From: Flavobacteriales bacterium
GTDB taxonomy: Bacteria; Bacteroidota; Bacteroidia; Flavobacteriales_D; Parvicellaceae
Assembly: GCA_020631555.1 (NCBI GenBank)
Contig: JAHDGY010000004.1
Location: 1-64,000, forward strand
Length of the DNA stretch: 64,000 bases
Reading direction: 5' to 3'
Shown: positions 1 to 64,000 of the stretch, in pieces
How the letters are laid out: every line of letters begins with the position of its first letter
How positions within the stretch are numbered: position 1 is the first letter of the stretch
Notes under the pieces: generated by a model
Seen by the model: the letters and a program-made list of their open reading frames with translations, nothing else
Database searches by the model: none
Told to the model about the DNA's origin: nothing
Program-made: the position numbers and the translations under genes

Positions 1-294
1 TTGGTAGCGGAACAACTCGGCTTAAAGGGACTGATAAAGTACACTCCGTACATGTCCTAGAGGCAATAGCTCATAATCTAAAGCGCTCCCCAGGATGGTG
101 CGTCAGCTCGCCAAATAATAGAGGTATTCAGGGCAAAATATGCCCCCAAAAGCAAAAAATCACACTAAACAGTTTCCAAAACCTCAATCTGAATTATTCA
201 AAGATCTCCTAATGTTGATTTCGACGAACTACCGATTTGTTAGACGAATGAAACAACCTCTACGCCCATCCATCAAGAAAACAATACTAATAAT
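1..294. other. left-edge stretch, no gene assigned
   Basis: No gene can be supported here. Two plus-strand frames enter open from the left edge. Frame 1 stops at 58-60 after 19 codons and ends in KYTPYMS; frame 3 stops near 210. Either could be the tail of a gene lying mostly outside the window, but neither shows a recognisable motif. No tRNA or clear terminator hairpin was seen. Confidence 0.3.
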
Positions 295-2058
295 CTATAT
301 GCTTTCAGCAACTTCCGAATGTCCTCGATGTTGCAAATAATAACTTGGGGTAACCCCCGTATATAGTTTAAATGCCTTGTTAAATGTGGACTTGCTTCTA
401 AAACCAAATTTCATAGCCATATCAATAATGGTTACACCGTTATTGTATTCCTTCTCCAAATGAACCAACATTTCTTTGACTCGGTATTCATTGATTAACA
501 TGCTAAAATTCTTATCACCTGAAGTGTTAATAACCTTAGATAAATAAGAGGTATTAGTGTTTATCATTTTGGCTAGCCTTGCCAGATTAATGTCTGGATT
601 TAGAAACGCTTTTTCCACCTCCATAGCATACGAAATTCGGGACTGAATATCACTTTTCATCCCCTCGGTCATCTTTGGACCAGAATGCGCTTTCACTTTA
701 GGTTTTACAATGCTCATTCTTTGCTGCGCAAGCACTCTATTTTTTTGAACCAACAGCTGATGCAGGTGCTTCATTCGACGATTTTGGTAAAATATCCACG
801 ATCCAAACCCTAGTGCCAAAACCGACAACAATACCAATAAGTAAATAACCCTTCTTTGAAATATCAACTTCGCGTTGGCCAAATTCCTCTCATGTTCCAT
901 GCGCTCGGTTTGTCTTTCGATTCCAGAAACTGAAGCCTGAAGTTCCAACTTCACCACCTCCCCAGTGCTCCACTTTTTCTCAATATCCTTAGCCACCTTA
1001 ATCGCTTCTGGGTAATACAAGACAGCCTGGTCCATTTTGCCCTGTTCGACCGAAAACTCTGCCATTTCCAGAAGAATTTCTTGGTATGGTTCCTGATCCG
1101 GCATAATGGCTGCTTTTTCTAGAGCTTTCCTAAAGTACGAATCAGCTAAATCGTCTTGTCCACGCTTTCGTGCAATTTGCGCCATCACAAACGGAATACG
1201 GTAATCCCATGAAACAGGGTTCGTATTCATCATTTCAGCCTTAGCGATTTCTTCTTGAGCCCTGTTTAACCATTCCCTTTCTAGACTTACCGAGGCGCTA
1301 CCAACCAGATTAAATGCAGTACCGGTGCTGTCACGCAGTAGCTCAGACAGTTCAATCGCACTGGTAAAGTACAATTGAGCCGAATCCAAGTTTTCAGCTT
1401 TTAGAAAATTGTAACCCATATTACTATGCAACGTTCTAATCCCAAACGAATCTTTAACAGATTCTGCGACCTCTAACGAACTTCTTAAGTACTTTTCAGC
1501 AAGTTTGGTATCCTTAAAAAATTTCCCGTATAAGAGCGCCATTCCATTATACGCAACCGATTTACCATAATCAAAGTTGATTTTTTCGGCCAGATTTACT
1601 CCTAACTTATAATATTTGAGAGCCTGTCCGCAATTCCCGTAATTGTTAAACATAATCCCCAACCAATTCAAAGCGTGAACTCGGATTATGCTTATGGACT
1701 CTGTTTGATTCTTTATTCTATCCAGCTCTGACAAAGCCTTAATCCCAAGTTTAATACTACAGTCGACGTCTTGATCCACATAAAAACATCGAAATGACCC
1801 CAACACCGACAAGACACCCTGAGGATTGAGTACTCCTAAAGATTCTAAATGATCAGCCAATTTAATGACTGCCAAATCAGCGGATTTAATGTTAGACTGC
1901 GAAAAGTAAAATTTAATATCATTAAATAAACCAATAGCCCTTCCATGCGGAGTTTGACTGGTGTTCCCTGTTGCGGTTTTACCTGAATCATTCGGTTGTA
2001 CACCAAAGCAACCTAAAAAACATATGATCAGGGCCACTGTAGTTGTAGTATTCTTCAT
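295..2058 (-). CDS. membrane-anchored TPR / AraC-type HTH transcriptional regulator
   Basis: This is a predicted one-component signalling protein. The N-terminus is a signal-like hydrophobic segment. A long helical region with repeated TPR-type patterns (roughly residues 90-390) follows, then one membrane segment near residues 405-428, a short coiled linker, and a C-terminal AraC-family helix-turn-helix at about 490-580 (the MAMKFGFRSKSTFNKAF segment is the second HTH). The layout implies periplasmic or surface TPR sensing coupled to cytoplasmic DNA binding. This architecture is common in Bacteroidota, but the ligand and targets cannot be read from sequence. I chose the ATG at 2058 (MKNTTTTV...) because it gives a cleaner signal peptide; an ATG nine bases upstream is also possible. 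The gene stands alone after a 520-base spacer. Confidence 0.8.
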   Translation of the reverse strand: MKNTTTTVALIICFLGCFGVQPNDSGKTATGNTSQTPHGRAIGLFNDIKFYFSQSNIKSADLAVIKLADHLESLGVLNPQGVLSVLGSFRCFYVDQDVDCSIKLGIKALSELDRIKNQTESISIIRVHALNWLGIMFNNYGNCGQALKYYKLGVNLAEKINFDYGKSVAYNGMALLYGKFFKDTKLAEKYLRSSLEVAESVKDSFGIRTLHSNMGYNFLKAENLDSAQLYFTSAIELSELLRDSTGTAFNLVGSASVSLEREWLNRAQEEIAKAEMMNTNPVSWDYRIPFVMAQIARKRGQDDLADSYFRKALEKAAIMPDQEPYQEILLEMAEFSVEQGKMDQAVLYYPEAIKVAKDIEKKWSTGEVVKLELQASVSGIERQTERMEHERNLANAKLIFQRRVIYLLVLLSVLALGFGSWIFYQNRRMKHLHQLLVQKNRVLAQQRMSIVKPKVKAHSGPKMTEGMKSDIQSRISYAMEVEKAFLNPDINLARLAKMINTNTSYLSKVINTSGDKNFSMLINEYRVKEMLVHLEKEYNNGVTIIDMAMKFGFRSKSTFNKAFKLYTGVTPSYYLQHRGHSEVAESI

Positions 2059-2578
2059 AGGGCACATACTGGGTGGTAAACTATTTCCTTACAATGTTAA
2101 TTCAACATTAGCAGTTTGCTCAAGACTACTTAAACAGGATAACAACCTGTATTAAAGATTTAGCTCACCAAGTAGTAATTAGTAATCTTTTTAAAAAAAA
2201 ACAGGCCGCAAAGTAAAGTATAATTTTCGTGCAAACGAAGTTACTTTATTAAATCGCACGTCCCAAAACTACTATTAAAACCAACTCATTACCAGATAGT
2301 TCATTGACAAATGTCTCATAACCAGAAAAACCCACAAGACCATACTTCCTTTTGTTTTAAACCTTTACGTAACCAATTAAGATCTTAAAGAGACGTCAAC
2401 AAACTTCATATTTTATGGAAGTACGAATAACGCTTGTCAAAATTTTCTAGCACCACATTTTTCGCTTTTTTTCTTGTAGAAGGTTAGTCGCCAAAGATTA
2501 GGACTCTACAAAAGCCATAAATCGTTATACAAATTCGCAACAAGCTAATGAGTAGAAACTTACAACAAATAGGTGCAA
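2059..2578. other. intergenic spacer upstream of the TPR/AraC regulator
   Basis: About 520 bases of AT-rich sequence between tatD and the regulator, both on the minus strand. No ORF with coding character and no tRNA were seen. A small perfect hairpin, AATGTT-AATTC-AACATT, lies at 2093-2109, and an imperfect stem with the loop TGCAAA lies near 2215-2245. No good match to the Bacteroidota promoter (TTTG - 19 bases - TAnnTTTG) was found. The regulator's promoter must nevertheless lie in this stretch. Confidence 0.4.
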
Positions 2579-3367
2579 TCACGGAGCAGACAGCACTGGC
2601 TTGTAAATAGAGTCTGCATTGGCGCTCGTAATACGGGCAACCTCATCCGCAGTTGTCCCATATATTTCTGCCAAGCAACTGGCAATGAGCTTTACATAGC
2701 CAGGTTCGTTTCTCTTACCTCTATAGGGTGTGGGGGCCAAATATGGTCCATCAGTTTCTAAAACCAAACGGGGCAAATCTACTTTCTTCAACACATGTGC
2801 TAGATTGCTATTCTTAAACGTCAGGACCCCTCCAATACCTAGCTTAAATCCACCAAGTTGTTCAATTCGATCCGCCTCATCATTGTTCCCTCCGAAACAA
2901 TGAAAAATTCCAGTCAAGTTATCGTCGTTTTCACTCTCAACAATTTCCAGAATATGGCTCAATGATTCCCGGGCGTGAATGATAATCGGTTTTCTTAACT
3001 CCTTTGCCCATTGAACTTGAACTCTAAAGACTTCTTGTTGTTGCCTTAAATTATCCTGTTTCCAATACAGATCAATTCCAATTTCCCCGATTGCACAATA
3101 ATCCCTTCTACTCAACTGCGCTTCTATCGCACCTAATTGCTCTATATACTTTTCTTGCACATAGCATGGATGCAACCCCATCATTGCGTGACAAACATGC
3201 GGAAATTTCTGCTCAACTTTCAACATAGGAATGATTGAATTATCGTCAATATTAGGCATGTAAATCTTATCTACACCGGCTTCTAACGCTCTTTGAACTA
3301 CCAATTCTCTATCTAAATCATACTGTTCATCGTAAAGATGGCAATGTGTATCAACCATTTTATTCAT
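2579..3367 (-). CDS. TatD family metal-dependent hydrolase
   Basis: A TatD-type DNase / amidohydrolase-fold metalloenzyme, cytoplasmic; family members are 3'-5' exonucleases or deoxyribonucleases. The metal ligands are all visible: DTHCH at residues 6-10, Glu95 in GEIGID, His131 in IIIHARE, His156 in FHCFGG and Asp206 in ETDGPYL. The 262-residue length is normal. The ATG at 3367 is followed by a second ATG three codons on, which would also give a plausible start. It is the last gene of the leftward run that includes lpxC-fabZ and lpxA and lies 13 bases from its upstream neighbour, so it is probably co-transcribed. The exact substrate is not determined by sequence. Confidence 0.92.
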   Translation of the reverse strand: MNKMVDTHCHLYDEQYDLDRELVVQRALEAGVDKIYMPNIDDNSIIPMLKVEQKFPHVCHAMMGLHPCYVQEKYIEQLGAIEAQLSRRDYCAIGEIGIDLYWKQDNLRQQQEVFRVQVQWAKELRKPIIIHARESLSHILEIVESENDDNLTGIFHCFGGNNDEADRIEQLGGFKLGIGGVLTFKNSNLAHVLKKVDLPRLVLETDGPYLAPTPYRGKRNEPGYVKLIASCLAEIYGTTADEVARITSANADSIYKPVLSAP

Positions 3368-3380
3368 ATAAAATTACATT

Positions 3381-4427
3381 CTATAAACCTCCTCGCAATT
3401 CAGGCTTGTGTTTAACTAACATTTTGTAAATATGAGTTCTAACTAGCTTACCCATATTATTGGTATCCAAAAAGTCATCGGTATTATGGTAATCGTTGAG
3501 TTCCCGTTGCAATCGCTCCACCTTATCGATCGGAGCAATACAATCCTCACAAAGCGTATCTAACAAGTGAGCAATTCGATTGCTTGATGACGCATATCTT
3601 CTTTTCATTAGTGCACGTTCTTCATATTGATACTGTTGCACAGTTTCGGGAGTCATGGTTTCCATACACATTTGCACAAGCGGTCTATTCTCCTTAAAAA
3701 ATTGTGGTTGGTACATGGTTTTTGCCCCCTCATAGCTTTGCTGATCAAAATCAACCGCTCTAATCCGATATTGCTCATTGTCAAAATCAGGCGTTACGGC
3801 AACCACATAATTGTAAGATCTCATATCACCCAAAAGCCGGACAAAACATCGTTCGTTAAATTTTACAAACTCTTTTGCTATCCTTACCTTGTTAAAATTT
3901 GGCGTATCATAGTAATCGGTAATAAACTTATCCCCGGGAATTCCAGGAATATGTTCTTCAATCAATGTATTGTCATTGACCAAATAATTAATCCGATTTG
4001 GTGATAAAATATGCTCTAATTCTAAACCATATACCCGACTCGCATCAGGAACTTTAACATAGAAGTAATCGTAATTGTCATTGAACAGATTAACTATTCT
4101 CACTCTAAATGGATTGGAATTACCAAAGCTACAATAGTCAATCCTATCTACTTGAAGGTGATCCATTACGGATACGTCTCCGTCTGTGCGCAACATAGCG
4201 TAAATTTTTGTCAGCGCAAAATTCAGTTCAGACAAACTATTTTGGTCATATAAAACAGTACACCACAGGGTGTCTTCACCTTTTTCATCAGTCAATGGAA
4301 AACTATCTTGCCAGTGAGTTAAATCATCATAAGTGACAGGTAATCGCTGCTCGCGAAGGTATTTGCCTAAATACTCTCGCAAACCGTCTGTTATACGATA
4401 GAATTTTTTCTTTTTCGAAATATCCAT
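3381..4427 (-). CDS. uncharacterised Bacteroidota protein with kinase-like motif layout
   Basis: I do not recognise a named family for this 348-residue, soluble, charged protein, which has no signal peptide or membrane segment. Its motif order resembles an atypical protein or small-molecule kinase. It has a candidate beta-3 lysine in YVKVPD (near residue 125), a hinge-like IEEHIPG (157-163), GDMRSYN at 200-206 resembling the catalytic HGDxxxxN loop, and VDFDQQ at 225-230 resembling a metal-binding DFD/DFG. The catalytic-loop His is replaced by Gly or Leu depending on alignment. It sits between lpxA (45 bases upstream) and tatD (13 bases downstream), so an envelope or lipid A connection is possible by context only. 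The kinase idea is an inference. Confidence 0.75.
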   Translation of the reverse strand: MDISKKKKFYRITDGLREYLGKYLREQRLPVTYDDLTHWQDSFPLTDEKGEDTLWCTVLYDQNSLSELNFALTKIYAMLRTDGDVSVMDHLQVDRIDYCSFGNSNPFRVRIVNLFNDNYDYFYVKVPDASRVYGLELEHILSPNRINYLVNDNTLIEEHIPGIPGDKFITDYYDTPNFNKVRIAKEFVKFNERCFVRLLGDMRSYNYVVAVTPDFDNEQYRIRAVDFDQQSYEGAKTMYQPQFFKENRPLVQMCMETMTPETVQQYQYEERALMKRRYASSSNRIAHLLDTLCEDCIAPIDKVERLQRELNDYHNTDDFLDTNNMGKLVRTHIYKMLVKHKPELRGGL

Positions 4428-4472
4428 GATCAGCAGTTTACTGGCTTAACCAACTACGATCTCACCAACAAC

Positions 4473-5258
4473 CTAGCTAAGTCCCCGCATAATTCCGTTG
4501 GTCGAACTTCTAATGAAGTTAATAATTTGATTTTTTACGTCCGAGGATGGCAATTCCATTTCTGCGACTTTTAAGGCAGTGGCAATATTACTATTCTGAA
4601 CATAAATTACCCTATACGCATCTTCAATATTTGCAATTTGAACGTCACTAAACCCCCTGCGTTTCAACCCAATAGAATTTACCCCGACATAGGACAAAGG
4701 TTCGCGTGCAGCTTTGCAAAACGGGGGAACGTTTTTTCGAACTCCGCACCGACCTGCTATGAAAGCATGTGCACCAATAGTAACAAACTGTTGCACACCA
4801 ACTTGCCCTTCTATTATGGCCCAATCTTCAACTACACAATGTCCTGCAAGCCCAGTAAATCCAGCAATAATTACATTATCGCCCACTACACAGTCATGGG
4901 CAATGTGAACATAATTCATTAGCAAACAGTTGTTCCCAACGACCGTTTTATAACGGTCTGCAGTACCACGATGTATGGTGACACACTCTCGAATAGTAGT
5001 ATTATTACCGATTTCAACCGTAGTGTACTCGTTTTTATACTTCAGATCCTGTGAGATCGCCGAAATTACCGCGCCAGGAAATATTTTGCACCCTGCTCCA
5101 ATTCTAGCACCATCAAAAATCGTAACATTTGGTCCAACCCTAGTTTCGTCACCAATTTCAACATCAGCATGAACTGTAGTAAACGCCTCGATTATTACAT
5201 TGCTACCAATTTTTGCATCCGGGTGAATGGAAGCTAATTCACTAATTTGTGTTGCCAT
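4473..5258 (-). CDS. lpxA: acyl-ACP--UDP-N-acetylglucosamine O-acyltransferase LpxA
   Basis: First committed acyltransferase of lipid A synthesis: it moves a 3-hydroxyacyl chain from ACP to the 3-OH of UDP-GlcNAc in the cytoplasm. The protein shows a left-handed parallel beta-helix made of hexapeptide repeats across residues 8-190, followed by a helical C-terminal domain. The catalytic histidine is His121 in HIAHDC, equivalent to His125 of E. coli LpxA. The 261-residue length is typical. It follows lpxC-fabZ by only 6 bases, so translation is probably coupled. This acyltransferase, the deacetylase and the dehydratase domain that supplies acyl chains share one transcription unit. Confidence 0.96.
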   Translation of the reverse strand: MATQISELASIHPDAKIGSNVIIEAFTTVHADVEIGDETRVGPNVTIFDGARIGAGCKIFPGAVISAISQDLKYKNEYTTVEIGNNTTIRECVTIHRGTADRYKTVVGNNCLLMNYVHIAHDCVVGDNVIIAGFTGLAGHCVVEDWAIIEGQVGVQQFVTIGAHAFIAGRCGVRKNVPPFCKAAREPLSYVGVNSIGLKRRGFSDVQIANIEDAYRVIYVQNSNIATALKVAEMELPSSDVKNQIINFIRSSTNGIMRGLS

Positions 5259-5264
5259 AATTTA

Positions 5265-6665
5265 CTAAAGCTCTTTTGTAACCTGCGCAAGCATATCCGC
5301 TTCTGCACAAGTCTGTCCGTTCACGTAAGCGACACCAGACATGTTCACCAAACCTCTACGGATTGGTTGCAATAATTTCAGTTCGAAAACAACTGTATCG
5401 CCCGGAACGACTTTGCGCTTAAACTTAACTTTATCAATTTTAAGGAAATAAGTCATATACTTTTCCGGTTCGTCAACTTGATTTAGTGCAAATATTCCAC
5501 CCACTTGGGCCATCGCTTCTATTTGAAGGACTCCAGGCATTACCGGATTACCAGGAAAATGCCCAGTAAAGTATGGCTCATTCATGGTTACATTCTTTAC
5601 ACCAACAATTCTGTCTTCATATAAATCAAGAATCTTATCGACCATCAAAAATGGATACCTATGTGGCAACATTTTCTCAATCTGATTGATATCATAAACC
5701 GGATCCTTTTCGATTTCAAAATGTCGTTTATTTTCTTTTTTCTGTTCTTTTATTAAACCCTTGATATGCTTTGCAAACGCTACGTTTCCACCATGCCCCG
5801 GTCGAGCAGCTAAAATATGCCCCTTAATTGGCATTCCTATTAATGCCAAATCGCCAATTATATCAAGTAATTTATGTCGAGCTGGTTCATTAGCAAACCT
5901 TAATTCACAGTTATTCAACGTTCCGATTCCTGTTGGCTCAAATTGCAAATCTTCTTTGCCCAATTTCTTGGCAAGATCATCCAATTCCGACTGCGGAATA
6001 TTCTCTCTTTCCACCAAAACAATTGCGTTGTCAATATCTCCTCCCTTAATCAAGCCTTGATCCGCCAATGTCTCAAGTTCTTTCAAAAATACAAACGTTC
6101 TACACGGTGCAATATCCTTCTCAAAGTCGTCAATCTTGTATATCGTAGAATGCTGCGTCCCTAAGGCCGGAGAACGGTAATCAACCATCACAGTCAGACG
6201 ATACTCGTCGTAAGGCACAGCTAAAAACTCTACACCCAAATCTAAATCTTCGAAAGGAACATTTTCCTTGAACTCGAAATACTCCCTTATACTCTCTTGT
6301 TCTGAACAGCCAACAGAATTAATTGCTTCCACAAAAGGTTGTGAACTACCATCCATAATCGGAAGTTCCGGACCGTCTAACTGAATCAAGACGTTATCCA
6401 CTTGCATTCCAACCAAAGCTGCCAAGGCGTGCTCGCAGGTATAAATTCTTGCGCCGTCTTTTTCCAAAGTTGTTCCACGAGCAGTAGAAACCACCAAATC
6501 ACAATCCGCAGGGATGATTGGTTCATTTTCCAAGTCAACACGTTGGAACTTATATCCATGATTTTCTGGTGCTGGACAAAGCGTTAAGTTTACCTTTTCA
6601 CCCGTGTGCAATCCTATCCCAATTAACTTTACCGGAGCATTTAGCGTCCTTTGCTTTTCAGCCAT
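5265..6665 (-). CDS. lpxC-fabZ: bifunctional UDP-3-O-acyl-GlcNAc deacetylase / 3-hydroxyacyl-ACP dehydratase (LpxC-FabZ fusion)
   Basis: Two lipid enzymes in one 466-residue chain. Residues 1-305 are LpxC, the zinc deacetylase that commits UDP-acyl-GlcNAc to lipid A. Zinc ligands are His79 in CEHAL, His264 and Asp268, and the catalytic His291 lies in PGHGG. Residues 325-466 are FabZ, which dehydrates 3-hydroxyacyl-ACP; its catalytic His369 lies in GHFPGNPVMPG, with Glu383 downstream. The fusion is characteristic of Bacteroidota and links the branch point between phospholipid and lipid A acyl chains. The start ATG at 6665 begins MAEKQRTL. The upstream 337-base spacer probably contains the promoter. 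lpxA follows after 6 bases. Confidence 0.96.
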   Translation of the reverse strand: MAEKQRTLNAPVKLIGIGLHTGEKVNLTLCPAPENHGYKFQRVDLENEPIIPADCDLVVSTARGTTLEKDGARIYTCEHALAALVGMQVDNVLIQLDGPELPIMDGSSQPFVEAINSVGCSEQESIREYFEFKENVPFEDLDLGVEFLAVPYDEYRLTVMVDYRSPALGTQHSTIYKIDDFEKDIAPCRTFVFLKELETLADQGLIKGGDIDNAIVLVERENIPQSELDDLAKKLGKEDLQFEPTGIGTLNNCELRFANEPARHKLLDIIGDLALIGMPIKGHILAARPGHGGNVAFAKHIKGLIKEQKKENKRHFEIEKDPVYDINQIEKMLPHRYPFLMVDKILDLYEDRIVGVKNVTMNEPYFTGHFPGNPVMPGVLQIEAMAQVGGIFALNQVDEPEKYMTYFLKIDKVKFKRKVVPGDTVVFELKLLQPIRRGLVNMSGVAYVNGQTCAEADMLAQVTKEL

Positions 6666-7002
6666 TTCTCAATCTAATTTTATGGATTTAATAAAGGGAT
6701 ACCACGGCATTTTCAACACTTCTCTTTTATATTGTTTTATATTGATAATCAAATAATAATATCGTGGTACTATTAGTTTTTCCCTGGTTAGGTCTTCAGA
6801 CTCCGAAATTAGGAAAAATAAGCACCTTGGTGGAAAGGAGGCAGTATAATTTTTAACAGGTCAAACTTCACAAAACAATTTTCATTTACCTTGTTCCTTT
6901 ATCTTTTCTATGCAATCCGATAATTTCAACAAACTTTTCTTCCTTACCAGCAACTAAAACAAAACAACACACTAATTAACAGCAAACAAAAACCAATTTA
7001 AT
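6666..7002. other. intergenic spacer between the HD gene and lpxC-fabZ
   Basis: A 337-base AT-rich spacer with stops in all frames and no recognisable lpxD remnant. In many Bacteroidota lpxD occupies this position. A split inverted repeat, TACCACG near 6701 and CGTGGTA near 6764, could pair but is short. A near-match to the -7 element (TA-n3-TTTG) occurs on the minus strand near 6750. No RNA gene was recognised. Confidence 0.5.
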
Positions 7003-8235
7003 TTAGTGTTTCGGGTAACACAAAAAGAACTTGGTAATTGGCACTGCCAAAGTTTGAATGTTAAAGTTGTCTGAAGCTTCAGCTATGTCTAGTAAACTTC
7101 CGTCTTTGAGCTTAAGGTTTATACGATCAGTGGTCGGATCATAGGCATTGTTAACAACGCCATCAGAAAAAACTAAATATTCAGCCTCGCTAGCAGACAA
7201 GTCATACTTCTGCATCAGAGCTATCTTTTTCCGTTCAATTTCTTGTTCTTCATACGGTTCAGATTTTAATTCAAGAGTTGGTAGAGTACGATTTACGACG
7301 CTTGAACACAAACGAGACAACACAACATCATCATGAACCGCCCACTGCTTTATAGCCCCCATGAGGTCATAATCATCTAATTTGAGAAATTGCTGCAATA
7401 CCTCGGGTCCTGATTCAAAATCCGATTTATTATAGTTCCTCTGTAAAAAATACTGCAATGGTGGCGACCCAAACAAGGGCACTTGATTTTCAGCCAGAAA
7501 TCTTGCCCTGGACAAAATTTTAATCAGTAAAAACTCGGCTGCAATAACCGTTTTGTGCAAATAAACCTGCCAGTACATTAGTCTACGCGCAACGATGAAC
7601 TTTTCGATAGAATAAACCCCCTTCCCTTGCACCACCAAATTATCATTTTCGACATCCAACATATCAATAATCCGATCACTGCTAATCGCTCCTTCCGACA
7701 CCCCTGTATAAAAACTATCCCTCTTTAGATAGTCCAGTCTATCCACATCAAGTTGACTGGAGACCAACTGATGTAAAAACTTCTTCGTGTAGCGATCTTG
7801 AAAAATTTCAATTGCTAAACTCAATCTACCACCAAACTGCCTATTAAGCTCTTTCATTATTAGAACAGAAAGTTCTTCATGATTGATTCCAGCAACAATT
7901 GAATGTTCAAGAGCATGCGAATACGGCCCATGTCCCACGTCATGAAGCAAAATGGCTAACGTCACCGCCTCAGCCTCTTCATTCGTTATTATATGCCCTT
8001 TGCTTCTCAACGTCATAACCGCCTTTTGCATAAGATGTGTGCATCCGATAGCATGGTGGAATCTGGTATGCAATGCGCCAGGATAAACATAGTGCGTAAG
8101 CCCTAATTGCTCTATCCTTCTAAGTCTCTGAAAAAAAGGATGATTGATGACATCTAGAATTATATCATATTGCACTGAAATAAATCCGTAAATGGGGTCG
8201 TTAAATATTTTTTTTTTGTTGGAAGCAATATCCAC
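7003..8235 (-). CDS. HD-domain phosphohydrolase (COG1078 / dGTPase-like family)
   Basis: A soluble metal-dependent phosphohydrolase of the HD superfamily, related to dGTPase-like proteins. The metal site is visible as His60/His61 in TRFHHAIG and the HD pair His98-Asp99 in LLHDVGHGPYSH. The 410-residue length fits the family; the natural substrate in Bacteroidota is not established. The only in-frame start before an upstream stop is GTG at 8235. Ten consecutive A residues lie at codons 6-9, where replication or transcription slippage is conceivable. The gene is divergent from porX across 103 bases and precedes the lpxC-fabZ operon, an arrangement often seen in this phylum but usually with lpxD in between. 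Confidence 0.88.
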   Translation of the reverse strand: MDIASNKKKIFNDPIYGFISVQYDIILDVINHPFFQRLRRIEQLGLTHYVYPGALHTRFHHAIGCTHLMQKAVMTLRSKGHIITNEEAEAVTLAILLHDVGHGPYSHALEHSIVAGINHEELSVLIMKELNRQFGGRLSLAIEIFQDRYTKKFLHQLVSSQLDVDRLDYLKRDSFYTGVSEGAISSDRIIDMLDVENDNLVVQGKGVYSIEKFIVARRLMYWQVYLHKTVIAAEFLLIKILSRARFLAENQVPLFGSPPLQYFLQRNYNKSDFESGPEVLQQFLKLDDYDLMGAIKQWAVHDDVVLSRLCSSVVNRTLPTLELKSEPYEEQEIERKKIALMQKYDLSASEAEYLVFSDGVVNNAYDPTTDRINLKLKDGSLLDIAEASDNFNIQTLAVPITKFFLCYPKH

Positions 8236-8338
8236 TGAAAGTATATTTTTGTTGTATCGACAAATCTACTCGGATACAGCGAAGTGACATGCGATATAGG
8301 GCATTGAATTTGCACAATTCGCTTTTAAATTACGAATT
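8236..8338. promoter_or_regulatory. divergent promoter region of the HD gene and porX
   Basis: These 103 bases must drive both genes. On the minus strand TAGATTTG (8261-8268 reversed) matches the Bacteroidota -7 consensus TAnnTTTG and lies 26 bases before the HD gene's GTG. On the plus strand TATTTTTG at 8244-8251 matches the same consensus, 88 bases before the porX ATG. Neither has a convincing -33 TTTG at the usual 19-base spacing, so both are tentative. Confidence 0.3.
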
Positions 8339-9886
8339 ATGGGAACGAAAATTTTATGGGCTGATGATGAAATAGAATTGCTTAAGCCGCATATCATGTT
8401 CTTGGAGAACAAGGGGTATGAGATGACAACGGTCAATGATGGTAGCGAGGCAATTGAGGAAATTCAGTCTAAAGATTTTGATATCGTTTTTTTGGATGAA
8501 AACATGCCCGGTTTAACTGGGTTGGAAACATTGGACCGCATCAAGGAGGCAAAACCAATGGTGCCAGTTGTGATGATCACTAAGAGCGAGGAGGAATCAA
8601 TAATGGAAGAAGCAATTGGAGGAAAAATTGCCGATTACTTAATAAAACCAGTAAATCCGAATCAAATATTATTGTCGATCAAAAAGAATTTAGATACGGA
8701 CAGATTGGTAAATGAGAAAACCAACTCATCGTATCAACGAGAATTTCGAGAATTGGGCATGCGCATTCAAGATCGGTTGGACTCTGGCGAATGGGTTGAA
8801 CTCTACGAAAAACTCGTTTTCTGGGAACTTGAATTGGAGAATTCCGAAGACCCTGGAATGCAAGAGATAATCCAAATGCAAAAACGCGAAGCCAATGGAC
8901 TATTCTCTAAGTTTTTTGAGACCAACTACTTATCCTGGATTAACGGTACCGCAGACGATGTCCCTCAAATGTCACATACCTTAATCAAGAACAAAGTAAT
9001 TCCAGAATTATCAAATCAACCTACTTATCTCATGTTGATTGATAACCTTCGTCTAGACCAATGGAAGGTTATTCAACCGATTCTCCAAAAAATGTTTCGA
9101 CCGGATAAAGACGAGGTTTACTACAGCATCCTTCCTACTACCACTCAATATGCGAGAAATGCTTTTTTTGCCGGTCTAATGCCTTCCGAAATTCAAAAAA
9201 AATTCCCGGATAAATGGTTAAACGATGGAGATGGAGGAGGTAAAAACCAATCTGAAAAAGATTTTCTTGGATGGAATTTAAAACGTCTCGGGCAAGATAT
9301 AAAGTTTTCCTACAACAAAATTACCAACCATGCTGCTGGCAAAAAGCTAGTTGATAATTTTGGGAATCTTCAAAATAACGACCTCAATGTCATTGTCTAC
9401 AATTTTGTAGATATGTTGTCTCATGCCCGGACAGAAATGGAAGTTATTCGAGAACTTGCAGATGATGAAGCTGCATATCGATCTCTAACAATAAGCTGGT
9501 TTGAGCACTCCTCGTTATTTGAAATGTTCCGAAAAATTGCTGACCTAAAAGCCAAAGTGATTATTACAACAGACCATGGCTCAGTGCGTGTTAGCGACCC
9601 GAAAAAAGTAGTGGGCCACAAGAACACAACAACCAACTTACGTTATAAACAGGGTAAAAACATCGACTTCAATAAGAAAGACGTGTTTTTCGTACGAGAT
9701 CCTCAAGATGCATTCCTACCTAAGCAAAATGTTACAGGAGAGTATATTTTTGCTAAGGATAATGGTTATTTTGTTTATCCAAATAATTACAACCATTACG
9801 TGAAATACTATAACGACACATTTCAACATGGTGGAATTTCGTTAGAAGAAGTTTTAATTCCATTTGCTGTACTGAATGGAAAGTAA
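8339..9886 (+). CDS. porX: PorX, T9SS response regulator with PglZ domain
   Basis: Two-component regulator linked to type IX secretion. Residues 1-120 form a CheY-like receiver with the acidic pair Asp9-Asp10, phosphoacceptor Asp53 in FLDENMPG, Thr81 and Lys103. Residues 200-515 form a PglZ / alkaline-phosphatase-superfamily domain, with metal-ligand-like motifs DNLRLDQW, NFVDMLSH and TTDHGS. In Porphyromonas, PorX works with the sensor PorY (not in this window). The 515-residue length is typical. The order porX-tsaE-ald, with an HD gene divergent upstream, is conserved in Bacteroidota and supports the assignment. Its stop overlaps the tsaE start by 11 bases. Confidence 0.93.
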   Translation: MGTKILWADDEIELLKPHIMFLENKGYEMTTVNDGSEAIEEIQSKDFDIVFLDENMPGLTGLETLDRIKEAKPMVPVVMITKSEEESIMEEAIGGKIADYLIKPVNPNQILLSIKKNLDTDRLVNEKTNSSYQREFRELGMRIQDRLDSGEWVELYEKLVFWELELENSEDPGMQEIIQMQKREANGLFSKFFETNYLSWINGTADDVPQMSHTLIKNKVIPELSNQPTYLMLIDNLRLDQWKVIQPILQKMFRPDKDEVYYSILPTTTQYARNAFFAGLMPSEIQKKFPDKWLNDGDGGGKNQSEKDFLGWNLKRLGQDIKFSYNKITNHAAGKKLVDNFGNLQNNDLNVIVYNFVDMLSHARTEMEVIRELADDEAAYRSLTISWFEHSSLFEMFRKIADLKAKVIITTDHGSVRVSDPKKVVGHKNTTTNLRYKQGKNIDFNKKDVFFVRDPQDAFLPKQNVTGEYIFAKDNGYFVYPNNYNHYVKYYNDTFQHGGISLEEVLIPFAVLNGK

Positions 9887-10301
9887 TTTCTCAGCTGAAG
9901 TCAACTCGATAACAGAGCTACCACTGGTGGCTGAAAACATATTGAAGGTTTCCAACAGAAATCTTTACAAAGTAAATGGACTGATGGGTGCTGGCAAAAC
10001 AACTTTAATCAAGGAATTTTGTCGCCAACTTGAATGTGTGGACGAAATCTCAAGCCCAACATACTCGATAGTAAACGAGTATTTAACCGTATCCGGAAAG
10101 AAAATTTATCACTTCGACTTTTATCGGATTGAAACCCCAAATGAAGCGTTAGACGCCGGTTTCGAAGAAATAATCGATAGCGGTGAACTTTGTTTTATGG
10201 AATGGTCAGAAAAAATTGAATCCTTGTTAACTAAAAATTGTGTGGAGGTGGATATTTCGCTAAAAGGAAAAACACGACTTATTACTGTCACTAATGATTA
10301 A
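9876..10301 (+). CDS. tsaE: tRNA threonylcarbamoyladenosine biosynthesis ATPase TsaE
   Basis: ATPase subunit of the TsaB-TsaD-TsaE complex that makes t6A37 in ANN-decoding tRNAs. The P-loop GLMGAGKTT spans residues 35-43, followed by the family signatures SSPTYSIVNEY, HFDFYR and MEWSEK (Trp110). The 141-residue length is normal. It overlaps porX by 11 bases upstream and the alanine dehydrogenase gene by 8 bases downstream, indicating translational coupling across the three-gene unit. No tsaB or tsaD occurs in this window. Confidence 0.95.
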   Translation: MESNFSAEVNSITELPLVAENILKVSNRNLYKVNGLMGAGKTTLIKEFCRQLECVDEISSPTYSIVNEYLTVSGKKIYHFDFYRIETPNEALDAGFEEIIDSGELCFMEWSEKIESLLTKNCVEVDISLKGKTRLITVTND

Positions 10302-11517
10302 CCTTCAAGGAGAAGCACTTAGGTCATTGGCCTCAGGCGCTGCATTTGTACCGAAAGAAGAAATGCTCGAGATTGGGCGCAAGCATGAACGTTTATATAT
10401 CGGCATGCCGAAAGAGTCCGCCTTTCAAGAACGCAGAGTAGCTTTAGTACCTGAGGCAGTTGGATTACTGGTAGCCAACGGACACCGCGTTGTTGTTGAA
10501 TCTGGAGCTGGGGATCACGCCAACTTTAGCGACAACGACTATAGCGAAGTCGGTGGAGAAATTGCTTATGACACCAAAGAAGTTTATCAAGCAAGTTTGA
10601 TTTTTAAAATCTCTCCACCATCTAACGAAGACATTGATTTGATGAAATACAATCAAATCATTTTCTCCTCCTTGCAACTTACAGTGCAACCAAAATCAAC
10701 GCTTCAAAAGTTAATGGAAAAACGCATTACCGCGGTTGCATGGGACTACATTAAAAATGAAATAGGTGTCTTTCCAACGATTCGTTCAATGGGAGAAATT
10801 GCTGGAAACACTTCCATTTTAGTAGCCGCAGAGGTATTAAGTAACGCCAACAACGGTAAAGGATTGATGCTAGGTGGAGTTGCTGGAGTACCACCTACCG
10901 AAGTTGTAATCATTGGAGCAGGAACAGTTGGAGAATACGCGGCTCGAGCTGCACTGGGTTTAGGCGCTTCCGTCAAAATATTTGATAGTTCAATTTACAA
11001 GTTGAGGAGGATTCAACATTCCCTAAAGATGCCTGTGTTCACCTCCATCATTCAGCCTAGAATTCTGAGAAAGGCTTTGATGCGCTCTGATGTTGCCATT
11101 GGAGCTCTGCGCGCAAGTTTTGGCAGAACCCCATGTGTTGTATCTGAAAACATGGTTGAGAATATGAAATCACATTCAGTTATTATTGACATCAGTATAG
11201 ATCAAGGTGGTTGTTTTGAAACTTCTCAAATCACAACCCATGATTCGCCTACATTTACCAAACATGATGTCGTACATTATTGTGTTCCGAATATCGCCTC
11301 TAGAGTTTCAAGAACTGCTTCATTTGCACTAAGCAACATATTTTCGCCACTATTATTAGATATGGGTACCAAAGGCGGATGTGAGGGACTGATTAAAGAC
11401 AATGAAGGCTTCCGTCATGGTGTATATGTTTACAAAGGCAAACTTACCTCCTCCTACTTAGGAGAAACCTTCAATATTCCTTACAAAGACATCAATCTGC
11501 TTCTTGCCGCATTCTAA
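10294..11517 (+). CDS. ald: alanine dehydrogenase family protein
   Basis: Member of the AlaDH/PNT family, which reversibly converts L-alanine to pyruvate plus ammonia with NAD. The dinucleotide-binding loop GAGTVG lies at residues 208-213, and the substrate-side residues Arg48 (QERRVAL), Lys105 and the Asp of SIDQGGCFE are present. The catalytic His of characterised enzymes (His96 in Mycobacterium, in the motif LHLA) aligns here with Gln128 in SLQLT, so activity may differ. An N-terminal extension of about 35 residues precedes the usual start; the 407-residue length is longer than the usual ~370. The start overlaps tsaE by 8 bases. The gene is tail-to-tail with the next one across 8 bases. 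Confidence 0.85.
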   Translation: MINLQGEALRSLASGAAFVPKEEMLEIGRKHERLYIGMPKESAFQERRVALVPEAVGLLVANGHRVVVESGAGDHANFSDNDYSEVGGEIAYDTKEVYQASLIFKISPPSNEDIDLMKYNQIIFSSLQLTVQPKSTLQKLMEKRITAVAWDYIKNEIGVFPTIRSMGEIAGNTSILVAAEVLSNANNGKGLMLGGVAGVPPTEVVIIGAGTVGEYAARAALGLGASVKIFDSSIYKLRRIQHSLKMPVFTSIIQPRILRKALMRSDVAIGALRASFGRTPCVVSENMVENMKSHSVIIDISIDQGGCFETSQITTHDSPTFTKHDVVHYCVPNIASRVSRTASFALSNIFSPLLLDMGTKGGCEGLIKDNEGFRHGVYVYKGKLTSSYLGETFNIPYKDINLLLAAF

Positions 11518-11525
11518 ATGCATTG

Positions 11526-13325
11526 CTACTTTAAGATTTGTACATGACCTGAAAACGAGTACTTCGACTCACTCTTAACGGCATAATCCTCGTACTTCTC
11601 CCATTTGTCTGGATCGCTCTGAAATTCACTCAATTTCAGATAATCGTATGTTTCCGATGAAGTTGTAATTACATACGTGTAAATACCAGCAGGGCAAGGA
11701 TTTCCTGAATCCATAAAGGTTCCATTCCAAGAATTATCATACTTATCCGTTTTGTACACAACTTTTCCCCATCGGTTGTACACAACAAGCTCAACATTCT
11801 CCAAATCCGCCAGGTTTCCAATTTTAAATAAGTCGTTCACCCCATCACCATTAGGAGTAAAGACGTTAACCGGTTTCAGAGGACATTCCACTGTTATTTT
11901 CACCCCCTTAGCAAACGTAGTTGAACGACCACATTCATCAAACACAGTAACCTGATAATCTGTAGTAACCAATGGCGAAACCAGATTTATAGCCGCATTT
12001 CCACCGTCATTGCTCCACGAATAACTGAGGTTTCCAAAGCCACCTTCAGCAGACGCCATAATTTTACCCTGCTCACCGTAATCATAACAGATTATCGTAT
12101 CTTCACTAACCTTTGTAACCTCCAAAGGAGCAACATCCTTAATTTGCAGAATTGCTGATTTACAGGCCTTATCCCACTTAACAATTACATTCTCTATTGG
12201 CTCAGTATTTTGATCTCGAATCGGGTCAATTAACACGGTATCCACAGACTGACCTGCTTGAAAGGTTAAATCCGCCGTTATGGTTTCGAAATCTGTACCA
12301 TTTTCAGCGTCACCAGAAATAGTGAATTGAATTGTTTCTGCTTGAGTGGAGTCTTGACGAATAAATTCAAATCCGCCAGGGTTACATCCTTCATGAAGTA
12401 CTGTGTCCCCTCCCAAAACATCGGTAAAACTCTTTACGAAATCTTTTGCCGCAGAAAAGCTACCACCAGAGATAAAAACACCCGAATCAAAGGTGTTATC
12501 GTCTACATCTCCTACCGCAATTTTTATATGGTAGGTTTCACCGCATTCAATTTTTGCAAAGGCAGTTAACGCAATCGTACGTCCGTCGTATTCATAATCT
12601 GTGCCTTCGTTCTTTTTGTAAAACTTCTTGTAAGATCTCCAATGAGGATCCAGCTTTTCGCAGTTCTCTTTCTCTCCATTCAAACCAACTTGGCCAGAAT
12701 TTAAAGTGTTGATGGAAACCGGAGTATTAGTATATTTTGTAGGGTCATTCGTATCTGGAATCAAAGCAATGTTTTGCGACTCGTATTCTCCACCATCTGG
12801 GTTTGGACCGGTTAGAAAAAAACCGAAAGCATCGTTCTGTATACCGCAAACATATTCATCGTACTCCTCAGAAGCAAAAACATAATCAAACGTCAGCGTA
12901 TCTCCAAAAGGCACAAAGTCAAATTCAATAATACACTGATCATATAATGACCCCGAACCAATAATCAATTTTAAATCCTCATCCTGATAACCCGAATCGA
13001 TAACCCCGGGTCCTCCCATAAATTCCCCATTACCAGCGTTATTTTGTGCCGCCATTTTCACATTTCCCGTACCGAGAATTATACCACTCTTCAATCCCTC
13101 GAAATCGAATCCACTCAATTTAAACGAACCGAATTGCTCATTTGGGCTTTCTGCAGCATCAACCGAACCGTTAAATGTGAAATTGGAAGCCTTGATACCT
13201 TCTCCCAACAAAATTTCTTTAATACACTGCTCAAGGGTTAAAGAGTCGTTCGCTATATGCACTTGACCATTGGATACGGACGAAATGCAAAATAAGAATA
13301 GCGTAAAACAAAACGTTTTTTTCAT
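11526..13325 (-). CDS. secreted choice-of-anchor L protein with T9SS type B sorting domain (paralogue 1)
   Basis: A predicted exported surface or extracellular protein. The start at 13325 (MKKTFCFTLFLF...) gives a clean signal peptide; an upstream in-frame ATG at 13382 would bury it. Residues ~30-290 form the choice-of-anchor L domain, recognisable from DFVPFGDTL, VFASEEYDEYVC and NDAFGFFLTGPNP. Calx-beta/PKD-like beta segments follow. The C-terminus has the gliding-associated type B sorting motif (VFTPNGDGVNDLF, then YNRWGKVVY), which directs export through the T9SS. The last two strands of that domain are separated by an unusually long insertion of about 25 residues. It is a tandem paralogue of the next gene, from which it is separated by 176 bases. 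Ligand and function are unknown. Confidence 0.87.
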   Translation of the reverse strand: MKKTFCFTLFLFCISSVSNGQVHIANDSLTLEQCIKEILLGEGIKASNFTFNGSVDAAESPNEQFGSFKLSGFDFEGLKSGIILGTGNVKMAAQNNAGNGEFMGGPGVIDSGYQDEDLKLIIGSGSLYDQCIIEFDFVPFGDTLTFDYVFASEEYDEYVCGIQNDAFGFFLTGPNPDGGEYESQNIALIPDTNDPTKYTNTPVSINTLNSGQVGLNGEKENCEKLDPHWRSYKKFYKKNEGTDYEYDGRTIALTAFAKIECGETYHIKIAVGDVDDNTFDSGVFISGGSFSAAKDFVKSFTDVLGGDTVLHEGCNPGGFEFIRQDSTQAETIQFTISGDAENGTDFETITADLTFQAGQSVDTVLIDPIRDQNTEPIENVIVKWDKACKSAILQIKDVAPLEVTKVSEDTIICYDYGEQGKIMASAEGGFGNLSYSWSNDGGNAAINLVSPLVTTDYQVTVFDECGRSTTFAKGVKITVECPLKPVNVFTPNGDGVNDLFKIGNLADLENVELVVYNRWGKVVYKTDKYDNSWNGTFMDSGNPCPAGIYTYVITTSSETYDYLKLSEFQSDPDKWEKYEDYAVKSESKYSFSGHVQILK

Positions 13326-13501
13326 AAGAACTGATTCAAATTTAATGTTGGTGCCTACCAACCGAAATAAGTGGGAACTCAAAAAGACTATTTTCCTACT
13401 CCGTAAAGACGATTGGTACGATTCTTTGGTTGCATTATCGGAAGTAAATACTTACCAAGAAAAACACAAATTACTTATTACCAGTTAAATGCAAAAAAAA
13501 A

Positions 13502-15292
13502 TTATCTAATTAATTGGAAATAACCAGCAAAGGTGAATTTGTTCTTGCCTATTGGCCTTGAAATGAAACTACCATAAGTCAGATCACCATTTCCCCCAGA
13601 ATTAAAACTTTCGACTTTTTCGTAATCGTATGCTGCAGAATTTGGTTTGATCACGTAAGTATACACTCCTGCACCACATTCAGAACCAGAAGTGAACTCC
13701 CTTCCATCCCATTGATTATTATATTTTTCCGAAAAATAGACCAGCTTTCCCCAACGGTTAAATACGAAAAGTACAACTCCCTTAACTGTATCCAAATTTG
13801 GAAAGGTCAAATAATCGTTTATTCCATCGCCATTTGGAGTAAACACATTAACTGGGTGAATCGGACACTCGACTTGAACAAAAATTTTCTCTTCCGAGCT
13901 TGCTAAATTTCCACATTCATCACGCGCAACAACGGAGTATTCAGTGCTCAATTCCGGAGCCACGCTTATTTGCTTGCCAGTAGAATTATCACTCCATGAA
14001 TAGGTTATTTTTCCAAATCCACCGGCAGCAGAAACCTCTAAGTGCCCAATATCTTCGTTTTCCGGACAAATAGTTACATCCTCACTCAACCTCTCGATTT
14101 TCAACGGCTGAACATCCATGATGTTTAAAACCGCAGAAGAACAAGAGGAGCTCCAATCAACGAAAATCTGCTCAGGTCCTTCAGGTAGAGAATCAATTAA
14201 TACTTCCACCAATAATGTATCTGTCTTTTGACCCGGTTCAAAATGAAATTTTGCTTTGTCCAAATTATAGTCCGCTCCGAGCAACGCAGAACCAAAGAAA
14301 TCAATCTCTACATGCTCCTGTAAATCAAAGCTATTTCTGTAACAAACTATTCCTCCATGGTTACATCCTTCGAATACTGCATCGCTTTGATCTCCCGAAA
14401 AACTGAAGGGCTTAACAAAGTGATTTGTTGTAGAAAAACTCCCCCCCTTTATAAAAACACCAGAGTCACGAGTTGGATCTCCTCCATCGCCAACAGCTAG
14501 TTTAATTGAATAAACTTCACCACACTTAACCGGTGCAACTGCCTTCAGCCGTACGGTCCTACCATCATATTCATAAGTTCCAATAATGTTTTTAACGTAA
14601 AACTTCTTGTACGACCTCCAGTTTGGATCAATAGCATCGCAGTATTCTTTCTTACCCTTGCCACCAACAATTCCTGGATTCAACGTATTAATAGAGACTT
14701 GAGTAGAAGTGTACTTTTCATGGTCATTGGTATCCGGAATTAAAGCTAAATTCTGTGCATCGTAGTTTCCCCCTCCTGGATTTGGACCCGACAGAAAAAA
14801 ACCAAATGCATCATTAGCTTCAGAACAAACGTATTCCTCATATTCCTCAGAAGCAAACACGTATTCGAAAGCTATGGTATCGCCTAATGGAATGAAATCA
14901 AATTCTACTACGCATTGATCAAACATTTTACCGCCATAAACAAATGTCAGCAAATCTTCATCAGTTGTCAACTCACCGCTCCCACCAAGTGTCAACCCAT
15001 TTGACGAATTAACTCTTTCTGCAATTTTTACATCGCCGGTACCTAATATTACACCTGATTGCATTCCTGCAAAGTCCCCTTCAGCAACCAAAAAAGATCC
15101 AAACTGTGCTTGTGGTTTTTTAGCATCTTCGGTGGAGCCGTTATAACGAATATTGAAGGCATCAATACCTTCTCCCAACATAACTGTCTGTATTCCTTCA
15201 GAGACAGTTAACAATTCGTTATCAACTGAAATTTGTGCAATTGTTACGGCGCTAGCTAGGGTATAAAAAATACCTAGCAACCAAAACTTCAT
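13502..15292 (-). CDS. secreted choice-of-anchor L protein with T9SS type B sorting domain (paralogue 2)
   Basis: Tandem paralogue of the preceding gene, co-linear over its whole length. The start at 15292 (MKFWLLGIFYTLASA) gives a signal peptide; the in-frame ATG at 15313 does not. The choice-of-anchor L domain is marked by DFIPLGDTIAFEYVFASEEYE and AFGFFLSGPNP. Beta-sandwich segments and a type B sorting domain (VFTPNGDGINDYL, FNRWGKLVYF) follow. The sorting domain again has a long insertion, here about 35 residues and glycine/serine-rich, before the last strand FAGYFQLIR. A C7 run on the plus strand lies at 14451-14457 within the gene. The pair is probably T9SS cargo and may assemble together at the surface; that is inference. 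Confidence 0.86.
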   Translation of the reverse strand: MKFWLLGIFYTLASAVTIAQISVDNELLTVSEGIQTVMLGEGIDAFNIRYNGSTEDAKKPQAQFGSFLVAEGDFAGMQSGVILGTGDVKIAERVNSSNGLTLGGSGELTTDEDLLTFVYGGKMFDQCVVEFDFIPLGDTIAFEYVFASEEYEEYVCSEANDAFGFFLSGPNPGGGNYDAQNLALIPDTNDHEKYTSTQVSINTLNPGIVGGKGKKEYCDAIDPNWRSYKKFYVKNIIGTYEYDGRTVRLKAVAPVKCGEVYSIKLAVGDGGDPTRDSGVFIKGGSFSTTNHFVKPFSFSGDQSDAVFEGCNHGGIVCYRNSFDLQEHVEIDFFGSALLGADYNLDKAKFHFEPGQKTDTLLVEVLIDSLPEGPEQIFVDWSSSCSSAVLNIMDVQPLKIERLSEDVTICPENEDIGHLEVSAAGGFGKITYSWSDNSTGKQISVAPELSTEYSVVARDECGNLASSEEKIFVQVECPIHPVNVFTPNGDGINDYLTFPNLDTVKGVVLFVFNRWGKLVYFSEKYNNQWDGREFTSGSECGAGVYTYVIKPNSAAYDYEKVESFNSGGNGDLTYGSFISRPIGKNKFTFAGYFQLIR

Positions 15293-15562
15293 GTTAGTGG
15301 ATAGTGAGCCCATGTAGCTGGAATACGATTTTTACATGGCCTAGTAAATCCATTTCCTCCAAATGGATAAAATTCAAATATGACCGTATGCAGTAAACCA
15401 TTAATCGATTGAACGAAAACAATCCTACAATAATCAGTTGTCTGAATTTATTCAACCATAAGTAATGAGTTGCATATTGATTCGTTGCTAACGAGTGTTC
15501 CTTATTCGGAGTCCTCCTCCCGAGGGGAACTATTACTTGTATATTTACCCGAAAACAAAGGG

Positions 15563-16960
15563 ATGAAAGATAAAATATCGAACTACATTGATACACACAA
15601 GGATAGATTTCTTGAAGAATTATTTGAGCTTTTGCGAGTACCTTCGGTAAGTGCTGATCCGAAATTCAACAACGATGTTAGACAAGGTGCAGAATCGGTA
15701 AAAGATAGTTTGATAAAAGCAGGCGTAGACAAAGCCGAATTATTTGAAACCGCTGGGCACCCAGTGGTGTATGGAGAAAAATTTATTTCGGAAGACTTGC
15801 CAACAATTCTGGTATACGGACATTACGACGTTCAACCAGCGGATCCAATTGAATTATGGGATACACCGCCATTTGAGCCTACTATTAAAAAGACTTCCAT
15901 TCATCCTGATGGAGCCATTTTTGCTCGTGGAGCGTGTGACGATAAAGGGCAGATGTATATGCATGTAAAGGCGTTTGAAGCAATGATTTCAACTGACACC
16001 TTACCATGTAACGTGAAATTTATGATTGAAGGTGAAGAGGAAGTTGGATCAGAACATTTGGCGGACTTTATTTCTGAATATAAAGAAATGATTGCTGCCG
16101 ACGTAATTTTGATTTCAGACACTGCAATGATAGCAAACGATACTCCATCAGTAACTACAGGACTTAGAGGTTTATGTTATTTGGAAGTTGAATTGATTGG
16201 ACCAAACATAGATTTGCATTCGGGAGTCTACGGTGGTGCTGTAGGAAACCCAATTAATGTTTTGAGCAAATTAATTGCCGACTTACAAGATGAAAACGGT
16301 GTGATCAAAATTCCTGGATTCTATGATGATGTGCAAATAGTGTCGGAAGAAGAACGTGAACAAATGGCAAAAGCACCTTTCGATTTAGAAGAGTTTAAAA
16401 GTGGCTTAGAGATTAATGATGTTCAAGGTGAGCAAGGTTATTCAACCTCTGAACGGACTACCATCCGGCCTTCCTGTGACGTTAATGGTATTTGGGGCGG
16501 GTACATTGGAGACGGAGCAAAAACCGTTTTGCCATCGAAAGCCAATGCCAAAATTTCTTTTCGTCTCGTTCCTAATCAAAACCCTGACAAAATTCAAAAA
16601 CTGGTAGCTGACCACCTTCAGAACATTGCCCCAAAGAGTGTGAAAATTAAAGTCACTCCACATCATGGTGGAATGCCGGTAGTTACACCTCCAAATAGTA
16701 TCGGGTATAAAGCAGCACATTTAGCTATGCAAGACACGTTCGGTAAAGCACCAATTCCTAAACGAGGGGGAGGCAGTATCCCAATAGTCGCACTATTTGA
16801 ACAAGTGCTTGGTCTTAAGTCAATTCTACTCGGATTTGGACTAAATAGCGACGCATTGCATTCTCCGAACGAGCACTATGGACTTTTTAACTTCTATAAA
16901 GGAATCGAAACAATTCCAAGATTTTACCATCATTACACTAAATTATTTGCTAAAAACTAA
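15563..16960 (+). CDS. M20 family dipeptidase
   Basis: Cytoplasmic zinc dipeptidase or carboxypeptidase of the M20/M28/M40 group. Metal and catalytic motifs are visible: VYGHYDVQP (His and Asp), ARGACDDKGQ (bridging Asp and neighbouring general base region), MIEGEEEVGSEH (Glu-Glu) and ISDTAM (Asp). A dimerisation domain with DLHSGVYGG follows, and a C-terminal SIPIVALFEQ...HSPNE segment supplies the last metal His. I chose the ATG at 15563 (MKDKISNY), giving 465 residues, the usual length; the longer frame from a TTG at 15470 adds a non-conserved 31-residue tail. It is the first gene of a short plus-strand pair. Confidence 0.92.
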   Translation: MKDKISNYIDTHKDRFLEELFELLRVPSVSADPKFNNDVRQGAESVKDSLIKAGVDKAELFETAGHPVVYGEKFISEDLPTILVYGHYDVQPADPIELWDTPPFEPTIKKTSIHPDGAIFARGACDDKGQMYMHVKAFEAMISTDTLPCNVKFMIEGEEEVGSEHLADFISEYKEMIAADVILISDTAMIANDTPSVTTGLRGLCYLEVELIGPNIDLHSGVYGGAVGNPINVLSKLIADLQDENGVIKIPGFYDDVQIVSEEEREQMAKAPFDLEEFKSGLEINDVQGEQGYSTSERTTIRPSCDVNGIWGGYIGDGAKTVLPSKANAKISFRLVPNQNPDKIQKLVADHLQNIAPKSVKIKVTPHHGGMPVVTPPNSIGYKAAHLAMQDTFGKAPIPKRGGGSIPIVALFEQVLGLKSILLGFGLNSDALHSPNEHYGLFNFYKGIETIPRFYHHYTKLFAKN

Positions 16961-16970
16961 ATGTTTCAGA

Positions 16971-17441
16971 ATGATTAGAACTTATTGCTTTGGGATAATA
17001 TGTTTCCTGCTACTATTGTGTTCAGGATGCACAGTATATGAAGATGTCCAAATTTTAGGAATTTCGGATTACAAGATTGCTAGCTTGAAAGATGACAAAA
17101 TCCAACTTAACGTCGCATTGGATGTAAAAAATCCAAATCCGTATAAAATCAAAATCAAGAAGACTTCACTGGATCTATTTGTTAACGGCAGTCAAGTTGG
17201 TGAGGCTGACATGTTGAACCAAATCATCCTCAAGAAAAAATCATCCGATAGCCATCAAATTGCTTTAATCACAGACAAATCAGTATTATCAAAGGCACTT
17301 ATATCGTCAATTGGTGCACTTATGGGCAAAAAAATAGACGTTGGCATAAAAGGCAAAGTAAAGGCAAAGGCGCTCGGGATTGGCAAAAAATTTGACGTGG
17401 ATTTTTCAAAAAAAGTTGGCTTAGCTGATCTAAATCTGTAA
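16971..17441 (+). CDS. LEA type 2 family lipoprotein
   Basis: A small predicted lipoprotein. The start at 16971 (MIRTYCFG) gives a hydrophobic signal ending in the lipobox LCSGC with Cys20, so the mature protein is probably membrane-anchored in the periplasm or outer membrane. Residues 30-150 show the Water-stress/LEA14 pattern: a single immunoglobulin-like beta fold with DVKNPNPYKIKIKKTSLDLFVN. The family is abundant in Bacteroidota, without an established role. It begins 10 bases after the dipeptidase stop and ends at a strong terminator, so the two genes probably form one transcript. The longer frame from 16878 would overlap the dipeptidase and is unlikely. Confidence 0.8.
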   Translation: MIRTYCFGIICFLLLLCSGCTVYEDVQILGISDYKIASLKDDKIQLNVALDVKNPNPYKIKIKKTSLDLFVNGSQVGEADMLNQIILKKKSSDSHQIALITDKSVLSKALISSIGALMGKKIDVGIKGKVKAKALGIGKKFDVDFSKKVGLADLNL

Positions 17442-17453
17442 TAAAAATCTAAT

Positions 17454-17497
17454 GTAAAAGCTTGATTAAACTCAATTATTCAGGCTTTTACTTTTTT
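17454..17497 (+). terminator. rho-independent terminator, probably bidirectional
   Basis: GTAAAAGC at 17454-17461 pairs with GCTTTTAC at 17484-17491. With a G-U wobble the stem continues through TGA/TCA to about 12 pairs. A run of six T follows on the plus strand, which fits termination after the LEA lipoprotein. On the minus strand the stem is followed by T-rich sequence, so it may also end the cytochrome oxidase transcript. It overlaps the last codons of the 79-residue gene. Confidence 0.65.
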
Positions 17498-17719
17498 GTT
17501 TCTGAACTCTTTGTATAACTGAATAATTTGCTTCCGAAATGCAATGAACAGCAATATGTACGGTACGGTCATCAGTAAAACTATACCAGCATTCAATCCC
17601 AACGCCGCTGAACCTGCATCCTTAGCTTTTTCCTTACACATTGCGCACTGCGCAGATACTTGATTCATCTGCAGCCAAAGTACCCATAACATCAAAACTA
17701 ACACTTTGAATTTCTTCAT
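17480..17719 (-). CDS. small membrane protein of the cytochrome oxidase cluster
   Basis: A 79-residue protein with a signal peptide or first membrane helix (residues 1-23), a short CAMCKEKAKDAG segment carrying a CxxC pair, a second membrane helix (about 40-62) and a basic tail. The CAMC motif after the signal sequence could bind a metal or redox-cycle in the periplasm. Small proteins of this kind recur at the end of cox/SCO/DUF420 clusters in Bacteroidota, but I know of no assigned function. It starts 2 bases after the DUF420 gene ends. Its 3' end lies inside a terminator stem. Confidence 0.75.
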   Translation of the reverse strand: MKKFKVLVLMLWVLWLQMNQVSAQCAMCKEKAKDAGSAALGLNAGIVLLMTVPYILLFIAFRKQIIQLYKEFRNKKVKA

Positions 17720-17721
17720 AA

Positions 17722-18294
17722 CTAATGATAAAACGGAGCGATCATAAAGTAAACAATTACCCCACTAACTGCAACAAATAACCACACAGGAAAAGTAATC
17801 TTCGCCAACTTTCTATGCTTATCAAACTTGTTAAACCTGGCTAAAAGATAAGTGTTCAAGACGAGTGGAATTACGATTATTGACAAAGCGATATGGCTAA
17901 TCAACAAAGTCAGATAAACCATTCGGAGGACTCCTGCTTCCATAATTTCAGAAGTAGTCATTACCCCGTCATGATTCAAATCACCATAACGAGTTTCACC
18001 AGACGTTGCATGATTGGCTATGTACATTAACAGAAAGAGAACCGACAAGCTAATTGCAAACTTCATTAACCACTCATGAGACTCTCTATTTCCTTTACGA
18101 ATTTGGAACACAGCCAATACCAACACTACCACTGTCGCACCATTAATACCGGCGTAGATGGGGGGCAAAAAGCTTAAATCCACTCCTTCAATTTCAACTT
18201 CAAACAATGCAGCAACCGCCAAAGGAATTGCGATAGACAAAACCCATGAGAGAATCTTCAAGTTTTTTTCGGTCCAACTAACCTGCTTTTTCAT
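17722..18294 (-). CDS. DUF420 domain membrane protein
   Basis: A 190-residue polytopic membrane protein with about five hydrophobic segments, matching the DUF420 family found beside cytochrome oxidase assembly genes. Conserved histidines lie within or next to the helices (ANHATSG, LLISHIALS, and FYH at the end), which has led to suggestions of heme or copper handling in the family; that role is unproven. The loop DLNHDGVMTTSEI resembles an EF-hand-like acidic loop. I chose the ATG at 18294 (MKKQVSW); it overlaps the upstream SCO gene by 17 bases. Confidence 0.85.
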   Translation of the reverse strand: MKKQVSWTEKNLKILSWVLSIAIPLAVAALFEVEIEGVDLSFLPPIYAGINGATVVVLVLAVFQIRKGNRESHEWLMKFAISLSVLFLLMYIANHATSGETRYGDLNHDGVMTTSEIMEAGVLRMVYLTLLISHIALSIIVIPLVLNTYLLARFNKFDKHRKLAKITFPVWLFVAVSGVIVYFMIAPFYH

Positions 18295-18910
18295 ACGAAT
18301 CAATTAGTAATTTCAAGTCAACAATTAATTTTTCTACCTCCAAATTTTCCAGACCATCATACTGTCCTCTAATTCTTCCTTCCTTATCTAAAAGAACAAT
18401 CGACGTAGAATGTAAATAACCGCCATCAGCCTGTTCATCCTCAGCAGCATGGAGAAAAAAGCTTTCCTGACCCAATTTGTAAATATTTTCCTTAGAACCA
18501 GTAAACAAACTCCAATTATCCGTGTTTAACTGATATTTACTCGCGTACCAGGCCAATCTACCCACCGAATCCCTTTCCGGATCAACGGTAAAGGACAAAA
18601 TACCGATGTCCTCATTTTGAAACTCCCTTTGAAGTCGTCTAAGCTGAGAAGAAACCTTCGGACACATGACGGGACAATGGGTGAAAAAAAAGTCAACCAA
18701 ACATATTTTACCCTTAAAACGTTCAGATGAAATCAGCTCTCCTTCCTGATTATGAAACTCCCATGGAGCAACCACATGATACAGCGTATCGCCACTACCT
18801 CCTTCAATCACTTCTTTATTTCCCCATATAGGCAATTTCCTATCCTGCCCACAGGCGGCAAGAAAAATCAAGAAAATCCAACCAACATTATTGACTATCT
18901 TTTTTCGCAT
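18278..18910 (-). CDS. SCO family copper chaperone lipoprotein
   Basis: SCO1/SenC-type thioredoxin-fold protein for copper delivery to the CuA site of cytochrome oxidase. The lipobox LAAC (Cys20) places it on a membrane in the periplasm. The copper ligands are complete: Cys79 and Cys83 in THCPVMCP, and His167 in GGYLHSTS. Neighbouring motifs FTVDPERD and LLDKEGRIRGQYDG are typical. The 210-residue length is usual. Its start overlaps the end of the second SCO-like gene by 23 bases, and its own end overlaps DUF420. The two SCO proteins in a row differ in their ligand sets. Confidence 0.93.
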   Translation of the reverse strand: MRKKIVNNVGWIFLIFLAACGQDRKLPIWGNKEVIEGGSGDTLYHVVAPWEFHNQEGELISSERFKGKICLVDFFFTHCPVMCPKVSSQLRRLQREFQNEDIGILSFTVDPERDSVGRLAWYASKYQLNTDNWSLFTGSKENIYKLGQESFFLHAAEDEQADGGYLHSTSIVLLDKEGRIRGQYDGLENLEVEKLIVDLKLLIDSYEKAG

Positions 18911-19583
18911 CCTTCCACTCTTTACTAAGAACCCACAGATCTTCTTTTATTCTTTTGAACTCTGGCGACTTATTTCCGTGATAAATCCCTCTGATGTAGC
19001 CCCTCCAATCAATTAACAAAAGTAACTCCTCATATGTTCGATTAGCAAAATCAGAATTACCTACATCTTGTTGAAATGGATTTCTACCATCCTCTAATGC
19101 AACATCGAAAAAAATATCAGGTTCACCTTTAACAAACCACCATCTGCTTCTATCTACATCTAATTCAGCTAACATATCTTCAAATGAAATATTATGCCCA
19201 TTATCCTCCATCAAACTAATGAACAACACGTTATCAAGATGATCATTACCCAAGACCTCCTCAAATACGAATTTCTTCAATTGAGGAAGCAAAATAGGAC
19301 ATCTATAAGGACATGTATTGTAAAGCGTACTAACCAACAACACTTTACCCTTAAAATTCTGATCAGGAATTATAGAACCATCTAAAAGACGTAATCCTGA
19401 TGTGGAGATCCTTTTGTAAACCGTGTCCTTATTCCCAACACTCAGACTCTTTTCAATACCAAAATAATGAAGTTGCCTACGCTGTGGCTCTCCCAGTGCA
19501 AACAAATACACTAATGAAAACGGAACTAATAGAACAACAACCAGCAGCCCTATTCTCTTGTAAAGTGGCCTACTAGGACGCAT
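18888..19583 (-). CDS. SCO-like protein lacking the copper-ligand histidine
   Basis: A thioredoxin-fold SCO relative anchored by one N-terminal membrane helix (residues 11-29). The CxxxC motif is intact (Cys91 and Cys95 in NTCPYRCP). The position of the third copper ligand, His in true SCO proteins, aligns with Tyr184 in NRTYEELLLLID. That loss suggests a thiol-redox or structural role instead of simple copper delivery, although another ligand could substitute. It lies 6 bases after the subunit IV gene and overlaps the complete SCO gene, so both are made together. Confidence 0.8.
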   Translation of the reverse strand: MRPSRPLYKRIGLLVVVLLVPFSLVYLFALGEPQRRQLHYFGIEKSLSVGNKDTVYKRISTSGLRLLDGSIIPDQNFKGKVLLVSTLYNTCPYRCPILLPQLKKFVFEEVLGNDHLDNVLFISLMEDNGHNISFEDMLAELDVDRSRWWFVKGEPDIFFDVALEDGRNPFQQDVGNSDFANRTYEELLLLIDWRGYIRGIYHGNKSPEFKRIKEDLWVLSKEWKDAKKDSQ

Positions 19584-19589
19584 GGAAAT

Positions 19590-19979
19590 TTAGAATAACT
19601 GAAGTCCTCCTTGATAAGATCCTTCGGTAAGTACAATAAAAATGAGATAACAAATGAATGCGATGTAAGGAGCAAGAATCATCCATTTAAAATTACGCCT
19701 TTCGTCCCCGAGGTGCATAAAAATCAAAACAATATACCCAGCTTTAACAAGCGTCAACACTATGTAGAACAACTTAATCATCAACCAAGCGGCAGATTCG
19801 CCACCACCTTCTAAGGCAGTTTTAGGCCACATCACTCCGACCAACACCTCTACAATTGTTATAATACTTAGAAGCAAAGTCACAAACCAAATCTTCTTAC
19901 GAATTACCTTTCCGTGTTCTTCGTCATGATTTGCCGCAACTGCGTACGAATCGTTTATATAAAGATCGTCTCTCTCCAT
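19590..19979 (-). CDS. cytochrome c oxidase subunit IV family protein
   Basis: A small (129-residue) membrane protein with three hydrophobic segments, matching the prokaryotic cytochrome c oxidase subunit IV / CyoD-like family that stabilises heme-copper oxidases. The middle helix contains LVKAGYIVLIFMHL, with the HLGDE turn typical of the family. It sits 19 bases after a subunit III gene and 6 bases before an SCO-like gene, inside the oxidase operon. Catalytic subunits I and II are not in this window. Confidence 0.85.
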   Translation of the reverse strand: MERDDLYINDSYAVAANHDEEHGKVIRKKIWFVTLLLSIITIVEVLVGVMWPKTALEGGGESAAWLMIKLFYIVLTLVKAGYIVLIFMHLGDERRNFKWMILAPYIAFICYLIFIVLTEGSYQGGLQLF

Positions 19980-19998
19980 TTTAAAGCCTAATTTTCAA

Positions 19999-20856
19999 TT
20001 ACAGTAGATAGAAGAATGTAAATACAAAGACCCAAACAAGGTCAACAAAGTGCCAATAAAGCCCAACTTTCTCAACCATCTCAAAATGTCCCCTCTTATC
20101 GTAAGCCCCCCTTACCACTTGTAACAGAACGATAAGGTTAATAATTACACCTGAAAATACGTGAAACCCATGAAAACCAGTAATAAAGAAGAAATAGTTT
20201 GCGTATTGCACCGGGCCATATTCATTTTCTGTAAGATTAGCTCCGTTGATAACCTCATCATCTGCGATTTTACTACGAACTAATGCATCAGCTTCCGCTC
20301 CTTCGACTAGCACACCTGATGCAGTACTCATATAACCGTATTTTATCGGAGCGCCATGATCGTCAGCCTCGGTAACTTGAATAGTCGCCATCTCTCCTCC
20401 ATGTCCAGTAAGTCCGTCGCTAATTTCAAATGCTCCATGATGCGAACCATGAATAAAGTGAGACCACTCCCATGCCTGAGAACCAACGAAAATAGCCCCT
20501 CCAATTACAGTTGCAAACAACCACTTAATAACACCTGATTTATCCAATCTATGCCCTGCTTCTACAGCTAATACCATAGTTACAGATGATACGATCAAAA
20601 TAAAGGTCATTAATGCCACATACATTAGAGGGTAATCACCATTTAGCAATGGAAAGGCCCGGAATATCTGTTCAGCGACTGGCCAACTTGGGGCCTGGTG
20701 CCTAGCAAATCCATAAGCGGTAAGCAAACCTCCGAATGTTAATGCATCCGAAACCAAGAAGTACCACATCATTTGTTTACCATAGGTCAGGCTGAATGGA
20801 GACCGATTACCTCCCCACAAAGTTGCTTTATCTACCTGTTCTGAATGTGCTGCCAT
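19999..20856 (-). CDS. cytochrome c oxidase subunit III (second copy)
   Basis: Heme-copper oxidase subunit III-like membrane protein; conserved signatures include FITGFHGFHVFSGVIIN and the C-terminal VEKVGLYWHFVDLVWVFVFTFFYLL. A stretch at residues 136-215 between two helices is an insertion not expected in the compact form of this subunit. It starts with a His-rich patch (HFIHGSHHGAFE) and is acidic and probably periplasmic. The gene is 24 bases after another subunit III gene; paired subunit III genes are normal in this phylum. The ATG at 20856 is unambiguous. Confidence 0.9.
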   Translation of the reverse strand: MAAHSEQVDKATLWGGNRSPFSLTYGKQMMWYFLVSDALTFGGLLTAYGFARHQAPSWPVAEQIFRAFPLLNGDYPLMYVALMTFILIVSSVTMVLAVEAGHRLDKSGVIKWLFATVIGGAIFVGSQAWEWSHFIHGSHHGAFEISDGLTGHGGEMATIQVTEADDHGAPIKYGYMSTASGVLVEGAEADALVRSKIADDEVINGANLTENEYGPVQYANYFFFITGFHGFHVFSGVIINLIVLLQVVRGAYDKRGHFEMVEKVGLYWHFVDLVWVFVFTFFYLL

Positions 20857-20880
20857 TATTCCGTTTTTGAATGTGCAAGT

Positions 20881-21939
20881 TTAATGAATATATTCTAAAA
20901 ACAAGAACAAAAACAGCCACAAACAACCCAAAAAATGCCAGAAAAAACCGGCATACTGAATACTTCTGAAATTCTGACTTCCAACCTTTTTTCTCATCAC
21001 TTTTGCCATTACAACTCCCAAGATGATTAACCCTAATACGATATGTAAAAAGTGCATACAAGCAATCACAAACAAAAATTGTCCTGTCTTATTTGGAGCT
21101 TCCAATAAGTCAAGTTCTTGCTTTGCACTAATCGGAGCCCCATCAATATAAAAAGTCCTATCCACCCGTTTTACTGGCTGAAAATCAAACAACAACTTAT
21201 AGTCCTTCCCGTACTCACCTTTCAAAAACAAATCACCATAGCCGTTTTTTAGCGAAAACGCCCAATAGAATAATTTGCCTCGGTCCGTATTGGATAAAGC
21301 AGAGTCGCCGAGCAACCAAGTTCCATCGGAAGCTTGCGAAAGAAAATTACCAGTTTGCTTGTGCAAAATTCTAAATGTATTACCTGGAATCTGCTCTAGC
21401 TTTAAAGATTGGGCATTCATTGAATAGTTAGCAAGAGGGTCGATAAATGAGGTTAAAGCGGAAAGTTCATTTTCCTCCAATGTCTTGCCAGCACATGAAT
21501 AACTGTCTCCATCAAACGTTATTTCAGAACCATTTAAATAGGCAGAATAATCCGTACCATATGCTCCCTGTGCATTGGAAATCCCTCCTACAAAGTAAAT
21601 TCCGCTAGCGTTCAATTGTTTCCAAGCGGTCCATTGGCTTGCCCCAAAAGCGCAACCCAATAAAATTGTAATGAGAACAAACATCTTTGCACTCTGCACT
21701 TTATCTTGTTTTGCTGCTTTCAACGCCAAATAAATAGTTCCACTACTAGCGACCAAAATCAATGTGCTCCACCAAAATGCATTGGGCATAGCAAAATCTA
21801 CCCAGAATTTGTCCATCATCGATACGACATACGCCGATATGAATCCGGAAAAAAGCATGCATGATGTTAAGATGAATAATATTACCAGATGGCGGTAATT
21901 ATTTCCTTTCTGATCGGGGGTAAAGTGATCCTCACTCAC
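20881..21939 (-). CDS. cytochrome c oxidase subunit III-like protein with large loop insertion
   Basis: Membrane protein of the subunit III superfamily. N-terminal helices lie at about residues 18-40, 55-73 and 84-106, and C-terminal helices at about 287-312 and 325-350, with signatures ACMHFLHIVLG and GFFWHFLGCLWLFLFLF. Residues ~128-283 form a large soluble insertion on the outer face, so the protein is 352 residues where about 200 is common. No homologue of the insertion was recognised. The start is GTG at 21939; the preceding codon is a stop and no ATG lies nearby. It begins 10 bases after the heme O synthase gene. Confidence 0.85.
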   Translation of the reverse strand: MSEDHFTPDQKGNNYRHLVILFILTSCMLFSGFISAYVVSMMDKFWVDFAMPNAFWWSTLILVASSGTIYLALKAAKQDKVQSAKMFVLITILLGCAFGASQWTAWKQLNASGIYFVGGISNAQGAYGTDYSAYLNGSEITFDGDSYSCAGKTLEENELSALTSFIDPLANYSMNAQSLKLEQIPGNTFRILHKQTGNFLSQASDGTWLLGDSALSNTDRGKLFYWAFSLKNGYGDLFLKGEYGKDYKLLFDFQPVKRVDRTFYIDGAPISAKQELDLLEAPNKTGQFLFVIACMHFLHIVLGLIILGVVMAKVMRKKVGSQNFRSIQYAGFFWHFLGCLWLFLFLFLEYIH

Positions 21940-21949
21940 TTAGTAGGTT

Positions 21950-22870
21950 TTAGAGTTTATCCAATAAATAAATGATCAACACCACTGGCAAATAAGCAAA
22001 CGAACTAAACATCAACCTATTTGCATGTTTGTCATCCAAAGTTTTATAAAGTCGATAGGCCGGAATAAGAAGCATCAACCCACAAATAGATACCAGAATT
22101 GCAGAAACAATTCCAGTCATCTGAAATGTCCAAGGAATGATTCCAACGGGAATCATAAATATAGTAAACCAAAATATCTGAAACGCACTCTTTTTATCGC
22201 GTCCACCAAGCGACGGTAACAATGCGTATCCGCCTTTTTGATAGTCATCATGAAGCCTCCAAGCTAAAGACCAAAAATGTGGAAATTGCCAGAAAAACTG
22301 TACTGCAAACAAGGCCCCTGCTTCTGGACCAAATGCATTTGTAGCAGCCACGTATCCCAACATTGGAGGAAAACTACCCGGAAATGCGCCAACAAAAACG
22401 GCAAGTGGAGTTTTACCTTTCAAAGGTGTGTACAATACCACATACATAAACAAGGACAACAAGCCAAGTACCGAACTCAAAAAATTGATTTGCCATAGCA
22501 TGAACAATCCTAAGATGCCGACAAAAACCGAAACAATAATTCCTTCTGCAACGGTCATTCTACCCGTAGCAATGGGCCTATTTTTTGTTCGATCCATTTG
22601 CGAATCCACTTCGCGTTCAATTACTTGATTAAGTCCATTTGATGAAGCTGTTACCAGAAAACCTCCAAGAACCAGCCAAACAATTTGCATAATTTCGACT
22701 CTTCCCGGTGCTATTAGATAACCCAAAACTGCTGAAAACACTACCAAAGATGAAAGTCGCAACTTGGACAAGGCGACATAATCCGCAATCTTACCAGACA
22801 ATGTTGATTTCTTTATTTCCGTCCCTTCGGTTATCAAGTAACTTAAATTGTGGAGCGCAAAGATAACCAA
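21950..22870 (-). CDS. ctaB: heme O synthase (protoheme IX farnesyltransferase)
   Basis: Polyprenyltransferase that adds a farnesyl group to heme B for heme-copper oxidases. It has the UbiA-family Asp-rich motif NQVIEREVDSQMDRTKNRP and the second motif WRLHDDYQKGGYALLP, with about eight membrane helices. No ATG precedes the conserved region, so the start is an alternative codon: TTG at 22870 or TTG at 22837. The second would trim 11 non-conserved residues. It is the first gene of the oxidase assembly operon. A CRP/FNR-like palindrome lies 77-90 bases upstream. Confidence 0.93.
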   Translation of the reverse strand: MVIFALHNLSYLITEGTEIKKSTLSGKIADYVALSKLRLSSLVVFSAVLGYLIAPGRVEIMQIVWLVLGGFLVTASSNGLNQVIEREVDSQMDRTKNRPIATGRMTVAEGIIVSVFVGILGLFMLWQINFLSSVLGLLSLFMYVVLYTPLKGKTPLAVFVGAFPGSFPPMLGYVAATNAFGPEAGALFAVQFFWQFPHFWSLAWRLHDDYQKGGYALLPSLGGRDKKSAFQIFWFTIFMIPVGIIPWTFQMTGIVSAILVSICGLMLLIPAYRLYKTLDDKHANRLMFSSFAYLPVVLIIYLLDKL

Positions 22871-22946
22871 TTGTTCGAGGACTTAAACTCGATTCGATAT
22901 TTGACTTTCTGAATCTCGACAAAATCCCCCCTCCAAGTTCTACAAC

Positions 22947-22960
22947 GTGATCTGGATCAC
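22947..22960. promoter_or_regulatory. CRP/FNR-like palindrome upstream of the oxidase operon
   Basis: GTGATCTGGATCAC has perfect GTGAT/ATCAC arms around four bases. This fits both the CRP core (GTGA-N6-TCAC) and the FNR layout (TTGAT-N4-ATCAA) with one change per arm. It lies 77-90 bases before ctaB, where a transcription factor could control expression of the respiratory cluster. It is also just past the stop of the remB-like gene, so a weak hairpin there is the alternative; no T-run follows on the minus strand. Confidence 0.4.
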
Positions 22961-22961
22961 C

Positions 22962-24467
22962 TCAAAAATCCAAGTATTGATTGCTAAAATTAGTCCGAAC
23001 TCCAATTTGAAATAGGTGTAACGTGCTTGGCGATTGACTCTCGGAATGCCTGAACGTGTAATTTACAGACAACGAAAGATTAAACTCCTTAACTAATAAA
23101 TAATCAACCTGAACCCTGTTGAAATACACCGTGCGCTTTCGCCCTTGTGCAATTGTATTTCCATAATCGTTCACTCTGTTCGCATAAGAAGCGAATATAT
23201 TTCCTCCGTAATTCAGCCCATTTTGATCTTCGCCAAATGCGCTAACGTTTAGCTGTTCTGAGAATCGCCATCGACCACGCTCATAAAACACTTGATTCAC
23301 CCACTCCCAAAAATTAGCTCCAATAGGATGGGCCAGAGGCTGATTTTGATGTCCATAATTTTGAATAGACGTTCCATGTGAATAGGTAAACGGACGAACA
23401 AAATTAAACTCGGTCCGAACCCTGAACCCATCGATCCCAATGGGATCAACCAATTTAATTCCTGTTTGAACACCATATTTATTGGCCCACCAACCACTTC
23501 GTGCCCGAATTTCTTTCAATAAGAATTCATCCAATATAAATTGACCATACCAAACCATCCCTTCCCATGGCGCTACCTTTACATTCAACCCCATAATTGC
23601 ATTGTCCGCAGAACCTTGAAGATATTCTACCGGCCGATAGAAAATAACTGGATTAATATAATTCCATTCCACCCCACGATTAAGCAGTGTATCTCTAGCC
23701 TGCCAAATGATTGACTCAAAAAAGCCAAGACTTACGTACTTACCAACATTGCAACTTAGGTAATGAGACGCCGTGTACTTATCTCGCTCCACTCTACTTC
23801 CATAAACGCTCTGTTGTTGGGTATAAAGGTTCATGTACTTGAACCTCCAAATTTTAGTGGTGATTAGTGCATATGGATTTGGTGCTCCATTATCAGAACG
23901 GAGCAACGAACGGTAGCCATCTCCGATAAAGTGCTTTCCCTGTCCTATTTGAAAATTAAAAATGCGATTTGGTGAATACGATAGGTTTCCTTCCCAAACC
24001 AGCGCACCCTTTCCTACATTTGACAGTCCAAAACCTGGAATAACATTAAAGGATTTTCGCCAATCGATTAGGTAATCGGGCGGGGTAAATCGCGCCCAAC
24101 TTCCTTGTAAAAACAAACTTATTTTATCCGAAACTTCCCCCAGAATTCCAACTCCCACAACTCCATTAAAATAATATTGTGAGGAATCTGAACCAATCCC
24201 GGTCATCATATCGGCTATTGGCCGAATTCGTAGCCCAGAGGAGCTACTGCTAGAATACAATGTCTTTCCTCCAAGGATGTCCACTTTACTACGCTGACCT
24301 TGTTCCAGCAAATCGGATGCACGGTACGGTTTAAAACTTGTGTGTGCTCCAAATCCCGAATCGGGATCAACAAAATTTAAATGATGGTTGAGAGGCATAA
24401 GCCAGGTTTGTGCTAATGCTGAATTAACACATAAAATAAGACTCAAAATAATCCTCGTGCTAGCCAA
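22962..24467 (-). CDS. RemB-like / capsule assembly Wzi family outer membrane protein (copy 1)
   Basis: A predicted 501-residue outer membrane beta-barrel, similar to the gliding protein RemB of flavobacteria and more distantly to the capsule-assembly protein Wzi. The N-terminal MASTRIILSLILCVNSALAQ is a signal peptide. The family motif GQGKHFIGDGYRSLLRSD lies in the middle, and many alternating beta-strand patterns follow up to the terminal SNQYLDF. The start is TTG at 24467, because a stop lies two codons upstream and no ATG fits. It overlaps the WecA-type gene by 8 bases. A second copy lies just beyond that gene. A role in motility or in surface glycan handling is inferred from family and context. 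Confidence 0.78.
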   Translation of the reverse strand: MASTRIILSLILCVNSALAQTWLMPLNHHLNFVDPDSGFGAHTSFKPYRASDLLEQGQRSKVDILGGKTLYSSSSSSGLRIRPIADMMTGIGSDSSQYYFNGVVGVGILGEVSDKISLFLQGSWARFTPPDYLIDWRKSFNVIPGFGLSNVGKGALVWEGNLSYSPNRIFNFQIGQGKHFIGDGYRSLLRSDNGAPNPYALITTKIWRFKYMNLYTQQQSVYGSRVERDKYTASHYLSCNVGKYVSLGFFESIIWQARDTLLNRGVEWNYINPVIFYRPVEYLQGSADNAIMGLNVKVAPWEGMVWYGQFILDEFLLKEIRARSGWWANKYGVQTGIKLVDPIGIDGFRVRTEFNFVRPFTYSHGTSIQNYGHQNQPLAHPIGANFWEWVNQVFYERGRWRFSEQLNVSAFGEDQNGLNYGGNIFASYANRVNDYGNTIAQGRKRTVYFNRVQVDYLLVKEFNLSLSVNYTFRHSESQSPSTLHLFQIGVRTNFSNQYLDF

Positions 24468-25545
24468 TTTTCATGCGTTTCTTCATGAAAAATAGTGCCA
24501 TAACCGGCACCCAAGCAACAGCAAATCCAATTAGAAATGAACAAGTTGGATCAGGATGGCTAAGCACGATCGTTCCAACTACCACATAAATCGAGTAGGA
24601 ATAAATTATGGTCACAGTTTTGACGTCACCTAAACCTAGGCTTCCCAAATTATGGTGGAGATGATTTCTATCTGCCGAGAATGGCGAGACACCCCTGAAA
24701 GCACGATAAGTAAATACTCTAAATGTGTCCAACAATGGGTACGCCAACACGGCCATGGCAAAAACGGCCGAGTGTACTTTGGACAAATAATCTGGCAAAC
24801 CATCCCTTGGCTCATTAATCGCGGAAATTGCTAAAACTGAGAGTATTGCCCCTGTTACCAAAGAACCAGAATCGCCCATAAAAATTTTAGCAGGTGAGAA
24901 GTTGAACACCAAAAATGCGGCAAGCGCACCTGCAAGTACAAAGGACAACATAGCCAATGGTACGTTGCCAGTCAAAACAAACCAAACACCGAAAATAAAG
25001 CAAGCGATAAATCCAAAACCACCAGCCAATCCGTCCACACCATCAATCAAGTTATAGGCATTCACAATCACTATGTACGCAAACACAGATAACATCGCAC
25101 TTTGCCATTCGTCTAATTCATAAACGCCAAAAATTCCTTCCATACTGTGAATCTTGATTTCAGCCATCATCACCAATATGAAGGCTACCATCATGTGGGC
25201 AATGAGTTTTTTTATGGAAGCTGTACCGAAAATATCATCTTTTACCCCAATAAAAAAGAGCAAAATCAGACTAGCTACTAAAAACTTAAAATTGGAAAAA
25301 GACTTAGGAATATGCAGATAATCATCCGGATACCATAGCGCGTATGAAAACAACACGGCCCCAAAAATGATTACTCCTCCGAGCGTCGGAATACTGCGTC
25401 GGTGCTTTTTACGTTTTTCAATTGGCTCATCTACAAGATGTTTAATCTTGGCCACTTTAATTAGCGAAGGAGTGGCCAATAAAACCACAAAAAATGCGGT
25501 GGTAAAACCAAAAACTATAAGCTTAATACCTAATTCGTCTAGCAT
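24460..25545 (-). CDS. WecA/MraY-like undecaprenyl-phosphate sugar-1-phosphate transferase
   Basis: Polytopic membrane enzyme of the PNPT family that moves a sugar-1-phosphate (usually GlcNAc-1-P) from UDP-sugar to undecaprenyl phosphate, starting synthesis of a surface glycan. Family motifs are present: the DE-rich VDEPIEKRKKH near residue 38, NAYNLIDGVDGLAGG, FMGDSGSLVTG, and DRNHLHHNL with the HxxH-type histidines. About ten membrane helices are visible over 361 residues. Genomic context with gmd and fcl favours a polysaccharide initiator over peptidoglycan MraY. It lies 3 bases after one RemB-like gene and overlaps the other. Confidence 0.9.
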   Translation of the reverse strand: MLDELGIKLIVFGFTTAFFVVLLATPSLIKVAKIKHLVDEPIEKRKKHRRSIPTLGGVIIFGAVLFSYALWYPDDYLHIPKSFSNFKFLVASLILLFFIGVKDDIFGTASIKKLIAHMMVAFILVMMAEIKIHSMEGIFGVYELDEWQSAMLSVFAYIVIVNAYNLIDGVDGLAGGFGFIACFIFGVWFVLTGNVPLAMLSFVLAGALAAFLVFNFSPAKIFMGDSGSLVTGAILSVLAISAINEPRDGLPDYLSKVHSAVFAMAVLAYPLLDTFRVFTYRAFRGVSPFSADRNHLHHNLGSLGLGDVKTVTIIYSYSIYVVVGTIVLSHPDPTCSFLIGFAVAWVPVMALFFMKKRMKIG

Positions 25546-25548
25546 TTC

Positions 25549-27153
25549 TTAAAAATCATAATACTTGTTCCGAAGCGTAGTTCTCAGTCCAATGAAAACA
25601 AAATTAGCTTTTTCCTTTAATCCTGGTCGTTGCGACGTACGATTGGTGTAACCAACAACAATTTGCATCCCGGTTTTTACATTCAAGCTGTAACCCAATT
25701 CCAATTGGATACTGGCAATACTTGCCTCCAACTCTGACAATCCAGTCGTAGGCAACTGATCCGACAAAAGTGGATTCGATCCTATTCTTTGAACGCCATT
25801 TTCTTTCCTTCGTGCCAACATCAACTTACAATTGCCAAAAAGCCTAGAACGTCGGTACTGGATAATGCCAACCGCTTCCCGGAAGCTAGCTCCAAGGGGA
25901 TGTGCCAATTCTTGGTTGTAATGGGTATAGGACACCAAAGGATCTGAATGGGAATAAGCATATTTACTCACTGAATTGTACTCAAAAATTGTCGAAAGTC
26001 CTTCCAAATTTAGCAAGTCGAAGGTGCGAACTCCAAGTTGAAGACCTCCCTTAAAATTAGATAGGTCGTCAAACATTAATTGTCCGTACACCTGCAAATT
26101 ATCACTAAACTTATGTAAAGCGTTAAGCCCAAGTACAACATTTTGATCGCCCTTATTTCCCACACCGTTGATTGCACTATTGGCTAAAATTAATGGAATG
26201 TAAGCCGAAAAATGAGCCGGTACAGTACCCTCAGTATTATCGTATCGCCTAAAAATTGTTCCTTCAAATAAACCTAATTGAGTCAGGTTCCCTACCAACA
26301 AATTCAAAAAATGAAAAGAAGCAAACTTGGGTTTGAACAGAGCCTCTGGAGTGGTGTGTGCTGGAATTCGATCTAAGGTTTGAATATTGGAGAATATCGA
26401 ACTGTACAATAACCTCCCTTTCAATAAAGTTGTAGTTGCTTTTAAATACAGTGCATTTGCAGCGTTATCGGACAATAATAAGGATCGATAACCATTTCCT
26501 ATAAAATGATTTCCATGACCAAATTGCACATTCAGTTGCTTAATTGGCGAATACGAAATATGACCAAAGGCTAGAGAATAATCATAACGTTTACCTTCTT
26601 TGAATTTCTTATGGCGACCTTGTCCGGGAATCACTCCACGATCATCTGCAAATGCTGCAACGTACCGAGGAAAACTCGCCTGATTTTCGTAAACACCAGT
26701 TTGAATGGAGACCTTTTCGGTAATATCAGCCTGCACTAAAAGCCCTCTTGTATTAACCAATAATAGAGGAAGCGTGTCGGTTAAATCCGACCCTGCAGAA
26801 AAGTCAAACAGCGGATCTATAAAAAGTCGAAATTGGTCTTTCTCTATGCGAATCAAATGTTCCTCAAATAGTTTCCTACCAATTAGGCTTTTTCTTGATC
26901 TGGATTTTTTTTTCAATTCCATTGAACCTATGTTAATCATAGATTCTAGATAAGGACGAACAGCCTGATGATCTTGGTTCTGAACGCGAGCCATGCCAGC
27001 CTTAAACTCGGTGTCGAAACCTAAATTAAGTGGCAAATTTTTCTGCTGAGAGACCCCTTGAAGTTCGGCAAACAACAGAACCTTTAAAGTCAACCCAAGT
27101 ATGACTTGTTTAGACGAAATGCTCGAAAGCATTTTGTTCCACCAAATCTTCAT
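25549..27153 (-). CDS. RemB-like / capsule assembly Wzi family outer membrane protein (copy 2)
   Basis: A 534-residue paralogue of the 501-residue barrel two genes away. It shares the hallmark [18 protein letters not shown], a late [24 protein letters not shown] (counterpart of SHGTSIQNYGHQNQPLAHPIGANF in copy 1) and a terminal LRNKYYDF. Both end in an aromatic residue, typical of outer membrane barrels. The ATG at 27153 gives a 35-residue leader; a second ATG at 27132 also fits a signal peptide. Its beginning overlaps the end of fcl by 23-44 bases. Sequence divergence between the copies is large, suggesting an old duplication with distinct roles. Confidence 0.77.
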
Positions 27154-28054
27154 AAACGCTTGTTATGCCTTCCTTTAGTCTAATTTTATACGTCCAACCT
27201 AACCGTTCCAACTTACTCACATCCATAAGCTTTCGCGGAGTACCGTCGGGTTTAGAGGTATCGAATCTTAATTCCCCATCAAATCCAACGACCTGTTGAA
27301 TGGTATACGCAAGTTCGCCAATCGACAAATCCACGCCACTTCCCACATTTACCAATTCTCGTCCATTGTAATTCTCAAGAAGAAAAAAACACGCATCCGC
27401 TAAATCGTCTACATGGAGAAATTCTCTTTTTGGTGTACCAGTGCCCCATATTTCTACATGCCGTTCACCACTGACTTTAGCCGAATGGAATTTTCTAATT
27501 AATGCTGGTAAGACGTGTGAATTTTGTAAATCATAGTTATCATTCGGACCATACAGATTAGTTGGCATCGCGGAAATAAAATTGCAATCGTACTGGTCTC
27601 GATAAGCCTCGCACATTTTAATCCCTGCTATTTTGGCGATGGCATAAGGTTCGTTTGTTGGCTCTAAACTATCGGTCAACAAATAATTTTCCTTCAATGG
27701 CTGCGGTGCCATTTTCGGATAAATACATGAGGATCCTAAGAACAGCAATTTGCCTACCTTGCTTCGATATGCTTCATGAATTACGTTGGACTGAATCATT
27801 AAATTATCGTACAAAAATTCAGCACGATATACATTATTCGCATGAATTCCGCCAACCTTAGCTGCGGCTAAAACAACAATATCTGGCTGTTCCTGATCAA
27901 AAAAATCACGTACAGCCTCTTGATTTCTAAGGTCCAATTCACTTGAAGTTTGGGTAACAATGTTTGTAAACCCACTTCGTTCGAATCGTCGGACTATCGC
28001 CGAGCCGACCATTCCTCGATGACCAGCAACGTATACTTTTGAGCCCTTATTCAT
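27110..28054 (-). CDS. fcl: GDP-L-fucose synthase
   Basis: NADPH-dependent epimerase/reductase (WcaG family) that converts GDP-4-keto-6-deoxymannose to GDP-L-fucose. The Rossmann loop [10 protein letters not shown] is at the N-terminus and the catalytic Tyr-Lys pair lies in [23 protein letters not shown] carries the catalytic Ser/Cys region. I chose the ATG at 28054 (MNKGSKVYV), giving 314 residues; the three codons upstream begin with TTG. It overlaps gmd by 8 bases, so the two steps are translated together. Confidence 0.95.
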
Positions 28055-29138
28055 TGTAATCAAGGATTCGGTGTCCGCCTTCCATTAAATATTTATCTCT
28101 TCTGAATAATTCAAGATCAGAGTTCATCATATCCGAAACCAATGATTGTAAATCATGCTTGTGCGACCATCCAAATGTTTCTTTGGCCTTTGTCGGATCA
28201 CCAATCAACAAGTCCACCTCAGTTGGTCTAAAATACCTCGGGTCAACTTCTACTATTACATCACCGGTGGCTTTATTAATTCCTTTTTCATCCACTCCTT
28301 CACCAACCCAATCTAACTCAATATTTACCTCTGAAAAAGCAAGATTAACAAAATGACGAACCGCATAAGTTTCTCCCGTGGCAAGCACATAGTCATCCGG
28401 AACATCATGCTGCAACATCATCCACATACCTTCTACGTAATCCTTTGCATGCCCCCAATCTCTTTGGGCGTCCATGTTACCGAGGTAAAGCTTATTTTGT
28501 AATCCGAGAGATATTTTTGCAGCAGCACGGGTTATTTTTCGAGTAACAAAAGTTTCCCCTCTCAATGGACTTTCATGATTGAACAAAATTCCATTGCAAG
28601 TGAACATACCGTATGCTTCCCTGTAATTTTTTGTTATCCAAAATCCGTATTGCTTAGCAACGGCATACGGACTTCTTGGATAGAAGGGTGTTGTTTCCTT
28701 CTGCGGAACTTCAAGTACCTTTCCGTAAAGTTCTGATGTTGAAGCCTGATAAAACTTACATTTCTGTTCCATTCCCAAAATTCTAATTGCTTCTAAAATT
28801 CTAAGTGTACCAATTCCGTCAGCATTAGCAGTATATTCAGGAACCTCAAACGAAACCTTTACGTGAGACATTGCAGCAAGATTGTAAATCTCATCTGGCT
28901 GTACTTCCTGAATAATTCGGATTAAATTAGTAGAGTCGGTTAAATCCCCATAATGCAGAAAGAAATTCACATCTTCCTCATGCTTATCTTTATACAGGTG
29001 GTCAATCCGATCGGTGTTGAATAACGAAGCTCTTCGTTTTACACCATGAACAATGTAGTTTTTTTCCAACAGCAATTCGGCTAAATATGCTCCGTCCTGC
29101 CCGGTAATCCCAGTGATTAGTGCGACTTTCCTATTCAT
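28047..29138 (-). CDS. gmd: GDP-mannose 4,6-dehydratase
   Basis: First step of GDP-fucose (or GDP-rhamnose/perosamine) synthesis: an NADP-dependent dehydration of GDP-mannose. The binding loop [14 protein letters not shown] is at residues 9-22; the catalytic Thr/Ser lies in QASTSELYG and the Tyr-Lys in [11 protein letters not shown]. The 363-residue length is normal. Downstream fcl indicates that GDP-L-fucose is the product. The 119-base spacer upstream separates it from cysQ and may hold its own promoter. Confidence 0.96.
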
Positions 29139-29195
29139 AGTAGGTGAAATTAGTGGTTATTGGGTGATAAATTGAATCAACATGGAATGATTGTT

Positions 29196-29228
29196 TTGTT
29201 AACAATTGATTTTAAGTTAATTACTTAA
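29196..29228. promoter_or_regulatory. pair of short palindromes upstream of gmd
   Basis: The spacer between cysQ and gmd holds a perfect palindrome TTGTTAACAA (29196-29205) and, shortly after, TTAAGT-TAATT-ACTTAA (29212-29228). Both lie 58-90 bases before the gmd start. They could be operators, or the second could be a weak terminator for cysQ. AT-richness makes short palindromes likely by chance. Confidence 0.25.
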
Positions 29229-29257
29229 GCTGTTGTTCTGGAATTTCACGTCCGTTT

Positions 29258-30019
29258 TTACTGAACAACAAACCAATTGTTTTTAAGGTCTCTACGATTA
29301 TATTTCATTTCGGTTCCAGTATTCCAATCTTTTAATTCCTTTCCAGCATATTTAGCAATAGCATGACCGGCCGCAATATCCCATTCCATGGTTGGTGCAA
29401 ATCGCGGATAAACATCCGCCATCCCTTCTGCTACTAAACAAATTTTAAGGGAACTTCCCAACTCCAGCAATTCAACCTTTTGCGATTTTTGATTTAATTT
29501 CTCGATATAAACTTTCATTCGATCCGAGTAATAAGCCCGACTTCTTGTTAAAACGAATGTATCGCGATTTTGCAGCAATGGAAGTTTCTGAGCAGCTAAA
29601 TCCAGCTCCTGCTTAAATGACCCAATACCCTCAGCTCCAAAATATAAACAGCCGCTAACCGGAACGTATATCACACCAAGAATAGGCTCCTGATTGCGCA
29701 CTAAGGCGATGTTCACTGTAAATTCTCCGCTTCTTTTTACAAATTCCTTTGTTCCATCAAGTGGATCCACAATCCATAGATATGGCAAATCCTTCCGCTC
29801 TTCATAAGGCAAAATTGTTCCTTCTTCACTTAAAACGGGAATATTTGTGGTTTCCAAATGCTCCATAATCACGGAATTGCAATTTTCATCTGCATTGGTA
29901 ACGGGAGAATTATCCTCCTTATAAGACACATCAAAATCCGTTTCATAGATTTTCATGATTTCCTCACCTCCAAGCTTTGCAGCATTTATTGATAATTCTA
30001 AAAGTTCTTCCAGATTCAC
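29258..30019 (-). CDS. cysQ: 3'(2'),5'-bisphosphate nucleotidase CysQ
   Basis: Inositol-monophosphatase-fold enzyme that hydrolyses 3'-phosphoadenosine 5'-phosphate (PAP) to AMP. Metal-binding motifs are seen: EEG in VLSEEGT, WIVDPLDGTKEF and, near the C-terminus, EWDIAAGHAI. The 253-residue length is normal. The start is GTG at 30019; an in-frame stop lies five codons upstream and no ATG fits. Its position between a glycosyltransferase and gmd is notable, because PAP is the by-product of sulfotransferases, but no sulfotransferase gene occurs in the window. Confidence 0.9.
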   Translation of the reverse strand: MNLEELLELSINAAKLGGEEIMKIYETDFDVSYKEDNSPVTNADENCNSVIMEHLETTNIPVLSEEGTILPYEERKDLPYLWIVDPLDGTKEFVKRSGEFTVNIALVRNQEPILGVIYVPVSGCLYFGAEGIGSFKQELDLAAQKLPLLQNRDTFVLTRSRAYYSDRMKVYIEKLNQKSQKVELLELGSSLKICLVAEGMADVYPRFAPTMEWDIAAGHAIAKYAGKELKDWNTGTEMKYNRRDLKNNWFVVQ

Positions 30020-30031
30020 GTTTCTAACAGT

Positions 30032-31156
30032 TCATTTCGTTCTAATTACCCTTCCCTTCCATTTTGGGGTAAAAAAAATGGCAAGCGCAGCTAATATCAA
30101 CAGATAAAAGGGATAGCCAATAAAAACGATGAGAAAATAATTAAGCGCAGGTTTTGCCTCAGTAGAAATTGCGACTTGACGCAAAAAAATGTAATCAATC
30201 GCAGCCTTTACACTGCATAAAATTAAAAGATGATTTAAAGGAAAATCAGCATAAAGATTTAAGCACAAACCAATCACTAGTAAAATATTTAAACCTCCAA
30301 CCAAGGCAGCCGTGCTAGTTGTGGTTAAATCTGAATACAACCTGGGCTTTTTAATCCATCGAATACGCTGATCGAAAAACGAACGCAAAGAAACTCCTCT
30401 TGTTTCAACTTTACACTGCTTCGGATTTGCAACTTCAATCTTTCCCCCTGAACGTTTTATATCGTGCAACATAAAAACATCATCACCTGACGACACCGTA
30501 TCTTGCAAATTGGAGTTTAACCAACTTTGCTTTTCCACACACATATTCGCCCCATTGCATAATGTTGGATATCCTAATTGTGCAGAGGAAATTGAACTGG
30601 CAACAATAGACATGAACTCTAGCGTCTGCAAATGACTCCAAAAACTATTTCCCTTGATAGCAACATACCCGATTACAAATTGTGCTCTAGACGAGCAAAT
30701 GATCGAATCGTAGGCATTCATCCACCCTATGGGAACTGTGCAATCCGCATCTGTAAAAAGCAAATAAGGAAAATTTGCCAATTTTACCCCTTCTCGAATT
30801 GCTTCTTTTTTACCAATCCCGATAGACTTAATTATTTGATATTGGTAATCCGCATTGGCCAGTAATTCATTTGCCGTTTCGTAACTTCCGTCATCGGATC
30901 CATCATCAACCAGTATCAATTCAAAACACTCAAATGGGTAATTTACCGCACCTATCGAATTTATGAGCTTTTCCAAATTTGCCAATTCGTTTCGCATGGC
31001 AATTACAACTGTAAACTGCGTTCTGTGATTTGGGCTATTGGCAACACATACCCTCTCCGGTTTAGGATTTTTTTGCCAGATAATAAACTGAGCTAGGATC
31101 CATAGAATGTAGCCCCCCATTATTAGCCAACTTGTCAGCAAGAGTATACTAATCAT
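30032..31156 (-). CDS. family 2 glycosyltransferase, membrane-bound
   Basis: Inverting GT-A glycosyltransferase. An N-terminal membrane helix (about 4-24) is followed by the catalytic domain with LVDDGSDDGS (UDP-sugar ribose/uracil side), the DxD-type FTDADC, a later acidic SSGDDVFML and the acceptor-side QRIRW motif. Two or three hydrophobic helices close the protein. The 374 residues match cellulose-synthase-like or dolichol-type GT2 enzymes. It overlaps the upstream flippase-like gene by 8 bases. The sugar donor cannot be read from sequence; GDP-fucose is made next door. Confidence 0.86.
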   Translation of the reverse strand: MISILLLTSWLIMGGYILWILAQFIIWQKNPKPERVCVANSPNHRTQFTVVIAMRNELANLEKLINSIGAVNYPFECFELILVDDGSDDGSYETANELLANADYQYQIIKSIGIGKKEAIREGVKLANFPYLLFTDADCTVPIGWMNAYDSIICSSRAQFVIGYVAIKGNSFWSHLQTLEFMSIVASSISSAQLGYPTLCNGANMCVEKQSWLNSNLQDTVSSGDDVFMLHDIKRSGGKIEVANPKQCKVETRGVSLRSFFDQRIRWIKKPRLYSDLTTTSTAALVGGLNILLVIGLCLNLYADFPLNHLLILCSVKAAIDYIFLRQVAISTEAKPALNYFLIVFIGYPFYLLILAALAIFFTPKWKGRVIRTK

Positions 31157-32126
31157 CTTTTGCCGTTTTTTGACCGAGAACTAGTAAACTTCCAATTAAC
31201 GCCGGAATCAATAAGTTAATTATCATGAGAAGAACCGATGCGCCAAATGCTTCCATTTCCGCCATAAATTGGGGTGCGAAAATTAAAATCATCCACATTT
31301 CGCGGATACCGAATTTGCCCAATCCAGGAGAGGGTATGAACGCTATAATTCCATATAAAATCCCGATCAACGCAATTGAAAGGGTTATTCCTTCATCAAA
31401 GCCAAACAAAACCAACAACAAATGAAGTTGGATTAAAAACACTAGGTACCTGATAATACTCGCAATCAATACAAAAACCAACAATTTGGACGATAAGGAA
31501 CTTAACGTACCCAGACTTTTTAGGTATTTTAATTTTTGAATCTTGTCGGATATTTTGGGCGCAATAAAATAGAAGACCAATGCTCCAACCGAACCTAAAC
31601 TGCATACAGCTATAGATGTACCAATTACTTTATCAACCTCCGATCTTAATGGAATTCCTTCAGCTAATATAATCCCCCCCCCAATTGCTCCCATTGCAAA
31701 CGTAACCAGCATTTGTGCATAGCTACCAACAACTGTACGTGCCAAGGCTATTTTCTTTTTTTTTCTTGGAACGCTAACGATTCTACCAAAAAAGCTACCC
31801 AATTGGTTAGGGGTAATTATACCGGCTGCCACCCCAATGAATATAACCCGCATACTTTCAAGGAAACCAGCTTGATAAACATCACTGACCAAAATTTTCC
31901 ATTTATACGCTTCCAATCCCCAATTGATGGGCATCAAAACAGTCGCCACTAAAATTAAATACGACCAATCCGATTTAAACACAACACTCCAATCCACGGA
32001 ATTTTGAGCTTGGGCCAGCTCTGAGTAAACGAAATAAATTGCGCCAACAAAAATTACTACTTTCAAGATGGAAAATAAATGCTTGGGCAAATTACCTTTG
32101 TACCGATATTTATCCGTTACAGTCAA
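31149..32126 (-). CDS. flippase-like integral membrane protein (UPF0104 / LPG synthase TM domain)
   Basis: A 325-residue protein with about eight membrane helices matching the lysylphosphatidylglycerol-synthetase membrane (UPF0104) domain, a family thought to include lipid flippases. Typical motifs are [18 protein letters not shown] and [12 protein letters not shown]. There is no ATG start: the first possible codon is TTG at 32126, downstream of an in-frame stop; a TTG 12 codons later is the alternative. Nine consecutive G (31674-31682 as C on the plus strand) encode Gly-Gly-Gly in GAIGGGII and could slip. Its 5' end lies 10 bases from the divergent ruvC start. Confidence 0.84.
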
Positions 32127-32136
32127 AACAATTCAG

Positions 32137-32688
32137 TTGGTTAAAGAAAAGATAATTCTAGGAATTGACCCGGGAACTTCAATAATGGGATATGGGCTTA
32201 TACTCGTTACTGGTAACAAAATGAAACTCATGAATACCGGTATAATTAACCTATCGAAGTTGGCTAATCATGAACTGAAACTAAAGAGAATTTTTGAAAG
32301 AGTAACCCACTTGATAGAGGAATATCATCCGGATGAAGTAGCTCTTGAAGCACCGTTTTTCGGTAAAAATGTTCAGAGTATGCTGAAACTGGGTAGAGCT
32401 CAAGGTGTAGCTATGGCTGCAGCACTAAACCGAGACCTTCCTATAATGGAATATAGTCCTCGAAAGATTAAACAAGCAATTACTGGTAATGGTAATTCGA
32501 GTAAAGAGCAAGTCGCTAAAATGCTACAATCGCTGCTGTCAATGGATCGCCTACCTTCATACTTGGATGCTACCGACGGCCTGGCGGCAGCCGTTTGCCA
32601 TCATTTTCAGTCGAGAACGTTAAAAGGTGGTAAATCTTATTCCGGCTGGAAATCATTTGTTAGCCAAAACCCTACCCGGACCAAATAA
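32137..32688 (+). CDS. ruvC: crossover junction endodeoxyribonuclease RuvC
   Basis: Holliday junction resolvase of the RuvABC pathway. The four acidic catalytic residues are visible: Asp in LGIDPGTS near the N-terminus, Glu in VALEAP, and the Asp pair in [13 protein letters not shown] placed the start at TTG 32137 ([12 protein letters not shown]...), giving 183 residues, the family length. The first in-frame ATG, 32068, adds 23 unconserved residues and would overlap the divergent membrane gene. The gene ends 1 base before the convergent HIT gene. Its promoter must lie inside the neighbouring divergent gene. Confidence 0.92.
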
Positions 32689-32689
32689 C

Positions 32690-33079
32690 TTAAGCCTCGG
32701 AAATTTGTTTAGCCAATTGAGCTAAACGATCATGATCTATTTCCAACTTTGGTCTGGAAAAATTCATGTCTTCGACAGAGTTAATAGGTATTAAATGAAT
32801 ATGAGCATGAGGCACTTCTAACCCAATCACAGAGACACCTATTCGCTCACAGTCTATAACAGCTCTCATTTTACGTGCGACATCACGAGCAAACAAATTT
32901 ATTTTTGATAAGGTACTTTCAGGAAGATCAAATAAGTAATCAACTTCTTGCTTAGGAATAACCAGCGCATGACCTTCCACCAAAGGTGAAATATCCAAGA
33001 ATGCTAAAAACTCCTCCGACTCTGCTACTTTGTGACATGGTAATTCACCTGCCACAATTCGGCTAAATATCGAGGCCAT
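32690..33079 (-). CDS. HIT family nucleotide-binding protein
   Basis: Histidine-triad hydrolase or transferase with the motif PHAHIHLIP and a conserved N-terminal SIFSRIVAGELPCHKVAE. These enzymes act on AMP-conjugated substrates; the physiological substrate is unknown. The ATG at 33079 overlaps the greA stop by one base (TGATG), indicating coupled translation. The 129-residue length is normal. The stop is one base from that of convergent ruvC. Confidence 0.93.
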   Translation of the reverse strand: MASIFSRIVAGELPCHKVAESEEFLAFLDISPLVEGHALVIPKQEVDYLFDLPESTLSKINLFARDVARKMRAVIDCERIGVSVIGLEVPHAHIHLIPINSVEDMNFSRPKLEIDHDRLAQLAKQISEA

Positions 33080-33552
33080 CAACGAGTAATTTCAAGAACT
33101 TCAAATTCCATCACGCCATTAGGCACCTTAATCTCGGCAATTTCTCCTACTGCCGTACCCAAAAGTCCCTTAGCAATAGGTGAATCGACAGAAATCTTAC
33201 CAGTCTTCAGATTAGCCTCGCTTTCCGCCACTAAAGTATACTTTGCCTCCATTCCATTTTTAACATTCTTGATTCGAACCGTTGATAAAATGTAAACCTT
33301 GGACGTGTCCACCTGAGATTCATCAATTAATCTTGCATTTGCGAGCTTCTCCTTAAGTTTAGCCAACTTAGTCTCCATTAAACCTTGCGCCTCTTTAGCC
33401 GCATCGTACTCAGCATTTTCAGACAAGTCACCCTTATCTCGAGCTTCAGCAATTTGCTGCGATATTTTTGGCCTTTCGACATTCTCCAACTGAGAAATTT
33501 CATCTCTAAGTTTTTGAAGTCCTTCTTCTGTATAGTATGTTACTTGCGCCAT
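33079..33552 (-). CDS. greA: transcription elongation factor GreA
   Basis: GreA rescues backtracked RNA polymerase by stimulating transcript cleavage. The N-terminal antiparallel coiled coil carries the active acidic tip DKGDLSENAEYDAAKE, and the C-terminal domain has the FKBP-like fold ending in EFEVLEI. I chose ATG 33552 (MAQVTYYT), giving 157 residues, the usual length; the longer frame adds seven residues. It is followed directly by the HIT gene and preceded by a perfect stem-loop that probably separates it from the upstream outer membrane operon. Confidence 0.96.
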   Translation of the reverse strand: MAQVTYYTEEGLQKLRDEISQLENVERPKISQQIAEARDKGDLSENAEYDAAKEAQGLMETKLAKLKEKLANARLIDESQVDTSKVYILSTVRIKNVKNGMEAKYTLVAESEANLKTGKISVDSPIAKGLLGTAVGEIAEIKVPNGVMEFEVLEITR

Positions 33553-33573
33553 AAGCGAGTTTCCCAAATGCAA

Positions 33574-33597
33574 AGAATCCCGTTAAAACGGGATTCT
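33574..33597 (-). terminator. perfect stem-loop between the PorV-like gene and greA
   Basis: AGAATCCCG and CGGGATTCT form a perfect inverted repeat around TTAAAA (33574-33597). It lies 36 bases after the stop of the PorV-like gene and 21 bases before greA. Only a short T-run follows on the minus strand, so it is a modest intrinsic terminator or an attenuator between the two transcripts. Confidence 0.55.
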
Positions 33598-33632
33598 CAA
33601 TTCAATCCTAAATAATATTAGTCTAAATATAT

Positions 33633-34700
33633 CTATTTCACGTTAATTCTTAAACCCAAAGAATGAGTAATTCCAAACGCAGTAGACAATCGAGCACCAT
33701 AATCCAGAGATATTGTGCTCTCTTTAGACTTTCCTACCGGAAGATCTAATGAAAGTCCTCCAGACGGACCATTAAGCGCAGTAGCACTCCGCGCATCTTC
33801 TGCAAACATTCCTGGTTCGTACACATAGCCAGTACGTGCCTTGAAATGCGCTTTATCAAACTTAATATGATACTCCAGTCCTACACTTACTTGATCACGT
33901 CTGAACGCATTCGCAACAAATGCCCCACCAAGAGTCAAATTACTACTTTCTGAAAGCAGGAAATTATATGAAGCCCCTATAGATAAAAGAGACGGCAGCT
34001 CAAACGCGGCTGCATTCCTAGATCTTGTCGCTGTAAGACTAGTTATTGAATTTGATATATTCTCATCTAACCCATCACCAGTAAACCGCATTGGAGTACC
34101 AACATTCTTCAATGAAATCGCAATTTTAGTCTGATCTCTGTCTCCAGTAGCATATCGAATACCTGCATCAAACGCAACCCCGATGGCACTTACGTTTGTC
34201 AATGCTTCGCTAATTATTTTCGCATTAATTCCTGCCGATATCGACTCTGAAAATCGTTTTGCATATGCTAAACCTAAGTTAAAATTTGAAGGTGTAAAGT
34301 TTCCTATTCCCCCTTCGGGTGCATTAGTTCTAGTGATTTGGATATCCCCGAAACTTACACTCATCAAAGAAATTCCCAGTACCCCAGTTTCACCCAGCCG
34401 CTGACCCAATCCAAAAGAATTAACTCTAACTCCTGCATTTCCAAGCCAATTAGAAGTAGAAGCAAGAATTTCAGTTTTGTCTACAAACGCCAGACCTGCA
34501 ATATTTAAGAATGAAGATTCAATTCCATCAACGGAACTCAATCCTCCAAATCCCCATGCAGAGCTTCTAGCCCAAGGGTTTATTAACAACTGAACGGCAC
34601 CTGCTTCACCAGTCCTATCCTCATTACCGGCCTTAGAAGATCCAACGGACAAACTAACCAATAGCAGTGCAAGCAAACTGCATTTTATCGTTTTATTCAT
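33633..34700 (-). CDS. PorV/PorQ family outer membrane protein
   Basis: A FadL-like beta-barrel of about 355 residues with signal peptide MNKTIKCSLLALLLVS... cut after an SKA-like site. The N-terminal GEAGAVQLLINPWARSSAWG and FLNIAGLAF match the family pattern for PorV/PorQ, which in T9SS act as carrier (PorV) or sortase partner (PorQ). It lacks the DARAGGMGD-like and HWNPAKYAF-like stretches I associate with canonical PorV, so I regard it as a paralogue. It starts 29 bases after the 1392-residue secreted protein and is the last gene of the TonB-led operon. Partnership with that protein is inference. Confidence 0.8.
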   Translation of the reverse strand: MNKTIKCSLLALLLVSLSVGSSKAGNEDRTGEAGAVQLLINPWARSSAWGFGGLSSVDGIESSFLNIAGLAFVDKTEILASTSNWLGNAGVRVNSFGLGQRLGETGVLGISLMSVSFGDIQITRTNAPEGGIGNFTPSNFNLGLAYAKRFSESISAGINAKIISEALTNVSAIGVAFDAGIRYATGDRDQTKIAISLKNVGTPMRFTGDGLDENISNSITSLTATRSRNAAAFELPSLLSIGASYNFLLSESSNLTLGGAFVANAFRRDQVSVGLEYHIKFDKAHFKARTGYVYEPGMFAEDARSATALNGPSGGLSLDLPVGKSKESTISLDYGARLSTAFGITHSLGLRINVK

Positions 34701-34729
34701 GAAAGCCAATTTTAAATTAGGCACTTTTA

Positions 34730-37700
34730 TTAATAATCTTCAAGATCGGCTTGTCGCATCACTCCAAACCATTTCAAAATTCTTTCGCCAACATCTGGTA
34801 CCTTAACATGCATCAAATAGACACCACTGACAATTGGAACTTGTGCAAAATTCTTCAGGTCCCAATTAACAAAGGTTAAATCGTTGTCCTTTGATATAGA
34901 TTTCACTAAAGTTCCATCCAGCATATATATATCTATATCGCATAGCTTCGGTAGGTTAACAATCTTGATTTCGTTATCGTATCTATTCTCCTCATAACTA
35001 GAATATGCATAATAAGGATTAGGGACAACATTGATCAATTTCATCGCGCTGTCCATAACAACTCGATCTTTAGTCTTGGTCTTAAACTTATCCAAATTAA
35101 ACCTATACAAAGGATTCCAACTATTCTCCGATCCATTTAAATCCCCTAAATCTTGCCTTCCGTCAGGAGCATAACGAGAATATCGCTGCTTAGTCTGAAT
35201 AGTAATTGTTAGATCCGATTCAAGAAATTTAAACCCTGGCTCAACCGTCGGACAACCAACCCACAAACAAGACTCCCAAACCTTTTTGACGGCGGAATTT
35301 CCACCATCCATGAGTTTTGAGTGATTAAATACTGCGTTATCATACCTTGGCTGATACTTTCCCAAATTAGCTGTTGGTGCCTGATCAGCACGATGATTGC
35401 CGAAAATGTACAACCAGTGTTTACCTCCCCAAGCTACGTCACCACCTGGTAAATACATATCACTAGTTGGGTTAAATAACATGTCATCTCCATTACTACC
35501 TTTTAACCAAGAATCCTCGCCAAACGCTACGTTCAATCTCTCCCCCGTTTCCAAGGAAACAACATATCCAGGAAACCAACTACATCCGGTAGGTTGCGAC
35601 CCATTTGCTGTTGCTTCATTAGTTCCGGTGTTCCCATCTCTATCTACAGACGGACTAGGCTTGATACTCAACTTTCTGGTGCCACCAACCGAATTGGAAG
35701 GATCATCATGTGTTTCAACGACCACGCAACGTGTCCATTTTGATTTATCCGAAGTGAACACAATACTTATACTACCAAGCTTATCAAAGCTTTTATTCCA
35801 TAATCCAGAAACGGTTATACTCTTACCTCTAGGAGAATGCAAGGCCCCTCTTCCCTTAGAATAATTCTGATCATCCCCATAGGCTGTCATTTGATAGGGA
35901 GCGAATAAACCATCTGCAACCTTCTCGAAGTCTTCCTCAGGATCTACTCCACCGAAATCTTCCCAAACACAACTAGACTGCGCACTAGGTGTTTCTCCTT
36001 CCACACAGTCCTGAACTGTCCGTCCACTCCTGATCCAGTTACGGATAAAATTTCCATCAATATCACTAACCCCTCTAAACCACTTTGACTCTTTACCATT
36101 GGACACAGCATAATCCATATAAAAATCAACTCCTTCTGTATCAGATGTTTTAGCCGCCTTACTAGCATCATACCCCGCCTTACCAGCAAGAATATTAGGA
36201 GGCAGTAACGTTTCTTTATGATTATACTGACCTATTCCAATAGAAATCCCCCATTTTGGGATAATATGCTCTGTAAAACGGGCTATAGTTTGAGTGGATC
36301 GAACCGTATCGCCTTCAGTTAGATTAACGCAATACCAAGACGCACTGTCTAGTGCCTCGTTAGAATTATCTCCATTTCTCGGAAGGAACCTTAGCTCAAA
36401 ATCCCCACCAGCAACACTTAGCGGATCAACAACCTTAATATATACTGGTCCATATCCAGCCTCGTAGGTAAGCTCTTTTTGAAAACCGTCCGAAGCGATT
36501 TTATCCAAAACCTCTTGTGACAGCTTAAGCCCATACCCTCCGTTTCCTTTTCCCTCCAATCTGGTAACCGGAATTGCATCACCATACGACGCAACAGCTT
36601 CAGTTCCGTACTGCTCTGGTGACACTATATGGGGAATTGCTGTGTAAGTTCTTACATTGAACCGGCTTCTTAAATAAGGTTTCTTTTGTCCATCTAACTT
36701 ATCAGGCTTCAGCGGGTCAAATGTCTTGAAATTATTGTGTGCATAACTTACGGCCATAAAATAATATTCTTTATGGTTAATTAAAGCCTTATCGCCTTCA
36801 GCAAACTCGTCGTTAAATAACCTAAAACTATGACTAATCCCAGTATCCGTTCCAGCCACCATCAACTCCGGTTCCAAGACATTTAAAGCAGGGTTTAACT
36901 CGAAATTTATCAACTGCCCCACCGAATCTTCAATATCACATTGAAACACCAAGGCCGCTTTATTGGGATCTCCTAAATCAGAAGAACTAACAGATCTATC
37001 CTTCAACTGAAACACTTGATAACCTTGAAAACGAAACTTTTTATCAATATTCTTTACAGTAGTATCCGAACTAAAAATAAATGGATCTTCTTCCTCGTAG
37101 GATTCATCCGTACCAGAAAGCATGAAAATTAATTCCCCATCTAATTCCTGAATTGTCAAATCTGGCGCGATTGGACCATTCAACACTTCGAAACAATTAT
37201 CGAACAATGCCTGCGCTTTATCATCCGCAATTCTAACCTTCTCAACCGATAAGAAACTATTTGTAGAAGAAATTGCACGTGCATACACCACACCTACTGT
37301 AATATTATTCACTGCACCAGGTTCAAGACGGAACGGTCCAGCAGCTTGCACAAATCTTCTATCTCCAGCAGTATTTCCAGCACTCAATTCTGTCCAACTT
37401 CCCATTTGCACTCCCTCTGTTCCGAATGCGATTGGATCTGTATCTCCTGGAAAGGCATAATCTGTTGTTTGCTTTATCCCATTAATAGTTTTATCAACTC
37501 CAGATCCTCCATGATACAATGCCGACCCATCTTTCCATTTTCCGGTCATGTAATTGTAATAATCCACAGCTTTACTGGGGTCATCATTAACACCAGCAAT
37601 GTACCCCCCCACACCACTTCTTGTGATATGCATGAATCTCCTCATTCCAAACCGTTCATTATCTGCAACTCCATCACCATAGCCTACACCAATACCTTTG

Positions 37701-38908
37701 TACACGATCCCTTTTCCAGCAACTGCCTCCTGATAAGTGACACTTGTGTCCCCAACCGGTCCAGGATTATCAATCCCATCAGAATCCTGATAAGGCCCTT
37801 GAAAGAAATCAACCCCAATCGCAGGCGGATTGGGTCCAATAGCATTGCCAGCACCTGCATCATCTATCGGGTCACCGTTATACGCATATCCTAACCCTCT
37901 AGCCACATCACAACCAATAAAATCATCCTGAGAAGTTCCTATATCCGGGTCAACCCAAACGGCGAAATACGTTTCAGTCAGAGTCAACGTACCCTTATTC
38001 ACCATCTCATAATTATAAAAAGTCATGTCATTAACTTCATCACCGGTATTAAATGCGAAAGCCTGTGCCCTAATTTCCATACCAATAGGCTGACCTTTAC
38101 TTTCTGTATGTGCATTCCCCTTGTCATTAAAAATCCACCAATACGTATTGTCACCAAACAGAATCACTCGTTTATTGACACCACAATCATAGTTGTTGTT
38201 TATATCATAATAAGGATAATCGCCATCCCCCTCAGGATCGTATTCTAAATCGCCATCCCTATCGTAAAACGGAGCTAAAAAGTAATCTTGAAATTGATCT
38301 ACATCTCCATGAGCAGGCCAGTTAATAATTTCACTTGGTATAACATAACCAGCAAACTCTTCGGCTAGGCTACAAGTATTATCATTTTTACAATCCCAGT
38401 ATTCAGAAAACCTCTTCACTTCCTGTCGGTTCATTTGATAAAACCTGTCCCATCGCTTGCACTCTTCTGCAGTAATCTCAGCACTTCCATATCCAACACG
38501 GGTAGCATCCTCATCATCATTCACCGCATTGAATTTTCCTGATAACGGACCAGGCCAAAAGTCCTGACCTTGAGCAAATTGCATAGCAGCAAGTTTAAGC
38601 TGACCATTTGGATCTTTACCTCCAATCCAAAGGGCACCAGCAAAAATAACCCTGTTACCATCCTCCTTAGGCACCATATAACCCGCAATTCCACCAGCTC
38701 GGTTATACCATACCGATCCACCTGTGGTTAAAAATGCTTGAACGTTATTAAACTCCATTTGGACAACAGCGGTTGCAGCCGCACAATTTGCAGCTAGACC
38801 GCGGGTTGAATTAGATTCATCTGAATTTACAGGTTTCGGGGGATTCCAAGCATAACTTCCAATTACGCATAAACACCCCAAACCAGCTAATAATAATTTC
38901 GCTCTCAT
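34730..38908 (-). CDS. giant secreted protein with T9SS-like C-terminus
   Basis: A 1392-residue exported protein, not assigned to a named family. The signal peptide covers residues 1-20. The body is rich in glycine, aspartate and aromatic residues and has acidic loops (DRDGDLEYDPEGDGDYPYYD), as in calcium-binding surface proteins. The last 100 residues form a beta-rich domain beginning VVPNPYYAYSSYE, with IYMLDGTLVKSI and SGVYLMHVKV, resembling a T9SS C-terminal target domain but ending in an acidic ADLEDY tail. It lies between the TonB receptor (18 bases upstream) and the PorV-like gene (29 bases downstream), so the three are probably co-expressed. Confidence 0.82.
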   Translation of the reverse strand: MRAKLLLAGLGCLCVIGSYAWNPPKPVNSDESNSTRGLAANCAAATAVVQMEFNNVQAFLTTGGSVWYNRAGGIAGYMVPKEDGNRVIFAGALWIGGKDPNGQLKLAAMQFAQGQDFWPGPLSGKFNAVNDDEDATRVGYGSAEITAEECKRWDRFYQMNRQEVKRFSEYWDCKNDNTCSLAEEFAGYVIPSEIINWPAHGDVDQFQDYFLAPFYDRDGDLEYDPEGDGDYPYYDINNNYDCGVNKRVILFGDNTYWWIFNDKGNAHTESKGQPIGMEIRAQAFAFNTGDEVNDMTFYNYEMVNKGTLTLTETYFAVWVDPDIGTSQDDFIGCDVARGLGYAYNGDPIDDAGAGNAIGPNPPAIGVDFFQGPYQDSDGIDNPGPVGDTSVTYQEAVAGKGIVYKGIGVGYGDGVADNERFGMRRFMHITRSGVGGYIAGVNDDPSKAVDYYNYMTGKWKDGSALYHGGSGVDKTINGIKQTTDYAFPGDTDPIAFGTEGVQMGSWTELSAGNTAGDRRFVQAAGPFRLEPGAVNNITVGVVYARAISSTNSFLSVEKVRIADDKAQALFDNCFEVLNGPIAPDLTIQELDGELIFMLSGTDESYEEEDPFIFSSDTTVKNIDKKFRFQGYQVFQLKDRSVSSSDLGDPNKAALVFQCDIEDSVGQLINFELNPALNVLEPELMVAGTDTGISHSFRLFNDEFAEGDKALINHKEYYFMAVSYAHNNFKTFDPLKPDKLDGQKKPYLRSRFNVRTYTAIPHIVSPEQYGTEAVASYGDAIPVTRLEGKGNGGYGLKLSQEVLDKIASDGFQKELTYEAGYGPVYIKVVDPLSVAGGDFELRFLPRNGDNSNEALDSASWYCVNLTEGDTVRSTQTIARFTEHIIPKWGISIGIGQYNHKETLLPPNILAGKAGYDASKAAKTSDTEGVDFYMDYAVSNGKESKWFRGVSDIDGNFIRNWIRSGRTVQDCVEGETPSAQSSCVWEDFGGVDPEEDFEKVADGLFAPYQMTAYGDDQNYSKGRGALHSPRGKSITVSGLWNKSFDKLGSISIVFTSDKSKWTRCVVVETHDDPSNSVGGTRKLSIKPSPSVDRDGNTGTNEATANGSQPTGCSWFPGYVVSLETGERLNVAFGEDSWLKGSNGDDMLFNPTSDMYLPGGDVAWGGKHWLYIFGNHRADQAPTANLGKYQPRYDNAVFNHSKLMDGGNSAVKKVWESCLWVGCPTVEPGFKFLESDLTITIQTKQRYSRYAPDGRQDLGDLNGSENSWNPLYRFNLDKFKTKTKDRVVMDSAMKLINVVPNPYYAYSSYEENRYDNEIKIVNLPKLCDIDIYMLDGTLVKSISKDNDLTFVNWDLKNFAQVPIVSGVYLMHVKVPDVGERILKWFGVMRQADLEDY

Positions 38909-38926
38909 AATAACTTCAATTGTAAG

Positions 38927-41900
38927 TTAGAAATCCAATTTTGCACCAAGTCTAATACTTCTTGGCAACCCCAGATTAAAAGGGTTATTCACCTTCATAC
39001 TTTGCAATGTTCGATAAGTATCAGGATTATTAGATGTGTTAATCTCACTCTGTGAAGAAGGAGCCGCCAAAAATCCATCATCATCGGGAGACTTAGAATA
39101 ACCATAAACAGCATTTACATTACGAATACCGAGTACATTGAAACAGATTAGTGAAATATTCAAGTTAGCAGACCTTGCCCCATCCTTTCCAAACTTCAAC
39201 TTAAAACTTCTATCAATAGCTAGGTTCATATTGAACTGCCCAGGCAATCTTGCACCCAACGGCGTGCCTTCTAGTAAACCATCACTGCTAGCTATCAACG
39301 CCCTATTCCACAACTGCCGACTAGCAGAGTAAGGTAATCCAGACGAGTAATCTCCTACAACGTTCAACCCAGTATTCTTAAGCACATCCACACCAAACCA
39401 CTTAGGCCCATTGTAAGCAGTCCCTTCTCCGAATCGGTAATCCAAAACAATATTTACCTTGTGCCGGCGATCCCGCGAGGTAGGGAAAATTGTCCGTAAA
39501 TTACCGAGCCCATTACTTGCCAATGTAGAAGATGCATTTGCACTAGATCCCGTAGCCGACGCAAATTGCAAAGTGTAATTAGCACGTAACTGAATATTTC
39601 CACTTCTTCTTAAATCGTATTCTATCGTCATTCCCTTAACAGTACCAAAATCTATATTCCTGTAGGTCATGTAATTTCCAGGATAAGCTCCAGTAATAGC
39701 AGATAAAGCGACTTGATCCCTTTGCTCCCGGTAAAAAGCAGAAATTTTCAAAGAAGACGATTGCGTCAACACTTGCTGAAAGCCAAGTGAATAATCGATC
39801 GTTTTTTCAGGTTTCAAACTAGGGTTATTAATAATCGGATTACTTAATTCTCTCAAAAACAAATACTTTATCGGCTCAATCCTAAGTCCTGAAGTTGGAC
39901 GTTTAGTTAGCACATCATAGTGGGCGAAAAACAAAGCTTCATCTGAAATTGGGAATGAAAATGCAACCCGAGGCATTACATTTACCTGCGGAGTGTAATC
40001 TTCAAAACCATCTGCTGCAATTTCCTTAGTAGCATCCACTCCCTGCGCCAGGAATGGCTCCGGCCTACCTGTGACCCCACCAATTGAATTGGGATCTGAA
40101 ACCTCATTACCATCAGCATCGTACCAAGTATCCTCAAACCTGTAACCGGTAATTGACGACGGGTTGCTAATATCATTAACATACACCATAGCATTTTCAT
40201 TAACCGAAGCAGGATGCGACACTTCTACGCTATTTAGACTACTCACATCCTTAACCGATCTCCCCTGATACGTTGAATATAAATCTTTCAACACCTGCTG
40301 ATTAGCATCAAACCTATCGACTCTTACCCCAACGTTAAAAATGATATCATCGAAGGCAAATTTATCCATTATGTATCCAGAAACGTAAACCGGCTCGAAT
40401 GCCCCAATTGGTCTTGCTTTAAATTCAGTACCTTCGATAGTTTCCGTAAAAAAATCATCGAACGAAGGTTTACCCTTTAACGGTTTACCTGTATAATCGT
40501 AGCCATAGTAGTATACAAAGTTTTGTCCCTCATTTAATAACTCATCCGCACTAAACATATCCAACGAGAACATACTCGGATCATAAGCATCTATATTCAA
40601 AAAGTCACTACCATCAGGGTTCATTCCCAACTTATTCCTTAAATTTCTATCGAAATAACGTTGCGCCGATAAAGTGACGAGCCTGTCGTAAGTCACCTGA
40701 GTATAACTTCCTTGATTCGAATAATTTGGACTCGCCTCGTTTATTGGCTCCATATGAGCATTTTGCAGTCTTCTCATTTGATCCCATAGACCATACGCTC
40801 TATTACGCGTGATGCCTGAAAAGGAACTTGCACCGAGTGTAAAGTACCTATCTGATCGTTGTTCGTATTCAAACCCTACTCCAACCGCATGGTTACCAAT
40901 ATCAGCTGAACCACTAGCTGTAACCCTAAATTGAGACGTGTTACTTACCGAATACTGTCCCCCAGGCTCTCCGTAGTTATACCACATGTCATATGTCCTA
41001 ACCGGAACATCTCCATTTCTTAAACCACGATATGTGGTAACGTCATCAAGTTGGGTGATATTTGAAAAGTTGTTAAAAATATACTCTGTATAATTAGCAA
41101 GAACTGGATTGATGCTAGACGGTGTAAAAACGACAGACGTATCCTCATAACCCTGATGAACAAACTGTTTGCTTTCCACGTCAAAAGTATACGACGGCCT
41201 GCTAAATACATCAAACTTTCCTACATAACCATAATTAAAAAAATTGTCTTGATGCACCCTATCCTGAGTTAGGTAACTATTTCTTGAGTAGTCCACCATC
41301 AAAGTATAATTGGCATTTGATACTCCTCCGCTCTTCTTTGTCTTTGCTTCCTCTGCATCCACAGGCGAATTAGAAAAACGTTGCGTAAAACGTCCAAAAG
41401 CTCTCCAAACATGATCTCGCTGCTCAGCGTAATTATTAAAATTCATTAAGCTACCGCTCCTATCGTAGAGATTATCGTAATCAAATGAACCTGTACCACC
41501 AAAACTCAGGTCCATATTTTTTGACAAGTTAACCGTCAATTTGGCCGTCATCGAGCCCCTTGTTCGTCTATTGTTTTGCGAAAAGCTAACCTTTTTCAAA
41601 TCTTCTGGCCCCAAATAATCAGCCGCATACCTTGCCACGGTGTCGCTCTCTGTTTTCTCTATAAAATATGGATTAGCGGTCAATCTATTTATTCCGGCAT
41701 CAGACAAAACGTAGTGATCGACTCCAAAAGGACGTTTATCTATAACGTCTGTAAAGTTTGCCGAAAGAAAGAAACCCATTAATGGATCTTTCTTAACTCC
41801 AGAGCTATCCTTTCGAACCCAAAGCGGACCAGAAATATAACCCTCCAACATATTATAACCTTGTTGATCTAGACCATAAACATTATCCCCGGCCTTAAAA

Positions 41901-42637
41901 CCAGAAGATAAAACTTCGACCCCACCGAACACGTCGTTTGTAGCCCCTCTGGTTGTTATCGAAATCACACCACCGGTAATATCACCATAGTTAGCCGGAA
42001 TCCCCCCAAGTACAACTGAAACCTCTTCCATTGCAGACCGAGGAATATTGGCAGATCCCCGAACCTTTATTCCATCAATGAAATAGTAAGTATCACCGCT
42101 TCTACTACCTCTTACCGAATTAATATTTCCATTTGCATCAGTTGAGACCCCACCAACCGTTGCGGCTACCGAAGCAGCAGATCTCCCGGGCATTTTCGCA
42201 ATATCATCACGTGTAATGGTACTCTTAGTTCCACCATCCTTATCAATTAACGGCACCTTATAGCCCTCTATAATTACATCATCTAAAGTGGTACCCTCTT
42301 CCTGCATTTTGAAGTCGTAGAAAGTAATCTTGTCCGCAGAAACTCTCACACCCTGAACTTTCGTCGATGCAAAACCAATGCTCGTAACTGTGACATCATA
42401 CTCCCCAGGAGGAATTGCACTAATTAAAAAGACACCATCAAAATTGGAAGCTGCTCCACCTTTAAGGACACCTCCTTGTTCCATCTTGACATTCGCAAAT
42501 GGTACCGGCTCTCCTGTAGATTTATCAATAACTTTCCCCTTGAGCTTCCCTGTTCCTGGCTGTGCAAAACCAGAGGTCCACGACATGACCAAAACGAAGG
42601 CCAAGGCGATGTACCTACCAAACATTACTTCTTTCAT
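38927..42637 (-). CDS. TonB-dependent receptor with carboxypeptidase-regulatory-like domain
   Basis: A 1236-residue outer membrane receptor. A signal peptide (1-25) is followed by a carboxypeptidase-D regulatory-like beta domain (about 28-115, with GKVIDKSTGEPVPFANVKM), a plug domain (about 120-260, with PGRSAASVAATVGGV and SVVLGGIPANYGDITGGV), and a 22-strand-type barrel to the terminal LPRSIRLGAKLDF. No SusD-like partner follows; the next genes are the giant secreted protein and the PorV-like protein. It may serve in substrate uptake or as an assembly partner, but the sequence does not decide. The 292-base upstream spacer should contain its promoter. Confidence 0.9.
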   Translation of the reverse strand: MKEVMFGRYIALAFVLVMSWTSGFAQPGTGKLKGKVIDKSTGEPVPFANVKMEQGGVLKGGAASNFDGVFLISAIPPGEYDVTVTSIGFASTKVQGVRVSADKITFYDFKMQEEGTTLDDVIIEGYKVPLIDKDGGTKSTITRDDIAKMPGRSAASVAATVGGVSTDANGNINSVRGSRSGDTYYFIDGIKVRGSANIPRSAMEEVSVVLGGIPANYGDITGGVISITTRGATNDVFGGVEVLSSGFKAGDNVYGLDQQGYNMLEGYISGPLWVRKDSSGVKKDPLMGFFLSANFTDVIDKRPFGVDHYVLSDAGINRLTANPYFIEKTESDTVARYAADYLGPEDLKKVSFSQNNRRTRGSMTAKLTVNLSKNMDLSFGGTGSFDYDNLYDRSGSLMNFNNYAEQRDHVWRAFGRFTQRFSNSPVDAEEAKTKKSGGVSNANYTLMVDYSRNSYLTQDRVHQDNFFNYGYVGKFDVFSRPSYTFDVESKQFVHQGYEDTSVVFTPSSINPVLANYTEYIFNNFSNITQLDDVTTYRGLRNGDVPVRTYDMWYNYGEPGGQYSVSNTSQFRVTASGSADIGNHAVGVGFEYEQRSDRYFTLGASSFSGITRNRAYGLWDQMRRLQNAHMEPINEASPNYSNQGSYTQVTYDRLVTLSAQRYFDRNLRNKLGMNPDGSDFLNIDAYDPSMFSLDMFSADELLNEGQNFVYYYGYDYTGKPLKGKPSFDDFFTETIEGTEFKARPIGAFEPVYVSGYIMDKFAFDDIIFNVGVRVDRFDANQQVLKDLYSTYQGRSVKDVSSLNSVEVSHPASVNENAMVYVNDISNPSSITGYRFEDTWYDADGNEVSDPNSIGGVTGRPEPFLAQGVDATKEIAADGFEDYTPQVNVMPRVAFSFPISDEALFFAHYDVLTKRPTSGLRIEPIKYLFLRELSNPIINNPSLKPEKTIDYSLGFQQVLTQSSSLKISAFYREQRDQVALSAITGAYPGNYMTYRNIDFGTVKGMTIEYDLRRSGNIQLRANYTLQFASATGSSANASSTLASNGLGNLRTIFPTSRDRRHKVNIVLDYRFGEGTAYNGPKWFGVDVLKNTGLNVVGDYSSGLPYSASRQLWNRALIASSDGLLEGTPLGARLPGQFNMNLAIDRSFKLKFGKDGARSANLNISLICFNVLGIRNVNAVYGYSKSPDDDGFLAAPSSQSEINTSNNPDTYRTLQSMKVNNPFNLGLPRSIRLGAKLDF

Positions 42638-42929
42638 GTACTAAATCAATTGTTCACAAGCCAAATAGGCTCAATTCAATAAAGTTAATTTTCAACAAAA
42701 AATTAAATATAAAACAATATTGAACTTGTCAATCGGGCATTAATCTTCAAAACAAAATCACTACTAAGACTTTTCTTGGACTTCTCTTACCGATTCATAG
42801 CGGTAAAATTAGTGATCAATTAGACAAGTTCCAAGGCCGAAAATAGACATAAGTATAAAACGTCCACCGGCAATCCAACAAAACACCCCGATAAATAACT
42901 AACAACCAATTTGTTACATTCTAAGAATA
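42638..42929. promoter_or_regulatory. intergenic region upstream of the TonB receptor, with nested inverted repeats
   Basis: AT-rich, non-coding. It contains three nested complementary arms: GAACTTGTC (42722-42730) with GACAAGTTC (42823-42831), ATCACTA (42757-42763) with TAGTGAT (42810-42816), and TTACCG (42787-42792) with CGGTAA (42801-42806). Together they could fold into a branched or interrupted hairpin of about 110 bases. On the minus strand this would be an untranslated leader of the TonB operon or a terminator region of the upstream 96-residue gene. No -33/-7 promoter pair of good quality was found. Confidence 0.35.
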
Positions 42930-43220
42930 CTATTTCGTGAACCACCGCTTCAAAAAAAATGTTCTTTTATTTCTATTCAACCTATTAGATTTTCGTTGAT
43001 TCCGACGCATTCGTTTTCTGGTTGCTTTGGATTGCATCCTCTTATGTCGTTTACCCAACTCTGTTTCTGCTTCTCTCTGTCCTTTTTCACGTTGTCTCTC
43101 TTTCTTCTCAAGTTCCTTTAACCTCTTTTTAGTCTGTCCAAAACATGGGTCTCCTCCGCAAAAAACAAGCAAGCCCACAACTATCAATACTTTCTGGAAA
43201 TATTTACCGTTTCTCACCAT
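42930..43220 (-). CDS. small, highly basic exported protein
   Basis: A 96-residue protein with an N-terminal hydrophobic segment (KVLIVVGLLVFCGGDPCFGQ) that looks like a signal peptide or anchor. A mature part dominated by Lys, Arg, Glu and Gln follows (KKRLKELEKKERQREKGQ and further RK-rich helices). It is probably one long amphipathic, positively charged helix. I recall similar small basic proteins in Bacteroidota but none with a known role. It is divergent from the Rieske-like gene across 45 bases. It precedes the TonB operon on the same strand and is separated from it by 292 bases. Confidence 0.65.
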   Translation of the reverse strand: MVRNGKYFQKVLIVVGLLVFCGGDPCFGQTKKRLKELEKKERQREKGQREAETELGKRHKRMQSKATRKRMRRNQRKSNRLNRNKRTFFLKRWFTK

Positions 43221-43274
43221 ATTCTCTCAACCTTGTGTATTTTGTGCTTCATTTAACTGCTACAGATGAAATAT

Positions 43275-43682
43275 ATGAAACATATATTGATTTTGGCAAT
43301 TGTCCTCTGTACGACATGTAGAAAGCCAGATCAGCAGATTCCATATGTTCCAGTAAATTTAAACTTAAACCTTGACCTTCCGCAATACACAACGCTGCAG
43401 ATCATTGGAAATTGGTTATACGTTTCGGGGGGATCTAAAGGTATAATCCTTTACCGAAGAGATTCTGATAATGTTGTAGCTTTCGATCGGCATTGTACTT
43501 ATGATGTTAATGCCAATTGTAATCCTGCAGAGGTCAAACAAGATAATGTAACCGTTTTTTGTTCTTGCGATGGTAGTGAGTACTCCATCATGAGTGGTGC
43601 TGTTACAAAGGGACCTGCCAGTAATCCACTCATGCAATACCAAACTACACTACAAAATAATACGCTGACGGTTTTCAATTAA
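43275..43682 (+). CDS. Rieske-fold-like lipoprotein with altered ligand set
   Basis: A small exported protein (135 residues from the ATG at 43275; ATG 43266 is also possible), with a hydrophobic leader ending in VLCTTC, likely a lipoprotein. The remainder looks like a Rieske [2Fe-2S] domain: FDRHCTYD (first ligand loop), VFCSCDGSEYSIMSGAVTKGPASNPL (second loop and flap) and a final beta strand LTVF. The second-loop CxCHG of true Rieske proteins reads CSCDG, so the histidine is lost; Cys77, Cys85, Cys99 and Cys101 remain. It may bind a different metal centre or only keep the fold. Its stop codon overlaps the stop of the convergent PorU gene by 8 bases. Confidence 0.7.
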   Translation: MKHILILAIVLCTTCRKPDQQIPYVPVNLNLNLDLPQYTTLQIIGNWLYVSGGSKGIILYRRDSDNVVAFDRHCTYDVNANCNPAEVKQDNVTVFCSCDGSEYSIMSGAVTKGPASNPLMQYQTTLQNNTLTVFN

Positions 43683-46600
43683 TAATAACCAGCTTTTCAA
43701 GCTGCTCAGCCAAATCACCATTCTGATTGAGAACTTTGATCTTATATATATAAGTTCCTCTACCCAACTTATCTCCAAAATCATCCTTACCATCCCAGTA
43801 TATTGGATCAACCCGATACCCCTTAGTATGTACTGTTTGATCAATTGTTTTAACAACCTTGCCAGAAATGGTAAATATCTGGACATGCACATTCAGATAA
43901 CTGCAAGCTTGGTTATGTTCGAACATAAACTGCGTACGGTCTGAAAATGGATTTGGGTAATTTAACACGTGTTCTAATGCCATTTTGGAAGATTTAGCAA
44001 CAACAAATTCAGTAACCTCTTTCGAAGAGTTATTGTGAACATCCCAAACTTTTAAGGACAAGGAATGTCTCCCTTCAGCCAACTCTGAAAAGGGGTATTC
44101 AACAATTCCTGATTTGTACGTGTCCAAATCCGCCTGATAGTAGTCATTCAACACTAACGAACGTTTCGTATCCTCATCCAAAACAGCCACAATATCATGA
44201 CCAATACCATTGCCTACAGTGTTTATTCCATTTTCATCTGAAATTTTTGCAAAAATCGATGGATTTTGATCCGTAATGCCTCCGGATACGAATTTTTCAT
44301 CATTCATAAATAATCGAATATCAGGCCCCATATTGTCAGATGGACTACTGGTATCCTTGCCTCCTATTATAAGTGATTGATCATAACCTCCTGCATCAAT
44401 CGAATTGTTGTGCGCGTAATAACTAATTCTACCTGAGCCGAAATTGTAACCAATATCCTTAGGTACCACAAATGAAAACTTGAACTTCCCATTGACTATT
44501 GTTGCCTTACCTCTGTATATCAACCCTGTCCTTGCCATGAATTCAAGTCCTGCAGTCGAGCCTTTATCGTTGCCGAGAGTTTTCATCTTTTGCTCCTTAT
44601 CGTAAACCATCGGATAGACAAAACCATTAAAACCCTTCATAACAATGCTATCATCATCGAGAACTGCTCCCTGCACAGTAACCAAACTCAATGCTCCAAC
44701 GGTATCAGTGATCGAATCAATTGCAATATTATTAATGGATGTTGATACTACATTATATCTTGGTAAGGCAAGACGTACCGCAGGATCACCAATGAGAGTA
44801 AATCTTCTAAAGTTGTCTGCACCTTCCGGGCCCAAGCTGGCGAATCTATTCTTTGTTTCTAACAGTATTTCGCCAAGTGTAAGAGGCGTTCCATCTTCTG
44901 ATCTGTTGAATATTACATCGTAAAACTCTACTGAAATTGCGGCATTAACGTATGCGTAGACAACTCGTGTTGTTGTAAATAATGCAATCCCTCCTCCTTT
45001 GGGGTTTAACAATACTAATTCACCAGCGGAAGTCCTATTGGGGTCATCAAATCTTGTGAATTCGCATGTAGCCGTCATGAATAACGGTAATTTTCGAAGG
45101 TTGGTCCAGCCAGTAATTGTTTTCAAATCTAAAACCTTCTCATGTGCCCAACCTGTTTCGCCTCCGTGCCCCAAATAATTCACAACGAGTGCTCCACTTT
45201 GCACCCTTTGCTTTAACGTCTCTGCAACCTCTGGATACCTTTGCCCTCCCGAAGAAGAAACCTGTTTGTACGAATCAAGATACAACTTGTGAATGTTAAC
45301 ACTGGGATTCTTGGACTTTACCAGATCATAAATACCCTCCGACTGACGAAAAAAAACGTTACCATCTTCATCATCCCCTACAATCGTCATCACATTTCTC
45401 CAGCCGCCATAGATAGACTCGGCATTCTCTTCGCAATGAGCTTGACTAGTCGGAGCCTTCTCATAATTTGAGTAAATCTTGATTTTATTGACCACCCCAA
45501 AAGCTTCTTCCAATGTTTTGCAAGGGATACGTCCAACTGCAATATCCAATAACTCTTCATTCTTGTTGGATTCGGAATCATCAAGCAACCCAAAATAATC
45601 ATCGGTCATAAATGAATAAAGTGGAGACAAGCTTTCAGAAGACTGAAAAACAGGAATATAATTAGTATTTGGGGAAAGATAATTCCTTTGGTCATAAGAA
45701 GCATCTCCAAACAACAATAAATACTTTGGCGGATCAACACCAGAACTATTCGCTCTGTCATAAAACATTTTGCATAACCTTCTAATAGCCATCGGATCTC
45801 TCATTCCACTTGAAAACTCATTATAAACTTGCTGATCTGTAACTAAGTGAACCGACAATCCTTCGCTTTCATGAACCTTCTTTAATTCCTCCGCTGCCGG
45901 CCGAAACTTCGAATGTGTCACAATCAGCATCTGCGCATTGCCAAGACCGTGCAAGTTTTGACTTTTAACTTCTCCAAAAAAACTTGGAACTTTTGCACTG
46001 CTCCTGTTCCAAACAACAAACGTGCGTAGGGAATCTGCGTCCATCCTGAACAAAGCTTTATTACCACTAATATTGTAATTTACCTTTTGGGGGCTAGTGT
46101 GCTCAGTAACCTCCCAAATTTGTTCTATACCAGTTGGGCTGGTGATCTGATATTGGTTCACATTGCCTAATCCAACCGATCTAGTATGTCTAAAATCCAA
46201 TTGTTTGCCAGCAAACACAAGATCCCGGTAAACGTTCAGTTCAATATAGTCCAGCCAGCCCACATTGGATTCAACCCCGTTTTTGTCATACTCTACTGAA
46301 ATCTTAACTTGATCCGTCTTTGGCACAAACGGTAAGTCAAGATTCCCAACAGTTGCGTACAACGGATGTTGCACACTACTAATTATTTTAGGAAGCGCCG
46401 TCTTTTTCTTTGCATTGGATTGCAATTCCCGCACATTGAAATAAGTACTTCCAACTTTAGATTGACCAATAAACCTAACTCTAGCCGTTGAAGTTGAATC
46501 TTTACTAATATTAGCGATAGAAAACTCATAATCCATTTGCGTTTGCACGTCATATCGTTCACCAAACCACTGACTACCTGACCTCAGAAAGTTATATATT

Positions 46601-47571
46601 TCCTTTTCATGCAACACCCAATCATTATATGTCGCGATGGTTTGTGTAGGTTGTTTATTTGAGGTTATGCCTTCTTCAACCTTTTTTTGCTTGCGACTTC
46701 CATCAATGTTTACAAAATAGAATGAGGTGTCGCTGTAAACATTAGTCAAGTGCCTAAACTGATTGCCCGATTGACGCCAAGAATGTGGACCCTTGGCGTA
46801 AAAAATCACATAATCCCCCGGACCAAACACGCCATCGTTCCCGTCTTGAACAAATATTGAATTCTGAGCCAAATCATCTATTGGAACAACTGAATTTTTG
46901 ATGGATAGCATACCCTGACCATTGCCAAAAACATGAATTGACGACGAAGCCAACGTTTCAACTTCTACCCCAATACTTTCTATAAAATCGTAGGTAAGCA
47001 CATGAATACCGTCATCAACGACCCCAATTTTAAACCATTTACCACTTCCACTGGAAAGGACCGAATTTCCAACAAAACCATTAGATATACCTCTTGAAGT
47101 AATTGGATGTTGAGTCTTGAAGTCTATATCTGCGCTAATTAGCTTTTCGTAAATTCCTGCTCGCTTTCGGAGGGGACACACACTCCAAATCAAAAAAGTT
47201 TGATTTCTTTCAACTCCAGTTCTTAACCTCAATTGAAATTCACCGTTTTCGAATCCTAAATCCTTCAACACCTTGGCCTCTTGGTTGGAACATGATTCAA
47301 ACACAAAGCTAGTGGATTCAACTACCAGATTTGAAGGATAACCTGCCAATTTTTGGCCTTTCCCTCCAATCCAAGGTAACCCAGTTTTATCATATTGCCC
47401 CAACTTAACTCCTAGTGTTAGGATTTCCTTTCCTACAGAATCGTGAACACGCTTCTCTCCTTCCCAAACAACACTTGGGACACTAAGTGTTTGCGACAAA
47501 GCATTGCCTATGAATATCGCCACGCAACACACCAGAACAAATACCCTTTTACATGCAACTGTCATAAACAT
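43675..47571 (-). CDS. PorU-type T9SS sortase, C25 family peptidase (copy 2)
   Basis: A 1298-residue gingipain-type (C25) protein of the PorU kind, which cleaves the C-terminal signal of T9SS cargo and attaches it to the surface. A signal peptide (1-26) is followed by beta domains, then the C25 peptidase region (about 560-960) with TDQQVYNEFSSGMRDPMAIR, the catalytic His in NYLGHGGETGW (near residue 800) and the catalytic Cys in MTATCEFTRFDD (near 834). It ends in an FlgD-like/T9SS C-terminal domain with YNPF-like YPNPFSDRTQF and VKTIDQTVHTKG. It is a tandem paralogue of the next gene, with high similarity throughout, and both keep the catalytic dyad. 91 bases separate them. Confidence 0.9.
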   Translation of the reverse strand: MFMTVACKRVFVLVCCVAIFIGNALSQTLSVPSVVWEGEKRVHDSVGKEILTLGVKLGQYDKTGLPWIGGKGQKLAGYPSNLVVESTSFVFESCSNQEAKVLKDLGFENGEFQLRLRTGVERNQTFLIWSVCPLRKRAGIYEKLISADIDFKTQHPITSRGISNGFVGNSVLSSGSGKWFKIGVVDDGIHVLTYDFIESIGVEVETLASSSIHVFGNGQGMLSIKNSVVPIDDLAQNSIFVQDGNDGVFGPGDYVIFYAKGPHSWRQSGNQFRHLTNVYSDTSFYFVNIDGSRKQKKVEEGITSNKQPTQTIATYNDWVLHEKEIYNFLRSGSQWFGERYDVQTQMDYEFSIANISKDSTSTARVRFIGQSKVGSTYFNVRELQSNAKKKTALPKIISSVQHPLYATVGNLDLPFVPKTDQVKISVEYDKNGVESNVGWLDYIELNVYRDLVFAGKQLDFRHTRSVGLGNVNQYQITSPTGIEQIWEVTEHTSPQKVNYNISGNKALFRMDADSLRTFVVWNRSSAKVPSFFGEVKSQNLHGLGNAQMLIVTHSKFRPAAEELKKVHESEGLSVHLVTDQQVYNEFSSGMRDPMAIRRLCKMFYDRANSSGVDPPKYLLLFGDASYDQRNYLSPNTNYIPVFQSSESLSPLYSFMTDDYFGLLDDSESNKNEELLDIAVGRIPCKTLEEAFGVVNKIKIYSNYEKAPTSQAHCEENAESIYGGWRNVMTIVGDDEDGNVFFRQSEGIYDLVKSKNPSVNIHKLYLDSYKQVSSSGGQRYPEVAETLKQRVQSGALVVNYLGHGGETGWAHEKVLDLKTITGWTNLRKLPLFMTATCEFTRFDDPNRTSAGELVLLNPKGGGIALFTTTRVVYAYVNAAISVEFYDVIFNRSEDGTPLTLGEILLETKNRFASLGPEGADNFRRFTLIGDPAVRLALPRYNVVSTSINNIAIDSITDTVGALSLVTVQGAVLDDDSIVMKGFNGFVYPMVYDKEQKMKTLGNDKGSTAGLEFMARTGLIYRGKATIVNGKFKFSFVVPKDIGYNFGSGRISYYAHNNSIDAGGYDQSLIIGGKDTSSPSDNMGPDIRLFMNDEKFVSGGITDQNPSIFAKISDENGINTVGNGIGHDIVAVLDEDTKRSLVLNDYYQADLDTYKSGIVEYPFSELAEGRHSLSLKVWDVHNNSSKEVTEFVVAKSSKMALEHVLNYPNPFSDRTQFMFEHNQACSYLNVHVQIFTISGKVVKTIDQTVHTKGYRVDPIYWDGKDDFGDKLGRGTYIYKIKVLNQNGDLAEQLEKLVIIN

Positions 47572-47662
47572 AATAGTATCCCCTAAAGTAGCTGATCATC
47601 AACAAACAAAAAATTTAAATCCAATTATTTAACGCATATCAGATGCCTTAGTTAGAATCTCA

Positions 47663-50600
47663 TTAATTCAGAATCACCAATTTCTCCATTTCCTCAGCCA
47701 CATCGGCTTGCTCATTTAACACCTTGATCTTGTACACGTATACCCCTCTACCTAAATTGTCACCAAAATCATCCCTACCATCCCAACTTATTGGATCAGC
47801 CCTGAACCCCTTAGTATGCACAACCTGATCAATCGTTTTTACAACCTTCCCTGAGATTGTAAAAATCTGTATCTGAACTTTCAAAAAGTTGCAGACCTGA
47901 TTATGCTCAAACATAAATTCAGTTCTATCAGTAAACGGATTTGGATAGTTTAACACATGATCCAAAGCAATAAGAGCGGATTTAGCAACTACAAACTCAG
48001 TAACCTCACGGCTTGAATTATTATGAACGTCCCATACCTTCAAAGACAAGGTATGCTTCCCTTCGGACAATTTAGAAAACGGATACTTTACTTGACCAGA
48101 CTTATAAGTATCAATATCTGCACTGTAATAATCGTTGAGTACAATTGAATTTTTAGTCTCCTCATCCAGGACAGCAACAATATCATGACCAATTCCATTT
48201 CCAACCGTGTTGATTCCGTTTTCGTCCGAAATCTTTGCAAATATTGATGGGTTTTCATCCGTTATTCCGCCAAAAACAAATTTCTCATCATTCATATATA
48301 GCTCAACTTCAGGACCAACATCATCCGAAAAATTTGAATTATCGGTACCCCCAATAACCAAAGATTCATCTAATCCTGTCCCGTCAACTTGACCATTCTG
48401 TGTGTAATAACTTATTCGACCAGGTCCAAAATCATAGGAAATATCCCTAGGCACGACAAATGAAAAACTAAACTTGCCTTTCTTAACAGTCGCTTTACCT
48501 TTATATATTCTATTGGCCCAAGTCTCAAATGGCAAGGATCCTTTTGAACCTTTATCATTTCCTAAAGTCTTACGCTGCAAAACTTTATCAAATACAGTAG
48601 GATATACAATACCATTAAAATTATCCATAAGCTCTCCGTTCATATTTCGCACCTCCCCCTCTACGGTTACCAAATTTAAAGCTCTGGCTGTGTCGGTAAT
48701 AGTATCATGAGCAAGCCCATTAATTTTTGTTGTAACCACATTGTGTTGCGGTAACGCCAAACGAATGGCAGGATCGCCTATAAGTGAAAATCTCCTGTAG
48801 TTATTATGCAAATTCGAATTGGCCGCAACAAAGGCATTCTTTGTTTGCTTATAGATTTCTCCTAAAGTACGAGGTTTAGAGCCTTCTTTTTCAAAGACAT
48901 TATCGTAAAATCGGTAAGTCAGTTGAGCATTCGGTCCGGCGTACACAACGCGAGTTGTCGTAAATAATGCAATGGCCCCACCTTCCGGATTCAACAATAC
49001 TCTTTCCCCAGCCGATACTCTGTTTGGGTCATCAAATCTGGTAAATTCGCACGTAGCAGTCATGAACACCGGAAGTCTTCTCAAATTCCTCCAATTATTA
49101 ATCGTGTTCAAATCTAACACACGTTCATGCGCCCAACCAACTTCACCTCCGTGCCCTAAATAATTTACAAGCAACGCTCCTGTCTCGACCCTTCTTCTAA
49201 GCGCCTCGGAAACTCCTGGATACCTTTGTCCACCTGGAGTTGATTGTTGTTTGTAAGCGTCCATGTAGAGCTTTTGAACATTCAAACTCGGACTATTCGT
49301 ATTTATTCGAACACTCACCTCTTCAGACTGGGTAACGAATTGATCATTATCCTCATCGTCCGCAACGAGGCAAACCATATTTCTCCAGTCTCCAAATCTA
49401 GTCTGATCATCAGTATTACAATGCACGGTAGTGGAGCTCGACTCGCCATACCCCAAGTACACTTTAATTTTATTCACCACTCCTAAAGCTTCTTCCAAGG
49501 TTTGACAAGGAATTCGTCCAACAGAAATATCCATCAGATCTGAATTTTTATCTGAATCTTGATCATCCAACAGCCCATAAAAATCGTCTGTTATAAAAGA
49601 GTTTAAAGGAGACAAGCTCTCATCGGAATGAAAAACAGGTACGTAATTTGAATTAGGTGAAGTATAATCGCGTTGGTCATAGGAGGCGTCACCAAACAGC
49701 AAAAGATGTTGAGGCATTTCGGTCGAATCTACCGCCCGATCATAGAACATTTTGACAAATCTTCTAATCGCAATTGGATCCCGCATACCACTCGAAAACT
49801 CATTGTAAACCTGATCGGTAGTGGCAACATGAATAACCATTCCCTCACTTTCATGAACCTGAGCCAACTCTTCGGCAGCAGGCAAAAATTTGGGATGAGA
49901 AACGATAACCATATCCACCTTTCCTAAACCATGTAAGTTCTGATGCTGAACCGCACCATGCGACACTGGAACTTTGACATTACTATTATTCCAGGCTACA
50001 AACGTGCGCAACGAATCCGCATCAACCTTAAAACTCCCCACACCACCGCTAAACGTTAAGTCAACTACTTGTGGTTCATTTGGATTCGTCACCTCCCAAA
50101 GTTGGTCTATTTGACTAGCGTTAATAATCTCGAATTCTGCAACATTACCGTTACCGACCGAATTCGTATGCCTAAATTGAAGTTGATTTGTTCCGTATAC
50201 CAAATTTCGGTACAAGTTCACTTCAATATAATCCAACCAACCAACATTGGAAGGCACGCCCAATTTGTTATAATTAACAGAGAAATTGATATTGTTAGAC
50301 GACGGCTTAAAAGGCAAATCTATAACCACCGGCTTTCCCACATCAGGATAATCTGCATCGCCACCACTTTTATCAATAGATTTCGTATCACCTGTATTTG
50401 AAAATGTTTCGGTCACAGAATATTCCGACATCCCAGTTTTAGATGAACCAACGAATCGAACCTTTGCATAGGCAGTGGAATCTTGAGTCACGTCAGTAAT
50501 TGAAAAACCATACTTCAGGGTAGTTTGAACATCAAATTTGTCCCCAAACCATTGGTTTCCGCTTTTCAAAAAATTCTCATTTTCGTCTTCGTGCAAAGCC

Positions 50601-51553
50601 CAATCATTATACGTCCTAACCAAATGAGTTCTTGCTTTATTGGACACATAGGCCTTACCAACCCTATTACCTTGACCAGCCCTATTCACGTTAATGAAGT
50701 AATAAGAAGTATCACAATAATAATTTAATTGGTGCTTAAACCTGTGCCCATCTGGCCTCCAATTATGCGGGCCTTTCCCGTAGAAAACAAGATAGTCACC
50801 CCTTCCAAAAATACCATCTCCATCATCACTCACAAATGCTGCATTCAAATGAAGATCGTCATACTTCATTTGATTATTGGAAATTGATAACATTCCCGCT
50901 CCATTACCAAAAATGTTAATCGCATTTGCAGACAGTTGATTCATATCAACCCCTAACTGCTCCAAAAATTCATAAGATATTTTGTGAACACCATCCTCAA
51001 CAACTCCTATCTTGAACCAATCACCACTACCAGATGCCAGGACAGAGTTATCCACAAATCCTCTTGTGCCTGATCTTGATTTCAATTTATATTGCGGTTT
51101 GTAGGATATTTGTCCTCCTACCAATTTTTCGTACCGCCAACCTTTTTTTCTGATGGGACAAATTCTCCAAATTAGACTTGACTTATCGTTTTGGACCACC
51201 ACATCCAACTTCATCCTAAACTCAGGCTCACTGAATTCCAGCTTACTCAAAATTGCCGCTTCCTTAGATGAACAAGGAATTACTTGAAATTTTGAATCCA
51301 CTACGACTAAACTATCAGGCACACCGGACATACTAGCCCCTAACCCTCCAATCCAAGGTATAAGCTGATCGTCATATTGTCCACCATTAATACCCAAAGT
51401 AAATCGATATTGGCCTTTGGAATCCCTGATTTTGGTAACTTCTCCCCACTGGATATTATCCAATTTTAAACTTTGCCCATTGCTGTAATAGAAACTCAAA
51501 ACGCCAACAACCAACCCGAAAAAGGGTTTACAAAATTTCTTTTTCAACTTCAT
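47663..51553 (-). CDS. porU: PorU-type T9SS sortase, C25 family peptidase (copy 1)
   Basis: Full-length C25 sortase homologue of 1296 residues, next to gldJ as porU is in flavobacteria; that position makes it the better candidate for the canonical PorU. Signal peptide residues 1-26. The C25 region shows TDQVYNEFSSGMRDPIAIRR, catalytic His in NYLGHGGEVGW (about residue 800) and catalytic Cys in MTATCEFTRFDDP (about 834). The C-terminus, with YPNPFTDRTEF and KVVKTIDQVVHTKG, resembles a T9SS sorting domain. It is divergent from gldJ across about 285 bases that contain a small inverted repeat. Attachment of cargo to a lipid-linked sugar is the known role of PorU. Confidence 0.92.
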   Translation of the reverse strand: MKLKKKFCKPFFGLVVGVLSFYYSNGQSLKLDNIQWGEVTKIRDSKGQYRFTLGINGGQYDDQLIPWIGGLGASMSGVPDSLVVVDSKFQVIPCSSKEAAILSKLEFSEPEFRMKLDVVVQNDKSSLIWRICPIRKKGWRYEKLVGGQISYKPQYKLKSRSGTRGFVDNSVLASGSGDWFKIGVVEDGVHKISYEFLEQLGVDMNQLSANAINIFGNGAGMLSISNNQMKYDDLHLNAAFVSDDGDGIFGRGDYLVFYGKGPHNWRPDGHRFKHQLNYYCDTSYYFINVNRAGQGNRVGKAYVSNKARTHLVRTYNDWALHEDENENFLKSGNQWFGDKFDVQTTLKYGFSITDVTQDSTAYAKVRFVGSSKTGMSEYSVTETFSNTGDTKSIDKSGGDADYPDVGKPVVIDLPFKPSSNNINFSVNYNKLGVPSNVGWLDYIEVNLYRNLVYGTNQLQFRHTNSVGNGNVAEFEIINASQIDQLWEVTNPNEPQVVDLTFSGGVGSFKVDADSLRTFVAWNNSNVKVPVSHGAVQHQNLHGLGKVDMVIVSHPKFLPAAEELAQVHESEGMVIHVATTDQVYNEFSSGMRDPIAIRRFVKMFYDRAVDSTEMPQHLLLFGDASYDQRDYTSPNSNYVPVFHSDESLSPLNSFITDDFYGLLDDQDSDKNSDLMDISVGRIPCQTLEEALGVVNKIKVYLGYGESSSTTVHCNTDDQTRFGDWRNMVCLVADDEDNDQFVTQSEEVSVRINTNSPSLNVQKLYMDAYKQQSTPGGQRYPGVSEALRRRVETGALLVNYLGHGGEVGWAHERVLDLNTINNWRNLRRLPVFMTATCEFTRFDDPNRVSAGERVLLNPEGGAIALFTTTRVVYAGPNAQLTYRFYDNVFEKEGSKPRTLGEIYKQTKNAFVAANSNLHNNYRRFSLIGDPAIRLALPQHNVVTTKINGLAHDTITDTARALNLVTVEGEVRNMNGELMDNFNGIVYPTVFDKVLQRKTLGNDKGSKGSLPFETWANRIYKGKATVKKGKFSFSFVVPRDISYDFGPGRISYYTQNGQVDGTGLDESLVIGGTDNSNFSDDVGPEVELYMNDEKFVFGGITDENPSIFAKISDENGINTVGNGIGHDIVAVLDEETKNSIVLNDYYSADIDTYKSGQVKYPFSKLSEGKHTLSLKVWDVHNNSSREVTEFVVAKSALIALDHVLNYPNPFTDRTEFMFEHNQVCNFLKVQIQIFTISGKVVKTIDQVVHTKGFRADPISWDGRDDFGDNLGRGVYVYKIKVLNEQADVAEEMEKLVILN

Positions 51554-51838
51554 TTAATACAAACCTAAAAGTATCAATTATAACAGATATCAACGGGATG
51601 ACAATCTCATTATTGTCAACATTAACCAAATTTTAAGCGCCATGAAACTTTTTCCTTAACTTGACGTAGCAGATTTGCATGAATCAAGAAAAAAATAGAG
51701 TTTTTAAAGGAATTAAAGCCAACTAAATTCTTGTAATCACAATATTATTGAACATATTTGAGTTTTTTTCTTGAAATTTGGAATTAAGTAGACTTACCAC
51801 TTATTAGGTTGGAACAAACCAGTAATACATTTTTGCAT
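51554..51838. promoter_or_regulatory. divergent promoter region between porU and gldJ
   Basis: About 285 non-coding bases that must drive both genes. A perfect hairpin-type repeat TGACAAT-CTCATT-ATTGTCA lies at 51599-51618, about 45 bases before the porU start. A TTTG occurs at 51759 and another near 51780, but no TAnnTTTG with correct spacing precedes gldJ. On the minus strand TAGGTTTG at 51560-51567 matches a -7 element but is only 7 bases before the porU ATG, which would imply a leaderless message. Confidence 0.3.
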
Positions 51839-53749
51839 ATGGCTAGCGACAAGAAATTCTTGATAACTATGGGAATAGCATCAATTTTATTGATCAGCTC
51901 CTGCGGTTATGAAAAATCAAGTGTAACGGGATGGGATTACAACAATTCACAGACGGGTGGTTTTCAAAAAGTGGCCTACGAAGAACAGGAAACTGGACCG
52001 GGTTTGGTTCTCGTTGAAGGCGGAACATTTACCATGGGACGAGTCGAACAGGACGTTGAATTTGATTGGAACAATATTCCAAGACGTGTAACTGTTTCAT
52101 CCTTCTATATCGACGAAACAGAAGTTACAAATTTTCATTGGCTGGAATACCTATACTGGATCCAAAGAACTTATACGGACTTTCCAATGATTTACAAGAA
52201 AGCACTCCCAGACACGTTAGTTTGGAGATCAAAACTTGCGTATAACGAACCATATACTGAGTACTATCTTAGGCATCCTTCTTACCGAGACTATCCAGTA
52301 GTAGGAGTCAATTGGCTGCAGGCTAGCGATTTTTGCGCGTGGCGATCAGATCGAGTTAATGAGTATGTTTTGATAAGGGAAGGTGTTTTACTCTGGAATC
52401 CTAACCAACAAAATGAGCCATTTTCTGCACAGGCATATTTGGCTGGACAATATGAAGCAGGAGAAAATCCGAGGGGTCAAATTCCTGATCTCGACCCATC
52501 TAAAGGAGGCCAGGATGGAAGCGGAAAAATTAAAACTAAAAACCTAGCTACTAGAAAAGTAAGGATGGAAGATGGAATCTTATTGCCAAGGTACCGACTA
52601 CCAACTGAGGCGGAATGGGAATACGCCGCATACGGGTTGCTTGGACACTTGAATGACGAAAGAATTCTTGAGAGACGAATCTACCCTTGGAATGGTCATT
52701 TTGTGCGTAACGAAAGTGATAAATGGCAAGGAGAAATGATGGCTAATTTCGTTCGTGGGCGAGGTGATTACATGGGAGTAGCGGGTCATTTGAATGATAA
52801 CGCGGATGCAACCGCCCCGGTCATTTCTTATTGGCCGAATGATTACGGTCTTTACAACATGGCTGGCAACGTAAGCGAATGGGTTATGGACGTATACCGG
52901 CCACTGTCATCTGAAGATTATGATGAATTCCGACCATTTCGAGGAAATGTTTTCAAAACAAAAGTGCTTAACAGCGCAGGTGCTATCGATGCAAAGTTAG
53001 ATGAGACCTTGTATGACGTCGATGGCATGTTGGAATATGTGGTGGCATTTGAGACCGAACGTGCTAAGAGAACTCCCGTTGTAGGCGGACTGGATTCATT
53101 GGAAACAGAATTATTAAAATCCATCAAAGAAATAATTAAAGAAGGTATCGATCTAAAAAACAGAAAGCAACACGTGGAAGCGTCCAGAAAAGTTAGAGAA
53201 ATTTTTGACAATCTCTTCGATGATTTTGACAATTTAGTTCAACAAGATCCTACTCTTATGGAGTACCAACTAGAAGTTTCTGCAATTCTAAGGAAAGGTC
53301 TCTCAGACTTTGTAATCAATACTCCAGGCAATTTAAAAATGAGAGACGTTCGCCCTGAAGAAAATTTGGATCGTAGGAATTATACTATCGCGGACAATAT
53401 CGACTTCTTGGATGGAGATATCAACTCCAGTATCTATTATAACGACGATGGAGTAAAGGAAAACATAAACTTAAATAACGATCCTTTGGGTAAAAAGGAT
53501 CAGAACATAGTTTACCAATCCCTTCTAGATGGTGAAAAAGCATCAGCTGGGAAGCCGACCTCTCTTATTTCTGATAAATCCAGAGTATACAAAGGTGGAT
53601 CTTGGAGGGATAGGGCATACTACATGAGCCCTGGTACTCGTCGCTATCTAGATCAGCATCTATCCACTGAAACAATTGGGTTTAGATGTGCAATGGATCG
53701 AATAGGTCGACCTTCTGGGCTTGGTAAGGCTAAAGGAAGGAAGAAGTAA
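51839..53749 (+). CDS. gldJ: gliding motility / T9SS lipoprotein GldJ
   Basis: Lipoprotein of the formylglycine-generating-enzyme (FGE-sulfatase) fold that stabilises the gliding and T9SS machinery. The start at 51839 (MASDKKFLITMG) gives a signal ending in the lipobox LISSC. FGE motifs are VEGGTFTMGR, YIDETEVTNFHWLEYL, YRLPTEAEWEYAAYG, NMAGNVSEWVMDVYRP and the C-terminal GGSWRDRAYYMSPGTRRYLD. A helical insertion of about 100 residues (roughly residues 405-510 of the protein) splits the fold and makes it 636 residues, longer than I recall for flavobacterial GldJ (~560). The alternative upstream start is TTG 51811-type and unlikely. murF follows, the same order as in flavobacteria. Confidence 0.93.
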   Translation: MASDKKFLITMGIASILLISSCGYEKSSVTGWDYNNSQTGGFQKVAYEEQETGPGLVLVEGGTFTMGRVEQDVEFDWNNIPRRVTVSSFYIDETEVTNFHWLEYLYWIQRTYTDFPMIYKKALPDTLVWRSKLAYNEPYTEYYLRHPSYRDYPVVGVNWLQASDFCAWRSDRVNEYVLIREGVLLWNPNQQNEPFSAQAYLAGQYEAGENPRGQIPDLDPSKGGQDGSGKIKTKNLATRKVRMEDGILLPRYRLPTEAEWEYAAYGLLGHLNDERILERRIYPWNGHFVRNESDKWQGEMMANFVRGRGDYMGVAGHLNDNADATAPVISYWPNDYGLYNMAGNVSEWVMDVYRPLSSEDYDEFRPFRGNVFKTKVLNSAGAIDAKLDETLYDVDGMLEYVVAFETERAKRTPVVGGLDSLETELLKSIKEIIKEGIDLKNRKQHVEASRKVREIFDNLFDDFDNLVQQDPTLMEYQLEVSAILRKGLSDFVINTPGNLKMRDVRPEENLDRRNYTIADNIDFLDGDINSSIYYNDDGVKENINLNNDPLGKKDQNIVYQSLLDGEKASAGKPTSLISDKSRVYKGGSWRDRAYYMSPGTRRYLDQHLSTETIGFRCAMDRIGRPSGLGKAKGRKK

Positions 53750-53775
53750 TACTCCCTACACAGGCTAATTTAGAA

Positions 53776-55074
53776 ATGCCCTTGAATAATATTGAAGACG
53801 ATGTCTGGTCAAAATTGTTGGAACATTGTTTTGATGATAGTTTAATCTGTTCGGATAGCCGATCGGTAAAGCCTGGATCCATTTTCTTTGCTCTTCGTGG
53901 GCCTAACTTTAACGGTAACACATACGCCCAGCAAGCCATTGAACATGGAGCTAAATTGGCCGTAATTGACGATACAAGATATGTCTCGGGTCAAAACACA
54001 ATCCTTGTTGACAATGTACTTGCCACCCTGCAAGCATTAGCAAAGGCTTACAGGAATTCACTGGAAATTCCCGTAATTGGATTGACAGGTAGTAATGGAA
54101 AAACGACCACCAAAGAACTGCTCCATTGTGCCCTCAGCGGAACGTATCGAACCGATGCTACCAGAGGAAACTTGAATAATCACATTGGTGTTCCATTGAC
54201 GATTTTAAACATTCCTCGCAACACTGAGATTGCTATTGTTGAAATGGGTGCCAACGCACAGAAAGAAATTGACTTTTTGTGTAACATTGTCCAACCAACG
54301 CACGGGATAATAACAAATATTGGTGACGCACATCTAGATGGCTTTGGGGGATTTGAGGGCATTAAAAAGGGGAAAAGCGAACTCTACGATTATATTAGAT
54401 CCAACAACGGTACAATATTCATTCATGACCTAGACAATACCTTGAAAGATCTATCTCACAGTATCACTACCTTCAGTTTCGGATCAATGGAATCTGACAT
54501 GCCCTATACTTTGAATGCAGCTAATGTCGAAAGACTGGAGCTAGAAATTGGAACTGAACAAGTAAAAATTATATCACAACTTTCTGGCCACTATAATGCA
54601 CCAAACATAGCCTGTGCATGTGCAGTTGCAAATCATTTTGGCATTCCTTTAAATGTTATAGCCAACCGAATCCAGGCATACAAACCAACCAACAACCGAT
54701 CACAGACGTTAAACAGCAATAGAAATAAAATAATCTTAGACGCGTACAATGCGAATCCTAGCAGTGTTAAAGCAGCATTGAACAACTTGTCTAAGCAAAA
54801 TGGGAACAAACTAGCTATCTTAGGAGACATGATGGAGCTCGGAACATTCACCAAAGCTCTTCATGCAGAAATTCTCGAACTATGTCTAACACTTGAGATT
54901 GAAGTCATAACCCTTGGTCCAAATTACAATCAAATAGCTAAGGATAAATCAAAGAGCTTTTCAAAATTTGATCAACTAATCTCTTTCATCACTGAAAATC
55001 CAGTACTTGATCAAACAATACTACTAAAGGGTTCAAGAAAAATGAAAATGGAAAGATTAGTTGAATACCTTTAA
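53776..55074 (+). CDS. murF: UDP-N-acetylmuramoyl-tripeptide--D-alanyl-D-alanine ligase MurF
   Basis: Adds D-Ala-D-Ala to UDP-MurNAc-tripeptide, the last cytoplasmic step of peptidoglycan precursor synthesis. The Mur ligase ATP loop GSNGKTTTKE lies at residues 105-114; ATRGNLNNHIGVPLT and NANPSSVKAAL are MurF signatures. All three Mur ligase domains are present in 432 residues. It lies 26 bases after gldJ on the same strand, so the two are probably one transcript. The gene is convergent with the downstream prolyl isomerase gene across 69 bases, with no clear hairpin. Confidence 0.96.
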   Translation: MPLNNIEDDVWSKLLEHCFDDSLICSDSRSVKPGSIFFALRGPNFNGNTYAQQAIEHGAKLAVIDDTRYVSGQNTILVDNVLATLQALAKAYRNSLEIPVIGLTGSNGKTTTKELLHCALSGTYRTDATRGNLNNHIGVPLTILNIPRNTEIAIVEMGANAQKEIDFLCNIVQPTHGIITNIGDAHLDGFGGFEGIKKGKSELYDYIRSNNGTIFIHDLDNTLKDLSHSITTFSFGSMESDMPYTLNAANVERLELEIGTEQVKIISQLSGHYNAPNIACACAVANHFGIPLNVIANRIQAYKPTNNRSQTLNSNRNKIILDAYNANPSSVKAALNNLSKQNGNKLAILGDMMELGTFTKALHAEILELCLTLEIEVITLGPNYNQIAKDKSKSFSKFDQLISFITENPVLDQTILLKGSRKMKMERLVEYL

Positions 55075-55143
55075 TAAGGTTATCTTTTCTCTTCAAAACA
55101 GACCTCTGACACAAAAGACCGATAAAAGCTGAGGAGATCTTGA

Positions 55144-57297
55144 CTAATTTCTTGTTTTATAATTTCCAATCATTCTCCTATCCTTGACTTCCATTATTTT
55201 CAACAAGCCATTGTACAAATTATCCGATTGTTGTTGACCTCCGGAAGATGAAACATTATCGCGAAGACTAACTGTCAACAATCCACGAGAAACTGGATGC
55301 TTTTCTTGCTTTGACTCGCCTACCACTTTTATTTGATAAACACCATATTTACCTTTAATAAGATCAGAAGTTTCATTTACTGCCAATCCCAGGGAAATCC
55401 CAACACTTTCAGTATCAGGAATAGAGCCAACAGAGGCACTACCAGCATTGATTCCTGAAGTTAATTGTTTTTGAACACCCATAGCCGTCGAAGTAGCCCC
55501 TAAATCACCATCTTTACCGCGAATCATAGAGGTCAAATACTCAGTTTTCATTAATTTAACAACCTCCGGTTTCATTTGATCCTTAACATCTTCAAATTTA
55601 GGCATACCATCTGCCCTAATTGCAGTTAGTTCCGGAACAAGAATCGTATTCTTGCAAATTATTGGTTGTGATATATCACCAACCCCAACATTATACAGCC
55701 ATCTGTAAACTTCTTCTTTACCTTCAGAAATCCTGATTAACTGAGGATTATTGAGGCGAATATTAAGCTCTTCATCCACTTGAAGCTCCTGCGCCTTTTC
55801 AACTGCTTGATCAAAACCTAACTCTTTAGCCTCACTATAAAATCCAGCCGCTGTATTGTAAACGGAATTTCTTGTACGATCCGACACCCTAACCTTCTTA
55901 TCAACTGTCGCCAATTTGACCACAGGAGCCTGCCTTCTATTCAGTATTCTAACCAAATAATATCCCTGATCACTTTCCAAACTGGACAATGTACCGACAG
56001 GATGTTTAAAACAAAATTCTCGATACACAGAATCAGATGACACCAATCCCATCGATTTTTCTGAAAACCACCCAGATTTTCCATCTGTATCTTTGGTAGC
56101 GTAGTCATCCGATTGATCGACTATTTCAGCAAAAGGTTTACCAATAATCTGCACCAATCTAAATAGACTATCCGCTTTAGCTTTGGCGTTTAAATCATCT
56201 GTACCATTCTTCCTAACAAAAACCAGTTCAACCTCAACCTCTGGCCTGACTGACTTATTTCTAACCTTAATTAACTTGTAAAAGTCACCGTCCTTGTACG
56301 GTCCATAAACCGCTCCAGTATCTCCCTCCAAAAACGCAACCATTCGCACTGAATCATTTTGGTAATCAATATGTCCAAAATCTCCGTCAGGATACAAAAC
56401 ACTAGCATTAGATTCACCATAGTTCACAACAAATAAAGAATCATCTAGAGCTTCCTCAAACGCTTCCTTTCTTTCTTCTAATTCTCTCTTTACAGCTTCC
56501 TCATCATCTTGCGAGGGTTTAACATCAAACTTCACAAATTTAAATGATCTAAACTCAGAATCGTTTACAAATTCATCATCAGATTTGTGTTCATCATAGT
56601 AAGCTCGCAGAGCTTCATCTGTAACTGTAACTAAACTATCTGAAATATCACTAAACGGCTTGTACACGTATTCCACATTTACGTCGCGACTCTGAGAACG
56701 AGATAAATAATCAGCCTCAGCAGTAGAAACGTACAACCCTTTAGCAATCATCTTATGGTATTTATCCTTTGTACGTTGCTTACGCAGAGCTCCTTCAACA
56801 TTTTTCAACCAACCAGGATTTCGAGCCTGAATTAAGGGCAGCAGCGACAGCAACGTATCTTTATTAAATTGCTGACCTTGACGCATCTGATTCCATAGAT
56901 CAGATTTAACCAACTCGTGAATATTCTCACCATGCAAAATATCATTAAGCTCCTCGGAGCAAACACCAATTCCAATTTTTCCAATCTCCAAATTATAAAT
57001 ACTGTCCTTGATCATTTGATCCCAAGCGTTTTGCTCAATCTGTGTTCTATAGAAATCAGGAAGTTCGCCGCCAAAATTCGCGGCCTGGGCTTCTATCAAC
57101 CTAGACTTTTTATCCGAGTATCTCCAGACTAAATCATCCATAGGTTGACCAGCAAATTCACCAATTTCAATAGCACTCACTCCGCTAGAGCGCCCCAGAT
57201 TATTAACCACCTCTGCAAGAACGAAAGCCATGATTGCCATGAACATAACAATTAGCAGCAGTGTTGACCTTTCCCTGATTTTTCCAATTAACGCCAT
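55144..57297 (-). CDS. SurA/PpiD-like peptidyl-prolyl cis-trans isomerase
   Basis: A 717-residue periplasmic folding factor. A single N-terminal membrane anchor (about residues 11-32) is followed by a SurA_N-type helical domain (about 35-240) and a parvulin (PpiC) rotamase domain around residues 340-450, with SGWFSEKSMGLVSSDSVYREFCF and GYYLVRILNRRQAP. A second PpiC-like and helical region lies towards the C-terminus, and the tail carries a coiled part. The architecture matches PpiD of the Bacteroidota. It probably assists outer membrane proteins, many of which are encoded here. Alternative names are SurA-like chaperone or parvulin-type PpiD. Confidence 0.88.
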   Translation of the reverse strand: MALIGKIRERSTLLLIVMFMAIMAFVLAEVVNNLGRSSGVSAIEIGEFAGQPMDDLVWRYSDKKSRLIEAQAANFGGELPDFYRTQIEQNAWDQMIKDSIYNLEIGKIGIGVCSEELNDILHGENIHELVKSDLWNQMRQGQQFNKDTLLSLLPLIQARNPGWLKNVEGALRKQRTKDKYHKMIAKGLYVSTAEADYLSRSQSRDVNVEYVYKPFSDISDSLVTVTDEALRAYYDEHKSDDEFVNDSEFRSFKFVKFDVKPSQDDEEAVKRELEERKEAFEEALDDSLFVVNYGESNASVLYPDGDFGHIDYQNDSVRMVAFLEGDTGAVYGPYKDGDFYKLIKVRNKSVRPEVEVELVFVRKNGTDDLNAKAKADSLFRLVQIIGKPFAEIVDQSDDYATKDTDGKSGWFSEKSMGLVSSDSVYREFCFKHPVGTLSSLESDQGYYLVRILNRRQAPVVKLATVDKKVRVSDRTRNSVYNTAAGFYSEAKELGFDQAVEKAQELQVDEELNIRLNNPQLIRISEGKEEVYRWLYNVGVGDISQPIICKNTILVPELTAIRADGMPKFEDVKDQMKPEVVKLMKTEYLTSMIRGKDGDLGATSTAMGVQKQLTSGINAGSASVGSIPDTESVGISLGLAVNETSDLIKGKYGVYQIKVVGESKQEKHPVSRGLLTVSLRDNVSSSGGQQQSDNLYNGLLKIMEVKDRRMIGNYKTRN

Positions 57298-57376
57298 TTG
57301 ACAGTTGTTTTTAAGGTCTGCGAATATAACAATTGTTCATCGAAATTCAAGCTAAAAAACACCTACAAACCAGCTA

Positions 57377-58675
57377 CTAAACTTCCAATCCATTACGACC
57401 TTCTTCAGAAAGCTTAATTCGTAGCAAATCAATATGTGTATCTGCACCTTTGATTATCGTCACTTTAAACGGCCCTACCTTAATTTCGTCTCCTTCCTTT
57501 GGAATTACTTCTAGCGAGTAAATTACCCATCCACTAAGTGTTTCATACTGCTCCGAATCAGGAACATTAATCCCATACTTCTCATTTATTTGGTCTATCT
57601 CTAATCTCCCAGAAAACTCGTACTCCAACGCGCTAATTTGATTATCAACGAGCCCTTCAAAATCATGCTCGTCTTCGATTTCTCCGAAAATTTCCTCCAT
57701 TATATCCTCCATGGTTAGCATCCCAGAGGTACCTCCAAATTCATCTACAACCACAGCTACATTCCTGCTTTTCTCAAGCATATCCTCCAACACCTTATCA
57801 GCAGTTACACTTTCTGGAATAATATTTATAGGCAACAAAATAGATTTAATGCTATCCGGAGACTTGAATATCTCTTTGCTATGGGCGTATCCAATAATAT
57901 TATCAATAGTATCGCGATAAATCAAGATTTTAGACAACCCAGTTTCTATAAATAAATCGACCAAACTATCTATCTCATCCTCCAAAGAAACTGCAATAAT
58001 CTCATTTCTGGGCACCATGCAATCACGCGCTTTAATTGTGGAAAAGTTCAAAGCATTATGAAACATCTGAACTTCCGGATCCAGCTCCTGCTTATTGGAA
58101 ACACTTTCTGTGGATCTTGTCAAATAATGGTCCAAATCTACTTTCCCAAATGCTACCTCCTGATCTGCAACACCCTCCTGGCCAAATATTCGAAACAAAA
58201 ACTCTGAAATCCCAAGGACGACAAAACCTGCTGGCCAAAAAACAATATACACCATCAGCAATGGATAGGCGAAAAGGTACAGCACTTTGTTCGGGCTTAT
58301 GCGAAATATAGATTTCGGCAAAAATTCTGCGGTAACCAGTACAATCGTAGTAGAAATGATCGTTTCAAGCACCAAAACCAATAATTCGTTGTCCCCTACC
58401 AAATCAATTAAAGGGTCCTCAATTATTTCAGCTAGAGTGATACCATAAACAACCAAAGCAAGGTTGTTTCCAATCAACATAATCGCAATAAATAGCGACG
58501 GATTATAAAAAACAGAATCCGTTGTTGTGAACCGAGAAATAATTTTCTTGGACAGCCCTCCCCTTTTCTTATCCAGCTCAATTTCAAACTTATTTGCCGA
58601 AACAAAAGCTATTTCCATCCCCGAAAAGAAAGCCGAAAAAAGTAGAGCAAGAATAACAACGACTGTGTCGTCCAT
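57377..58675 (-). CDS. hemolysin/CorC family protein (CNNM-CBS-CorC_HlyC)
   Basis: A 432-residue membrane protein. The CNNM domain (residues 1-180) has about four helices, beginning MDDTVVVILALLFSAFFSG. A tandem CBS pair (about 200-320) contains ARDCMVPRNEIIAVS and VVDEFGGTSGMLTMEDIMEEIFGEI, followed by a CorC_HlyC transporter-associated domain (about 340-425). The family covers putative Mg/Co efflux proteins. GldE of flavobacteria belongs to it, but here the neighbours are a prolyl isomerase and sprA, so I do not use that name. It is 79 bases from the isomerase gene and 50 from sprA, all on the minus strand. Confidence 0.9.
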   Translation of the reverse strand: MDDTVVVILALLFSAFFSGMEIAFVSANKFEIELDKKRGGLSKKIISRFTTTDSVFYNPSLFIAIMLIGNNLALVVYGITLAEIIEDPLIDLVGDNELLVLVLETIISTTIVLVTAEFLPKSIFRISPNKVLYLFAYPLLMVYIVFWPAGFVVLGISEFLFRIFGQEGVADQEVAFGKVDLDHYLTRSTESVSNKQELDPEVQMFHNALNFSTIKARDCMVPRNEIIAVSLEDEIDSLVDLFIETGLSKILIYRDTIDNIIGYAHSKEIFKSPDSIKSILLPINIIPESVTADKVLEDMLEKSRNVAVVVDEFGGTSGMLTMEDIMEEIFGEIEDEHDFEGLVDNQISALEYEFSGRLEIDQINEKYGINVPDSEQYETLSGWVIYSLEVIPKEGDEIKVGPFKVTIIKGADTHIDLLRIKLSEEGRNGLEV

Positions 58676-58725
58676 ATCTATAAGGCCTGCGAATAAAGAA
58701 GTTCAAATATAAGAAAACTGAAATG

Positions 58726-61700
58726 CTACGGTAACGTTATTTGAAGAGCAATACCGGTATTGATATTCGATGTAGGGAAAGATCTTGAAATGACTGGAGT
58801 ATTTATAACCTGATCATAATAATACCTCACTTTAACCTTTTTCAAAATTCGATAATCTGCAGCAACTTTAATCGATGTGGAAGTCTGTCCAGCCGTTGCA
58901 TCCGGTCGACCTTCAACAATCTTACGGGTTACAGTTTTGTTGCTTCTAATTGACAAATCGCCACGTATTTTCAAATCACTCACAACATCCTTACCTCTAA
59001 TTTGAACTGGAAATTTGACGTCCCTAAAGGTATACCCCGTTCCAAAAACAAACTCCTTACCGCTAACTTCGGTAATTTGATTATTCGTAAGACTTAAAGA
59101 TAAGGTCCTATCCTGCTTATATTCCCCTTTTAGAATGAAATCACTTTTAAGCGTAACATCGATACCAACCAATGGAGAAAACCTTTCGGCAATCACAACT
59201 CCCATTACCTGTCTTTCTGTAATAAAGTTTTCTCCCAAATCTCTTTCTGTAAGGTTACCATTGGCATCAACCCTGGACTTCAAATTCGTTGTAAAATTTG
59301 ATATCGTATAAGTTGAGCTATACTGGTGTCGTAAATTAGCGGATCTAACGTACTTCTTTAGTGCCTTAATTTTGCCCAAACCATTGTAAGAAACTCTCCA
59401 ATTTGGCATCGGAATTATACTAAATAAAGAATTTCCTTTCTCGCTAGGACCTTTGCCCGAGTAGGCAGATAAAAATGATCCAATCAACACGTCTTGCTGA
59501 GTTCCACCATAACCATAACGATACAATCCACTTGAATCCATTCCCACCGAGTTAGGATTAGCATCTCCCAACATTCGTGACATTTCTGATCTACTTGCCA
59601 ACATTTTATCAAAAACAGGAGAATTATGTTCTGCATCATCCGGTATGAAAGCAGTTGCCAAAGTCAAAACAGTTGTACTAAATGATCCAGTTCTTAACGG
59701 GTTCTGATGCTGATACATTCCATATGCGTTTGTTTCCGGATTCCAAAGACTATCATTCCAACGAAAGTTCTCTCCCATATTCTCTGTATACTTCTGGTCG
59801 GCAGCCAAATCAATTTTAAACCCTTTAAGTGGCTCAAATGAAGCCTTCGCGTTAAGCGTTTTCGTATGGTTTACTAAATACTGTTGGGTAATGTACTTAC
59901 TCGCCCTCCCAATCATCCAATTATTGTCCAATGCATAGTCTGCGAAGTTGCGGTTCGTTTGATCACCCCAAATATTTCTTTCCTGCCAACCACCAGCAAT
60001 GAATTCTAGCCCTGGAGCATTAAACCCATCATCGAAGCCCATTACGTTAGACCCTCTTCCATAACCAGGTAATAATATTCCATCCGTTGTCGCATAGGTA
60101 AAACTTACGTTCTTAAGCATTAACAAAAACCTTACACCATGATCTAAAATTTTATTACCTTCTTCTTCATCCTTTTTATTGGCCTTTTTCTTTTCCTCGA
60201 GTTCCATTTTATCAAGCCCCATTTCATCCCTCGAGAGACGACTTGGACGTCTTCTGGAACTTCTACCCCTACTAACCTTTTTGAAATATGGAACCTTATT
60301 ATAGAGGTTTTTCATATTGAACTTAGCGGTCCAATTTATCTTTCTAGAATTCTGAATTACGTGTCCAAGCGAATCTTGCGACAAAGGCGCCCTATTCCAA
60401 TCATACGAAGCTTGATATCTTGTAGTGAGACCAATCCAATCAACAATTGGAATTTTACTTAACGGCCATGTATACGACAAACTTCCAGAATGCGAATATT
60501 TCATGTTCTCTCCAAATCTTAGCAGGCTTTCCTTGACCGAATTTCTAATCGAATCACTTTCATACCCTATAATACCCTGGTTGATTTCAACATTCGAAGG
60601 CTCATCAATAAAGGCGTTGTTCAGAGCCTTGAAATTGAACTTTAGCCCTTTAGTGATGTCGTATTTAACCGAATAATTCCTATCCCAAGTGAATGTTTTT
60701 GTAAACTGTGGAATTACTAATTGACCTTCCAAAGTCCGAATACGATACTCATTATAAGACCTATTTAAGTTTGTAGTAAAGGATACATTCTTAGGCTGCA
60801 GGTAGAAATTAAAATCTCGAATAATCCTCAGCCATTTAGACTTCCTTAAAAAACCAATTTTGGCCAAAGGTTTTATTGGCTTTGGATTGGGGTTGTATCC
60901 ATAATTTAGCCCCATTTGATAGTTTTTTCTAAAATCAGACTCAATGTTAAAGCTTCTCCTCGAAGACTCATTATATGCATATGAAAACGAAACATTGCTA
61001 ACACTCCAAGGCATAGGTCGCGATCTCTTTCCGTCCTTAGATTTTGGCTTTATGCTCACATTGGCAAAATTGATACTTCTTCTTTTGGTAACATCTTCCC
61101 CAATATTCTTCGCTTGGTTTTGCTCCGCAGTAGGCAAATCATTAATGGGCTGATCAGGTTGCTGAGGGTCAAATTGCGGGGTAATAATTGCCTCAGATTG
61201 TCCAACGTACATTGGAAGATTGACGCCAATACTTTCCCCAAAGAACTTACCCAGTTGGATGGTTGAAGACGCGTCATACCCCTTCCTGGTTTCTCGCTGT
61301 CGTTCGCTAACCTTTTTTTCAATACTTCCGAAACCTGGTGTACTGATATTTCCAGAAAGATTAACGTTAGCAAAATCTGCTAACTGAGCATTGACCGATC
61401 CCTGCGCTGCCCATCCTCCAAACTCATCAAAATCAGTCAGTCGCAATTCATTAAACCAAACTTCAACGCATTTTTCCTGGCCGTCGTCCGGAATCCAATA
61501 ATTGTTAGGGTCATCATGTTTCGGATTTCTAACCCCAAGCATTATTGTCTTAACTCCCTGCAAGTTAGGATTTCCAACAACCGTGATCTTTCGAGAGCTA
61601 TTTTCTGGATCTCTTAGGGAAAACGGCAACAGTACTGAAGCCTTAGCAGAATTTCTGTTTTGTTTTACTTTAAGCAGAGTACTGAAATTGATGATCATAT

Positions 61701-64000
61701 TATTCGCTTCAGGCCAAATATCTTCTGCTCTTGAGCTTCCCCAAGCGGATAACTTTAACGGAATTTCATATTCATAGTAATTTCTATCGAAGTCCGTTCC
61801 CAACCTAATAAATGCAGTCACATGATCATCTCCGGCAGGTTTAGATAGATCCTTATCCTCTGCATGAATAAACATTCTTAGCTTTTTATAAGACCTAACA
61901 TCCAAATCCAACGTTCGATACGTCGCACGAGCATCTCCATCAGTTAAACCACAAACATCCACCACAAGTGATTGCTCGTTTAAGCCCGCTTGATTTGCAC
62001 TAGCTGCATTCAATTCCTGCTGAATTCCAGGTGGGATTACATAATCTATCGGCTCTCGATTTCCATTTTCTTCCAAATTCACAGCTCCTACGTTAAACGT
62101 AGTTTGACTCTCCTCACCTTGAATATACTCGCCATCTGCTAACAAGTCATCTTGATATCTTCTCCATTCCCCTCGAATTAACTCCAATCTTGCGAATCGC
62201 AACACTACTCTTTGGCTAAACCCTTTCATGAACATTCGAATGAACCGAATCGATCTAAAATCTGGAATATTGTTAATTACCTTATCTGGTGATCGGACCG
62301 GAATTTTAAACTGGTACCAATACACCTGTTTGTCCGACTCACTATGCGTCGCCATAATTCGGTCGGTTATATAATTTTTTCCGACTTCCATGTCTTGAGG
62401 GCGGAGACTCACTTTGTACTGAAAATAACTTTCTGATTCACTGAGATTATTATCCTGATTAATGTCCTCAACATTAGGAATTGTGGTTGCTGCAGTTGGA
62501 TAGCCATCAGTATTCATAGTAGCAGCCATTTCCGTGGTTGGCGAATTACCGTCTAATCCATTATAATTTTTGTATCGTTCTAGAACGTCTAGATTTTGGG
62601 CATCATAATCATCACCTCGATAAAAATGGTAATTATCTCCTGTTGGATCATTGACAAACTTATCTTTCACAGGAGAACCACTAAAGTAGGATTGCGCCCA
62701 ACTGTAATAGGAAGCGAACTTATTTTTCTCACCATTGTCGTCCCAACCATCTAACCCAACGTCTTGATAAATTCGCGAATCCAGATTGTTGTCAAACGCG
62801 TTGACAATTTGTTGTGCAGTAGGATTACGAGCCCAATTAGATTCATAAAAATCATTCGCATCATAGGATGCACTAGTAGGAAGTCCATTTTCATATGCCT
62901 TACGACCATCTCGCAAGATATCCTCGGAAATGTTACCCAAGTTGAAATACAAGTCTCCCCCGTCCGTGTTCTTGGAATCTTCATTAGAGCCATTTACAAC
63001 TGTTTTCGAAAACGGATCCATAACCCAAAACTGAATAAATTCGATATTGGAAGTTTCGAAATCATTGGTAGTCAGTTGTCGCATAATCCCGCCCCATTTT
63101 TCTTCAGGATCGGTAAACTCACCAGTCGTAGGGTTAATTCCGCTAGTGTCTAAGTTGTAAGGGCCTCTTTCACGAGGATAATAAGCTACGTCAAATACAG
63201 GGATATTGGATGGCTGACCTGTACTCAGCTGCTTGTTTGGAAACACTTCTTGCTCCAATACTTCTCGCATGAAGTGGTTATGCTGAATTTCAGTATTACC
63301 CTTAATATTGTCTGGGGTTGTTGAATTATTTCTAAAAAACACCGTTTGGTCAATTACGTACCATGCCATTTTGGACCGGTTATAACCAGCCGAAATATCA
63401 TCATACAAGCCACCCTCTGGGAATAAATCGGGCTGCCCCTGCGGCACACTAGCCATCACCCAATTATTAAACGATCGAATATCAATTGCAGATTGACTTC
63501 CTTCAAAATCGTCTATATATGCATTTCCATTTGATCCAATGGCCCTACTATGACCTGGAATCAGGTGCGCATACTCCCCTTGAAATGTAACCGACGACAT
63601 TTCCTTTGTATTAATAAATGGTATTTTATCTACCATTTTAGTAAGGAAAGGAACATCGGTTTTATAATTGGTATTCAAGCCAAGCATCGTGTTCCTGATC
63701 GGCTCGTCACCAATATTTACTTTCTGGGTAAGCGGACGTTCTGTTAAACCTAAAACAGTTGCCCCCACATTAAAGTCCTTATTCACCTTGTAATCTAGAT
63801 GTGTTCCCAGCAGGGTTTTTGTCTGAATATTAAAAAGAGAGTTACTTTCCAATGACACTTTAATCGGGGTACCCGATTGCATGACACTTTCGTTGATGAT
63901 TTTCACCCGGCCTAGGTTATAATCTACTGTATAATCTTGTCCTTCGACTAAAGTAGCTCCACCTGCCGAAACTTTCACCGACCCCTTAGGTATATTCAAG
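58726..64000 (-). CDS. sprA: SprA (Sov), T9SS outer membrane translocon, partial
   Basis: C-terminal portion (over 1750 residues) of the giant 36-strand T9SS translocon channel; the N-terminal part continues past the right edge. Recognised by GSNGNAYIDDFEGSQSAIDIRS, EVWFNELRLTDFDEFGGWA, QGVKTIMLGVRNPK and the very long run of amphipathic strands, ending in NTGIALQITLP. Full-length SprA is about 2400 residues, so roughly a quarter is missing. SprA forms the pore through which cargo with C-terminal domains passes, with PorV, Plug and others as partners. Its downstream neighbour here is a CorC-type gene; ruvA and gcvH, frequent neighbours elsewhere, would lie outside the window if present upstream. 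Confidence 0.95.
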   Translation of the reverse strand, partial: LNIPKGSVKVSAGGATLVEGQDYTVDYNLGRVKIINESVMQSGTPIKVSLESNSLFNIQTKTLLGTHLDYKVNKDFNVGATVLGLTERPLTQKVNIGDEPIRNTMLGLNTNYKTDVPFLTKMVDKIPFINTKEMSSVTFQGEYAHLIPGHSRAIGSNGNAYIDDFEGSQSAIDIRSFNNWVMASVPQGQPDLFPEGGLYDDISAGYNRSKMAWYVIDQTVFFRNNSTTPDNIKGNTEIQHNHFMREVLEQEVFPNKQLSTGQPSNIPVFDVAYYPRERGPYNLDTSGINPTTGEFTDPEEKWGGIMRQLTTNDFETSNIEFIQFWVMDPFSKTVVNGSNEDSKNTDGGDLYFNLGNISEDILRDGRKAYENGLPTSASYDANDFYESNWARNPTAQQIVNAFDNNLDSRIYQDVGLDGWDDNGEKNKFASYYSWAQSYFSGSPVKDKFVNDPTGDNYHFYRGDDYDAQNLDVLERYKNYNGLDGNSPTTEMAATMNTDGYPTAATTIPNVEDINQDNNLSESESYFQYKVSLRPQDMEVGKNYITDRIMATHSESDKQVYWYQFKIPVRSPDKVINNIPDFRSIRFIRMFMKGFSQRVVLRFARLELIRGEWRRYQDDLLADGEYIQGEESQTTFNVGAVNLEENGNREPIDYVIPPGIQQELNAASANQAGLNEQSLVVDVCGLTDGDARATYRTLDLDVRSYKKLRMFIHAEDKDLSKPAGDDHVTAFIRLGTDFDRNYYEYEIPLKLSAWGSSRAEDIWPEANNMIINFSTLLKVKQNRNSAKASVLLPFSLRDPENSSRKITVVGNPNLQGVKTIMLGVRNPKHDDPNNYWIPDDGQEKCVEVWFNELRLTDFDEFGGWAAQGSVNAQLADFANVNLSGNISTPGFGSIEKKVSERQRETRKGYDASSTIQLGKFFGESIGVNLPMYVGQSEAIITPQFDPQQPDQPINDLPTAEQNQAKNIGEDVTKRRSINFANVSIKPKSKDGKRSRPMPWSVSNVSFSYAYNESSRRSFNIESDFRKNYQMGLNYGYNPNPKPIKPLAKIGFLRKSKWLRIIRDFNFYLQPKNVSFTTNLNRSYNEYRIRTLEGQLVIPQFTKTFTWDRNYSVKYDITKGLKFNFKALNNAFIDEPSNVEINQGIIGYESDSIRNSVKESLLRFGENMKYSHSGSLSYTWPLSKIPIVDWIGLTTRYQASYDWNRAPLSQDSLGHVIQNSRKINWTAKFNMKNLYNKVPYFKKVSRGRSSRRRPSRLSRDEMGLDKMELEEKKKANKKDEEEGNKILDHGVRFLLMLKNVSFTYATTDGILLPGYGRGSNVMGFDDGFNAPGLEFIAGGWQERNIWGDQTNRNFADYALDNNWMIGRASKYITQQYLVNHTKTLNAKASFEPLKGFKIDLAADQKYTENMGENFRWNDSLWNPETNAYGMYQHQNPLRTGSFSTTVLTLATAFIPDDAEHNSPVFDKMLASRSEMSRMLGDANPNSVGMDSSGLYRYGYGGTQQDVLIGSFLSAYSGKGPSEKGNSLFSIIPMPNWRVSYNGLGKIKALKKYVRSANLRHQYSSTYTISNFTTNLKSRVDANGNLTERDLGENFITERQVMGVVIAERFSPLVGIDVTLKSDFILKGEYKQDRTLSLSLTNNQITEVSGKEFVFGTGYTFRDVKFPVQIRGKDVVSDLKIRGDLSIRSNKTVTRKIVEGRPDATAGQTSTSIKVAADYRILKKVKVRYYYDQVINTPVISRSFPTSNINTGIALQITLP

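Follow-up and report, generated by a model that had tools for sequence, protein, structure and literature searches.

What would a TonB-dependent receptor, a giant secreted protein and a PorV-like barrel do together in one tight run of genes, and do the two sortase genes of the T9SS that are found close by take part in it? This is the question raised by the locus considered here, which lies in a window of 64,000 nucleotides (the whole stretch of DNA that was analysed) from a genome of the Flavobacteriales. The answer that we favour, with fair but by no means full confidence, is that the trio would form one surface complex, in which its own barrel would carry the uncleaved giant and keep it beside the receptor, as a lid or a ligand-capturing subunit. 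The features on which the argument bears are the following.

38927 to 42637, minus strand: TonB-dependent receptor (TBDT), 1236 residues, CarboxypepD_reg and TonB Plug domains; first gene of the trio
34730 to 38908, minus strand: giant secreted protein, 1392 residues, pI 4.68, signal peptide-like N terminus, no Pfam family
36509 to 38791, minus strand: head of the giant, residues ~40-800, from conservation between species and the AlphaFold2 model
34979 to 36451, minus strand: middle module of the giant, residues ~820-1310, from the comparison of paralogs and species
34733 to 35047, minus strand: C-terminal domain of the giant, residues ~1288-1392, predicted PorZ-like beta-sandwich, discrete CTD class
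33633 to 34724, minus strand: PorV/PorQ-family barrel of the trio clade, likely carrier or anchor; an ATG start is possible at 34700
43266 to 43682, plus strand: Rieske-domain gene encoding a small protein, between PorU-b and the receptor; context, not a member of the trio
43675 to 47571, minus strand: PorU-b sortase, above the NF033707 cut-off; context
47663 to 51553, minus strand: PorU-a sortase, above the NF033707 cut-off; context

The three genes of the trio form the tight minus-strand run that an earlier note on this DNA had described. The gap between the receptor and the giant is of 18 bases, and the one between the giant and the barrel is of 29 bases when counted from the barrel ATG at 34700, or of 5 bases from its GTG start, which gives a barrel of 363 residues. 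The receptor is indeed a TonB receptor, both the CarboxypepD_reg and the TonB Plug domains being found in a Pfam scan. On the minus strand, transcription runs through PorU-a, PorU-b, the receptor, the giant and the barrel, and then through GreA and HIT genes, while gldJ and murF are found on the far side of the sortases, with SprA beyond. The trio had been placed immediately beyond the sortases, which is not the case: about 1.04 kb separates the end of PorU-b (43675) from the start of the receptor (42637), and this interval holds the Rieske gene, on the plus strand and convergent with PorU-b. An Rfam scan of positions 33000-44000 gave no match, and a promoter and terminator scan returned fewer promoter-like sites than in shuffled sequences. 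A plasmid origin was considered and rejected, no match being found among 72,556 plasmids.

Conservation of the trio

Relatives of the giant were found in 135 of the 297 genomes that we sampled across the phylum, and in 117 of the 120 genomes sampled in the order, where all 97 good assemblies have one. On named contigs, the closest giants are those of Flavobacteriales, for example Crocinitomicaceae and Vicingaceae. The trio is present, among others, in two culturable relatives, Brumimicrobium oceani (L169) and Crocinitomix algicola (L181). Neighbourhoods were annotated by similarity to the window proteins, and gene order was counted for the giants that had at least 4.5 kb available upstream and at least 1.6 kb downstream. 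The order TBDT, giant, PorV-like barrel, all on the same strand, was observed for 26 of 28 phylum-sampled giants and for 46 of 59 giants on named contigs (mostly Flavobacteriales), with median gaps of 20-43 bases. The earlier note had suspected that such triads occur elsewhere in the phylum and had asked for a search of conserved neighbourhoods; the linkage of the three genes is present in relatives and comes out of this search intact. Within the class, GreA and HIT are the conserved downstream neighbours of the trio.

The exceptions to this order come mostly from orphan giants, or from a further giant placed after the barrel. Orphan giants of about 1306-1344 residues, with neither receptor nor barrel, were observed at L128, L130, L132, L186, L204 and L206, and at least some of them belong to an older subfamily with a head type of its own. 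At L148, a shorter giant-like ORF (11992-13989, 665 residues) lies directly downstream of an orphan giant.

The T9SS translocon SprA is present in 135 of the 135 giant-bearing genomes, and a giant in none of the 67 genomes devoid of SprA, out of the same 297 genomes, which are not independent samples. This co-occurrence supports an export of the giant by the T9SS, although a hypergeometric value computed from such related genomes is not to be read literally. The trio is conserved across a large part of the phylum, and it seems to be undescribed: our literature searches, which covered open-licence PMC papers, found no account of it.

Head and middle of the giant

The giant has a mass of 153.8 kDa, its N terminus looks like a signal peptide when the sequence is read by eye, and a Pfam scan detected in it no family, no repeat and no known adhesin domain. 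The head, modelled over residues 1-870, gave an AlphaFold2 model with a mean pLDDT of 85.5 and without a close known fold. An enzymatic head was considered and rejected, the Foldseek matches to glycosidases and phosphorylases being of low TM (at most 0.22).

The head is the part that is better conserved between species (mostly 38-74% identity per 50-residue block) and divergent between paralogs. For the middle, mean identity between species is 23-39% in most 50-residue blocks, with a single block at 63%. Several genomes carry at least two giants, and paralogs with different heads within one genome share near-identical middle modules or C-terminal parts (L129/L130, L134/L135, L137, L138, L167/L172). 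The middle that is exchanged is among the least conserved parts of the giant between species. In G400, which is a single contig where each giant copy has distinct flanks on both sides, an orphan giant located about 0.47 Mb away from the operon giant shares 1493 bp with it at 99.7% (residues ~820-1317). By its head, this orphan falls with full support into one group with the orphans of G403 (77%) and G394 (63%), and in its tail the identity with the operon giant is lost again (63% to the operon type, 65% to the G403 orphan). The giants of G338 share 1886 bp at 99.6%, in two places of one contig that are 2.66 Mb apart, those of G392 share 1911 bp at 100% and those of G339 2787 bp at 98.9%; the L167/L172 pair follows the same pattern at the protein level. 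Furthermore, in at least 11 draft genomes (G362, G350, G353, G391, G352, G368, G346, G358, G364, G376, G406), two giant copies break at an identical query position, between 791 and 1065, as would be expected if the sequence that follows were a shared repeat. The giant paralogs of G394, G403, G298 and others have no near-identical middle, and only one giant is seen in the window genome (87% complete). Taken together, these alignments indicate that the middle modules are homogenised by recurrent gene conversion, which was unexpected. Most genomes are metagenome assemblies, and single cases could be assembly artefacts.

This leads to a broader reading, which we hold with low confidence: the receptor and the carrier may be a platform shared by interchangeable giant lids, the heads of which would give ligand specificity, while the middle would be kept identical by gene conversion in order to fit the platform, with platform and lids co-diverging between species. 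If true, TonB import would have a modular form of a new kind, with lids that are exported by the T9SS and anchored by a barrel in the place of the SusD lipoproteins. The homogenised middle modules also amount to a natural experiment, from which one could learn what part of the giant has to fit its partners.

The giant could also be an adhesin, a surface lattice or a coat, the receptor and the barrel serving only its assembly, without any nutrient import. We find this unlikely: such a role would suit a large acidic surface protein whose paralogs share middle modules, and domain exchange is known in T9SS surface proteins and adhesins of Porphyromonas gingivalis (PMC5266723), but what constantly precedes the giant is a TBDT with a Plug domain, and the giant has neither the repeats nor the known adhesin domains looked for in the Pfam scan. 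Since the TonB receptor is this constant partner, a giant that captures a ligand or caps the receptor is suggested, as in the surface complex that we favour; the lid role itself would follow from gene order, the head contributing only its matches of low TM (0.22).

The barrel, the tail and their pairing

The barrel belongs to the PorV/PorQ family, as had been proposed, with 124.5 bits for NF033709 (cut-off 90). It stays far below the cut-offs for PorV itself (NF033710, 64.8 against 250 bits), PorQ (NF033711, 61.1 against 220 bits) and PorV2 (NF052325, 36.1 against 325 bits), and the true PorV (contig C81), PorQ (C135) and PorV2 (C60) are all found elsewhere in the same genome. In a tree of 50 sequences, the trio barrels (26 rows from several families) form one clade with a support of 92/91, apart from PorV (100/98), PorQ (99/98) and PorV2 (100/99). 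A canonical PorV role for this barrel was rejected on the model cut-offs and the tree.

Outside the class, three genomes (G132, G184 and G183; L257-L275) carry 10 to 17 PorV-family genes each, most of them in receptor-cargo-carrier operons, with cargos of 637-1282 residues. Because these genomes carry many such trios, the window giant can be seen as one member of a broader receptor-cargo-carrier class.

Of the giant as first described, its 1392 residues and its acidity stand, and the T9SS-like nature of its tail holds only weakly. The tail scores 14.1 bits for TIGR04183 (type A), below the cut-off of 23, which about 105 other tails of the window genome exceed. A full NCBIfam scan gave no TIGR04131 (type B) match at E <= 0.1 and a weak likeness to the PorZ tail. 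Giant tails nevertheless show the type A order of elements, namely PNP, GxY and a conserved K (a nearly invariant lysine). Residues 790-1392 were modelled with AlphaFold2 (71 sequences, pLDDT 86.6); a single PDB entry, PorZ (5m11), matches this model with E < 0.001, over ~100 columns, and 5m11 is also the sole match of a sequence profile. We built a tail profile, A4, from 41 trio tails. Scores of 126 bits or more were confined to giants in the window genome and in four genomes of the Flavobacteriales, where the next tails, including those of PorU, stay at 37 or below. In G132, outside the class, the scores are bimodal, with ten matches at 83 bits or more, the next at 60 and then 45 or less; all ten of these strong tails have a PorV-family gene in their operon. 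On these models and profiles, the giant tail is a distinct CTD class with a predicted PorZ-like fold. Pairwise distances among the ten G132 trios are correlated, with r 0.65 for barrel and tail, r 0.75 for barrel and receptor and r 0.77 for body and receptor (p ~0.001 or less in each case), a result that does not distinguish interaction from the joint duplication of whole operons. The proposal that one giant beside a TonB receptor has a PorV-family carrier dedicated to it is supported, as the linkage is conserved, the barrel has its own clade and the tail class pairs with the carrier, which would presumably bind it.

What would then become of the tail? PorZ and PorU keep theirs, PorQ holding PorZ and PorV holding PorU (PMC11285876, PMC5562754). 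As the giant tail resembles the uncleaved PorZ tail, its delivery to PorU for cleavage appears to be the less likely fate. Its length of ~100 residues is in the range reported for uncleaved tails (96 and 108) and above that of cleaved ones (67-88), a fit that is suggestive only. The giant could still be an ordinary cargo, which the canonical PorV would carry and PorU would process as they do type A proteins, while the barrel would serve the receptor or be an unrelated porin. The type A order of elements, the PorZ-like fold and the orphan giants that have no adjacent barrel are in line with this, but a tail that misses the type A cut-off passed by so many others in its genome, and that is strictly paired with a separate barrel clade in 10 of 10 cases in G132, makes it quite improbable.

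In the surface complex with its own carrier, which remains our preferred reading, the giant would be exported by Sec, and then through SprA by means of a C-terminal domain distinct from type A. The trio barrel would take the tail inside the translocon and then retain it, as in PorQ:PorZ and PorV:PorU, and, with no cleavage by a sortase, the giant would be kept on the surface by non-covalent contacts. It would sit there on or next to the receptor of its own operon, as an extracellular lid or for ligand capture, in a SusD-like role. In the PorV mechanism, the loops of PorV engage the cargo tail inside SprA, and tail and carrier then leave together (PMC10994853), and type B tails have dedicated PorP/SprF carriers, for which cognate cargo and surface anchoring were demonstrated (PMC12618676, PMC9143113). 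Because of this carrier mechanism, of the cognate type B shuttles and of the tail and clade evidence, extraction and retention of the giant by the barrel are the most likely. Orphan giants devoid of their own barrel would mean that one barrel serves several giants, or that some giants use another carrier.

In the current view of T9SS carriers, PorV serves type A and PorP/SprF serve type B. If our reading is true, the trio would add a third carrier-cargo class: a widespread clade of barrels in one-to-one pairing with tails of a distinct class and with a TonB receptor, one genome holding about ten such trios. It would tie the T9SS to nutrient or signal uptake and explain many PorV/PorQ-family genes that are annotated without a function. 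The trios also supply ready-made cargo-carrier pairs on which specificity can be tested.

The neighbouring sortases and the known systems

Both sortases are PorU, with 1266 and 1274 bits for NF033707 (cut-off 420); they are 58% identical over their full length, and the His and Cys motif regions are retained in both. The coupling of the trio to these twin sortases, which the earlier note had singled out, does not survive the comparison with other genomes. It was rejected on the matches listed for the 120 order genomes: among these, no PorU lies closer to a giant than ~35 kb (G317 and G330), and the two are otherwise further apart or on separate contigs. In the same listed matches, a second high-scoring PorU is found beyond the window genome only in G297 and G318, and neither of these has its twin PorU on the contig of the giant. 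The canonical porV directly follows porU in 10 of 10 other genomes (including L234/L241-type rows); in the window genome, it lies on contig C81 (L004), not beside PorU. Since PorU and the giant are apart elsewhere, twin PorU are rare and porV usually follows porU, the proximity is a lineage-specific arrangement, a local accident. That the second PorU and the trio form a specialised secretion or attachment line is therefore very improbable, as it has for it a proximity seen in the window genome only and two intact-looking PorU copies, and against it the absence of this proximity from the matches listed for the other order genomes, the rarity of twin PorU, the opposite-strand Rieske gene in between and the common occurrence of the trio in single-PorU genomes.

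Four known systems can be compared with the trio. In SusC/SusD (RagA/RagB), a TonB receptor gene is likewise directly followed by the gene of a surface protein. Membership in this system was considered and rejected: neither SusC nor SusD models matched the receptor or the giant (NCBIfam, Pfam), the receptor having no SusC-type match in the NCBIfam scan. Unlike SusD, the giant appears to be exported by the T9SS and is probably anchored by a barrel instead of being lipidated.

The type B CTD and PorP/SprF of Flavobacterium johnsoniae share with the trio a shuttle gene placed directly downstream of the cargo gene, and these shuttles pair with their cognate cargos, some crosstalk with orphan ones being seen as well (PMC12618676). 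The trio differs in that its barrel is of the PorV/PorQ family, its tail has no TIGR04131 match and a TonB receptor precedes the cargo.

The same genome also holds, on contig C60 (L003, L007), a third C25 protease that adjoins PorV2; this is the PorU2/PorV2 pair of NCBIfam (NF052324/NF052325), for which our search of open-licence papers found no publication. It is like the trio in being a second case of a PorV-family barrel beside a T9SS surface protein, but the trio has a separate clade and a separate partner, and its barrel is below the PorV2 cut-off.

Finally, PorQ:PorZ and PorV:PorU of Porphyromonas gingivalis also associate a PorV-family barrel with a large secreted protein, and it is the fold of PorZ that the modelled giant tail matches. 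PorZ and PorU retain their tails, and it is the barrel that keeps them on the surface (PMC5562754, PMC11285876), as we propose by analogy for the giant. The partner in the trio is, however, a giant without a close known fold, encoded in the operon of a TonB receptor, rather than a sortase or an LPS-delivery protein, and its barrels form a separate clade, with many copies per genome outside the class.
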